From Branchiostoma floridae (Eukaryota; Chordata; Leptocardii; Amphioxiformes; Branchiostomatidae): 64,000 nucleotides of DNA. The stretch spans positions 6,282,489-6,346,488 of the forward strand of contig NC_049993.1 in assembly GCF_000003815.2 (NCBI RefSeq), written 5' to 3'. A program made the translations under genes and the position numbers. Shown in pieces: positions 1 through 64,000 of this stretch (position 1 is its first letter; every line of letters begins with the position of its first letter). The notes under the pieces are model-generated. The model saw only the letters and a program-made list of their open reading frames with translations. It did no database searches and was not told the DNA's origin.

Positions 1-1479
1 CTTAGCTTACCGCTACGTAACCCTTACGCGCGTATATACGCTCGAGTTTCGGCAATCTTCAAAGTTATTCCGAAGGGTCAAACTTGGTATCATTCCAAAG
101 GTCCCTTGGTAGGGAATTGTGAGCCACAAACCGCAAAATTATATTGTGCATTGTTGCCGAGATATTCTCGAGTATAGCTTTACCTTAGCTTACCGCTACG
201 TAACCCTTACGCGCGTATATACGCTCGAGTTTCGGCAATCTTCAAAGTTATTCCGGAGGGTCAAACTTGGTATCATTCCAAAGGTCCCTTGGTAGGGAAT
301 TGTAAGCCACAAACCGCAAAATTATATTGTGCATTGTTGCCGAGATATTCTCGAGTATAGCTTTACCTTAGCTTACCGCTACGTAACCCTTACGCGCGTA
401 TATACGCTCGAGTTTCGGCAATCTTCAAAGTTATTCCGGAGGGTCAAACTTGGTATCATTCCAAAGGTCCCTTGGTAGGGAATTGTAAGCCACAAACCGC
501 AAAATTATATTGTGCATTGTTGCCGAGATATTCTCGAGTATAGCTTTACCTTAGCTTACCGCTACGTAACCCTTACGCGCGTATATACGCTCGAGTTTCG
601 GCAATCTTCAAAGTTATTCCGGAGGGTCAAACTTGGTATCATTCCAAAGGTCCCTTGGTAGGGAATTGTAAGCCACAAACCGCAAAATTATATTGTGCAT
701 TGTTGCCGAGATATTCTCGAGTATAGCTTTACCTTAGCTTACCGCTACGTAACCCTTACGCGCGTATATACGCTCGAGTTTCGGCAATCTTCAAAGTTAT
801 TCCGGAGGGTCAAACTTGGTATCATTCCAAAGGTCCCTTGGTAGGGAATTGTAAGCCACAAACCGCAAAATTATATTGTGCATTGTTGCCGAGATATTCT
901 CGAGTATAGCTTTACCTTAGCTTACCGCTACGTAACCCTTACGCGCGTATATACGCTCGAGTTTCGGCAATCTTCAAAGTTATTCCGGAGGGTCAAACTT
1001 GGTATCATTCCAAAGGTCCCTTGGTAGGGAATTGTAAGCCACAAACCGCAAAATTATATTGTGCATTGTTGCCGAGATATTCTCGAGTATAGCTTTACCT
1101 TAGCTTACCGCTACGTAACCCTTACGCGCGTATATACTCTCGAGTTTCGGCAATCTTCAAAGTTATTCCGGAGGGTCAAACTTGGTATCATTCCAAAGGT
1201 CCCTTGGTAGGGAATTGTAAGCCACAAACCGCAAAATTATATTGTGCATTGTTGCCGAGATATTCTCGAGTATAGCTTTACCTTAGCTTACCGCTACGTA
1301 ACCCTTACGCGCGTATATACGCTCGAGTTTCGGCAATCTTCAAAGTTATTCCGAAGGGTCAAACTTGGTATCATTCCAAAGGTCCCTTGGTAGGGAATTG
1401 TGAGCCACAAACCGCAAAATTATATTGTGCATTGTTGCCGAGATATTCTCGAGTATAGCTTTACCTTAGCTTACCGCTA

Positions 1480-1640
1480 NNNNNNNNNNNNNNNNNNNNN
1501 NNNNNNNNNNNNNNNNNNNNNNNNNNNNNNNNNNNNNNNNNNNNNNNNNNNNNNNNNNNNNNNNNNNNNNNNNNNNNNNNNNNNNNNNNNNNNNNNNNNN
1601 NNNNNNNNNNNNNNNNNNNNNNNNNNNNNNNNNNNNNNNN
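1480..1640. other. Assembly gap (161 N) inside satellite
   Basis: Run of N within the array. Together with the 183-bp unit it would hold a little under one repeat copy, so the copy number is approximate. Confidence 0.99.
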
Positions 1641-2748
1641 GCTTTACCTTAGCTTACCGCTACGTAATCCTTACGCGCGTATATACGCTCGAGTTTCGGC
1701 AATCTTCAAAGTTGTTCCGGAGGGTCAAACTTGGTATCACTCGAAAAGTCCCTTGGTAGGGAATTGTAAGCCACAAACCGCAAAATTATATTGTGCATTG
1801 TTGCCGAGATATTCTCGAGTATAGCTTTACCTTAGCTTACCGCTACGTAACCCTTACGCGCGTATATACGCTCGAGTTTCGGCAATCTTCAAAGTTATTC
1901 CGGAGGGTCAAACTTGGTATCATTCCAAAGGTCCCTTGGTAGGGAATTGTAAGCCACAAACCGCAAAATTATATTGTGCATTGTTGCCGAGATATTCTCG
2001 AGTATAGCTTTACCTTAGCTTACCGCTACGTAACCCTTACGCGCGTATATACGCTCGAGTTTCGGCAATCTTCAAAGTTATTCCGGAGGGTCAAACTTGG
2101 TATCATTCCAAAGGTCCCTTGGTAGGGAATTGTAAGCCACAAACCGCAAAATTATATTGTGCATTGTTGCCGAGATATTCTCGAGTATAGCTTTACCTTA
2201 GCTTACCGCTACGTAACCCTTACGCGCGTATATACGCTCGAGTTTCGGCAATCTTCAAAGTTATTCCGGAGGGTCAAACTTGGTATCATTCCAAAGGTCC
2301 CTTGGTAGGGAATTGTAAGCCACAAACCGCAAAATTATATTGTGCATTGTTGCCGAGATATTCTCGAGTATAGCTTTACCTTAGCTTACCGCTACGTAAC
2401 CCTTACGCGCGTATATACGCTCGAGTTTCGGCAATCTTCAAAGTTATTCCGGAGGGTCAAACTTGGTATCATTCCAAAGGTCCCTTGGTAGGGAATTGTA
2501 AGCCACAAACCGCAAAATTATATTGTGCATTGTTGCCGAGATATTCTCGAGTATAGCTTTACCCTTAGCTTACCGGCTACGTAACCCCTTACGCGCGTAT
2601 ATACGCTTAGAGTTTGGGCAATCTTCAAAGTTATTCCGGAGGGTCAAACTTGGTATCATTCCAAAGGTCCCTGGGTAGGGAATTGTAAGCCACAAACCGC
2701 AAAATTATATTGTGCATTGTCGCCGAGATATTCTCGAGTATAGCTTTA

Positions 2749-2901
2749 NNNNNNNNNNNNNNNNNNNNNNNNNNNNNNNNNNNNNNNNNNNNNNNNNNNN
2801 NNNNNNNNNNNNNNNNNNNNNNNNNNNNNNNNNNNNNNNNNNNNNNNNNNNNNNNNNNNNNNNNNNNNNNNNNNNNNNNNNNNNNNNNNNNNNNNNNNNN
2901 N
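2749..2901. other. Assembly gap (153 N) inside satellite
   Basis: Second run of N. The flanking units (2560-2748 and 2902-3170) are the most diverged in the array, with small indels such as an inserted ACTAGT near 3149. Confidence 0.99.
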
Positions 2902-5900
2902 GTCGCCGAGATATTCTCGAGTATAGCTTTACCTTAGCTTTCCGTTACGTAACCCTTACGCGCGTATATACGCTCGAGTTTGGGCAATCTCAAAAGGTAT
3001 TCCGGAGGGTCAAACTTGGTATCATTCCCAAGGTCCCTTGGTAGGGAATTGTAAGCCACAAACCGCAAAATTATATTGTGCATTGTCGCCGAGATATTCT
3101 CGAGTATAGCTTTACCTTAGCTTACCGCTACGTAACCCTTACGCGCGTACTAGTATATACGCTTGAGTTTCGGCAATCTTCAAAGTTATTCCGGAGGGTC
3201 AAACTTGGTATCATTCCAAAGGTCCCTTGGTAGGGAATTGTAAGCCACAAACCGCAAAATTATATTGTGCATTGTTGCCGAGATATTCTCGAGTATAGCT
3301 TTACCTTAGCTTACCGCTACGTAACCCTTACGCGCGTATATACGCTCGAGTTTCGGCAATCTTCCAAGTTATTCCGGAGGGTCAAACTTGGCATCATTCC
3401 AAAGGTCCCTTGGTAGGGAATTGTAAGCCACAAACCGCAAAATTATATTGTGCATTGTTGCAGAGATATTCTCGAGTATAGCTTTACCTTAGCTTACCGC
3501 TACGCAACCCTTACGCGCGTATATACGCTCGAGTTTCGGCAATCTTCAAAGTTATTCCGGAGGGTCAAACTTGGTATCATTCCAAATGTCCCTTGGTAGG
3601 GAATTGTAAGCCACAAACCGCAAAATTATATTGTGCATTGTTGCCGAGATATTCTCGAGTATAGTTTTACCTTAGATTACCGCTACGTAACCCTTACGCG
3701 CGTATATACGCTCGAGTTTCGTCAATCTTCAAAGTTATTCCGGAGGGTCAAACTGGTATCATCGAAAGGTCCCTTGGTAGGGAATTGTAAGCCACAAACC
3801 GCAAAATTATATTGTGCATTGTTGCCGAGATATTCTCGAGTATAGCTTTACCTTAGCTTACCGCTACGTAACCCTTACGCGCGTATATACGCTCGAGTTT
3901 CGGCAATCTTCAAAGTTATTCCGGAGGGTCAAACTTGGTATCATTCCAAAGGTCCCTTGGTAGGGAATTGTAAGCCACAAACCGCAAAATTATATTGTGC
4001 ATTGTTGCCGAGATATTCTCGAGTATAGCTTTACCTTAGCTTACCGCTACGTAACCCTTACGCGCGTATATACGCTCGAGTTTCGGCAATCTTCAAAGTT
4101 ATTCCGGAGGGTCAAACTTGGTATCATTCCAAAGGTCCCTTGGTAGGGAATTGTAAGCCACAAACCGCAAAATTATATTGTGCATCGTTGCCGAGATATT
4201 CTCGAGTATAGCTTTACCTTAGCTTACCGCTACGTAACCCTTACGCGCGTATATACGCTCGAGTTTCGGCAATCTTCAAAGTTATTCCGGAGGGTCAAAC
4301 TTGGTATCATTCCAAAGGTCCCTTGGTAGGGAATTGTAAGCCACAAACCGCAAAATTATATTGTGCATTGTTGCCGAGATATTCTCGAGTATAGCTTTAC
4401 CTTAGCTTACCGCTACGTAACCCTTACGCGCGTATATACGCTCGAGTTTCGGCAATCTTCAAAGTTATTCCGGAGGGTCAAACTTGGTATCATTCCAAAG
4501 GTCCCTTGGTAGGGAATTGTAAGCCACAAACCGCAAAATTATATTGTGCATTGTTGCCGAGATATTCTCGAGTATAGCTTTACCTTAGCTTACCGCTACG
4601 TAACCCTTACGCGCGTATATACGCTCGAGTTTCGGCAATCTTCAAAGTTATTCCGGAGGGTCAAACTTGGTATCATTCCAAAGGTCCCTTGGTAGGGAAT
4701 TGTAAGCCACAAACCGCAAAATTATATTGTGCATTGTTGCCGAGATATTCTCGAGTATAGCTTTACCTTAGCTTACCGCTACGTAACCCTTACGCGCGTA
4801 TATACGCTCGAGTTTCGGCAATCTTCAAAGTTATTCCGGAGGGTCAAACTTGGTATCATTCCAAAGGTCCCTTGGTAGGGAATTGTAAGCCACAAACCGC
4901 AAAATTATATTGTGCATCGTTGCCGAGATATTCTCGAGTATAGCTTTACCTTAGCTTACCGCTACGTAACCCTTACGCGCGTATATACGCTCGAGTTTCG
5001 GCAATCTTCAAAGTTATTCCGGAGGGTCAAACTTGGTATCATTCCAAAGGTCCCTTGGTAGGGAATTGTAAGCCACAAACCGCAAAATTATATTGTGCAT
5101 TGTTGCCGAGATATTCTCGAGTATAGCTTTACCTTAGCTTACCGCTACGTAACCCTTACGCGCGTATATACGCTCGAGTTTCGGCAATCTTCAAAGTTAT
5201 TCCGGAGGGTCAAACTTGGTATCATTCCAAAGGTCCCTTGGTAGGGAATTGTAAGCCACAAACCGCAAAATTATATTGTGCATTGTTGCCGAGATATTCT
5301 CGAGTATAGCTTTACCTTAGCTTACCGCTACGTAACCCTTACGCGCGTATATACGCTCGAGTTTCGGCAATCTTCAAAGTTATTCCGGAGGGTCAAACTT
5401 GGTATCATTCCAAAGGTCCCTTGGTAGGAAGTTGTAAGCCACAAACCGCAAAATTATATTGTGCATTGTTGCCGAGATATTCTCGAGTATAGCTTTACCT
5501 TAGCTTACCGCTACGTAACCCTTACGCGCGTATATACGCTCGAGTTTCGGCAATCTTCAAAGTTATTCCGGAGGGTCAAACTTGGTATCATTCCAAAGGT
5601 CCCTTGGTAGGGAATTGTAAGCCACAAACCGCAAAATTATATTGTGCATTGTTGCCGAGATATTCTCGAGTATAGCTTTACCTTAGCTTACCGCTACGTA
5701 ACCCTTACGCGCGTATATACGCTCGAGTTTCGGCAATCTTCAAAGTTATTCCGGAGGGTCAAACTTGGTATCATTCCAAAGGTCCCTTGGTAGGGAATTG
5801 TAAGCCACAAACCGCAAAATTATATTGTGCATTGTTGCCGAGATATTCTCGAGTATAGCTTTACCTTAGCTTACCGCTACGTAACCCTTACGCGCGTATA

Positions 5901-8900
5901 TACGCTCGAGTTTCGGCAATCTTCAAAGTTATTCCGGAGGGTCAAACTTGGTATCATTCCAAAGGTCCCTTGGTAGGGAATTGTAAGCCACAAACCGCAA
6001 AATTATATTGTGCATTGTTGCCGAGATATTCTCGAGTATAGCTTTACCTTAGCTTACCGCTACGTAACCCTTACGCGCGTATATACGCTCGAGTTTCGGC
6101 AATCTTCAAAGTTATTCCGGAGGGTCAAACTTGGTATCATTCCAAAGGTCCCTTGGTAGGGAATTGTAAGCCACAAACCGCAAAATTATATTGTGCATTG
6201 TTGCCGAGATATTCTCGAGTATAGCTTTACCTTAGCTTACCGCTACGTAACCCTTACGCGCGTATATACGCTCGAGTTTCGGCAATCTTCAAAGTTATTC
6301 CGGAGGGTCAAACCTGGTATCATTCCAAAGGTCCCTTGGTAGGGAATTGTAAGCCACAAACCGCAAAATTATATTGTGCATTGTTGCCGAGATATTCTCG
6401 AGTATAGCTTTACCTTAGCTTACCGCTACGTAACCCTTACGCGCGTATATACGCTCGAGTTTCGGCAATCTTCAAAGTTATTCCGGACGGTCAAACTTGG
6501 TATCATTCCAAAGGTCCCTTGGTAGGGAATTGTAAGCCACAAACCGCAAAATTATATTGTGCATTGTTGCCGAGATATTCTCGAGTATAGCTTTACCTTA
6601 GCTTACCGCTACGTAACCCTTACGCGCGTATATACGCTCGAGTTTCGGCAATCTTCCAAGTTATTCCGGAGGGTCAAACTTGGCATCATTCCAAAGGTCC
6701 CTTGGTAGGGAATTGTAAGCCACAAACCGCAAAATTATATTGTGCATTGTTGCCGAGATATTCTCGAGTATAGCTTTACCTTAGCTTACCGCTACGCAAC
6801 CCTTACGCGCGTATATACGCTCGAGTTTCGGCAATCTTCAAAGTTATTCCGGAGGGTCAAACTTGGTATCATTCCAAATGTCCCTTGGTAGGGAATTGTA
6901 AGCCACAAACCGCAAAATTATATTGTGCATTGTTGCCGAGATATTCTCGAGTATAGCTTTACCTTAGATTACCGCTACGTAACCCTTACGCGCGTATATA
7001 CGCTCGAGTTTCGGCAATCTTCAAAGTTATTCCGGAGGGTCAAACTTGGTATCATTCCAAAGGTCCCTTGGTAGGGAATTGTAAGCCACAAACCGCAAAA
7101 TTATATTGTGCATTGTTGCCGAGATATTCTCGAGTATAGCTTTACCTTAGCTTACCGCTACGTAACCCTTACGCGCGTATATACGCTCGAGTTTCGGCAA
7201 TCTTCAAAGTTATTCCGGAGGGTCAAACTTGGTATCATTCCAAAGGTCCCTTGGTAGGGAATTGTAAGCCACAAACCGCAAAATTATATTGTGCATTGTT
7301 GCCGAGATATTCTCGAGTATAGCTTTACCTTAGCTTACCGCTACGTAACCCTTACGCGCGTATATACGCTCGAGTTTCGGCAATCTTCAAAGTTATTCCG
7401 GAGGGTCAAACTTGGTATCATTCCAAAGGTCCCTTGGTAGGGAATTGTAAGCCACAAACCGCAAAATTATATTGTGCATTGTTGCCGAGATATTCTCGAG
7501 TATAGCTTTACCTTAGCTTACCGCTACGTAACCCTTACGCGCGTATATACGCTCGAGTTTCGGCAATCTTCAAAGTTATTCCGGAGGGTCAAACTTGGTA
7601 TCATTCCAAAGGTCCCTTGGTAGGGAATTGTAAGCCACAAACCGCAAAATTATATTGTGCATTGTTGCCGAGATATTCTCGAGTATAGCTTTACCTTAGC
7701 TTACCGCTACGCTACCCTTACGCGCGTATATACGCTCGAGTTTCGGCAATCTTCAAAGTTATTCCGGAGGATCAAACTTGGTATCATTCCAAAGGTCCCT
7801 TGGTAGGGAATTGTAAGCCACAAACCGCAAAATTATATTATGCATTGTTTGCCGAGATATTCTCGAGTATAGCTTTACCTTAGCTCACCGCTACGTAACC
7901 CTTACGCGCGTTTATACTCTCGAGTTTCGGCAATCTTCAAAGTTATTCCGGAGGGTCAAACTTGGTATCATTCCAAAGGTCCCTTGGTAGGGAATTGTAA
8001 GCCACAAACCGCAAAATTATATTGTGCATTGTTGCCGAGATATTCTCGAGTATAGCTTTACCTTATCTTACCGCTACGTAACCCTTACGCGCGTATATAC
8101 GCTCGAGTTTCGGCAATCTTCAAAGTTATTCCGGAGGGTCAAACTTGGTATCATTCCAAAGGTCCCTTGGTAGGGAATTGTAAGCCACAAACCGCAAAAT
8201 TATATTGTGCATTGTTGCCGAGATATTCTCGAGTATAGCTTTACCTTAGCTTACCGCTACGTAACCCTTACGCGCGTATATACGCTCGAGTTTCGGCAAT
8301 CTTCAAAGTTATTCCGGAGGGTCAAACTTGGTATCATTCCAAAGGTCCCTTGGTAGGGAATTGTAAGCCACAAACCGCAAAATTATATTGTGCATTGTTG
8401 CCGAGATATTCTCGAGTATATCTTTACCTTAGCTTACCGCTACGTAACCCTTACGCGCGTATATACGCTCGAGTTTCGGCAATCTTCAAAGTTATTCCGG
8501 AGGGTCAAACTTGGTATCATTCCAAAGGTCCCTTGGTAGGGAATTGTAAGCCACAAACCGCAAAATTATATTGTGCATTGTTGCCGAGATATTCTCGAGT
8601 ATAGCTTTACCTTAGCTTACCGCTACGTAACCCTTACGCGCGTATATACGCTCGAGTTTCGGCAATCTTCAAAGTTGTTCCGGAGGGTCAAACTTGGTAT
8701 CATTCCAAAGGTCCCTTGGTAGGGAATTGTAAGCCACAAACCGCAAAATTATATTGTGCATTGTTGCCGAGATATTCTCGAGTATAGCTTTACCTTAGCC
8801 TACCGCTACGTAACCCTTACGCGCGTATATACGCTCGAGTTTCGGCAATCTTCAAAGTTATTCCGGAGGGTCAAACTTGGTATCATTCCAAAGGTCCCTT

Positions 8901-11900
8901 GGTAGGGAATTGTAAGCCACAAACCGCAAAATTATATTGTGCATTGTTGCCGAGATATTCTCGAGTATAGCTTTACCTTAGCTTACCGCTACGTAACCCT
9001 TACGCGCGTATATACGCTCGAGTTTCGGCAATCTTCAAAGTTATTCCGGAGGGTCAAACTTGGTATCATTCCAAAGGTCCCTTGGTAGGGAATTGTAAGC
9101 CACAAACCGCAAAATTATATTGTGCATTGTTGCCGAGATATTCTCGAGTATAGCTTTACCTTAGCTTACCGCTACGTAACCCTTACGCGCGTATATACGC
9201 TCGAGTTTCGGCAATCTTCAAAGTTATTCCGGAGGGTCAAACTTGGTATCATTCCAAAGGTCCCTTGGTAGGGAATTGTAAGCCACAAACCGCAAAATTA
9301 TATTGTGCATTGTTGCCGAGATATTCTCGAGTATAGCTTTACCTTAGCTTACCGCTACGTAACCCTTACGCGCGTATATACGCTCGAGTTTCGGCAATCT
9401 TCAAAGTTATTCCGGAGGGTCAAACTTGGTATCATTCCAAAGGTCCCTTGGTAGGGAATTGTAAGCCACAAACCGCAAAATTATATTGTGCATTGTTGCC
9501 GAGATATTCTCGAGTATAGCTTTACCTTAGCTTACCGCTACGTAACCCTTACGCGCGTATATACGCTCGAGTTTCGGCAATCTTCAAAGTTATTCCGGAG
9601 GGTCAAACTTGGTATCATTCCAAAGGTCCCTTGGTAGGGAATTGTAAGCCACAAACCGCAAAATTATATTGTGCATTGTTGCCGAGATATTCTCGAGTAT
9701 AGCTTTACCTTAGCTTACCGCTACGTAACCCTTACGCGCGTATATACGCTCGAGTTTCGGCAATCTTCAAAGTTATTCCGGAGGGTCAAACTTGGTATCA
9801 TTCCAAAGGTCCCTTGGTAGGGAATTGTAAGCCACAAACCGCAAAATTATATTGTGCATTGTTGCCGAGATATTCTCGAGTATAGCTTTACCTTAGCTTA
9901 CCGCTACGTAACCCTTACGCGCGTATATACGCTAGAGTTTCGGCAATCTTCAATGTTATTCCGGAGGGTCAAACTTGGTATCAGTCCAAAGGTCCCTTGG
10001 TAGGGAATTGTAAGCCACAAACCGCAAAATTATATTGTGCATTGTTGCCGAGATATTCTCGAGTATAGCTTTACCTTAGCTTACCGCTACGTAACCCTTA
10101 CGCGCGTATATACGCTCGAGTTTCGGCAATCTTCAAAGTTATTCCGGAGGGTCAAACTTGGTATCATTCCAAAGGTCCCTTGGTAGGGAATTGTAAGCCA
10201 CAAACCGCAAAATTATATTGTGCATTGTTGCCGAGATATTCTCGAGTATAGCTTTACCTTAGCTTACCGCTACGTAACCCTTACGCGCGTATATACGCTC
10301 GAGTTTCGGCAATCTTCAAAGTTATTCCGGAGGGTCAAACTTGGTATCATTCCAAAGGTCCCTTGGTAGGGAATTGTAAGCCACAAACCGCAAAATTATA
10401 TTGTGCATTGTTGCCGAGATATTCTCGAGTATAGCTTTACCTTAGCTTACCGCTACGTAACCCTTACGCGCGTATATACGCTCGAGTTTCGGCAATCTTC
10501 AAAGTTATTCCGGAGGGTCAAACTTGGTATCATTCCAAAGGTCCCTTGGTAGGGAATTGTAAGCCACAAACCGCAAAATTATATTGTGCATTGTTGCCGA
10601 GATATTCTCGAGTATAGCTTTACCTTAGCTTACCGCTACGTAACCCTTACGCGCGTATATACGCTAGAGTTTCGGCAATCTTCAATGTTATTCCGGAGGG
10701 TTCAAACTTGGTATCAGTCCAAAGGTCCCTTGGTAGGGAATTGTAAGCCACAAACCGCAAAAATATATTGTGCATTGTTGCCGAGATATTCTCGAGTATA
10801 GCTTTACCTTAGCTTACCGCTACGTAACCCTTACGCGCGTATATACGCTCGAGTTTCGGCAATCTTCAAAGTATTTCCGGAGGGTCAAACTTGGTATCAT
10901 TCCAAAGGTCCCTTGGTAGGGAATTGTAAGCCACAAACCGCAAAATTATATTGTGCATCGTTGCCGAGATATTCTCGAGTATAGCTTTACCTTAGCTTAC
11001 CGCTACGTAACCCTTACGCGCGTATATACGCTCGAGTTTCGGCAATCTTCAAAGTTATTCCGGAGGGTCAAACTTGGTATCATTCCAAAGGTCCCTTGGT
11101 AGGGAATTGTAAGCCACAAACCGCAAAATTATATTGTGCATTGTTGCCGAGATATTCTCGAGTATAGCTTTACCTTAGCTTACCGCTACGTAACCCTTAC
11201 GCGCGTATATACGCTCGAGTTTCGGCAATCTTCAAAGTTATTCCGGAGGGTCAAACTTGGTATCATTCCAAAGGTCCCTTGGTAGGGAATTGTAAGCCAC
11301 AAACCGCAAAATTATATTGTGCATTGTTGCCGAGATATTCTCGAGTATAGCTTTACCTTAGCTTACCGCTACGTAACCCTTACGCGCGTATATACGCTCG
11401 AGTTTCGGCAATCTTCAAAGTTATTCCGGAGGGTCAAACTTGGTATCATTCCAAAGGTCCCTTGGTAGGGAATTGTAAGCCACAAACCGCAAAATTATAT
11501 TGTGCATTGTTGCCGAGATATTCTCGAGTATAGCTTTACCTTAGCTTACCGCTACGTAACCCTTACGCGCGTATATACGCTCGAGTTTCGGCAATCTTCA
11601 AAGTTATTCCGGAGGGTCAAACTTGGTATCATTCCAAAGGTCCCTTGGTAGGGAATTGTAAGCCACAAACCGCAAAATTATATTGTGCATTGTTGCCGAG
11701 ATATTCTCGGGTATAGCTTTACCTTAGCTTACCGCTACGTAACCCTTACGCGCGTATATACGCTCGAGTTTCGGCAATCTTCAAAGTTATTCCGGAGGGT
11801 CAAACTTGGTATCATTCCAAAGGTCCCTTGGTAGGGAATTGTAAGCCACAAACCACAAAATTATATTGTGCATTGTTGCCGAGATATTCTCGAGTATAGC

Positions 11901-13273
11901 TTTACCTTAGCTTACCGCTACGTAACCCTTACGCGCGTATATACGCTCGAGTTTCGGCAATCTTCAAAGTTATTCCGGAGGGTCAAACTTGGTATCATTC
12001 CAAAGGTCCCTTGGTAGGGAATTGTAAGCCACAGACCGCAAAATTATATTGTGCATTGTTGCCGAGATATTCTCGAGTATAGCTTCTGATGTGTCATTTT
12101 TTCGTTGTGTCATTGTTTAGATGTCTGATGAAGGCCTGTATGAGTGTTACTACACAGGCAGGTACAGCGACAGCAAGCAAGGCATCATGAGGCTGGTCGT
12201 CAGAGGTGAGCTTTAATACCCTAGGTACCATCCGTGTAGTAGTTGGATCCTATGTTGGCTTCTGCTACCCGTCTGGAGAAATGCATGCGCATTCAAACCT
12301 TTTGGTGGTTATGTCGACAGTTAATGAGCGAATTAAGGAATGGGTTCTAGAGCGCATGTTTGATGACTACAGGCCCTACCGCAAGCGGACGGAGGGCGTT
12401 CCGGGTGTTGGAACGAGCACCTGAACCCATTCCTTAATTCGCTCATGTGTAGGGACCAATCAGTGCCCTCGTCCAAAATTTGGACGATTCCAGACGTTAG
12501 AGATACCAAGGTTCCCAGACGGAATACAAAAAAAAACAAAACACGACTGTATATAGTGTATGGTAAAAGTCGTGGCGAACTACTATCCGGATGGACAGTA
12601 CATGTATATTAGATCAGAAACATCTTCGAAAGTTATTTTCGGTAGATTTGTTACTTAATGAGACCGGACCGAAATAGTGTTAACATCTGAGAATAGATAG
12701 AATTCATCTTTACTCATGCCTTTCGCCTATAGAGTGTCCTGAAGGGAAGTGGGGTCCTTCAAACTGCACCTCCTCGTGTGAAGAGTGTTACAACGGAGTG
12801 TGTGATGACGAGACGGGGCAGTGTATCTGTGTACCTGGCTTCGGCGGCTTGCACTGCGATCTAGGTAAGAAAACGTCACCGTGCCTTTCAATCAACGTTT
12901 CCTTATCACTACAATAAGATATGATCGTAAGGAAAGCTTACAAAACATGACTCAGACTACAAGACGTAAAAACTGTTCATTGCCACTTTTACTATTGGTT
13001 AATTTCTAACTAAATGTTACACAATCTGTTACTTTGTGTTTTACATTTCCTTCAACCAGTGACTATAAAAAACGACAATAAGTGTGTTACTAACCCAAGA
13101 AGCTGTACCTTGTTCCTGGAATATTGTGCAGTATACACATTTTGAATATAAGGAAATTTTCTACGTTTGTCTTGTTTGAAGGCTGCCCAACTGCTTACTT
13201 TGGAGACTCCTGTATCAGCCGCTGTGCTCAGGACACCTGCCAGAACAAGATCGTCTGCGGCCCGGACCCGTTA

Positions 13274-13463
13274 AGCCCCCTTTACAAATCAAGAATTTAG
13301 CTCGGCCGAGTTGACGGCGAGCTCTAAACTATGAGGAGAAATGTCCCTGATGCCCACGAACAAATGACAGATTTTCTTCGTCGGCATCAGGGTCATACCT
13401 CCTCGTAAATTAGAGCTCGCTGACAACTAGGCCGAGGTAAATTCTTGATTTGTAAAGGGGGCT
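13274..13463. mobile_element. 190-bp MITE (Harbinger-like by its TTA target duplication) inside an exon
   Basis: Terminal inverted repeats of about 26 bp begin AGCCCCCTTTACAAATC and end GATTTGTAAAGGGGGCT. They are flanked by a 3-bp duplication TTA at 13271-13273 and 13464-13466. The rest folds as an imperfect hairpin (CTCGGCCGAG near the left end, GAGCTC arms inside). Removing the element plus one TTA restores exact colinearity with the paralogous exon 22738-22875 (331 minus 193 equals 138 bp). No transposase is encoded. The 3-bp TTA duplication fits PIF/Harbinger; a Tc1/mariner TA duplication is the alternative. Confidence 0.9.
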
Positions 13464-14399
13464 TTAGGCTGCCGATGTATAGCGGTGTTCAGTGGCTCGT
13501 TCTGTGACACACGTAAGGCTACCTCAGCTGGTCTTCGAATCAACCAATAAATTTGATAATGATTCAATGATAAACTGGTGTGGTACCGCTACAATTTTAA
13601 GGATGACAAGAGAGGAGTCAATCGAGGTTAGAATAGCATACCAAGCTAACGCTATACCGGGTCTGCTAGATGGGGCCATATTTATTTGAATTTCCATTTG
13701 AATGACCAAGTAGACGTTTTCTCTACACCATAGACTGTTCGAACGGCACCTACGGCTCGGACTGCCTGCAGACGTGCCACTGCTGCGCCAGCGGGGACCA
13801 TGTGTGCAACATATACACCGGCGTGTGTAGCAGTGGTGGGTGTGTCGCAGGGTGGGAGGGCACGTCGTGCCAGAAACGTAGGTATAGTTGTACCTGGTCT
13901 TAGACCGGTCACTGACACTGTCCTCTTGTCACAACTAGTCATCGATCCGCATCATGTCAAGTCAGGCTTTACAATTCATTGACATTTCTTACTGCAATTT
14001 TTCAAAGAAAGTATCATCTAAATTTAGCGAATCACGATGTTGTTTCTCTTGCAAATATGCATAGATAGATACGTTGCCTCTGGTTTTCTAATCTCTACCT
14101 GAATCTCTTTACTCAGTAACGGATTTAGACGAGTGCTCCCTCGGTACAGACGACTGTGATCAGGTCTGTGAGAACGTCGTGGGAAGCTTCACCTGTTCCT
14201 GCTGGGATGGGTACGCAATGGACGGCGGCACATGTGTGGGTAAGTATCTAGACTCATTCCTCTCATACTATGTCCACTTTTTTGCATTTTGCCGCCTTAG
14301 CGGCAAAATGCTCTGAGGCCAGAATAGTGGCCGTTGTGATGTTGAGATGAACGGACCTGTTCAATTCATGCCAAACATTTCTATACCTGTTAAAACAGG

Positions 14400-14880
14400 C
14401 ATTTTTTCAACAAGTTCGCACTGGCGCAGTGGTTAAAGTTTACGCATTCTAAACCAATGCACCCGGTTCGAATCCGGGGAGGTAGCTTTTTTTTTTTTCT
14501 TTTTTACACCATTAAAATACTAATTTTTACATCCATTTGGCCACACCAATTTATTTCTTTGGTTAACGGATTCGCCGCTTCGTTTTTTTGCCGAATAGAA
14601 ATAAAAATAAAAAAAAAAACAACTTAAAAATGCCCCGCAACAGAGCTCACTCAAAAACAGGCAGTGTAGTGAAATTTGCTGCAGTTCACGCAAATTTTAA
14701 CAGGTGGCGTCTAGATCTAGATTCAGGCACATATGTGAATCTCTCCATGCGCCAATATCAGGTTTAGTTACTCTGTTCTATTTATATGACATTCTAATAA
14801 CTAGAAAAAGACGTTCACACACGCAAACATTGGCAAAATGCCAGCTTTTTTAAAAGCACTTGTTTAATGTTTAGTAAGAC
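14400..14880 (+). repeat. tRNA-derived SINE-like repeat in an intron
   Basis: A tRNA-like head carries an A box (TGGCGCAGTGG, 14412-14422) and a B box (GGTTCGAATCC, near 14465). The acceptor-stem halves do not pair, so this is not a functional tRNA gene. T- and A-rich tracts follow. The 3' part, with the phrase GGCAAAATGCCAGC then a poly-T run and AAGCACTTG, recurs in reverse orientation near 54270-54460, which shows a dispersed family. The rest of this 1.25-kb intron (14240-15495) is AT-rich and holds nothing else I recognise. Confidence 0.6.
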
Positions 14881-16545
14881 CACACTGACCTAATTTTATG
14901 GATGACATCGGCGCGCCTAATGATTTTCGTCACCTCCCTCATTAAAAAAAACATGGGGTTACATATTATCCCATATTAATCAGAATTTTATGCTTACCGG
15001 AGGACCTGCTCTCCAGGGTAGGGGGGGCCCATGGTCAAGGCTAGGGCCACAGCGTCCTTGTTCCCTCCTTAAACAAGAATGGCAATACAAACATGATTGA
15101 AATGGCGACGAGTGTCTCTTAAAGTCTTACTGCAGGTGAACATAGGACAAACCAAGCCGGGAAAGAATGGTCTGGATGTTTAGTCCTGTGGTATAGCAGA
15201 ACTTTTTAATTTTTGCTGGATTTTTTTTCTCTTTTTTTTTTTCGCCCGCGCGCTTTAGCTTTGGGGTCTTCAGAGGATGTCATTTATAAGATTAAGTCGG
15301 CGTGGCCTTAAGGTCACCAATAAACCAATCCACTCGAGAGAGAGCTACTTACACTACTACACCTAAAAACTGGGTGAGATGAAAGAGTTGCTTTTTAAGT
15401 TTCTTAAGTAGTATGTGCTTTTCTATCAGAAGAAAGATTATCCCCATTGTAATATCACTAATGAGCATGCTGTGTTTTATTTCCTTTGAATACAGATGTG
15501 GATGAATGCAGTTTGGGCATTGATAACTGTGAGCACACGTGTCACAACCACGTGGGTAACTACACCTGCTCGTGTAATGAGGGCTACTTTCTGTCGAGCA
15601 ATGGCTGGAACTGCACAGGTACGTTACAGACGTTACCTTACAATGTCAAGTTACATTTATGCTTCATCGACCGCTAGGAATGGAGCATATTTTTCATAAA
15701 ACGTTTCAAGGTCCGCATACATTTCATTACATAGAAATCTTTATTGACACGACAAAAGTACAACGACTTTCGTAATGTCTATATGTATAACAGCTACTTA
15801 CAGTACAACTAAACAGACATATATGGATATCTAAAGGTATGAATAAGTCTAGCATATCATTTGCACTATTGGTTCTAAGGTATAAGCATTCGTGTAATAT
15901 ATATTTGCCTACTTGAACACAGCGAGGGTTATCGCTTTATACATTAGTACATTAGATACATTTGTATGTATGTAAAATCCATTATCTTTCACTGCTCTTT
16001 TCAGAACCCCTGACTTGCATCGTCATTTCTGCAACCCAGCAAGCGCCTGTAGAAACGTTTCTCTGTTCTGCTCATCAACGAGAGGAGCACTTCGCAAAAA
16101 ATCACGAAATCAGCCTTGCAGTGGAAGGGGTAACACTACGCAACCTCATTCCTATCAACGAGATAAATTGCCCATTGTCCTTTCTTCTTCTTGTCCTTAT
16201 CATCCTGTCGGACGATCAGTTGTCCATTGTCCACGAGTCTCTTAAAGTTACCAACGTCCCATTTCCTTTTATATGACATGTGATAAGTACCAAATGTCTA
16301 ATTTACAATGGAGTACCAAGTTTGGAAAACATACGTCTTCTTATATCCGTGACTTTTTCTATCGTGCATAACACTGCTTTATTCCATTGCAGGTAATTGG
16401 AGAGATTGAAACCATCAGCTGGACGGTAAATGGCATCAATGCAACGTCTTCCTTGAATCTAACAGAAGGTGTTTACACGGTCCAAGCAACAGCAGTTAAC
16501 GAGTTCTCTGAGCTCTCGACCAACATGACCCTCCGTGTTGTTGAC

Positions 16546-17270
16546 TGATGATGATGAATGGTTTGTTGTGCAACAGAGAATTTCTCGCAGCCCGTAGGCT
16601 GAATTCAATAAAATGGGGTCAGTCAGTAGTTTTTATTATCAATATGATTAAAAACATTACAATTTTATAGATATAGTTTAAAACATTTAGATAGTGATCT
16701 GACTCTAGCATTTTGTCATTCGAAATGATAAATCCATATAGCATTAAGAACATTACCTAGACGCTAAACTTTTAGTCCACATTCAATTAGATAAAATACA
16801 ACAGAAGTCCTTAGAAAAAATCCTTTAAAAGGCGCACAATGTAGGCCATAGGGGAATTCTCCAGCATTGCTGGAAAGTGCGTTTCTACGTGAAATCCGAA
16901 CTTCAGGCATACTTCACGCCTTTGGACTGAGAGGAGAGGGAGGTTCAAATCTTTCCTTGCTCGTACATAGCTACTGAAGCTTCTTCCCAGAATTGTCCGA
17001 AACGCTCTCCTTTGTACCGTTTCCAGTTTGTCAGATTGTGCACATGTTAATTCCGGGTGCCATACCGGTGCGCAATATTCCATTACTGGTCGCACGAATA
17101 AGATGTATATAGTGACAAGGTCTTCTGTAGGAAGTGCATAAGTTTCCGTAAGAAAAAGAGTCTTTCATTCGCCTTCCGTATCATTCTGTTTACTTGTGTC
17201 TCCCATTTTAGGTCCCTCTGAAGCCATACTCCCCAAATGCATGATTTTGTGTACCTAATTGGCACAACCT
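16546..17270 (-). mobile_element. CR1/L2-like LINE fragment, 3' end with reverse-transcriptase C-terminus
   Basis: On the minus strand, 17265-16811 reads as the end of a non-LTR reverse transcriptase: a WLQRDLKWETQVNRMIRKA segment followed by MEYCAPVWHPELTCAQSDKL and ETVQRRAFRTILG, the conserved block near the C-terminus of CR1/Jockey-type polymerases. The two parts lie in different frames, so the copy has a frameshift near 17095. The 3' tail ends in a TGATGA-type microsatellite (16546-16556, plus strand) directly abutting the last exon of the duplicated block. Fragment only; 5' truncated as is usual for LINE insertions. Confidence 0.8.
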
Positions 17271-17640
17271 TCAGTAAACAGCTGAGAACTTTTATCTATA
17301 GGTAAAATGGAAGTAATGAGGCATGAGTAAGGTGATGGTTCAGTGACAGGAAAATAGTTGTATCTGTGGTCTTTTACACTTCCTGAATTTTGTGCCTTCT
17401 TTCAAAATAAATGTTTCATGTATTTGATGAGCATTTTTTAACCAAATAAATTATAAATATATATGTAGCAATTGTTTTGCATTTTATTTCACTCTGTGTC
17501 GATGATATTGCGCATGTAATTTCAGTATCAAGTCATCAGTAACATATCTTTCACTGTTATATTCATGATGCTATGGTACATAGCTATGTCAACACTCACA
17601 GGAATATGTTCACAGAATTGATGTACCCCTTGTTCTGAAA
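17271..17640. other. AT-rich intergenic stretch
   Basis: No gene, exon or clear repeat seen; several AT-rich runs. Confidence 0.5.
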
Positions 17641-17654
17641 ACTATTCACACACA

Positions 17655-18095
17655 ATTAAACACACCTGTCTGATGTTTAAAACCACACACACACACAATC
17701 ACACCTGTCCCTGGTTCTCAACGCCATCCACACAGCCAAATACACCTGGCCCTGGTGCTGAACGCCATCCATACAGCCACCTACACCCACCAAAGCATGT
17801 CTGTCCTTGGTGCTGAACACCACGCACCATCCACAAACAAACACACTTGTCTCTGGTGTTGAACGCCATCCACATCCACCCAAGCATGCCTGTCCTTGGT
17901 GCTAAACACCATCCACACGCAAACACACACATTCAGACCTACCTGTCCTTGGTACTGAACATCATCCACACACAAACACACAAGTCCCTGGTGCAGAACG
18001 CCATCCACATGACCCAGACACAGCCAGACATACCTATAGATCCTTGGTGCTGGATAATTTAACCATCCACACACATGCCTGTCCCTGGTGCTGAA
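17655..18095. repeat. Imperfect minisatellite (VNTR), about 9 units of 41-60 bp
   Basis: Units centred on CCTGTCCTTGGTGCTGAAC followed by ACCATCCACAC and a CA-rich linker of variable length repeat from the CA-rich start near 17655 to 18095. The ORFs on both strands across it are by-products of the repeat. It lies 430 bp upstream of the polycystin-like gene's first coding exon. Confidence 0.85.
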
Positions 18096-18522
18096 CCTGT
18101 GTTCGAACGGTGGAACCCAGCCGGTAAGTATACGTTCCATTTTTCGTGCCGCGGGGGTCAGGCGAGGTCAGGCCTAATGTTGCAAGTTGAACGAACCAGC
18201 GTTTGGAAAAGTGAATAAAACTAACAGCTCAAGCTTTGCCGTCGCAAATAGATTTCCTGAATCCCACCAAAATAAAACTGACATTATCCAGAAGCAAGAA
18301 TAAGATTCATGTGCAAGCATACTTGTCTCAGTTTTTGTGATGTTAAATATAGAATAGCGCGGGCGAACGCCGTTCGAAGTTCGCCTGTTCGAATTGTCGA
18401 ACACTGCACTACTGCACGTAACAACAAATAATGGTGGAACGAGACTGTTGTGACGTTCGGTCAGGACAATAAAGACATCTATCCCTGCCTAGAAACCGTA
18501 ACCATTTATCCCTTCATACAAG

Positions 18523-21500
18523 ATGGCTTCTCCACGTAAAGATGCCTTACAAGGTGCACTACTAGTGGTGATTCTTACGGTGCTGTTCCTCCACGTCGCA
18601 GTTTCAGGTAAATGATTCATGTGTCAAAGTCAAATTAAAGAGACTTCCAAGTTTTGTTTAGTTTTCTGCCGTATCTCTTTCCTCGTGAATGTTCTAGACG
18701 GTGTTGTTTTTATTGACCTTGTGTTCTGAACGGTGTTTTCGTTGTCATTATTTGCTGTACGAAAACGCTGTAACACAGACCACCTGTCTCTGTAACGTTA
18801 CAACAGATGATGACGAGTGTGCGGAAGGGAGTGACAACTGCGCCCAGTTGTGCACGAACACGGTGGGCGGTTTTACCTGCTCCTGTTGGGAGGGGTACAC
18901 ACTGCACGCTAACGGCTGGTTCTGTCATGGTAAGTCGGCTCCTCAACTTAGCCAGAAACTAGGGACGTCCTAACATGATAAAACACTAAAGAAGACTGGC
19001 AAATACTTAAGACAATAAATATCTATGGTGTGTATCCATGTAAAACGGCACTAGTAGTAGTACATATAGTGTGCGCTTGAAATGCAAGAAGATCAATGGC
19101 ATTGGTTGCGAATTGCTAGCACTATTATCATCGTTCCTTTTGTACAGACCTTGTATGTTCTTCAACCGTGATATTTATTTCTCACTTTCATGTACGTTTA
19201 GTTACGATCTTTCTTGTTTTCACAGGCCCAAAGGTGGATCTGTATGTGGAAATGCAGTATCCCAGAGTTGACGTGACAAGTACTGGTAACACTGAGGTCC
19301 TTTGTCGGCCTACCCTGGGGGACCTGACTTTGATCAATGGCTACCACGTCGGTATCAAGTTGGACACAGGTCAGCACAAATGTCCACTCCACAATCCATC
19401 ATAGTACGGTTGTTTCGCTGTAAATGAATTTGATTTTGAAGCCAGGAGTTGAGAGTTTGGCCATGGGTCCCGGAGGTTGTAGCTCACCCGACTTGCACGC
19501 TACTGGTAAGGGCAATGCAGTTCTCTTGTATAAACCGTATTTTTAGAAGACAGGTAGCCGATATTCCTTGAAGCATTGAGGCCATAAATATGTCTTGTCA
19601 CAGCCATACATTACTAAGTACTAAGCTCTTCTAGGTCAACATTACTCTCCAGGCAGAGGTTCGACTCCGGCTGTTTTTTTAAACGTATTATGCGTTTTCA
19701 TCGGGCTTTCTACTTTGTACAGTGTTCTTTATGTCTCGCGGACGCCTATAAAAACGTTAACAAACAGCCGGAGCCGTACCTCTGCTTGGAGAGTAGACCA
19801 AGATCTGATTGGAAGTATTTTTCAGGTTACGGCACCAACATTAACTACCTGACGTACGGAGATGACTACACTAGTATAATATTAGGTTCCACGGGTAGCA
19901 GCTACGGGCTCAGGCTATTTGACGACGCCGGGAACTTCCGAGTCAACGCCTTCTCCTGCCAGACGACTCGGAATGGATTAACACGTGAAGTTATCGGCTT
20001 TACCATTCTCACTACGGGTGAGGCGCCCATAAAGATTGACAGATAGGTTTGCTACTGGAAATTGAGGTCATTCTTGCGACTGTCGTGCAGGTGTCGTATA
20101 GCTGTCTTGAGACATAAATGGTTGTGTAGCCTTTCGCCGGTCGGTTCTGATGTAGCCTAGTGGGGAGCCCAAAATCTAGTGGGGTCGTGTGGGAAAAGGG
20201 TAGAGTGTTGTCGCTTAGAAACAAGTGTTCCCGGATTCAAGTCCTGCCATGTCACCGATCTTGTGCCCTTGGGAAAGGTGTTGAAATGGGCACCTGACTT
20301 CGGTAGGGGAGGTAAAAGGCGGTGGAATCAGTAGATTGGGCTCCGCCTTCCAATAACATACCAGAGACACAATGGATAGCACCCCATTGTCCTTTAGCTT
20401 GTAGCGACTTAAAGACCATGGAACGACCTTTTGTCTGTCCTTTGTATGTTGCACTGATGAAAAACGTTGATAGTTTGAGTGCATTGCCCCAGTTTGCAAA
20501 TAAAAAAAAATAAAAAAAAAACATCCAGCGACATAAACGTACGGCGACCTTCCAATTGAAAAACAATGTTCTCTCTCCCATTGCAGCTTACTTCCACCCA
20601 CAGTCGTTCACTGTCACGGTCAACATCAACGAAACCGCGACGCTTTCCATGTTTGAGTACAACCCGGCCCCTGGCGGCCACAACGGTACTACAGAGTGGA
20701 GGAAGGACGGTTCTGTGCTGCCTGGGAGCTACACGGATTGCATCCTGGTTATTGATAACGTTCAGGTTAGCCGTTGTTAGGACAAGAACACTCAGCTACA
20801 ATACTACATGGGAAAGGTAGCAAGTTTGTGGATTTCACTTTTGTACTATTGACTATCCCGCAAAATTACTGTAAACGTTAAAAAAACAGGCGTGGATGTC
20901 ACCTTTTAAAGATAATCAAATCAAGACATTGTATTTTCCTCCATTTACGCGTTTACTTACACGTTACTATTTCAAATTCTAATTGATACTGACTGCCAAT
21001 GAAAGACTTTACCAGAATTTGTACGTGATATATATAAGCATCCTTTATATTTACTTCGATCAATCAATACAATACAGTGGAAGCCGCTTAATTGCACACC
21101 CAATTTGCCAGCGAATTCCGTGCAATTATCCGGCGTGTGCGATAATGCGGAGTTGGTCATTTAGACCGCATCACCACGGTCGGAGGGGCCGAGAGGTGGT
21201 ATGGAAGGTAGTACAACGCACAATTTATGTACGTGTTACAGTAGTGCTGTACCTGTTGTGCTCCGGACGTCATATACATCTGTATCTGTATCTGTATCTA
21301 TATAGCCGGTATAACCGCCGTTCGGCGTAACACACCAGCTTCGCAGGCACGCGGCGCGGCAGCAGCTGGTTATATTACACCGAACGACTCGTTACCCAGA
21401 ACAGAACAACTTTTGCACATCTATCTGCAAGCGTTCTTTAAAACTACCGAGAGAAGATGCCCCTACTGTACTTGGTGATAACAAGTTCCACTCTACGATA

Positions 21501-24500
21501 GTTCTGGGAAAGTACGAATTTTTGAACACATCAATCCTAGGTTGGTAACTCTGGTATTTGAAGGCATGACTGTTTCTTGTTCTTTTTTGAGCTGGTATTA
21601 GATACTTATCCGTTGGTACGTCCACCAGTTTATTGGTCATTTTGTACATCATGTCATTGGTCATTTTGTACATCATGTCTTTGTACATCATGTCTTCACG
21701 AAACATCGTACTAACCCATCAAATAGTCATTTTGATGTACTGAAGGATACTACGATGAGAATTTTAATTTTCTTGTCCCCTAAGTGTCATTTCTTTATCT
21801 TGTTTTAAAAGATGTCTGATGAAGGCCTGTATGAGTGTTACTACACGGGAAGGTACAGTGACAACAAGCAAGGCATCATGAGGCTGATCGTCAGAGGTGA
21901 GCTCTTATGGACAACATATTAGATCAGCGACTTTTTCCTTCAATTACAGACCGAAATAGTGTTAATATCTGAGAATAGATCGACTTCACCTTTACCTATT
22001 TACGCTTGTGACCGCATTGTAAATACATTTTTGTATAATCAAATTAAGTAGTCTCTACATTGTAAATACGTTACGTCTGTGATCGCATCTGTACTGTGAA
22101 CAGCGACACATGTGCTGCATTACAATGTGAACCAATTAGAATTGCCATGAAGAAGGGGACAGACGGTCACCTAAACGTTGCTAGTGAATGAAACAATGGG
22201 TGTGTAAAAATCTTTAACAATGGTTGTGTAAAAATCATTCTTACCCATGCCTTTCTCCCATGATATTAGAGTGTCCTGAAGGGAAGTGGGGTCCTCCAAA
22301 CTGCACCTCCTCGTGTGAAGAGTGTTACAATGGCGGCGTGTGTGATGACGAAACGGGGCAGTGTATCTGTGCACCTGGATTCGGCGGCTTGCACTGCGAT
22401 CTAGGTAAGATAACGTCACCGTGCCGTCAATGTTTTCTTATCACTACAATAAGATATGGTCGTAAGGAAAGCTTACAAAACATGACTCAGAATTCAAGAC
22501 GTAAAACTGTTCATTGCCACTGTTTCTATTGTTTGGGCAAGGACAAAACAACCAGCAGAACTAACGTTACACAATCGGTCACTTTGTGTTTTACATTTCC
22601 CTCCACCAGAGACTATGAAAAACGGCAATAGTGCGTTACTAACCCAAGTAATTATACTTTGTTCATGGAATGATGTTCTGTATATACTAGTACATTGTAA
22701 CTAGACAAAATATCATGTACGTTTGTGTTGTTTGAAGGCTGCTCAGTTGGTTACTTTGGAGACTCCTGTATCAGCCGCTGTGCTCACGGCAACTGTCAGA
22801 ACAAGATCGTCTGCGGCCCGGACCCCTTAGGCTGCCGATGTATAGCGGGGTTCCATGGATCTTTCTGCAACACATGTAAGGCTACCTCTGGTCTTTGAAT
22901 CAATTGTTCCCTTTTATACTGATACAATCCTATCCTGCTATCTATCCCCTTCTAAGGATAAGAATAGAGGAGTCATTCGAAGTTAGAATAAGGTGCGTAC
23001 CGAGTTAACGGGTCTGCTGAATAATGCCGTATTTGGTTTCCATTTGAATTACCAATTGCAAGCAGACGTTTTCTCCACACCATAGACTGTTCGTACGGCA
23101 CCTACGGCTCAGACTGCCTACAGACGTGCCACTGCGCCACCGGGGACCATGTGTGCAACATATACACCGGCGTGTGTAGCAGTGGTGGGTGTGCCGTAGG
23201 GTGGGAGGGCACGTCGTGCCACAAAGGTAGGTATAGTTGTACCTGGTCCTATACCTGTCACTGACACTGCCAACTAGTCCTTATATCCAGTTAGGGTTTC
23301 CAATTCATAGACATTTGTTACTGCGATCTTTCAAAGGAAGTATCATTTAACTTTAGCGAACCACGATGTTGTTTCTCTTACAAATATGCATGAATACATT
23401 TTATGTAGACACGTTGCCTGTAGTTTACCAATTTCCACCTGAATCTCCATACTCAGATGTAGACGAGTGCTCCCTCGGTACAGACGACTGTGACCAGATC
23501 TGTGAGAACGTCCCGGGAAGCTTCACCTGTTCCTGCTGGGATGGCTACATCATGGACGGCGGCACTTGTGTGGGCAAGTATCTAGACCCATATGTCCTCT
23601 TTTCTTAAGTTTAAAAATGGCCACCGCTAAACAAGGCTCATAATCGACTCCAGATCAAGAGCTACTAAGACATAAAAACCGGGTGAGTTGAATGAGTTGC
23701 GTTTTAAGTTGTATGTTAACGTTCTTTTCTATCAGAAGAAAGATTGACTCCGCTGCAATATCACTTTAATGATGATGTTTTCTTTTCCAACTCTTACATG
23801 CAGATGTGGATGAATGCACTTTGGACACTGATAACTGTGAGCACACGTGTCACAACCACGTGGGTAACTACACCTGCTCGTGTAATGAGGGCTACTTTCT
23901 GTCGAGCAATGGCTGGAACTGCACAGGTACGTTACAGACGTTTCTTTTCAATGTTATATTTATGATTTATGAAACGCTAGGGCTGGAGCATATTCTTCAT
24001 GAACCGTTTCAAGGTCCACATACATTTGATCAAGCTAGTATTTAGCGTCGGTGTAGGTACATTTGTGTATGTGTGGCATCGAAGAATAGCCCAATCATTG
24101 CCTTTCACTGCTCCTTTCAGAACCCCTGACTTCCCTCGTCATTTCTGCAACCCAGCAAGCACATATAGAAGCGTACCTGTCCTCTAATGACCAACAAGAG
24201 GTGTACTTTGCAACAAATCATGAAATAAGCCTTGCGGTGGCACAGGTAACACTACGCAACCTCATTCATATCAACGAGATGAATTGTCCATGTGAGACGA
24301 GTCTCATAAAATTACCTACGTCGCATGCCCTTTTTATGACATAGGAGTGTCTGAATTACAATGGAGTAGCATGTTGGGACAACATTTGTCTTATCCGTGA
24401 CTTTTGCTACCGTGCATAACCCTGTGCTTTATTCCATCGCAGGTAATGGGAGAGCTTGAAACTATCAACTGGACAGTAAATGGCGTCACGGCAACGTCTT

Positions 24501-27500
24501 CCTTGAATCTAACTGAAGGTGTTTACACGGTCCTAGCAACAGCAGTTAACGAGTTCTCTGAGATTTCGGCTAACATGACCCTCCGTGTTGTTGAATGTAT
24601 CCACGAAGTACGCGTATTTCACGTTGGAACCGACGACCCTACTCCGGTAGAGGTTTCCCCGCCTATAGGCTACGCTGCATGTCAGTACCCGGCTAGATTC
24701 CTTGTCTTGGTCAGACAGGTGGGTTACAACGCCAGCTATGTCGCCAGCGTTAACGGCGGTGGTCATTTTGAAATCCCAACTCCCGTGGACTCCACCCAAG
24801 CCGGCAATTTGATGTCATACCAAGGCGTCATACCCCACGACCTTTCGGAATACTACCTGGCTACATTCACGCTCACGTTTCAGGACCAAGGGCAGTACCA
24901 AGTTGTCGTCAACGGGTCAAATATCCTGTCTGAGACCGTGGCAGATGTGTCTGTAACGGCAGAGTGGCCGGTAACAAGCGTTCTTGTGACCGACAACAGT
25001 CCTGCCCAAGCCCCGGACCCCGTCGTCTTCACCATATGGCTCTTGGACTCAACTCCACCCACAGACTTGTTCTTCGATGCGTCCTATGGCGACGGCTTTG
25101 ATGGTAACGTATTGATATTTCTTATATTCAAATAAGATTGCCATAGTTAATATCATACTGAAACACATGGGTATTGGAATAGACAAATATAAAACATAAT
25201 AGCAAATAGAAAACTGCTGCAACACACATGTGATGAAGTGGATTCCAAGACAATTCTGCACCTAGACACTTTGGCCCTTTGACGACCAAGATGATTCGGC
25301 ATTAGTCCCAGGAGGGTTAACCCTAAACCCAGACTCTAACCCCTGCCACCACCCTGATGGGAACTGTTCTGATTGGCTAAGGGCCAAACTGCCAAGGTGC
25401 CGAAACGTTCTGATACCAATGATGTGGTCTCTCGCTACATAATGGAGAAGTTAGGGATTTCCTCTTTTTTCATTCTCTCCCCTGCCAGACGTCGCTTTTT
25501 ACGTTGGAGATCAGTACACCGCCATGCAGCCGGAATTCTCCATCGGGTACCTGTACTTGCCTGGATCGTATTCATTTTTCATCCGAGTGTATAACCAGGT
25601 AAGACTAAGGGCCCGGTCACATTGTCACAGTCTCGTGCGATTTTTGTGTGATCGCAAACTGAGCGCATTGTTGTGTCGGTCGTACAAGTGCCGTGCAAGA
25701 TTAAGCTGTCTTGTTCCGAAAAAGCTGTATTAGATCAGCTGTTTGCTTCTGTCACAGCTTACAAAAAATCACAATCGTTCGACGGTCCACGACGAATGTG
25801 ACCGTTCTATAATATTCTAGTCCGATAGTTGTGCCTTTAATTTGTGCAGTATTATAAACGTGCGGCACAATGAAGTAATGCAAATATTCAGGTAATATTC
25901 CTTGCTTCTCACATGTCTATGCTCAGACTCTATCTTGTAAAATGTTCATCAGGTTAGCGAGGCGTATGGGTCCATTTACGCAACCCAGGACTACCAGCTA
26001 TATGGCTTGAACCTCACGATTTCCTCTGCGTTCTCGGGAATCCACAACGGAAAGGTATTGTACGAAGGTAAGGAAAATTTACATTTATCCTCGTGGTGCT
26101 TTTTTTGTGTTTGTACAAGTCAGGGAATACTAACACCAAAACTTTCTCTTCATATTTTTTTCGTAGGTGTGAATATGACTGGACAGGGCCCAGGTGAAAG
26201 CGTCTTCGCCGGTCCCCCACTTCTCATGCCCGTGAACTTCGAGTACGAGGTCTCTCAGGGAACACAGGATGACGTGCACACGAGTTGGTAAATTCACATT
26301 ACTTTATGTATTGAATATATTGAATAGAAAGGCAAACCATAGACCAGCCTTGCCAAAGGAATAGTCACTTTTCTATGAAGAATACATTTGAATCTGACTG
26401 TATAATGTCCATGCATATGCACTGAGTAGTTAAGTACAGGTGTATTGATGACACTGTCACTTTTGTTATGAGTCAATTTCTTGATATATATTTAACCTAT
26501 CAAAGGCCCAATATGTCCTTCTGAACTCGAGTGACTATCACTTCCTAAATAAAGGTATGCACTGCAGTATATAACATATATGGCGGTTCGGTCAAAGGCC
26601 ATGCCCTTGGTGCTGAAATATGGGGGGGGGGGGGGGTCCTAAACCATGTCATGCGGGCTACATGCCGTCTCGATGGAGAGTGCGTGTGTTGGACCATTCA
26701 AAAGCAAAGGAATGAATCATAGCAATGTCCCGAGATGGTTTGGCAATTTCGGATCAACTCTGATATTATAACTCACACGGCCAAACTATTACATTTGTCC
26801 ATTATTTTGTTTTACTGGCTATGGCAAATAAATAGAACAGTGAAAGTCAGTTTTGTTCTCTAATTTGGCATTTCACCGTCTCGATTTCCTCCGCTTCAGG
26901 TGGTTTATCGGTGATGAAGTCGCCGGAGAGGAGTTGAAGCTGTCCGTCACATTTCAGGAGGTTGGGACCTACACTGTCACCGCAATAGCCTTCAACCAAC
27001 TGGCCGAGATGAGCGGTGAATCCCAGGTAAAGCAATGGCTATTTGAATAAAATTTGAAATCCAATCCATGTGAAATCTTCTACCTTATCATATATGACCT
27101 CTTTCAGTATTGATGATCAATCAGTTTGGACACGTGACTCTCGTATAAGGTCAAAGATGTCCGGAAGTCTGCACCGCCCCTCAGCTCAGTTGGGTGAGAT
27201 CTGAAATCAGTAGGCTCAAATAGTGGTCCATGAGTACAAGGAGGTTAAGTGGTTCCAAATGGCTCCTCCGTTGTAGTGACCCTTTGCAACACGAGAATTG
27301 TTGTTGATCTGATATTCTCCAGCGCGAGTGCCGTGATATGTATTTGTGATTATTTTTTACAGGTGGATATTTACGAAACTATCACTAATGTGTACGTGGC
27401 CAGCAATGATCCGGTCTTACTCGGCGAGACGATGACATTTGCTGTCTTCGCCACTTCTCCCGGAACAAGCAGTACCTTTCTGTTACAGGTAATATAATAT

Positions 27501-30500
27501 ACAGACAACTGTGTATTGAAAGACTACTAGTAATAAGGGCACTAAGGCCTGCAGTGACAATGCCTAAACATCGACATCTTGTGGGAATTAGGCAGAAGTA
27601 AAATGTTGTATGCCAAATATTACCAAAGCATGGTGACAAGATTCAAAGCAATATGCTGACGTTGATATGCTGACCCGAGACATTGATATTGTAAAGCTTA
27701 CATTGCTGGTTATCTATTACAACATACATGTAATATCAATTGTTTCATGACCTTTTATACATATCAAAAGCTGTTACGACCGTTGTCTTATGTTTTGGGA
27801 TAATAAATTCTGTTGCATTTGCCTTTCACAGTTATCTGAGGAAGACCAGAATCTGATCACCCTTACTCCGCCGTCCAAGGACAGCAACTCAGTTGCCATA
27901 GTTGAATCAACCTTTCAAGGCAGGAACTTTCCCTTTAAACTGTCGGACGTGTACGTCACCTTCTACTCCCATGTGTATCCCTCCGCCGGCACATACCGGG
28001 TACAAGTGAATGCAACGAATGCTATATCTACGGCCAACGCAGAGACAGTGGTCACCGTGCATGAAATCCCATGCTTCAGACCGCGCGTTGACATCAAAGA
28101 CGACGGGACTAGCACGGTTGTCAACCCTACAGCATACAGAAGAGACCAGGACATAGCTCTAGCCGCAACTGTGCAACTAAACTGTACTGCTGCGAATAGT
28201 AGGACATTCAAGTGGAAAGCCTATACCATGGCGGGATTGCAGTCAATTCCGTATTCGTCAAATGAGGCAACAATCAATAATGTACTCAACGGAACTACTG
28301 AAATCACCATTCCAAAGCACACGTTAGGATACGGGCGCTACATCTTGGAGTTTTCCGTAACGGAAGTTCACGGGGTGAACGGTACAGATGTGACGATCAG
28401 CAACTCAGACTACACGTGGTTCGAGATTGTTGAAAGTGCCCTGGTCACGAGAATTTCTGGAGGGTCCTTGATATCTATAGGTAGGTTTTCTCTCGAAAAA
28501 ATGTTGCTAAAGATATAGGGCAGCCAGTAGATTTTCCCCCCAAATATACCTGTTTCTGGCAATAGATCTATCACTTTGCAGGAACAAATAACAACATAAA
28601 ACAAAACAGGTGATGAACAAAGGCCTGCACGGATACATGTCGTTTCTCCACAGTTTAAGTATGGTATTATCTTTCGCATTTTCTTTTGAATCCACTCAAA
28701 ATCAAGCATGCTGTGTGACGCTAGAATGCCTGTTTTAAAGCCCCCTTCACACGAGAGCACGAATGAGCCGGAATGCCGTCCGAATGAAATTTTTTTTTCT
28801 ATTCGTGGCAATTCCTCGCAATTCGTACTGTATTCTAAACATTCTTACTGCATTCGAGATATTCGTCCCCGTTCTTTTGGCTGGCTCGAAAGTTTTTGAC
28901 ATGTTCAAAACTGTCGAAGTGCATTCGAAGTGGAGAAATATCGAATGGCATTCGTAATGGATTCTTAGTGTATTCTAACTATTCTGACTGCAGTCTGACC
29001 GCATTCTACGGCATTCTAACATTATTCGAAACATTCTTATCTCATTCGATGGAGAACCGAAACGGCAAGCCACCTCGAATCCTGACAGAATGTGGCCGAA
29101 AGAATATTTCGAATGCCGTAAGAATGTCTAGAATGCACCACGAATTCACAGGAATAGACAAGAATTTTCATTCTGACGGCATTCCGGCTCATTCCGTCTC
29201 GTGTGAAGGGGATTTAAGGCCCATTTGGAATTCCCACCCGAATGGCCCCGAATGTGGCACAAATTTTGCAAATACTTCATTCCGACTGGTTCGGCTTGAT
29301 TCCTGCTAATTCGATTTCCGTGTGAAGGCCCTATTATGGATGTTCCTTGCGACCGTGTTTGTGACCATGTTCTCCCCACGAGTAGGGCGGAATTCCACCG
29401 TCAGAATTGATGCCTCCACATCGTACGACCCGGACGTACCTGAGTCTGAGTCCACCTCAGGATTGACGTACACCTGGTCGTGTCGAATGGACAATGAGAC
29501 CTTCACCAACGACGAGAGTTCAGCCGAGTGGATGGAAGGTATGTACGAAATGAACATCCACCACTTTGTCATCGCCGTTTTACTGTACATTTATGTTTTG
29601 TGAAATGAGCACACTCGTTACCAGTTACACAGTTATCAGTTTAAAATCTATTCACTCTAGTCACATAAAAGGCCCTTTAAATTAATACAACGCTGACAAC
29701 CGGTTTGAAGAAGTTGGCCTAAACGTCAAGGCAATGGTTGATTAATGTCAATTTCAGTATTCCTTGTTCATCATCGTTCAAAACTGAAGGAATAACATAA
29801 TGTCCTCCAGCAAAGCTCACGTTATAACATATCTTCCGTTTTATTCAGGGGGCTGTTTAGGAGGCGGTAAGAGCTGGCCTGTGACGAACAACACGAATCC
29901 TTTACTAGTCATTCCAGGAGGGACACTAGATGGTGAGATAGACAAGGAGCACCCTGTCAATGATGGTATTAAGTAATTATCCCTGCGGTGTTGTGGAGAA
30001 CGACCAACAAAACGTTCAATATATATGTAGAGATATGTTTTCATGGCTGGACCAGAGTCGAACTGTAATTTCCAACACACACACAAAATAAATTACCCAA
30101 AGTTTAGACTGATCAATTACTGTCTTTGTCAGGGAATTAGCAATCAACCGCTTCTGTGACGTATATCAACACAGATGAACTTTCAGGTTACAATATGACT
30201 TCTTATATCTCTGTACAGTTGAACACAGTTGCGCTTATCTATCTCGGTCAACACACCTCTGTTTCAGGGGGAAAAACGTACGTCTTTCGGGTGACAGTGT
30301 CCAAGCCTGGTCGACAAGCCGGTGGCCACGCAGAAAAGATTGTTGTCATCGTGGAAGGCACGCCTCCGGCCCTGGAAGGGATCTCGTAAGCACAATGGAC
30401 TCAAAATCTACTAACGTTTATCATTGACTTAAGATACAGAATCACCAGATTTCTTACCGAACTCACAACGACTGACGAAAACTAGCGGATGCTAGTTGAA

Positions 30501-33500
30501 ACGTCTGACCGTTTCCAAAACCATATCTAGTTGCTTGAGTAACTGCTTTTTGGCGTATCTTATTACTTGGATGTCTAACCTTCATCGACGTAACTTACAA
30601 CCTTTTTCACGAAAAATGACTATACTTGGGCTGAATGGACACATGTCTTAGACAGTGTGTCAAAACATTGATATTGAAAGTTTGAAAAACATTTTTCACA
30701 CATCTCATCATTTCAGGTGTGTGCGGAATTGTGGACAGTACCTGAATCCTTCGGAACGTCTAGTTCTGAAGGCCAAGTGTACCGACTGCACTTCCGGAAA
30801 TCGTCTTCAGTATTACTGGAGTTTAGTGAGCAACTCTGTAAACAGTAAACAAGAGATAGACTGGGACACAGACGCACTCACGGGCAGACAGAAGAAATAC
30901 CTGTCTATTCGAAAAGGCACGTTTGCGAGTGGCGCCGTTGCGGAAACCTACACCATACGAATTGACGGTAGGTGGAACAATTATGACAGAAATCATAAAA
31001 AGGCTTTATGGAAACCATGAAATAGTATACTCAAATCCGTTGGGATGCGCACCTTGAACATATGTTCTGTGATGTGCTTATGAATTTTTCCCTGATCTTG
31101 TTTTTGAGCTGACGTTGTCCTCAGGGGAAAACGTCTTCATGATTTTAATGACGTGATAAACATACGTATTATACATGCATCATCTTACCTCTCTTTAACA
31201 ACTACCACTACCTCGTGGTTAAAGAAAATACGATGTTTGCGCCATTTTGCTTTGTCTCTGTCTATTGAGGACTTGAAATATATAATCATAAGTTTGTATT
31301 CCATTAACAGCATCCGATGAAAGCGGAGAGTCTACGTATGCACTGTACAGCTTCACGACCAATGTCCCGCCAACTCTGGGAACGTGCACGGTCGTGCCAG
31401 ACACTGGGACTGTGATGGAGACCTTGTTTCAGGTCACGTGTTCAGGATTTTTGGACGTGAACCTGCCTCTTATATACAGGTTTGCAGCCATCTCTGGTGT
31501 TGCTACCTCAACAAAGGCCTGGAAACAAGGTAAAGCAACCTTTAGTTTGCGACAAACTTACTACGTCTTGTGTTGTGATCACCTTTTCTTGACACTGCTG
31601 ACCTGTTGCGTGCCATTGCAACACTAGATCTTTACTATCTTTTATCGTCGAATATCTGTGATAGGTACAATGGTCTACTACGGCACAGACAGTACCTCTT
31701 CACCCTTGTATCTGCCTATTGGAGACGAGGACAACGATTACTTGATCACCATCGCTATCCGTGTCACAGACTCTTTTGGAGCGACTACGGAGACAACAAC
31801 AACCGCAACGGTGATGCAATAATCTTTTATCGGTTCTAAGATCGGCACCAAATATGTTTTGTTTTACAACAGATAGTCATTGTTGAAAAAAGAACTGTTC
31901 TGAAATGGTTGCCATATCATAACAGAAAAGCATTAAAGGATATGATGATTGTAGCATGGTTAGTGAAACCAAGCCAAAAGAATCTAACTAGTTTGTCAGT
32001 GTCCACCTAACATAAACTAGTAAAACGTACATTTCTCATGACATAACATAGGCAAATCATCTGAACTAACTCAGGTATGTCTTTAGGTTTTAGAGAGAGA
32101 AACGAAGGAAAATGTATCCACCGTTATCACCAACACGGAAACAACGGTTGATGCGTTACTGGAGGCTGGTAACAGTCAGGCGGCTTTGCAGTTGCTTACC
32201 TCCGTCAGCTCTACCATGAACATCGATACAACCACAGGCCAGGAGGAAAAAACTCAGGTACCAATACATAAGATATGGCCATCTAGTATCACACACAACG
32301 TTACGTGTATGAGAGACGCACATGTGTCATCATTTACTGTAAGGTCTCATCACACCATTGATTCTAAGGGCGTCTCTGTACATGTCTTGCACCACATTGG
32401 AGAGGTACTTTTCCTAACTGAGAAGATCTGAAGTCTTCGCGGACAGTATTCAGTAAAAATAGTTTAGTTCTAGAATGTCAATATGTTCCGCGAACGTTGT
32501 TTGCTAAATATCAAACTTTAAGGATAAATGCCAGACATATATGTCCTGCACAAATCCAACTTCTCATCACTTCCTATGCTTGCAGAATATATCAAATGAC
32601 TCTGTCTACAGATATTAAGTGTTTTTCGCTCTTATTCGCATATAACATCAGCTGCGGAAAGGTGCCATTACCAGTTTGAACAGGATCCCGATTAAAACTC
32701 TTGACAGTCTTCAACAAACTGCTACGACCATGGCTCAGCTTACCGAAGAGGAAACCGAGCTCTCAGGGGACGCGCAGGTTTGTAGGTTGCATAAACAGAC
32801 TTACAATGTAGACATTGATGAAACTGGGAATTGTAATTGCAACCATCAATATATCACTTTTACGTGCAGTTCTGGGATGATACTTTGTCCATTCATGGTT
32901 TGACTAGACATGGTTTAAATACACATGTATCAGTTTAACCATATGGTCTTGAAAACACTACTGTACCTACTTTTCAATAGACACGTTTATTCTATTTCTG
33001 ATCAAATTTTCAAAATTTGTTCAATTTCCCGATTTATCAGGGTCTGGCCGTATCGAAACTCGCAGAAATGACGACATTTCTGAAGGCGAAAACCGAGGAT
33101 GGAACCGCCAGCGGCCAGGCGGTGGAGGCTGCCGCACAGGCCCTGATATCCGGCCTGGCTAATGTTGTCAAAGCAGCTGCTAGGAGAACATCAACAGTTC
33201 ATGACCACTTCACGGTGGGTACAAAACTTGCAAGAATTGTAACTATGGATGTTTCTGATGAGCTACGTATCTAAGCTAGTATCTAATATACATTGAGTAG
33301 AACTGATGGTCGTTGTCAATAGTCTCTACAAAATGACAATCTATTTGATTTTCTATTTTCAAAGTTATCAGGAGTAAATTGGGCAAGCTCAAAAGTTGCG
33401 CTTAAGTTGTTAATGGTTAAGAGTAAATTCCTTAATGGCATAGCCGCCATAGTCAGAATTGCAGTCACAATATCAAAAAGTCAAATATGTTTTGCCTCAT

Positions 33501-36500
33501 TTCAGCCAAAAGTATACCCGTGGTCCTCTGCTATCTTACACCAGTCGCTGCAGACGATATCTACCGTCAAACAAGCCGTTCTGTCCACGAAAGTCCCTGG
33601 GGAGGAGCCCAAGGTACTGACCACCCCCAGCCTCGCTATCATGCTACAGCGGGACGAAAGTCAGAATTTCCGCGCAGGCGCGTACGTGCAGGAGGACTTC
33701 GGCAGTTTGTTCTCAGTACCGAGTGGGGAGGACTTGTTCAGGAACGCCACCATTCAACCCGACCAGATCATCGACATGCATGTAAGCTTCTTCCTCTACT
33801 TCCTTCACTATCGTCCGACTTTTTGCCTTGAAGTATACCATCGTTTAAAGCGATAAAAAGATTTATTTTTTCGTACACTGACAAGTTTCTTCCAGTCTTA
33901 AAGGGAGAAATGCATACCTTTGCCAGCTCGTAAATTCTGCAAAGTCAGTATTATGTCAAAGAAGCAGTTAGTTTTGTTGTCGTATCTTATTACCTGGATG
34001 TCTAACCTTCATCGACGTAAAACAATAATACCATTTTGACATAAAAACTAGCCCGTACATACAGCGCTCTTTTCCGTATCATGATACTTTGATGTCACGT
34101 CTTCTTGTTAGATGACGCACTTCAGCAACAACCCATATCAGTGGGCTACTAACAGAAGTCTGGAGGATACCGTTGTGTCACTGGAGTTCACGTCTGAAGG
34201 CCAGGACATCCCTGTACGGAACCTAACGAAATCAGTTGACATAATCATCCCTCGGGACGATAGTTCCGAGTCCTGGAGCACCGTTCGGATATCAGGAGGT
34301 GTTACAGACGTGCAGGATGTTACTGCTTTCAACACCACCGACGTCCATGTGGGTGTAAACTTCATTTTCATATTTAATCTTGATCGTTCGTGCGAATTAG
34401 ATATCCAGTATCACTCTTTTGTGGCGTCGTGTGTGGCGCAACTGTTAGAATGTTGGGCTAAGAATCTAGAGGCCCCGGGTTAGATACGGCCATGACCCCG
34501 AGGTAATGCCCTTGGGAAAGGCACTTTGCACGACTTTTCCTGACGGTGGAGTCACGTCCACCGAGCTTTATTGGCTAATCTGTCAATAATGTGCAAAAAA
34601 ATACACACGCGTATTTGGTGTGCCAATGTCCACATGTCCATTTCCCACCATAACTTTGTCATCATTCTTTTGGTTACTTTATGGTATTCTTCCTTTCAGG
34701 AAAATCAAACCTTCTACGTCTTCCTGCGATCCTCCAATCCGGCATCAGAACTAACTCTGTACCTAGGAGAAGACCAGTATCCAACATCTCTCAGCTACAC
34801 AAGCAAACAGAACCTACCTTTTGCGACTACCTATACACTTGAAGTTGCTGAAGATGGAAACATCACGGCCGACCCTTTCTTGTGGCAGCTCGGCATATTG
34901 AACACCTCTTCTGCGTATTATCTGGGTATCTCCTATAGCAACAAAGGTTAGGAGGCCCTGCAACGTTCTTTGGTTACTACCTATTTGTGTGTATCCTTGT
35001 GAAGACAAATCACAGTTTGTCTTTAGTATCTCCATTTCTTTCATTGTAACTTAGAACCACTTCTTCTCTTTCCTTACACGTACTTGCAGATTACCTGGAC
35101 CTGGAGTTATTGGTGTTCACCAGCACCTGTATCTACTATGACGAGACCACATCTACGTGGCAACGCGATGGCTGTCAGGTATGTTTATCTCGTCATGATG
35201 TTCCATGTGACCATCTTTTCGCCGAACTTTTATGGTGGAATCATTAGGTATGTTACAACGTTTTTCTAACAAATTGATGAACTCATGGATCCATAACATC
35301 CGTTATTACAGTTGTATGATTTTCACATGGATCTTATCCAACCTATATTGTTTGATAGGCTGAAGAACGGTCTAGTCCATAGAGTCAGTTGATAACAGAT
35401 GACCAGAGGGGCAATTGAAAATCGCACCAAACCATTATTTCTCACCTTACAGCTCGGACCACTGACCACACCTAGCCGCACACACTGCATTTGTGACCAT
35501 CTGACGTCGTTCGGCTCCACTTTCTTTTCCCTGGCCAACGACGTTGCCGTCCAGACTCAGACAGATGATAATATCCCCATTATCCCCATTGTCGTGGCCT
35601 CAGTGTTTGCGGTATATCTGATAGTGGCGAGTTGGGCGTACCTGAAGGACAAAGAAGATAAAGTTATGGTATGTACGTAAGAGCATCACGTTCACTTCAT
35701 ATTTGTGTATCAATTATATCAATGATCACTCATTTATATACTTGTAGTCATCATTCATTGATAAAGGTCAATCAGTGCTTTCATGCTGTTGACGTTATGA
35801 GTCACAAAAAAACTACAATAGCGAGAGATTCACACAGACATGCCATCGTGACATAGACACATGCAAAACATCACTATTGTCTTATGGGGTTCCCACAGTC
35901 AGTCTCTCTACTTTTCTCATGATCAGGTTGAAATGATGGCGGTAAAAGATCGGAACCCCAGGCACCATTATCAATATGAAGTCACGGTCGTTACGGGATA
36001 TAGAAGGAAGGCTGGAACCACGGCCAATGTCAAAATCCGGTTGATCGGAAACTATGGTGAGTGATTTCGCAGTTTTGGACTATCGTTTTTTGTCAAATAT
36101 GACACTAACTTTACATTGTTAAGAGCATGTTTGTCCAAAGTCGACCAGTCTTCATTGATTCTTGATATCATTTTGTTTATTCAAAACTTTAGGAAAAAGT
36201 AAATTCCATACCATATCGGATCCACTGGCCAATAGGAAGGTTTTACAGCGCGGAAGCTTTGACTCCTTCCTCATTGCTACTCGTCACTGGTTGGGGGACA
36301 TCAAAGACATAGTGATCCGGATGAACAGCGACGGGAAGAGCCAGTCTTGGTATGTGACTGATACGTTAGAAATAAAGTACAACAGTTATACTTGTTACAG
36401 TGTTTTGAAAAGCTGCAATTCGTGGCAAGTATAAAAGATTTATGAGCAGTTGGATCTCGTGTGAAATATACTTTGAATCAAATATTATCATTAATTCGTG

Positions 36501-38315
36501 AGTCATTTCTAGTAACACCCCCGGCATGGTCGGACTGTTATGATGCTCGTGACAGTCATTTCTAGTAAACCCCCAGAATATATATTTAGACCACTGTTTG
36601 TAACACTGAATAGGTATTTGAGCCGTGTCATGGTACGGGACTTGCGGACTGGCCAGCGGAGGCACTTCATTTGCAACAGGTGGCTAACTACAGATCAAGA
36701 AGGACGAGAGGTACAGTGTATTGGTGCAAAGCAAGTGCTGCCATTGTTTACGGCTAAAGCTCTCTTCGGTCTTCGGGACGAGCACCTCTGGCTCTCCATC
36801 ATTACACGACCTCCAAGAAGCAGGTATGGCTATTCTAGGCAAGATCCCAGACGTAGTGCATTATTGCAGGCACTAGGTAGACGCAAAATTATTGCAAATG
36901 ATTCAGAAGCTTTTTAGAATCTATATTGGTAAGAGGAAAACATTTCTACCGTATAACACAGACGTTGACGCTCCTTTCGAATCATACGTTCTAGCTTTAC
37001 AAGAGTTCAGCGGGTGACGTGCTGTCTCATCACTCTGCTGTGTCAGATGGGCGCCGCCATCATTTTCCACGGCACATCTGGAGATTCCATTCTTGGTGAA
37101 TTTCGGTTGGGATGGGAGCAGCTTATCATTGGCGTGGAGTCGGGCCTTGCAGCTTTTGCTATAAGCAGCATACTCACCGCTCTCATCAAGTCCGCTGCGA
37201 AGGAAAGCAGTAAAGAACGTCATTGTTGTGGTGGAAATGATGACATAAAAAGCACAACAAGAGAGGTGGAGATTGAAGTCTGGCTCCGTGACGACTGGCA
37301 AAAAAGGAGTGTGAAAACGAAAGTTAGGACTTGTTGCCGACGCTTTTGCAGGTGAGTCGTCGTGAAGTCGTGTTTCAAAAACTTTCTATCGCCGCGTCAA
37401 TTTTTACATTGTCGTATCGGTTCCAAATATGGTGTGCTGCACTGAAGGTTGAGTTATAAGTTCAATGTAAATGTTGGGATTATTCGTCAGTCCAAAAAAG
37501 AAGGGACTGTTCATCAGCACCCAAGATCCTCACCTAAGGATAACATTGATATTCTGTCTAGATTCTTCAATTCCCTGCCCGAACAGAATATTGCTTTTTC
37601 TCTCATCGTTTTATCCATTCAAACACCAGTAAACTCCCTTCACGGAGTTGTGGACATCTGGTATGGGTCCTGGCTTTTGTCATGTGCAGTGCAGCGGCAT
37701 CTTTCGACATTTATTATGGGATAGGCTTCGAAAAACAAGAGGCTCTCAACTGGCTGGTATACATTGGAGTCGCCTTTCTACAGGTAAGTTATGATTGGAA
37801 CTGAACGATCAAACCCATACCTAACGCCCTGGGCAGAAGCATTACTAATACATTATAAACTGCTTTTGTTACATAATGCTGATTTATCTGGCATCAAACT
37901 GAAAATCTACATCATACTTATGCCCTTAGCTTCCCTTATATTGCCCTGTCTTTAAATGTGACTGTTTTTTATTTGATGTTGATTTTTTTGCTGTATATTC
38001 ACGTAACATTCACCATATAAAACAAATCGTTGCCTCCTTAGGACCTTTTGATCCTGCAGTTCATCAAGGTTATCATAATTGCTGTCGTCAACTCCCTGTG
38101 TTGCAAAAAGTACGATGAAGAAAGCTGGGTCCCTGTTTTACCATCTGAACATCCTGCAGGTAAGTGAAACTAGCAAATCTTACTTTTCCTTTAAATTGGT
38201 TTTTGAAATTATCCTTTAGAAAACCTGAATGATTGGCAACAAATTCAACCAGTCAGTCAGATATCTATGTCACAAGTACACCTAAGTTTCTTTAGATGTC
38301 ACTAACATATATTGA
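18523..38315 (+). CDS. Polycystin-1-family receptor with EGF/Ig N-terminus, ending after TM5
   Basis: I rebuilt 40 coding exons whose phases are all compatible, giving 7140 nt and about 2379 residues. Start: ATG 18523, a basic N-terminus then a hydrophobic stretch ([16 protein letters not shown]), a signal peptide. Order: EGF, Ig-like pair, EGF and cysteine-rich modules, PKD-like repeats, REJ, GAIN with GPS, TM1, PLAT, TM2-TM5, stop 38313-38315. REJ, GPS, PLAT and this TM pattern together define the polycystin-1 family, plasma-membrane or ciliary receptors that are autocleaved at the GPS and usually pair with polycystin-2 channels. Canonical members have 11 TMs and about 4300 residues in human PKD1; here the TOP domain and TM6-TM11 are missing. 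Exons: 18523-18607, 18807-18929, 19226-19369, 19826-20017, 20587-20765, 21812-21896, then as listed in the domain entries. Individual splice choices, especially exons 4, 27 and the last, are inferred without transcripts. Confidence 0.85.
19640..19680 (+). repeat. Short B-box-like SINE scrap
   Basis: GGTTCGACTCC followed by a T run inside intron 3 resembles the B box and terminator of a tRNA-derived repeat; no matching A box is clear. Confidence 0.3.
20176..20420 (+). repeat. tRNA-derived SINE copy in intron 4
   Basis: A degenerate tRNA-like head with B box GGATTCAAGTCC (near 20232) is followed by TGCCCTTGGGAAAGG, a GACTTCGG...GGGGAGGTAAAAGGCGG body and CTCCGCCTTCCAATAAC. The same head-plus-TGCCCTTGGGAAAGG order recurs at 34428-34560. 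I recognise this as a family common in amphioxus introns. Confidence 0.65.
21075..21180 (+). mobile_element. Possible pogo/Tigger-like DNA transposon end
   Basis: The sequence TA followed by CAGTGGAAGCCGCTTAATTG then GCACACC resembles the terminal repeat of pogo/Tigger elements, which insert at TA. Repeated TTATCCGG- and GCGATAATGCGG-like words follow. No matching opposite end was found, so the call is weak. Confidence 0.35.
21280..21706 (-). mobile_element. CR1/L2-like LINE fragment with GATACA-type tail
   Basis: Minus strand 21706-21392 encodes the C-terminus of a non-LTR polymerase: a [20 protein letters not shown] segment, [11 protein letters not shown], then [14 protein letters not shown]. 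The 3' end (low coordinate) closes with a (GATACA)n microsatellite near 21282-21302. The 5' side of the fragment contains a short internal duplication of the MTNDMMYK codons. Distinct subfamily from the fragment at 16546-17270. Confidence 0.75.
22270..23926 (+). other. Exons 7-11: five EGF-like and cysteine-rich modules, all phase 1-1
   Basis: Exons 22270-22404, 22738-22875, 23086-23226, 23457-23573 and 23804-23926 each start and end in phase 1, so modules can be duplicated or lost without frame damage. The first reads like a laminin/Tie-type EGF ([12 protein letters not shown], then [12 protein letters not shown]). The second and third are cysteine-rich with a similar spacing. The last two are calcium-binding EGFs starting DVDEC. 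The donor after the fourth is GC (23574-23575) where the duplicate copy has GT. Confidence 0.8.
23574..23575 (+). promoter_or_regulatory. Non-canonical GC splice donor
   Basis: The exon ends TGTGTGG and the intron starts GCAAGT; the duplicated copy has GTAAGT at 14240. Exon phase and the paralogue leave no other donor. GC-AG introns are a known minor class with a strong remaining consensus, as here. Confidence 0.75.
24121..28075 (+). other. Exons 12-19 (part): about five PKD-like beta-sandwich repeats
   Basis: Exons 24121-24245, 24443-25103, 25489-25598, 25953-26067, 26167-26287, 26900-27026, 27363-27488 and the first third of 27832-28480. Repeats end in PKD-type strands such as [59 protein letters not shown] and [16 protein letters not shown]. 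The classical WDFGDG core is poorly conserved, so these are divergent PKD folds. Many NxS/T sites fit an extracellular location. Confidence 0.7.
26622..26636. repeat. 15-bp G homopolymer in an intron
   Basis: Fifteen G in a row in intron 16; prone to length error in sequencing. Confidence 0.9.
28739..29206. mobile_element. Non-autonomous DNA element with about 40-bp inverted ends, intron 19
   Basis: The left end CCCCTTCACACGAG with GAATGAGCCGGAATGCCGTC is mirrored at the right end as GACGGCATTCCGGCTCATTC and CTCGTGTGAAGGGG. The interior is a degenerate run of ATTCT/GAATG words and encodes nothing. The flanks TTTTAAAG and ATTTAAGG may be an eroded 8-bp target duplication, which would fit hAT. 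A further CCGTGTGAAGGCCC at about 29316 suggests a nested or second terminus. Confidence 0.65.
30465..30605 (+). repeat. Dispersed intronic repeat, copy 1
   Basis: Contains ACTAGCGGATGCTAGTTGAA, an ACGTCTGACCGTTTCC block, GTAACTGCTTTTTGGCGTAT, then CTTGGATGTCTAACC and TTCATCGACGTAA. Parts recur at 33975-34022 (same strand), 47655-47770 and 51225-51325 (opposite strand). Noncoding family, class unknown to me. Confidence 0.65.
33975..34022 (+). repeat. Dispersed intronic repeat, copy 2 (3' part)
   Basis: GTATCTTATTACCTGGATGT then CTAACCTTCATCGACGTAAA matches the end of the copy at 30465-30605 with one or two changes. Confidence 0.65.
34428..34560 (+). repeat. tRNA-derived SINE copy in intron 30
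   Basis: A-box-like TGGCGCAACTGTT (34434), an eroded B box (GGGTTAGATACG), then TGCCCTTGGGAAAGGCACTT shared with the copy at 20176. It lies in an intron of the polycystin-like gene in sense orientation. Confidence 0.6.
35927..36823 (+). other. Exons 34-36: PLAT domain
   Basis: Exons 35927-36056, 36193-36349 and 36614-36823. The PLAT (LH2) signature is clear: [21 protein letters not shown], then a [13 protein letters not shown] segment, [28 protein letters not shown] and [10 protein letters not shown]. In polycystins this intracellular domain sits between TM1 and TM2 and binds phosphoinositides or partner proteins. Confidence 0.9.
37004..38159 (+). other. Exons 37-39: TM2 to TM5
   Basis: Exon 37004-37351 holds TM2 ([18 protein letters not shown]) and TM3 ([21 protein letters not shown]) and a basic loop. 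Exon 37630-37783 holds TM4 ([20 protein letters not shown]) and the start of TM5. Exon 38042-38159 continues it ([19 protein letters not shown]) and ends [13 protein letters not shown]. This matches the TM2-TM5 part of polycystin-1 relatives. Confidence 0.8.
38296..38315 (+). other. Predicted terminal exon: five residues then TGA
   Basis: The phase-1 acceptor TTTCTTTAG at 38295 leads to codons for DVTNIY and a stop at 38313-38315. Two other AGs just upstream give the same frame or an earlier stop. No exon resembling a TOP domain, TM6-TM11 or a coiled coil is visible between here and the oppositely oriented ATPAF1 gene at 39561. No clear AATAAA seen in that gap. Confidence 0.55.
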
Positions 38316-38325
38316 CCATCCTCAC

Positions 38326-38500
38326 AATGTTGCAGCTGTGGAATCGTCTCACAATGTTGCGGCCGTGGAATTGTCTCAAAATGTTGCGGCTGTGGAATCG
38401 TCTCACAATGTTGCGGCTGTGGAATCGTCTCATAATGCTGCAGCTGTGGAATTGTCTCAAAATGTTGCGGCTGTGGAATCGTCTCACAATGCTCTGGAAT
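38326..38500. repeat. 27-bp minisatellite, about 6.5 copies
   Basis: The unit AATGTTGCGGCTGTGGAATC plus GTCTCAC repeats in perfect 27-bp register from 11 bp after the predicted stop. In one frame it encodes a nine-residue repeat, NVAAVESSH, in an ORF from ATG 38296 to 38514. That frame does not join the upstream exon, so I treat the repeat as 3' UTR. Confidence 0.9.
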
Positions 38501-39560
38501 TGTGGACACTGTAATATCAGCTCTCTGACCTGCCAAGACTACACAGATGTGCAACAAACTCTGCTGTCAGATGGTATCAACATCTCAGCTGAACAACAAA
38601 TACTCCAGTACTTTTGGTGCACATTTTGCCATACATATGGTGTGACAAAATTCTTGATAACAGATGTTCTCTTTGACAGAGAACTATATTCTCTTTGACA
38701 GAGAATCCAATAGATTAACTTTATGTTTCTCAATGTGCACATTTCTGATGATCTAGCAATGGAGACGTTTTAGTCTTTTTGAAAGTTTCAAGATGTTTGC
38801 ATAAATAAGAAGGCATTTTCTTGATGACTGTTTTTCTTTAGGGCGAAAATCAACGACATAGAACAGTCTCATACTGAACCTGTTATACAATTTCCTATTG
38901 TTTGTTGTTCGTCTTTCTTTGAATTCTGATTCATTTCAATTATTCAATCAACACAGTTGTAGTAAAGAGTTGTAATGTAGAGGTAACTTTGACATTTCCT
39001 TGATTCTTCAAGATCAACATGTACCAATAAGGTTTGACAAATAGTACTAGTATTTCAAAGCTACATGCATCAGAAATAAGACTTGTAGGCTGTACAAGGT
39101 ATTCAATATATCTACAAAATGTTTGCACTTATAAAGTGCAAAAGGACCTTGTGTAAAATCCTAGCAGCTTGGATGCTACTGTAAAACCCATGTTGGTTCA
39201 TAGCAAACAGCATTTATTCTAGGAGGCAAATTTGGGGTGCACAAAAATCCAAATACAAGCTACCAATGAAAGTGTACATGTAAATTTGATTTTCTCGCTT
39301 AGTGACACTTAATTTACACCATTAACCTCCATCTTCAATTAGGGATGTCCACTCAGCATCAGATGGCCCTTTTTTTTAGAGGAGCCACATCTTGATCATG
39401 CTAAAAGAACCTTTCACCCTTATTGATAAGAGTAGGGGTCCTTTTTGGGGTGAGTGTGTTATGCCTTATAAAGGCATAACACACTGACCCAGTTATGTGA
39501 ACAAACAAAAGTTAAACTAAAAGGTTTTAAAATAGACAGCATGTCCTAACATGCACTCCA
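38501..39560. other. Region between two convergent genes
   Basis: No exon or repeat family recognised. A 17-bp phrase, TTCTCTTTGACAGAGAA, occurs twice in tandem with a short spacer at about 38668-38705. The segment must contain both 3' UTRs. Confidence 0.5.
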
Positions 39561-42500
39561 TCAGTCAGTCTTGTCTGGTGTCGACTGTCCCCCCAATGCT
39601 TCCAGTTCCTTGATCAAGACCATGTGGTCAAACTCTGTGGGCTTTACGGTGAAGTTGCGGACGATGCTGAACCGCTGGTCACTCCTGGCCGTATAGTACA
39701 TGGTCATCTGGTCAACAAGAAACTTAGCCTCTAGTGTGGTCTGGGAAATGAACAAAGAGCAATGCTTTATTTCAAATTTGTAAAGACACTCAAAAAATTT
39801 TAAGTCAGCTACGTTTTGACGGCAAAGCAAGAATTTAAAATAAAGAAGAGTAATGCCACACAATCAGACAATGAACTGATATCTCTAACTAAGCAAAAAC
39901 AGGAAAAATAAAAATACTTACCAGCACTTTCGTGTCCACCTCTGCCTTCATTAGTACAATGCCTGGAATGGAAAAAAGTGATATGATGTTTAACTTGTGA
40001 CTGAGTGCAAGCTGACATTATTACATTCTGGAGGAATTGATATGACAACAATGAAAGAGATCTATCTATTCAGCATATTGACATTTTCCATCATTATTAT
40101 AATAATCTTACCTTTCTCCTCTGCAAGGTCAGGGTAGTGCACCAACTGGATACAGCTGGGGGCATTCTCTTTGTGAGTCTGTCAGATTCAGAAAAGTCAA
40201 AGAAATTTAAAGATAGGCTTTATTTCTGTCCTTATTGTTGAAATCCAAGTTGCTGTCTTTGATTGGTGTCTTTGATTATCATCATCATCATCAGTTGGCT
40301 GCAGCGCAGGGGACTGCAAGCTTCTTCCAGTTCAGTCTATCGGCAGTGAGATAACAAGACATTTAATATGTAATGCATCTAATCATTAGGGTTGAAATCT
40401 AAGTTACTTTATATCTATTTATTGAGTCACTCTGCTTACCTGGAAGTTGATGAGGGGAGTGAAGTGGCACTCTTGGCCTGAGAACTGTAGCAGGAAGAAC
40501 TCATATCCCTGCTCCCTTGGCATGGGCAGCAGAAACTGGGGAAGGAAATGGGCAGTCAGATGACAAAAACAGAATAAAAAATACAACATATGAAGTAATT
40601 TTTGTAACAAAGGACATCCAAAGAAAATGTAGCTGCATTTGCTGATCTCTATTCATTTGTATGTGAGGCAGAGATGACATAAAAATCTGGAATTGGGGAG
40701 AACCCCATGTGAGCCTCTTGCCTTCTTCACTTACCGTTGGGCACATGTTTGTCCTGGCATTCAGCACAGCATACGTGTCTTTCTGCAAAATAGGTCAATT
40801 CAAAGAGTTAATGGTGAACAAAATTAACTGTGCAAATTGATAGGATATATATAAAAGAATCATTTCTCTCCTGTACCAAAAAGTTATTTAAAAGGCCCAC
40901 TTGAATTTTGCTCTTTCCCTTTGCTGTGGGCTCAACTCTATATCAAACATTACATCAGTTAATGCAGGGATCACCAGGGTAAGGGTTATGATAACTTACG
41001 GGGATGACAGCACACAGAGCATCCTTCTGGGCATGGTAGTCTGTCCAGATCTGCAGGGGAAGAAATAGTTGAGTCTTGGCCTCTTCAAGATCATCACTTC
41101 TCTGTACACATTTCACAACTGTTACAGTATTTGTGAGCATTATGGTTACTGTGTTGGATTCTATCTTTATCTTGTACTTGTGCTGCAGTCTACAGTCCAT
41201 AGGCCATCCCAATTTATTTCCTTTGTTCTTATACATTTCAAAGTAAAAAAAAAACCTCTCAATTTATGTCAAGACAAATACAAAATGCTTCCTGACCTTG
41301 GCTATCTCCTCTGCTGTCTTGTCCTGGATTAGATCAGTTCTTAGCACAGCGTCCAGCTTCTGTATAGATAAGACAGATGATAAGACAGATGATATCATAA
41401 ATTGACAGACAGATATAACAATCATTCCATATATTTAGCCAACAAAATTAGCATGCCTAATATTACTAATAAATTTATAATATGCATCAAATCATGTCAT
41501 AAGTTGAGTATTAGTATGTTGAGATGACAGACTTAAGGATGTAAGGCTGGGGAAATCAGGTGGTTTTACAGGTGGTTCTACAGGTGTTCTTTACGGGTGG
41601 TTTTACAGGTGGTTTTACAGGTGTACCTTGGCACCTGCCATGGAGAAGCTGCCACGAGATGATCCTGTATCCTGCTGTGCATTCTGGGAAAACCGTGGAT
41701 TGCTGCCCATCCAGTTCATCTACAGGGAAGAAGCAAAAATGATAATGTAATGCTTGATTGTTATGTTTTCTTAAACATATCTAAATTCAGGTCCTAGTCA
41801 CTTGTGGCATACAATAATGTACACATGGACCATCTGATCAGTATTTTGGTAAAATTGTAATTGATATCAGCCCTACAGCTTTCACTATGGCCCCCTTGCT
41901 ATGTCTAAACAGTCAGTCCTATATGAGTCACATATGGCACATCTGTAACAGTATAAGATGACTAAGGTTTATTGCATAGTTTCTTTCTCTGGATCTGCTT
42001 TTTTTGCATCAGTGCCATAATGCATTTTACTAATTAATATGACTGTGATAAAAACAATTGAATTAATTCAGAAGATTCCCGTACCTGCTCCTTGATGGCT
42101 TCCTTGTTGGCTGCAGAATCTGCACGCTTCTTCTGTTGTCTGTCCCTTTTCTCTTGCACAAATGCCTCATACTCCCCTGGGTTTTCTCTACAAAATACAA
42201 TATGAGATGAAGGTATCTACTAGTTCAATGATTGTATATGTATTATTTACTAATTGTGCATGACAAGTGCATAGCAGCTTCAGTCAACATACTTCAAATG
42301 AATACACAACACTCATCATTTTGAACTGGAAAGTCATTTCTAGAATAATCATATTATCAGCCTCAACACAAACTAACATGACTACCAGTTTCACAGTATT
42401 CATGAATATTGGCATTTACCTGGGCATGTCCAAATTATTTACTGTACAGTGAACTCTTGGTGGTAAAGTGAAGAAGAGCATACTAGTACATGTATATAGC

Positions 42501-45500
42501 TACTGTAATCTTGTGTCTTAACTTCTGAGATGTTGCGTTGACACAGCAAGACGAATCTACTTCACTCGTAGAAAAGATCTGAAGACACATTTTTCAACAC
42601 AACAAATTGAACAATGGACACTGCTCGAAAATGCAGATTTCCGCTGTGCAAATCCGTGTACACATGCAAGTAAATCCAGAGTTTCCACGGGTTTCAACGG
42701 GTGCCCACTGTGCGAACGTGACGTGCCCCTACATGGGGCACCTGTGCAAATCCGAGTAAACGGACCACTCGCGTGTGCATAACGTGCCCTCTATGAGGAA
42801 ACCTGTGTGCGCGAACCGTGCAATCTTAGTACACGTGTGCGTACGTGTGGAAACTAGCGACGTTTGCTTTTGTGTGAGAATGACGGATGCATAAATTAGC
42901 GGTTAATTATCACCTAATTATCTCCCCGGGCCTCGACTGCGCCACAATTACCCTTTGTTATTGATAGCAGCGTCATTTTCACTGCCCCGGCCCTTCCCAG
43001 CCCAAAAATTACCCTCCCAGCTTCCCCCTTCCCCTGTATATAAATTATAGTGTGTTTGTTTTATTCTTTCTAGATGTGAATTAACTTTCGTTGTTTTTGC
43101 AGTTTTAAGTATTATTTGAGAGTTGACTGCTCCTGATGCGTTCCTCCATATGTACTGGCTGTCGATCCTTTGGCTCCCATAGGTTGGTCGGTCCGACACC
43201 AGTACTTTTGGGTTTTATTCGCAGTCTCAACATTTTGAGTTCACTCTACTGTGCTGGTTGATGACATAAAACTCCCGTAGGTCTCTGGATTTCAGCATTC
43301 CTGCTCTCATCCGTACACCTCCAGCTCCTCCACACAAAAAGTTGCTAGTCCAGAGCCTATACATTTACACAGCCGCAGCAGATTTTCTAAGCGTGAACAT
43401 GCAAGTTCGTAACGGTGGTATCCGATCCATCGTGAGACGTGTAGAGACGGAGACGAAGGAGCTCCAAATCACCTAATCGGCAGCTACGACGAAGAGCTAA
43501 CAGGGTGCGTCAGCCGACCCGGCCCGGGCGGCGAGAAACATCGCACCGACAAAGGGCCAACCCGACCCTCGGTGGTCGGGAGGCCAGATGTTGCTCTATA
43601 AAGCAGAATTTGGTCCCGAGGCGTCGGCAGTAAAATTCAATTCCATGGCGAGATAGTGTCCAGTCTTGACGTAGAATCATTTGCAAGCTTTCATAAAGTT
43701 CACCGCGCTGTCAGTCGTGCGATCAAATACTTCAAGCTATCGGGGTCGGAGCAGCGTGAAACCACTCTGAATGAAATGAGTCAAGATCTGAAATGACAAC
43801 TGTGAGTTTTGAAAATGGAGACACGTGTGCTGATTGGTCCTCATTCCCAAACACCCATCTCGTGTGTGAAATGCGATTGGCTGCATCGGATGGGTATTTT
43901 GAATACAGACACAATAAGTCGTTGTATATACTATTTGTGTGTATACGGCAAACTCCTTCCAAAGCAAATTTCCTCACCCGGCAAACCTAAGTCAACGTTG
44001 AGAATCGCGATGGAGGCTATAGGACACGCGCGTCGGAATACCGTGTTTTCAAGCTTAGACAAAACACTGACATGTGTATTGGGGGAGGGGAGCTTGTGGC
44101 AGTCCAGTAGTTAACTTTCGTGCTTTTTAACTTGCTTATTTACCTCTAACGGACCGTATTTCACATTAGTAACAGAAATTTGATTAGCTCATGCAACTTA
44201 GAGCTTCTGTACAATTGCTATGAAATATCTGAGCATCTGAGAAATGTTACTAGCACACGTATTCGCGATCGGCTCAATATTCGACAAAACTCAAGCCAGG
44301 CAGACAATCTCCCTATCGATATCAAACAAAAACTACACTGTTTGTAAAAGTGAAATATGCGAAGATTGAAGTTCTCCATAACATTATTAGCTTTGTAATA
44401 TTTTGAATCGATTTTTACGACAAACAAGGAGTCAATGTAATGCAAATCCAACATGGCGCCGGAATTATGCAGCGTTCTTATAAACAAAGCCGCGCCGACC
44501 GACCAAAGAACAACACTTCCAATCTATGTATTGATAGGCGTCGAGTTTAAAGCCTCCTTCCAAGTTGGCTGGGGAACATATACATTGCCATTGATCATTT
44601 GTTATAAAGCTTTGTCCGTTCTATTTATGCTGTTTCTTCGAATACACGAATCACATACATTTGAGATCAGTAGTCTTTGTCCCGCGTTCCCGCTTGACTG
44701 ACAAATTACTGCAACCTATAAATCACTGTATTTGTTAGCCCAAAACAAATAAAACAAGTTCTTTCTGTGATTATTTGCGACCTCTATGTTAGTCTTGTAC
44801 ATATTCTGTAACAGTGGTGTTCAAGGACTGCTAAACCGAAGACGCCTAACGGCTTAAGCCTTTATGGCCGAACGGTTTGCACGTTCGATTTGTGATCCGG
44901 CTGCCCGGGTTCGGCGCGGGTTCGAATCCCGGGAGTCGGGGTGTTGTTTCTTTCTGTTCTTACTCGCCCCTCTGGTTGTTTCATTGGTTCCCACGCCGGC
45001 CCTGTGATTAACAGGCTAGTATGTGCCACACAGGGATGTCGATCTCGGAGATTCGAGGACGAATCTTGAAAAGAAAAGGGGGAGTAGTGTAACAGTGGTG
45101 TTCAAGGACTGCTAAACCGAAGACGCCTAACGGCTTAAGCCTTTATGGCCGAACGGTTTGCACGTTCGATTTGTGATCCGGCTGCCCGGGTTCGGCGCGG
45201 GTTCGAATCCCGGGAGTCGGGGTGTTGTTTCTTTCTGTTCTTACTCGCCCTCTGGTTGTTTCAATTCCACGAATTAATACGTAGAAAGAAAAACATCTCT
45301 TCTTAGGTTTGAGCTTTTACGTAGATGACAACTAACTCAATACACATATACATTTAATGTCGCATAGAAAACATTTCATATGAAGTAAAAGACATTGGGC
45401 ACACTCCGTTGAAATCTAATTTTTTTGCTTCTATAGTGTAACTCTTACATGCAATCTGTATATCTAGGTAACGTAGTTGGTTGAGTTTCGTATATACGGC

Positions 45501-46231
45501 ACGATTTTGGTCACTATAGGGGGATTGCAATGCGTTGCCCGCCCTAACCCGGGAGCCTCAGCTCCCCCCCCTACTTTTGCCCCTCGCGGGGTCATTTGGG
45601 GGTATCCTATGCAGATGCAGATGCGTACTGTTGGCGTCGGTTTCATTATTGACTTTCCCGCAAGTACAGACCGAAATGTGGCAAGGGTTTAAGGGATTTT
45701 TAATTGACAATTCACCAAACTGAATTATCAGAAATTTCTCAGCTCTCCATTGTTAACGATAATTGTGAAACACGGGAAGTGTACAACAGTGGGGCGCGTT
45801 GACTCTTCGCGTGCCCTATCGTGCGCACAGGTTTTCATTGTAGGGGCACGCGGGAACAGGCAGTCCGTGGAAACCCGTGCCCACGGTGAGAACACGTCAG
45901 GTTCCACCATCGTGCACAATGTTGGGAACTCGTGGAAATCTGCTTTTTCATGCAGTGGGAATTTGGGTCAAAGTCAAATTGCGTGGCGACTTGGGGCTGA
46001 GCCATGCCATGCCCCCCTCCCCAACTGAGGTACCTACTTTCTGAACTCGTCGATCTTGTTTTTGTACTTTGAGAAGAAAGGATTTTCTTGTAAATCAGCC
46101 TCCCTCTCTCCGCTGCAAGCACATGAGCAGGTCTGCAAGGCTCGGAACGGGGTGCCGCCCGTAGCAAAGGCCTGAAGCGGCAAAAATGTTCGCCGCCAAG
46201 TCAGACGACAAAATCGCATGGGCGCCGCCAT
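39561..46231 (-). CDS. ATPAF1: ATP synthase mitochondrial F1 complex assembly factor 1
   Basis: Ten exons in compatible phase give 936 nt, 311 residues (human about 328). Exons, 5' to 3': 46038-46231, 42085-42187, 41627-41719, 41297-41359, 41000-41050, 40735-40782, 40440-40535, 40112-40178, 39922-39962, 39561-39740. The product is the Atp11-type chaperone that binds the F1 beta subunit in the mitochondrial matrix and aids alpha3beta3 assembly. Evidence: an Arg-rich N-terminus typical of a matrix presequence ([12 protein letters not shown]), the [16 protein letters not shown] segment, an [20 protein letters not shown] helix, and the Atp11 core ([52 protein letters not shown]). The start ATG sits in a perfect TISU motif. 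Intron 1 is 3.85 kb; the others are short. No break seen. Confidence 0.93.
40275..40345. repeat. LINE 3'-tail-like scrap in an ATPAF1 intron
   Basis: A run of ATC triplets followed by AGTTGGCTGCAGCG and CAAGCTTCTTCCAG looks like a LINE end with a trinucleotide tail. Too short to classify. Confidence 0.35.
41568..41626. repeat. Short tandem repeat (GGTGGTTTTACA)n beside an exon
   Basis: Four to five imperfect 12-bp units end at the donor of the ATPAF1 exon 41627-41719 on the minus strand, so the repeat lies immediately inside the intron. Confidence 0.75.
42580..42850. repeat. GTGC-rich repeat, related to 45750-45980 in reverse
   Basis: Shares phrases GCAGATTTCC, GTTTCCACGG and GTGCCCCTACA...ACCTGTG with the reverse complement of 45750-45980. 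Both lie in ATPAF1 intron 1. Probably two diverged copies of one noncoding element in opposite orientation. Confidence 0.45.
42851..44800. other. ATPAF1 intron 1, unannotated part
   Basis: Contains a GC-rich stretch (43340-43640) and an 82-codon plus-strand ORF (44453-44701) starting AACATGGCGCC. The ORF has no recognised domain and no support beyond length. No repeat family recognised. Confidence 0.4.
44863..44940 (+). other. tRNA-like sequence (A box and B box) in left LTR
   Basis: TGGCCGAACGG matches the A-box consensus TRGYNNARNGG and GGTTCGAATCC matches the B box, about 50 bp apart. Acceptor-stem halves do not pair well and no anticodon arm is convincing, so I do not call a functional tRNA. 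Confidence 0.7.
45144..45221 (+). other. tRNA-like sequence (A box and B box) in right LTR
   Basis: Identical to the copy in the left LTR. Confidence 0.7.
45750..45980. repeat. GTGC-rich repeat, inverted relative to 42580-42850
   Basis: Contains GGAAATCTGC, CCGTGGAAACCCGTG and GTAGGGGCACGCGGG; the reverse complement shares the ordered phrases listed for the partner copy. Confidence 0.45.
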
Positions 46232-46235
46232 CTTG
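46224..46235 (-). promoter_or_regulatory. TISU-type start context (CAAGATGGCGGC) of ATPAF1
   Basis: The minus-strand sequence around the ATPAF1 start matches the TISU consensus SAASATGGCGGC at every position. In mammals this motif directs scanning-free initiation on very short 5' UTRs, binds YY1 for transcription, and is enriched in mitochondrial genes. A transcription start within about 30 nt of the ATG is predicted. Confidence 0.7.
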
Positions 46236-47873
46236 CTCTTATCAAATGCGGCGGGTGTCTCCAGCACAATTTTTATTTTGCCTGATAGAAAATAACACAA
46301 AATGTTTCATATATCCACATGAATGTGTACTATTTTAGCAAAACAGTAAGTACAAATGTAGTTGTGATTACTACTGTCTAGTATTACGTACTATAGCTCA
46401 TGGTGTAAAGTATATTTTTGATTTTAATATGACAATTTTATAGGCACTGTTTACTACTCCAGAAGGAACCCTCCGGAAGATATTCCCAAGAGATCTAAAG
46501 CTCTCAAAAGAGCATCATTCCACGGTCAGTTCCTTTGCTCCGTGCCCTGTTTTCTCGTCGGAAAAACATAGACAAGGAAGATATGCCGCTGCATAGAGGT
46601 GTACAGGATGCAGGAGTTCAAGGTTAACCATACACAGGAAGCGAACTTGGCGTTGGATGTGCCATCTCTTGCCCTGGAGCTAGCCAGTGGTACCGGAAAG
46701 ATTCCTGTTGCAACTCTCGATCGATTCAGAACGTTTTTAGGTCCGTTAGTCGTAGCCGAGAGAGCGACACGTTGGCATCGGGACCCGGACCGCATCTGAA
46801 AACTCCCCACAGATATCCTGGAGTCGTCTGCGGTGTTGGATTCTTCAGAAAACAGACAACAGATTGATCGTCACGCCCGAGGTATAAAAGGTAACGTGTG
46901 AATCGATCTCGCTACGTGCTACATGTATACTGTGATGACCAGGAAAACCATGTAAAACAAAACTCACATTTTCCTACATATTCACCTGCAACATTACAAG
47001 AAGCAAGAAGAGGGTAAGATTATACTTTAGCTTATATATAGTGTAGTCCATGTGTTCGATGTATAACATGTTTTTGTTTGAAAGATCATAGTCTGCAGAT
47101 AAGAGTGACCAAAGGTACAACAAAGGCCTTTCACTCATTCACAATGGTGTTTATATTTTCTTGAAGTGGGCCACGATTGTTTAAAACTCGTGTGCAGAGT
47201 CATTGCAAACACTTGATCTTGTTTATACAGGCTCCTGATATTGATTGAGCTAGCTGTACTGTGAATATTGTACTGTACTGTCATTACCTTGAATTATAAT
47301 GGAATTTTACATTATATTGAATGAATGAATGAATATTGGCTGATTGGTAAGTTGGCTGAAGACAATGGGGATTTTGTTCAGTGATCAAGTTAGTTAGTGG
47401 TGAAGAGGAAGACCATGAAAACCACAAACGTAAAATCACATTGAATATTTCCCCTTTTACAAATTACAGTATGTTTTGAGCACTCCCGGATCCAAGCCTA
47501 GACTATTCACATGTTTTGATTAGGATGGTGATTAGCAAAGGGCCACCAGCCCCAAATAGTGAGGATTTCAATGAGCAAAAGCTCATATCAGTATTTACAG
47601 TTAAGTGTATACTGTATCATTTAAAATTAAAATAACCTTTTGTTGTGAAAATGTCATTTTTGACATTACGTCAAGAAGGATAGACATCCAGGTAATAAGA
47701 TACGCCAAAAAGCAGTTACTCAAGGAGTAACTTGGTATGATTTTGGAAATTGTCAGACATTTCAGACAACCATCCAGTGTCATTGATACTGCCATTACTG
47801 AAGAGATCTTTTGGAGAGAGTTTATTTTGTCATGGATTAAACCTGAACAAATTTGTTTCAATAGGAGCACAGA
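46232..47873. other. Region between divergent ATPAF1 and SLC35A3-like genes
   Basis: Should hold both promoters and the noncoding first exon of the SLC35A3-like gene, since its coding exon 1 starts after an acceptor-like CAATAG. A TATAAAAGG motif lies at about 46882, followed by a GT donor-like sequence. A (TGAA)n run is at 47320. ORFs of 60-95 codons on both strands at 46526-46810 overlap and look random. Confidence 0.4.
47655..47770 (-). repeat. Dispersed intronic repeat, copy 3 (inverted)
   Basis: GATAGACATCCAGGTAATAA, GATACGCCAAAAAGCAGTTA and CTCAAGGAGTAAC are the reverse complement of the copy at 30465-30605, upstream of the SLC35A3-like coding start. Confidence 0.65.
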
Positions 47874-50800
47874 ATGGTGTCGCTGAAGCACCTCTCCCTT
47901 GGGGTGCTGATTCTCCAGACAACATCGCTGGTCCTCACGATGCGGTACTCCAGGACCGCCGAGACGAGGGGACCACGGTACCTGTCGTCCACTGCCGTGG
48001 TGGTGGCTGAAGTCATGAAGATAGCTGCCTGCATAGTGCTGGTCTTCTTCGAACAGGGTATCATTTTTCAGTTGTTTGTTGTATTTCCATCAGTACCCAG
48101 TATTGATACCTCCATGAAAATGGAGATAGATTGTATTATTTTTGGTGTGTCTGTTTATGTGTCTGGATAAGGATTTTGTAATTAGCATAACTCAAGAGCC
48201 TCTGTATGGATTACGATGATTATTGGTATGTAGGTAGGGGCTGGGAAGACAAAGGTCAATGTCGATTTTGGCCCCCCTGGTATGTGATCTTGGTACTGCA
48301 GCAGAACTTCAATTTTTTGTATCTTTTGATGTTTTTGTCAAAATCTCCCAAGTGGCATAACAGAGCATAAGAATGATGGATTTTCATGATAGATATCTTT
48401 GGCAGAGATGTACATAACAAAGTGCAAATTATGCAAATTTGGACTTAATCTGCATACTTACTGAGGAAAATATGCTGGTTGGTACTGCCGGATGATACTG
48501 CCGGATGATACTGCCAGACGGTATTGCCGTAGCAAGGAATTTTACTTTTATGCAGATTTTTTTTTTTTCCAGAACAAGAAATACTGCAGTAAGTTGCCAG
48601 TGGATATTTTCTGAACCACTAATGTATGACATTTTGTTAACTGCAGGTATGAGTATGTCTCGACTGGGGTCTACTTTACGTCAGGAGCTGGTAGGAAAAC
48701 CCTTTGAGACGCTGAAACTGGCTGTGCCCTCCATCTTGTACACACTGCAGAATAACCTGCTGTATGTGGCACTGTCTAACCTAGATGCTGCAACCTATCA
48801 AGTTAGTGTCTTTATTAAATTATTTGCTTGTTTTTAGTTAGGGACACTCACTGTATGAGTGTATTCTACCTTCTGACCGTTCATGTTTGCCTCATTTGAA
48901 AAAATCTTAGTTGGGGAGCCTGTTTCTTCTCCGCTATGTATTATGCATCTACAAATTAAATATGGCTTATGTTACCTGAATTGAATGGGACTGGGAAGAA
49001 TTACAGTCCATTGAATGGGTCATTTAGACATTGAACTTGTCAACTTGAAGATTCAAAAAGAGCTAGGGAAGTTTTCCCCTATATCATTAAGACTGTACCA
49101 AACATCTGTCCTCCTTGTCTAGATATATAGAAATAAATGTCAGTGACCTTAAAGTTTACACTAAATTACAGTCTGATTTTCAGAGAGGCTATACTGAAGT
49201 GACACACATTTCTGACTTTCCATTTACTTTTCATAACAGGTGACGTATCAGCTGAAGATCCTGACCACAGCACTGTTCAGTGTGGCCATGTTGGGTAGAA
49301 GACTGGAGATGTCTAAGTGGGTGGCACTGGTGTTACTCATGACAGGTGTAGCACTAGTACAGGTCAGTAAAATGCAAGAATGTCTTTAAACTATCAACAA
49401 TGGAAAAAAAGTACCCTGGTACTCTGCTCTCAGAATTAGATTAAAACTAGATCAGATCTTGAGATAATAGGGGGGAATTTACCTGAACCGCAGAGACTCC
49501 GTGGTTTGTCTCTGCAGTCAGGAGCTGGAAGGCTGGTAGCCCACTGCCGCTCCTCCGGCGATCTCGGCCTCTATGTATCTGTCCATCTTATTCTTGAAAC
49601 CGTTCACTGTGGTCTGGGTAACTACCTCAGACGGAAGTTTATTCCAGGCTTTTACTACTCTTACAGCGAATGATCTTCTCCGGATTTCAATGATCTTCTC
49701 CGGATTTCAATGATCTTCTCCGGATTTCAATGATCTTCTCCGGATTTCAATGATCTTCTCCAGATTTCAATGATCTTCTCCGGATTTCAAATTTCCGAAT
49801 TGGAATGCAGGATCAAATTACTTGATAAGAGGCCTCGAACTCTACCCTCACGCGACTCAGACCAGAAGCCTCAACTTGGGAGTGAGGCATGCTGTGTCCC
49901 TCAAGTACCATACTTTATCAGCAAACTCTTACTGTAGCTCAATGTATCTGTTCCACGGTGTTTCTGGGCACAAAGTTTATCAAGAACCTTTCAAGCAGGC
50001 GAAGATTCGTTGTATCACTATTGCGCGCTTGAGGATTTTGAAAATTGGAAATTGACATGAAACTCAAACTCAACTTCCCCCTAGATGCCAGCAGAAGCCA
50101 AACCAGAAGGAACTAAGACCCACTCGCTGGGCAGCCAGGTGGTGGGCCTGCTGTCGGTGCTGACTGCCTGCTGCACAAGTGCTTTTGCAGGCGTCTACTT
50201 TGAAAAGATCCTCAAGGGTTCCAGGCCATCTCTTTGGGTCAGGAATATACAGTTAGGTGAGTGGGGTTAATACAAGTGGAAAGACAGTTAGAATATGGGA
50301 GATCCTACAAATTTTATAAGTGTTTACTGTCTGTATAGCAGCAAGATAATTATCGATAATGTCTCTTGCTGATAACATGTTAACTGTAAGTCAAGAGTTC
50401 GAGAAGTAAAATGTTTTGAAATTTGGACAAGAAACATTGTTAAGTGATTGTTATGGCTTATACTGTATACAAGTCCTTGATTTTGTTGGACTAGATTTTG
50501 ACAATTGTGCAGTGACTAGCAACTTAGATGGGCTTGATTTTTTTTATGTGAAACAGATTTTTCTACAACCCTGATCCCCACAAAAAATCTCTTGAAACAG
50601 AATTCTCAACTTGTGTTTTACGTGAGGCTTTGATTGCTGATATTTTTGTGTTAAAACTAGGGGTGGGTATCGGTACAGCGTACCGGTACAAAACCGGTTT
50701 TTCTTATTGGACCGGTCCAGAAAAACCGGACCTGAAAAAATTAAAAAGTTGGAAGAAAATAACAGGAGTGAAGTAGAGTAGAGTTTATAGTAATTGCTAC

Positions 50801-52613
50801 CAAGTTTTACAGCCAATCGTACAGGTGCAGTTAGCGTTGTAGGATTTCAAAACGCCAGTGTAAGTCTAATACTCCACCAAACAGATTTCTTTGTAATGAA
50901 ATGGACCAATGGTATGAGTTATACTACATCAGGTACAGGTTCAGGTCCGGACCTGGACCTGGACCTGATCATCTGGACCAGAACCGGACCTGGACCTGAA
51001 ATTTCTGTACCGGTACCCAACCCTAGTTAAAACCTGTTTGTCCTGTTTCAGGTCTGTTTGGTGCCATATTTGGGTTGTTTGCGGTAGTGATGTCTGATTA
51101 TGAGCTGGTGGTGGAACTTGGCTTTCTGCAGGGGTACAACAGTATAACATGGACAGTTGTGTCATTACAGGTGTGATTATTCATTTTATTGGTTTGACTG
51201 ACTACTTAAGTGTACAGCGTTCAAAGGTTTGACATCCAGGCAGTAAATACAGAAAATAACAGTTCCTCAAGCAGCTTGATTTGTAAACGGTCAGATGATT
51301 CAGACAGCATTTTCTGTCTTTTGTCAGTCACTGACGGTTGCTGTCCTATCCACTTGTCCTATCGGGCAAGCACATAATAAATGTACTTGCCCGAACCAAT
51401 TTTTCACTTGCCCAAAATTCAAATGTCACTGTTACTAGTATATGCATTTTCACTTCCAGCAATGGAATTCTCTGTAGACAATTACTTGATGTCATGACTG
51501 TAAAAAGTAACAAGTATATCAAAATTACACTAAAATCAATGGAAAAATCTTACTTGCCCGATCGGACAAGTGGGGTAGGACATGCACTTGCCCGAACAGC
51601 ACTTTCACTTGCCCTGGACAATAGGGCTAGTGGACTTGTTTATTCCTGCCATTTACAAATTTAGCCATTTGATTGACTAACTTTTATTTTTCATATTTGT
51701 CTGAATCTGCTGACAGATATATGCATGTACAAACGTTTACAAATTGACTGTTCGTTGTTTTGCTTTTCAACAGGTGGCAATATGAGCTTTTTTGCCATCT
51801 TTGTAATTAAAAAAAAAAGAATTGCAGTACCTGCTCTGTATCAACTTATTTGCTTCATATTTTCTTATGAACAAATCATCATGCAATTTAAAACCAAAAG
51901 AAACAGAATCAAATCATGCAGCAGCACTCACTAGTATGTTTTTTGTACCATTTTTGTTATACGTGTAAAATATGTGCATAGTCAAATGAGGACTTTTTAT
52001 TGTAAACTGTACCTCTGCTATATATTTTGTTTGACCCTTACCTCTTCCCTCATGACTTCAATGATAAGTGGCCTGCGAGCTGATTTAAGCTTTCATGAAT
52101 AAACAAAGGTTCAAACAAACTATTCCCTGTTCCAGGCTTTTGGAGGACTGGTAATAGCAGCTGTGATTAAATATGCTGACAACATCCTTAAAGGGTTCGC
52201 CACGTCGCTGTCCATCATCCTGTCAACTGTCATGTCATACTACATACTGGACGACTTCAGGCCATCTAGGTAGGTCGAAGATGAAAGGTCAGAAGGCAAA
52301 GTTCGGGCTACCCGCGCATTGACCTATAGATTATTCTGAATGGTAGCTTTGAGGGGAAAAGTGGTTCTTTAATCTGATACATATACCTGGAAGTGATTTG
52401 GTTATACATTGTATTGTATTGTGATTAACACGATATCTTGAGCTTACTGTTGCATTACAACTGCCATATATGCTTCATGTATTTTGTTTTGTCTTCAGTC
52501 ACTTCTTCATCGGAGCTTCAATAGTGATTTGTGCGACCTTCCTGTACAGCAGAGAGGTCAAGGTCAACATCGCCCCTATCATACCCCTGATAGCAAAGGA
52601 GTCTCAGCAGTAA
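47874..52613 (+). CDS. SLC35A3: Golgi UDP-N-acetylglucosamine transporter (SLC35A3-like)
   Basis: Seven coding exons (47874-48057, 48647-48801, 49240-49362, 50085-50256, 51052-51170, 52136-52269, 52499-52613) give 1002 nt, 333 residues. Members of this nucleotide-sugar transporter family are ten-helix Golgi antiporters that exchange cytosolic UDP-GlcNAc for luminal UMP. Diagnostic stretches: [86 protein letters not shown] and the near-invariant [31 protein letters not shown] and NLDAATYQ favour SLC35A3 over SLC35A2; without a tree I hold the paralogue assignment as likely, not certain. Start: the only Met before the first helix, after a 5' UTR splice acceptor. An AATAAA at 53447 is the probable poly(A) signal. 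Confidence 0.93.
48175..48460 (+). repeat. Dispersed intronic repeat with TTATGCAAAT phrases
   Basis: Words such as TAATTAGCATAACTCAAGAG, ATGATTATTGGTATGTAG and AATTATGCAAATT recur, inverted, around 55430-55550. Probably one noncoding family in opposite orientation. Confidence 0.45.
49495..49800 (-). mobile_element. LINE 3' fragment with polymerase C-terminus, plus 20-bp tandem array
   Basis: Minus strand 49671-49550 encodes [20 protein letters not shown] then a [18 protein letters not shown] segment, the typical end of CR1/L2-like polymerases. Its 5' side is an array of six 20-bp units (GATCTTCTCCGGATTTCAAT register, 49671-49790), a local expansion of LINE sequence. It lies in intron 3 of the SLC35A3-like gene. 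Confidence 0.75.
50658..51025. mobile_element. 368-bp hAT-like MITE in intron 4 of the SLC35A3-like gene
   Basis: The ends TAGGGGTGGGTATCGGTAC and GTACCGGTACCCAACCCTA are inverted repeats. A perfect 8-bp duplication GTTAAAAC flanks the element (50650-50657, 51026-51033), the length made by hAT transposases. Subterminal CCGGTACAAAACCGG and repeated GGACCTGGACCTG words are present. It ends 27 bp before exon 51052-51170, so the acceptor tract lies just outside it. Confidence 0.88.
51225..51325 (-). repeat. Dispersed intronic repeat, copy 4 (inverted, diverged)
   Basis: GACATCCAGGCAGTAAATAC, ACAGTTCCTCAAGCAGCTTG and ACGGTCAGATGATTCAGAC follow the order of the copy at 47655-47770. Confidence 0.5.
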
Positions 52614-53465
52614 CACCTGGAGATGGAGTGTGCAGCAATGGGTTCAGGAATGAAAATTTGTATGTACAGTGGTAGAAGTTGGGAGACATACTGTAAATGC
52701 AGGAAATTTTGCGGTGGTATAATGTTCGCGGTTTTTGCGGTGGCAGCTTCACCGCGAACTTAAAACCACCACGAACATTTTTCCATGGCACTAATTATAC
52801 AAGACTACAGTGCATGGTGCTACCGCGAACTTAAAACCACCGCGAAAAGTCCTTTTTCCCACTACCCCGCAAACTTAAATGCATTTACAGTAATTCTTCC
52901 TTTCTGCTCTCACATTATGTGTGTCAAGTCATGGTCATCTATGCAAGGTAGATGACAGGACTTTCGACTAGAGTTTTTACTCGTCAGATTGAGGTAGAGT
53001 ATATTAACATCTCTGACTTATGCATATTAGAGAAGATGTTGCTGCCAACATTGCCTATAACTTCTCAGTTTGTTTATTTCAGTTCATTTCCATACACCCT
53101 TAATTAAATTCCTTAGATGACAGTAACTGTGAATAAGGTAGCAAGATTATAGATATTTTTGGAATAGAATGAACTCCCATAGCAGAGTTATGGAGAGAAA
53201 ATATATAGTTGACTTATACCACATCATTCTTTGGTCTGATATTTATTCAAGTCTGTAACATACATGTAGCTATGTGCAGTTGTTCATTACAGTTGTCAGT
53301 AACGATGTTTGCTTGACATGTAAGCATTAAATTTTTACATATTTTATCTTTTGCACAAGCAGAAAACAGCAGACAGTGCAATATATTTGAAAATGCTAGT
53401 TTTTTTTTTTTACAGTTTGGTTCAGAAAAAAGAGGAAATCATTGCAAATAAAGATTTCATGATGG
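52614..53465 (+). other. 3' UTR of the SLC35A3-like gene
   Basis: Runs from the TAA at 52611 to a probable AATAAA near 53447. AT-rich apart from the MITE; nothing else recognised. Confidence 0.6.
52691..52890. mobile_element. 200-bp MITE with TA duplication in the 3' UTR of the SLC35A3-like gene
   Basis: The ends CTGTAAATGC and GCATTTACAG are inverted repeats flanked by TA (52689-52690, 52891-52892), as for Tc1/mariner or pogo relatives. Inside, ACCGCGAACTTAAAACCACC occurs repeatedly and in inverted form, so the transcript could fold into a long hairpin. It begins 77 bp after the stop codon. Confidence 0.82.
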
Positions 53466-54139
53466 AGTAAATCAGCAAGATGCCCAGGCTTTTTAAAACA
53501 CCTTTGGTCAATTGCATTATCACGTTTTTTTAAAGGCAAAATGGATAAAAGGCTATTTGGAGATGGCAGAGAAATTCATGTTGTTGCCAATGTCAATTCT
53601 GAAAATGTGGTAAAAGCAAGTAAGCAAATAAGTTTATATAATAGTGCTGGAAAGTTTTTTAGATTTATTTGATGTCATTTTTGCTGTTAAGCATTATCTT
53701 TTACATAGAAGGAGCTGACATTACTAAAATTGCTTTGAAACTTCTTGCCAAGTTCTATTTTAAAGGATTATTGTTTTTTTGTCCATATTAGATAAATGTG
53801 ATGTGTTTGTATATTTGGAGCTGTGAACATTACCTACCAACAATGTTGATGTTTTAACATGATACTAAACTGTGCAGATGTTATAAATAGTATTGTTGTC
53901 TATGATATTTTTATAGATGTATTTATTGTTGTCAGTAGTAGTAGCCAAGACATGTAACTGTACAGAATTGAAGTCTGTGTTGAGTCAAAGTAAAAGCAAT
54001 GTTGTAGAAGATGGTCAAAGCATCTAGCTATTTTCAAAGGGCTGAATAGCAGACTTCTTTTGGAAAACCTGGGTGCTATCGTATTTAGTTTACTGGGGCT
54101 CCCATACTACTCACTCCCATGATATATCTGCAAGGGTGC

Positions 54140-54215
54140 ATATATGGATCTACATCTACATCTATTCAATACCGGGCAAAGCCCCTCGTGGGACATTACG
54201 CCCAGAAAGTGAGGT
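54140..54215 (-). repeat. LINE-tail-like scrap with (ACATCT)n
   Basis: GATCTACATCTACATCTATT followed by CAATACCGGGCAAAGCCC resembles a LINE 3' end with hexanucleotide tail. Short and unclassified. Confidence 0.35.
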
Positions 54216-54259
54216 GCCCTAGCATGACTAGTGATTTCAAACAAAATGGTGTAGTGAAA

Positions 54260-54470
54260 ATGAAATCATTATAAACAAGTGCTTTAAAAAAGCTGGCATT
54301 TTGCCAAGGTTTGCGTGTGTACACGTTTTTTTTCTAGTTATTGGAATGTGCTGAAACTATTGTTTATATTAAATGGATGTAAAAAGGAAACAAGAACAAT
54401 TTAAAATCACCCTCCCCTGGACTCGATCCCGGACCGTAGCTCTGCAAATCAGGCTGACGTCAGAGGTATT
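54260..54470 (-). repeat. SINE-like repeat, inverted copy of 14400-14880 family
   Basis: On the minus strand it has a B-box-like GGGATCGAGTCC, then TACATCCATTTAA, then a GCAAACCTTGGCAAAATGCC phrase and AAGCACTTGTTTA, in the same order as 14460-14870. Confidence 0.55.
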
Positions 54471-54670
54471 TGTGTAGTGACCCCTGAACCCGGAAGTCAC
54501 TTCTCTGCATCATAGCGCACTTTTCAGAAAATGATATCTCAGCAATCGTATACCCCTGCTTTAACATTTTTACATTGTCACGGTCTCCATAGTACATACT
54601 ACAAATCTGGTAAGTTAGAAGGTCCAGTTCTTTTTCGATAATACAGGGCGATCAATGAAAAATCGTGGCA
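54440..54670 (+). repeat. Dispersed repeat, first of two direct copies
   Basis: GCAAATCAGGCTGACG, CGGAAGTCACTT, ATATCTCAGCAATC, CCCCTGCTTTAACATTTTTA, CTCCATAGTACATACTAC and GGGCGATCAATGAAAAATCG recur in order at 56600-56845. Confidence 0.75.
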
Positions 54671-56599
54671 ATTTCCATTTTCGCACTGGAAATCCTACTG
54701 ATGTCATAGGGTTTCCAGTCGAAATTGTTTTGTACCCAGGGGAATCAGAACATTTGTGTTCCCTAATAGAGGGTGTTGATTTATGAAAAATAAAAGTTAC
54801 AGAACAAAAATCGGACCTTCCGTTCCAGAGATATGGCCCTTTAAAGTTGCTGGGCCATGGGCGGTGTCCGCAGGTGTGGCGCCAGGTGTGAAAATCGCAT
54901 TTCTAATTAGCAATAATTAAGAAAGTAAAAACATTGTGCCACTCAAAAGTTCTTTTCTGCACAGTCCAAGTAGTATTTTGTAGCAATCAAGTAAAGATAA
55001 GATGTTTATTTGCCTTTTTCTTTCACTACAGGTGAGGTCAACCTGCTGAAAATTAAGTTTTTTCAGCATGGCACATGCACAGCTGGAAAAGTGGCCAATT
55101 ATTTCCAGATGACCCCTTTTTGAAGAGCGATAATCAATAAACTGTTCATCCTATAACTAAGATATTTCAGATATTGGAAATATGTAGTAGATTCTCTTAA
55201 CACAGTTTATTGCAGACATTCTAGAGACATGGTTACGAGATTATGTGTAATCAAAAATACTAATTTGTAACATATCTCAAAAGGTCAAAGGTCATCGGCA
55301 CCTGTCACTTATTTAAGTCCACATAAAAAATTACCTATCAACATTCTTCTCTATCTCAGTGACAAGTATCACATGTTTAATATAACAGAATAGAAATAGT
55401 TTAGATAATTTCCACATCAATTATGCAAATTAGCTTCTGATTTGCATAATTAATATTTAATTACATGAAGCATCACTTAATCTATCTACATACCAATAAT
55501 CATGATGATCCGTCAACCCCTTCTTGAGTTATTCCCTTTCACAGTCTGACCATAAGCATTGAATATCAGCATACCTTACTACTAAAGGGTTTTGGCTAAT
55601 TCTAAATTTGCCATCAAAACTATCACATTTCACCAGGAAATACTACTTTTACGACATCTAATGACCAAAAGTATATAAAAATATTACCTATGAACCATGA
55701 CCACCTGACTTTGTAACTGGTTTATTCAAGTTTATTGAACAATTGATAATTCTTTGACATTACAACATATGTTTGAAAAGACTTGGTAGCTCCTCTTCTA
55801 AGCTGCACAGCTTTGAATGGTTGATACATTGTAATTCTCCCTCTGTGCCATCTCAATTTCTTCTATGATGTTCCAGGTGCTATTCCCAATGCAGCATCTT
55901 GCAAATCTGAAAACTTTTAACATTGGAAATATCAGCAAAAACCTCTATGCCCTTGATATCACATTCAACAACAAACACAACTTGCTATGTTATTGATTTT
56001 TTGGATCTTACAAGGTAAAAATTGAACTTCAGTGGTGATCATCTCAACGTAAATATGCTCACGTTGGACACATTTACAAATGATGTTTCCTTTCATGAAG
56101 TTGGTGACAAAGAAAACAAAAGTTTTGCGTCTCAAACCTGAAACAAACGTGTCCGAACATACAATGTATCTACACTTATAAAGGCTATCTGTATACAATT
56201 AATGAATATCAATACGCTAATTATTTACATGGAAACGAGAATATTTTGATAATTATGGACCCGCCTAACTAAATTTATATGCAGGGTCCTACGGCCGTAA
56301 CTCACGGCCCGGACTCGGCACACCACACGGAGCGAGTAGCACATGTTGAACATTCACATCGCTAACTCACAACAAACCTACACATGTTATACATCATTTT
56401 AAAGCTTAGAAACCGCTTGTTACACACATGGATGCAACTTTTTGAAAAAATAAGACATCAATGGTGAAAAATGCCATCTAAATTTGCAAACTGGAGGTAA
56501 ACCACCTTAAAATTGCGGTACAAGAAAGTTTCACGTACCAAATTGTAGCTTGTTTTCTTGTCTATCCAATCCTACCATATATGGGTTGCTTCCAAATAA

Positions 56600-56845
56600 G
56601 GCTGAGATGCAAATCAGGCTGACGCAACGCCATGCCCGCAGAGCGCTCGAACAGGTAAACGCGGAAGTGACTTTCCCGTCTCGCGAGGCATTTTCCCGAA
56701 GGCCATATCTCAACAATCTTTTATCCCCTGCTTAAAATTTTTACATTGCCAGGGCCTCCATACTACATAGTACAATTCTGGTAAGTTTGAAGTTCTAGGC
56801 CTTTCTCAATTTTACACGGCGATCAATCGAAAATCGCTACACGCA
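56600..56845 (+). repeat. Dispersed repeat, second direct copy
   Basis: GCAAATCAGGCTGACG, CGGAAGTGACTT, ATATCTCAACAATC, CCCCTGCTTAAAATTTTTAC, CTCCATACTACATAGTAC and GGCGATCAATCGAAAATCG match the copy at 54440-54670 at about 80 percent by eye. Confidence 0.75.
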
Positions 56846-57591
56846 CGGAAAACACCACCGCCGCACGCATGAATATTAACTAAGTCGCAAAGGAATCTGG
56901 GACAGGCTATATGTAACTGTTATATATATATACACGATTTATTTGGAAAACATTTCATCTTTATGAATTGGTAATACAACGTTAAAATGTAAGAGCAATA
57001 ATTTGATTATATGCTGCATCAATCTTAGGAATATCATACTTCATTCATTTAATCTAATCAAATATCAGGCCCCATTACGGACCACAGACAATGACTCACG
57101 ACAGAGCTTTTAAGTTGTATACAAATACATTGCAGATTTTGAACAGGTCCGTTCATCTCAACATCACAACATCACTCCATCACTCCATCACAACGGCAAC
57201 TATTCTGGTCTCAAAAAAGGAGTGCAGTGCTATAGATCAAGGCTTTCAAGGGCATAGCGTTGGTCCTACAGCTGGGCAGAGCTGGGGTAGCCATAGTGCT
57301 TGGCTACGCCAGCGTTGAATTGCTCTACGGAAGTATCATGTATCACAAGGTGTTTGGGCAGAACTTCCATTGCATGTAAACTAGATAGTATGGCACCCAG
57401 GCCAGCATGTATAATGTCTCATCTTACAATGTACTAGCTATAGTATGAATGGACTAATAGACCTGATCCCACGAGAACATATCATGTTTGTTGTTGACAC
57501 TTCCTTAGATTCATTCTGTCAGAGTTTTTGATCATAAGAAAATAAAGGCAATTGAAAGTAGATGTTTCATAAAAGAATACATTTTATTCAG

Positions 57592-58742
57592 GATATCACA
57601 GCACACAGGAAAGAAGTTCACAGCAATGCCTGGACACCCTAAAGTGGTCTTAATGTACACAGATATATAATATGAATGCAACTGAAGTAGTACGTGTGTT
57701 CTAAAACCAATGTTAACCAAGTTGAGCCATAAATGCATATGACATCATCGATGTTATTACTCCGGCCAACCTGTTTGCAAGCCTACAATAGACCAGTCAA
57801 TACATAAGTTAGGAATGGTACTTTGACATACAAAAATAAAAAGTCCCCTCCATTCACAAGCTCTGTCATAAAATATACCAAACACTTAAGCATCTATTTG
57901 TTAATGCCATTGGATTTCAATGGACTCCAACATACACCAAAGGAATGACTTGCTAGAACCACAGAGGCACATTGTCAAGAGAATTTTTCAACACATTGTA
58001 GTACATCACACTCTATTGCATTGTTGGAAGCTATAATTTGGACCACGTTTTATTCCTAACTTGCAACATTTTTGTGTAAAAGTTTTCCATCAGTATGATA
58101 CCTACACGTACTGTATACTACTGGTACAAACACACATACACACAATTAGAGAAGCCACACAGCCTTACTCACACTTCTATATCAAACATGTTTGCATTAC
58201 TGGAGCTACTCACAGCAATTTCTAACAAGTCAATAGCTTCCCTTTGAATACATTCAATATCTATAAATTTTCAATATTACGATATGTATTTTTAACTTTT
58301 TAGTTTTATCTTTGGGATTGTCAAAGAAAATAGCTCTATACATGTAGCTGGGCACTTTACTGGCAGTTTTAAAAACAAGGTAATCTTATATATTATGCAA
58401 CATTCAGTATGTTTGGAATATCAGTATTCTGATTTACTGGAACATCACAGTTTCCACACAAAACTTCCAGGGATACTTTTTCCGGCTGTCCAATCTCTTA
58501 AATCTTTGCAAAAATGGTAAGTACCAACCTGCAGACCAGCCTGTGGAAGTTCTAAAAAAAATTTTCTAACATGAGAAAATGACTAATGCTATGACACTTA
58601 GCTAAAAGTAATTCAGTGCATCTGAATGATAACGTATAGTGCAAGAAAAATAAATAGTTTAACAACTCTCTACGATGAGGTTCTACATCATCAGAGACAG
58701 AGTTTTTATGACAATAAAAGTTGCGGCAATATTCCAGCTGAT
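57592..58742 (-). other. Probable 3' UTR of the kelch gene
   Basis: AATAAA in minus-strand sense lies at 57592-57597, 1.15 kb after the stop codon. No other gene feature lies between. A plus-strand AATAAA at 57541 is also present. Confidence 0.5.
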
Positions 58743-61700
58743 TCACACAGCTTTGAACTGCTGCATCACTGACACCAGCTTCCTGGACTTGTCCGACAGG
58801 CTGTCCTGTTCAGCCAGGATCCGTGCCCGTTCCTCCGCCAGCTGGGCCTAGAAAGGGGAAAAGAATATTGAGATTGTCAGACTTTGAAGAAAAATGTTGA
58901 AACTTATTATCATTACGACCAGCTATAAGCACAAATACCCCCACTAAAGTCCAAAAATAAGGCTTAACATTTAATATAGGGAAATCTGGCCTGCCAACCA
59001 CCTGGCAAAGCTACACCACCTCCATTTACAAGTCACATTAAGCAGTCCTGTCCAATTGTACAATGTACATAGTTAAGACCCTCTTGTCTGGAGCTACCAC
59101 CTCCAGTCCCCAGCCATTTTCCATCAGCCCCTTGAGTGGTTGTTGAGACTGAGGTTGACAGTACCTTGATATGATAACCACTGCTCTACTACAAAGGGTG
59201 TTAAAAAGTTTTGCACAGGCAAGAGATGCTGACAGGCCTCCAACATACAGCCATCACCATGTTCCATTTGAGAAATTGTGTGAACCACCAATAGTTCCAT
59301 CACCAAAGCAAGCACAAGAAAGTGCAGGTAGCTCACAAAAATGTAACACTCAAATAGCTGAGGCCTCTGCGTCTTCAGATACAGCTGGGTGCATGGTGGT
59401 ATCCTGTGATGTGTGTGGTGTGCATCACAAGATGTTGGGATTTAAGGACTGGTATTTCATGGTAGAATCAAGACAGTGACACAACATTAAAAAAGGATTA
59501 TGACATTTATGTGATCAGAGATTATTGTGCACCAATATTGATGACTTTCCATCAAAGCAAATAAAGTGATTCAAAACATCATTCCAAAATGATACGTGTC
59601 AAGGAAGATTCTTTATCAAGTTTTGGACCCTGAAACCCATAGAAATCAGACAATAGATCTCTGAAGTCACCTTCTCTTTAGCGATGGTTTTCCTGTCTGC
59701 ATCGTTTTCCTGCTTCCTCTGGCGGAGCCACTCCTCGTTCTGAGACTTGTGGTTTTCCAGCATGTCGCGAAGCTCCTGTAGAGAGAGAAAAAAAGATTTA
59801 TGTTTAATTTCAACCATCTACATGTAGGTGTCAATACATATTATAATCAAATAGTAATTTGCATGTAACATTTAATTCAGGAATGCAGGGAAGATTCAAA
59901 TTTGTTAGCACTTTAAGTACAATGTCAGAATCGGTGTATTATTCTATCAGAAGAAGGCTGGAGTGGTGACTCAGAGTCAAATTTAGTGAGTCATAGTTCA
60001 CACACTGTGATGACAAGGTGTTAGTTTTCTTTAAACTCATATAATAGGATGGATAAATGTTCCAGTTTGTACTCTTACCTTTTGCTGGCGGCTGTAGGTT
60101 GTCTTGTACTCCTCCTTCTCCTTGGCAAATGCCTGACGGGCTGTGCTCAGGGCCGCTCTCTCCCTGGAGTCATAGAGATGTTAGGAACAGACGTAAACTT
60201 TCATACATGTAACTCTACTAAGATTGGACTGCAAAAATGATTTTAAAAAAAGCCACAGCCACACAACGTAAGATAGTGTGAGCTCCTTTAAACTGGAAAA
60301 CTCTTTTGCTATGCAAAGTCACAAAATGACCCTTCCTGTACTGCAGGTCAGTTTAGTACACTATATACGCTGTCCTTTCATTCACAAAATGGTAAACTCC
60401 TCGGCTTTCTGGTTACAAGTACATTGACAGCAATGTTTTCCAATGAAAAGGAGCATTTTTATGCTAAAAACTACTTCTAAATGTTCTCTACATGAGTTGC
60501 TCTTACACTTCCAGCTGCTTGAACTTGTCCTCTAGAATGCTGAAGGCATCCTGTATAAGTTTGATGGCCGATGCTCTTGCCTCACCAAAGTCTGGAGTTT
60601 CATGGCTCTGAAAATGGAGAAACTGACAGATGAGTATCTCCATAGCATTAGTCATTTTATTAGATTTCTGTATTCTTTATGAACGCCATTATGAACACAC
60701 AAAAAAATGCTATTTGATAACCTGTTTGCTGCATTTACCTCAAGATCGTAGTCCTTACAATTGCTGTGTCTTGTAGTTTATTAAATCTTCAAAATTGAAA
60801 GATGTCAAGTTTTGATGCCTTATGTTACATGCAAAGTGAAAGCTGAAAATCTAATATGAAAAGAAAACTTCATCTGTATCAAAATATGTCTTTATCATGG
60901 TTCCTGACAAAGTAACATATCTGTATGTAACTCTAAAATAGTTATGGTTTACATTGCAAATATGTGCAATTGTTGGAAGAGTCATTTGCATTTCCAACAG
61001 AAACTCACGGGCAGACTGTGCGGCAGCCTGGAGCGAGGAGAGGTGACAGCAGGAGGGTCCGACAGCTCGTATCGAGGCTGGGGCGTCCGCGTGGGGGTGT
61101 AGCTATTGAAAGGAAATTTTGATAGAACTTTTAAAACTACACATCACATATTCTACTGACCTCTGGGAAGTACGAATTTTAAAGCAAAAAATACTGTAGT
61201 TAGCAAAGTTCTTACCCGACGTTTTCATTGTGAACTCCGAAATCCTCCAGAACTGACTTCATCACTGTAAGAGAAACAAACATCAACTTTTGATATTGAG
61301 ATAATTTCACTACCATAAGAGACAATTGAAATGTATATTGTATTTGTCAAGGGCGGTACTGTTCAATTGAGACTTACACACTAGAAAGGCCGACATTTGC
61401 TTGGGAGCAAATACAGCATATTGCAATCCATCTTCATACAATAAAGGACTCTTCCAGAACACCCCAATCTATGCAAAATGGACCAGTCTATGTGGCCCAT
61501 TTCCCATTTATAGTGCTAAAGCTACCCCAACACCAAATTCCAGATCAGTTGGCTTTCTCATGACACAGGAAGCAAAAATGTATATTTTTGGTCAAAAATG
61601 GCAAAAAATCCAAAATTTCACAATATACACTTGTCAAATTCTCAGGTAGTATCTCATGATCAAATAAAGACTTACTGAAGTACAGGTTTGAACTTTGTCA

Positions 61701-64000
61701 CATACCCAGTCTTCTACAAACCATTTGTTATTGTAGCAACAGTTATGATAGCAACAGGCATTCTAGAATGTATGCCAGGAAACTTGTCTGATCAACATAA
61801 TTGATTGTGTCATATAGACAAAGAACATTGAAGAACATGAATCAAAGATAGTAATTCTAGAATGCATGCTAGAAAACGTGATTGTGTCATACAGACAGTA
61901 CATGAATAAAAGATACTAAGCTTATGTTACAGGTAAAAGGTGTTCTTGTATTGCTCACCTGGCTGCCTGTCTGATGGGTTGATGAGTTTCAGGATGTGGA
62001 CATCGTTAAACTCCCGCTGCTCGTTAATCCCACCAATCACGTACATCTGTAGGGAACATTGCGTGCCATGGTTGGTTGAATACAGACTCTGACAGAATAA
62101 CAAACCTGTTAATCATCAAATCATGGTCCATTTTGTAAGTTTCTTAGCCAACTAACGCTAGTTCACCTATATCCGTCGTTTTAAACATACACTGTTTAGT
62201 CAAATATAGGTAAATTTTCTTCTTGCCAAGGAAAGTACAAAAAACGCCAGTATTGCAGAGTGGCCCCAACATAGCAAAGAAATCAGTGTTGCTTAGCCAT
62301 GTATTAAGACCTAATGGTAATGCAGATAGGCTGTGCTACATACATGACTGTGGAGGATGAAGGTTGTGTGACTGTATCTCCGCTCAGGAGGAATGCCACT
62401 GTACAGGGGGTGTTTCCACTTCAACCTTCCTGTAAGGACGGAAACAAAGAAACAAGAGTCAGAATCTTTTGTCACGTCTCAATCACAATTTTTTTTGCAT
62501 CTATTTGTTTAATCATTACTTTTTATGTTTGATGGAAGTTAAGCAGAAGTCAAGTTGTCTTTTCTTACATTATGTGAAAAAAAGCTTATCAATCAAACAA
62601 TCAAGAAGTTTAGAACATACCTAGGCTGAGTTTGTAAAGGTCGTTAAACGACATGTTTTCAATGTTGGAGTCATTGGATCCACCAAACACATAGATGTCC
62701 TGAAAAAAAGCCAATACAGACTTAGATATAAATGACCAATCTGGACATAGCAAACATTTTGTACATCTAATTATGCTTATAAAATGTAAAGAAAATGTCA
62801 AATTGTCTCTCCTGGAGATTGTTCTTGTAATGTAATACAAAAATAGAGCATATAATTTCCAGCACAGAGATCAGCACCAGGGACAGGTCTAATGGAATTT
62901 GCAGAATCATCTTCAATTTACTGTCAGTCTGACAGAGCATGACACATATCTCCAGCATTGCTGGTGACTAATGCTTTCATTGTAGGTATCTATAGTGGAT
63001 GAAGGACTGGTCTACACCTCAATGTACATATCAGTACTGACCTTATCATGGTGTGAGACAAACGTGTGACAGCCACGAGCCGGGGGTGCGTCGCCTTTCA
63101 CCATGGGGGAGGTCCATGTCAGGGTGGCTACAGGAATAGGGGAAAAGCTTCGATTATGACAGATATCCATCATAGAGTTATATTCATTTTCTACATCCAT
63201 AAATCTTGTCTGAATTTATCAGCACAGAGATCAGCACCAGGGACAGGTCTAATGAAATCTGCAGAATCACTTTCCAGTTTTGTTTTTTCAGTCTCCAGAG
63301 TCTATGGACAGATATTACAGCATCATGTGAATGGATCATTGATTGAGAATATACTAGTTTATGGCAATACACACCATTATGGCAGCCCACCCACCTGTAT
63401 CAAAGATATGCAGGTCATTGAGCCACACGTTGTCCCCTGCACAGCCTCCAAACACATAGATCTTGTCTCCTACAGCACAGCTGGAGTGGTCACATCTACA
63501 AGGAGCAGTAACAAAGGTTCTTCAGTCATTAACTTTGTCTAGTAGTTCATTCATTCATTGATCCATCCTGCCATTCATTCATTCATCCATTCATTCATTA
63601 ATAGCTACCAATTACCTTTTTTTCCCTTTACTGTACCACTAGAACACTTTTCACAATCAGCTCTGCAACCAGACTCTTAATAAAGCAGAATGCAACATGT
63701 CTATTTTTTGACATATTTCTACAGCAATTACACAATTTCTTTATCTTTTGCAATTTCTGTCCTGCCATGTCCCTATATGAATATTCAATCATTAAACGAA
63801 TGTTGAAAAGTGTGCCTATAACTTCTTAAAGTGATGATAAACTTTAAAAAAAGGACAGGAATGTATGTTTTCTGATCTTACTGTACTAAAGTTCATACAT
63901 CATCTACATAAACATCATCAAGTTCTAAGTTGAATGTCAGGAATAAATTATGCAGACCCTCACCTTGGGGAAGGTTTCCCTCCAGACGTTCGCAGGGGCG
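58743..64000 (-). CDS. Kelch-repeat protein with C-terminal coiled coil (partial, continues beyond window)
   Basis: Twelve exons in compatible phase, 5' to 3': 63962-64000 (edge), 63395-63495, 63042-63127, 62621-62699, 62344-62429, 61959-62046, 61216-61264, 61009-61102, 60507-60607, 60079-60163, 59671-59775, 58743-58847. About 339 residues are visible. Kelch blades show the GG doublet, spaced Y and W: CAVGDKIYVFGGCAGDN, LTWTSPMVKGDAPPARGCHT, KDIYVFGGSNDSN, LKWKHPLYSGIPPERRYSHT, MYVIGGINEQREFNDVHILK. A proline-rich linker (YTPTRTPQPRYELSDPP) follows. A charged coiled coil of about 140 residues (EARASAIKLIQDAF, AFAKEKEEYKTTYSRQQKEL, AQLAEERARILAEQDSLSDK) leads to the stop. The kelch part would be a protein-binding propeller and the coil an oligomerisation arm. 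I do not recognise the orthologue, and the N-terminus is outside the window. Confidence 0.88.
59030..59480. other. Kelch-gene intron segment with a plus-strand 102-codon ORF
   Basis: The ORF 59171-59479 (starting ATGATAACC) includes a CDVCGVHH motif but no known domain. It is antisense within an intron and may be a fragment of a mobile element or chance. Confidence 0.25.
62860..62930. repeat. Direct duplicate of 63220-63290
   Basis: CAGCACAGAGATCAGCACCA then GGGACAGGTCTAATG is repeated 360 bp downstream; the copies flank the kelch exon 63042-63127. Confidence 0.85.
63220..63290. repeat. Direct duplicate of 62860-62930
   Basis: Second copy, with a few substitutions after the first 35 bp. Confidence 0.85.
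63540..63602. repeat. (CATT)n microsatellite
   Basis: Interrupted CATT/CATC tetranucleotide run in a kelch-gene intron. Confidence 0.9.

Follow-up and report, generated by a model that had tools for sequence, protein, structure and literature searches.

Members of the PKD1/REJ family are defined by the REJ domain, in which six cysteines are conserved (PMC1934368). In human polycystin-1 and the PKD1-like proteins, the PKD region, the REJ domain, a GPS with an HLT motif, a first transmembrane segment (TM1), a PLAT domain and TM2-TM5 follow one another along the chain, and the 11-TM layout is completed by the TOP and channel domains. The head of polycystin-1 is composed of LRR, WSC and C-type lectin modules, a set given in this form for zebrafish pkd1a (PMC5318412). 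The sea urchin SpREJ proteins belong to the same REJ family, carry variable heads (with one EGF in SpREJ1) and have 0, 1, 2, 6 or 11 TMs; in the available part of the source, an Ig/Tie-type block does not appear among them and none of ten has five TMs (PMC1934368).

Lancelets display unusually high exon shuffling, biased towards phase 1-1 exons, and they are known for the gain of many new domain pairs, which lowers the surprise of meeting one more (PMC4284660). A lancelet PKD1L2 is mentioned as the neighbour of another gene, with no architecture given in the part of the source available (PMC10199209). Our literature search, which combined polycystin, REJ, PKD1 or Tie with lancelets and covered mainly freely available papers, did not find a Tie-polycystin combination among the papers listed, and the protein may already stand unnamed in a lancelet protein database.

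Here, we describe a lancelet gene found in a stretch of 64,000 nucleotides (the window) on contig C15. It has the polycystin body listed above, in the identical order through TM5, and it differs from polycystin-1 in having a Tie-like Ig/EGF head instead of the LRR/WSC/C-type lectin set and in that TOP and channel domains were not found. Judged from its sequence, this Tie-type head on a channel-less polycystin body would be a real new combination of known parts. The locus is probably best explained as a single polycystin-1/REJ-family receptor gene to which the head was added by shuffling of 1-1 exons and from which the channel end was lost.

Gene model

The window gene comprises 41 exons at 18523-38305 on the forward strand (as are all features below unless noted) and encodes 2421 amino acids (aa) with consistent phases and zero internal stops. 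A sequence-only reading of this DNA had proposed 40 exons at 18523-38315 that all keep phase; its start and its continuous frame stand, now over 41 exons, while its end and exon count are replaced. The model was obtained with a gene finder using self-trained codon scores, after which four exon edges were corrected by hand and the last exon was added. It scores 601, whereas the reverse strand reaches 103, an equal-length downstream stretch (38600-58520) 80 and 20 dinucleotide shuffles at most 51; because the window gene itself supplied the training data for the codon model, this control is partly circular and serves as support only. The intron after exon 11 is of the GC-AG type, with a GCAAGT donor at 23574. 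An independent test of the model is offered by a paralog on contig C4, which is collinear with the window gene over aa 19-2391.

The sister gene on C4

The sister gene occupies C4:9854497-9880779 (L017-L020), contains two assembly gaps, and encodes a Tie-like head, a polycystin body, a TOP domain and a channel. In a search that required the phases of the window gene, 36 of its 41 exons were found in the C4 gene. A gene-finder run made without the C4 alignment, its codon model likewise trained on the window gene, gave both ends of 30 of these 36 identically, 29 in the same phase (exon 8 being the exception). Five of the remaining exons share one identical end, and one, exon 38, shares neither; the search recovered it solely by accepting a poor donor, and the gene finder does not confirm it. 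A good C4 counterpart is missing for exons 4, 12, 28 and 41, i.e., a short exon, one of two tandem EGFs, an exon whose place is a C4 gap, and a window-specific exon, respectively; exon 37 is represented in C4 by two exons.

Over the 433 head codons compared, the two genes are 62% identical; in the body, over 1757 codons, the figure is 50%. Counted without exons 4, 12, 28 and 41 (chosen) and 37 (no phase-matched C4 exon), pN is 0.18-0.41 versus a pS of 0.68-0.80 in every segment compared, with synonymous sites near saturation.

These data bear on whether two adjacent genes, a Tie-like Ig/EGF gene and a REJ gene, were wrongly fused by exon chaining. The join is known here from genomic DNA, and Ig-EGF blocks with no REJ nearby do exist elsewhere in the genome (at least 156 matches to the block). 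Set against such a fusion, C15 and C4 display the Ig/EGF and REJ parts in identical order and orientation, and a partial third copy at 12094-16545 of the window keeps exons 7-14 in order, including the EGF-to-PKD junction. Introns 12 and 13, which flank the first PKD-side exon, are 194 and 197 nt long and would leave little room for a gene end plus a gene start. Because the C4 gene is collinear and shares most splice sites at near-saturated synonymous divergence, the two parts are unlikely to be adjacent genes joined in error, and we regard such an error as extremely improbable. Best supported is the earlier proposal of one receptor gene of the polycystin-1 family whose N-terminus is of the EGF/Ig type, presumably expressed as a single transcript. 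The observed EGF/Ig plus polycystin-1-family structure is confirmed as real, in a gene known here as a predicted model.

The Tie-like head

Exon 1 (18523..18607) provides the start codon and a predicted signal peptide (MASPRK...HVAVS, hydrophobic over aa 9-27); its counterpart in the C4 paralog is a candidate ATG exon of equal phase with 14 of 28 residues identical. Exon 2 (18807..18929) encodes a calcium-binding EGF (EGF_CA, E=4.5e-9, aa 29-64). It is followed by an Ig1-like module (exons 3-5, 19226..20017), Ig2 (exons 6-7, 20587..21896; V-set, E=1.3e-6), three Tie-type EGF modules (exons 8-10, 22270..23226) and two further calcium-binding EGFs (exons 11-12, 23457..23926; EGF_CA, E=4.9e-17, two stretches).

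A phmmer search against PDB sequences placed Tie2 first (2gy5, 121 bits, E=4.6e-34), with the best non-Tie chain at 28 bits; the match runs from midway through Ig2 to the last of the three EGFs. When a two-sequence profile of the window gene and its C4 paralog was used, the single Tie2 match (E=9.4e-35) aligned query residues 107-355 with Tie2 residues 75-318, so that collinearity runs from the end of Ig1 through EGF3, and 67 of 164 columns shared by Tie2 and the window block are identical. With EGF1 and Ig1-Ig2 alone, phmmer found contactin-5 as the best match (1.5e-6), and Tie2 was not among the best 60 of 181; the link between Ig1 and Tie2 comes only from the two-sequence profile. Exons 3-5 are also similar (33% identity) to the leading Ig-like portion of L024, a gene with an Ig-Ig-EGF-fibrinogen layout described below.

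The order Ig-Ig-EGF-EGF-EGF is shared with Tie1 and Tie2, Ig1 being matched in its C-terminal part only. In Tie receptors, FN3 repeats come after the EGFs. The window gene differs in that the block is followed by the polycystin body: a Pfam search of aa 1-1566 and 1667-2421 with a cut-off of E=1 gave no FN3 match, and no tyrosine kinase domain was found with Pfam at E up to 0.1 in the forward frames of 18.0-52.5 kb. On the strength of these matches, the Ig/EGF block is by sequence specifically Tie-type rather than generic, which adds a Tie-like identity to the EGF/Ig N-terminus noted in the sequence-only reading. The Ig pair of that reading is matched by Pfam in its second member, while the first is without a Pfam match of its own and is placed by the Tie2 profile. 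What had been called "five more" EGF or cysteine-rich modules resolves into the three Tie-type EGFs, which taken singly lie under or close to the Pfam thresholds, and the two calcium-binding EGFs.

The polycystin body

The Pfam search of the window protein was made in ten pieces that cover aa 1-1566 and 1667-2421, and the domain types named earlier (EGF_CA, Ig, EGF-type, PKD, REJ, GPS and PLAT) are all matched in it. The PKD-type region extends over exons 13-20 (24121..28480), with PKD matches in two stretches of the piece aa 836-1087 (E=5.9e-14) and a weak match (0.0014) in the piece aa 509-835. A structure prediction of exon 14 alone had a mean pLDDT of 39 and was discarded. The REJ domain, by which membership of the polycystin-1 family is recognised, starts inside exon 20 and is near full length (aa 1081-1546, exons 20-27, 28165..32197), matching positions 1-450 of the 452 in PF02010 at E=1.5e-99.

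Exons 28-33 (32652..35178) encode a region that we call GAIN-like from its location between REJ and GPS; apart from GPS it has no Pfam match in the pieces (aa 1567-1666 being covered by a frame scan only), and its identity with the C4 paralog is 46% over exons 27 and 29-33. Exon 34 (35453..35668) holds the GPS (PF01825, E=2.4e-8), with the sequence CDHLTSF at aa 1963-1969, ahead of TM1 (aa 1990-2008, from hydropathy). The HLT motif within it (aa 1965-1967, 35498-35506) agrees with the HL|T/S of the family. The PLAT domain follows directly after TM1, as in family members (exons 35-37, 35927..36823; E=1.6e-20), and a match to human polycystin-1 (6a70, E=4.3e-32) spans TM1-PLAT-TM2.

The last 234 aa yield zero Pfam matches and contain four hydrophobic regions, which are taken as TM2-TM5 (exons 38-40, 37004..38159) from hydropathy, the C4 paralog and a second, weak 6a70 match (4.9 bits). 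Exon 41 (38220..38305), a short terminal exon with the stop codon, was placed solely by splice signal and phase; having no detected counterpart in the C4 paralog, it is the least certain exon. In total, five hydrophobic TM regions were found in place of the 11-TM layout with TOP and channel. The assignment to the polycystin-1 family is retained, for a shortened member. The missing channel end, like the partial duplication of the gene at 12.1-16.5 kb, is new relative to the sequence-only reading.

The channel end

In the C4 gene, TM5 is followed by matches to Polycystin_dom (1.9e-27) and PKD_channel (1.8e-31). Neither domain was found by Pfam in the forward frames of 34.0-52.5 kb of the window, and when the C4 tail was compared by tblastn with both strands of the entire window, the matches were at chance level only (E 1.9 and 7.7). 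There are no N runs in the window after base 2901. The C4 tail was also used to search the genome, with 83 of 278 candidates scored; none of the matches listed lies near C15:6.3 Mb, and those listed on C15 are at 18.3-18.6 Mb. The others listed are C4 itself, a 52%-identical relative on C4 at a distance of some 140 kb, and matches of at most 36% identity, with the exception of one 79-residue piece at 41%. As the channel tail was not found, five TMs are expected for the window protein.

It could be argued that the window gene does encode a channel end, in distant or missed exons: exon 40 ends in a strong GT donor, the C4 exon at that position also splices onward, and the Pfam scan of forward frames reached only to 52.5 kb. 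This is very unlikely in view of the tblastn result, which had nothing better than E=1.9 on either strand, of the lack of a tail near C15:6.3 Mb among the matches listed, and of a nucleotide-sugar transporter gene that occupies 48.6-52.3 kb.

Alternatively, the gene may have been inactivated recently, i.e., it became a pseudogene on losing its channel end, and its frame has yet to decay. Consistent with this, the channel end was not found by Pfam or tblastn or among the matches listed in the genome search, a broken fragment of the window gene adjoins it, so that the site has been rearranged, and a minisatellite starts 16 bp beyond the stop. On the other hand, 41 of 41 exons are intact. Amino-acid conservation relative to C4 is strong, yet it is a long-time average with which a recent loss is compatible. 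We judge a recent inactivation unlikely, though less so than a hidden channel end, and favour an intact gene that presumably lost its channel rather than never having had one. Such a shortening is not new in kind, because sea urchin relatives with 0, 1, 2 or 6 TMs have been published (PMC1934368).

The 52%-identical relative on C4 (L033, 10020095-10022334, reverse strand) encodes a polycystin TM6-TOP-channel tail. It was considered as a possible source of the lost channel end and is not claimed as such. In the 14.7 kb that precede it (4279 bases of which are N), no PLAT/TM2-TM5 relative scored better than E=1.9; a tail with no detectable core, it mirrors the tail-less window gene.

Origin of the head and its relatives in the genome

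Phase 1-1 exons make up 9 of 11 exons in the head (exons 2-12) versus 3 of 28 in the body (exons 13-40; Fisher p=4.7e-5), and the two remaining head exons together form one 1-1 pair; this agrees with the phase bias of shuffled lancelet exons (PMC4284660). A Tie-type Ig-Ig-EGF-EGF-EGF block flanked by calcium-binding EGFs probably joined the PKD-REJ-GAIN/GPS-PLAT body by shuffling of these symmetric exons.

Relatives were sought in a genome of 513,431,437 bases on 431 contigs. Those of the Ig-EGF3 block are common (the at least 156 matches given above, from 150 of 434 candidates scored), and the REJ search returned at least 91 matches (93 of 125 candidates scored), grouped into 39 clusters. An Ig/EGF block lies within 40 kb of two of these 39 clusters, the window gene and C4, among the matches listed; given this scope of the count, further Tie-polycystin genes are possible.

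The block also occurs on other bodies. One locus (L022, 344-3166) is an intronless receptor tyrosine kinase of 940 aa (kinase E=3.3e-63) whose Ig-EGF3 block is 38% identical in a query-anchored alignment; here, the kinase replaces the polycystin body. In L024 (C15:10.287-10.290 Mb, reverse strand), Ig-Ig-EGF exons, 49% identical in the same type of alignment, are followed by a fibrinogen domain (Pfam E=8.6e-52) in place of the polycystin body, so this gene apparently combines a receptor-type head with an angiopoietin-type ligand domain. The Tie-type block is seen here as a movable unit on three bodies (kinase, fibrinogen, polycystin) within one genome. Many long open reading frames similar to the kinase gene are seen on C8, C12, C18 and C7 among the matches listed. 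A further locus, L025, has a downstream stretch like that of L024; the 80% match reflects similar DNA, and the fibrinogen Pfam match was obtained in L024 only.

A cassette tree groups the window gene, its partial copy and C4 (support 0.948); because its alignment is query-anchored and the pieces from L024, L025 and L031 are poorly placed, it is used for this grouping only.

Possible mode of action

A soluble fragment from the N-terminus of human polycystin-1 has been proposed as an activator of the PC1/PC2 channel (PMC7728438); for the agonist in the stalk, a link to the TOP domain and pore loops has been described (PMC9672506). The latter route is not simply transferable, since TOP and pore loops are absent from the window protein, which keeps the cleavage motif and stalk and might signal via TM1-5/PLAT or modulate another polycystin.

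A working scheme begins with the putative ligand-binding head, which would bind a ligand or an adjacent cell. The protein may cleave itself at HL|T, as the motif suggests, and the halves would stay associated until they are pulled apart by binding or force, whereupon the membrane half (TM1, PLAT, TM2-5) could signal without a pore of its own. Alternatively, that half may regulate the C4 sister, which keeps its channel end, or a PKD2 partner. More tentatively, and with little confidence, one may envisage a small lancelet Tie-polycystin subfamily whose polycystins are the targets of angiopoietin-like (fibrinogen-domain) ligands; the C4 product would then be a channel subunit gated by ligand, and the window product its channel-less, autocleaving partner or decoy. 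As a natural swap to a Tie-type head, in one gene with a channel and one without, the two genes provide a testable pair for separating the roles of head and pore.

Surroundings of the gene

In the Ig-EGF block, 149 of the 172 columns that the partial third copy shares with the window gene are identical (87%), and over 198 codons (exons 7, 11, 12, 13 and 14) dS is 0.19 and dN 0.085; exons 8, 9 and 10 were dropped from this count, being below 60% identity in an ungapped comparison. Because it is broken in exon 9 and ends 51 aa into exon 14, the copy is most likely a dead fragment. It starts where a satellite array ends: in positions 1-12085 of the window, a 183-bp unit is repeated 66 times (93% matches), with two N runs within, and the 10 kb upstream of the window are all N. 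On the other side of the gene, the minisatellite beyond the predicted stop has a 27-bp unit and extends over 38321-38491, and the next recognised gene downstream is that of the nucleotide-sugar transporter (PF04142), with exons at 48640-52267.
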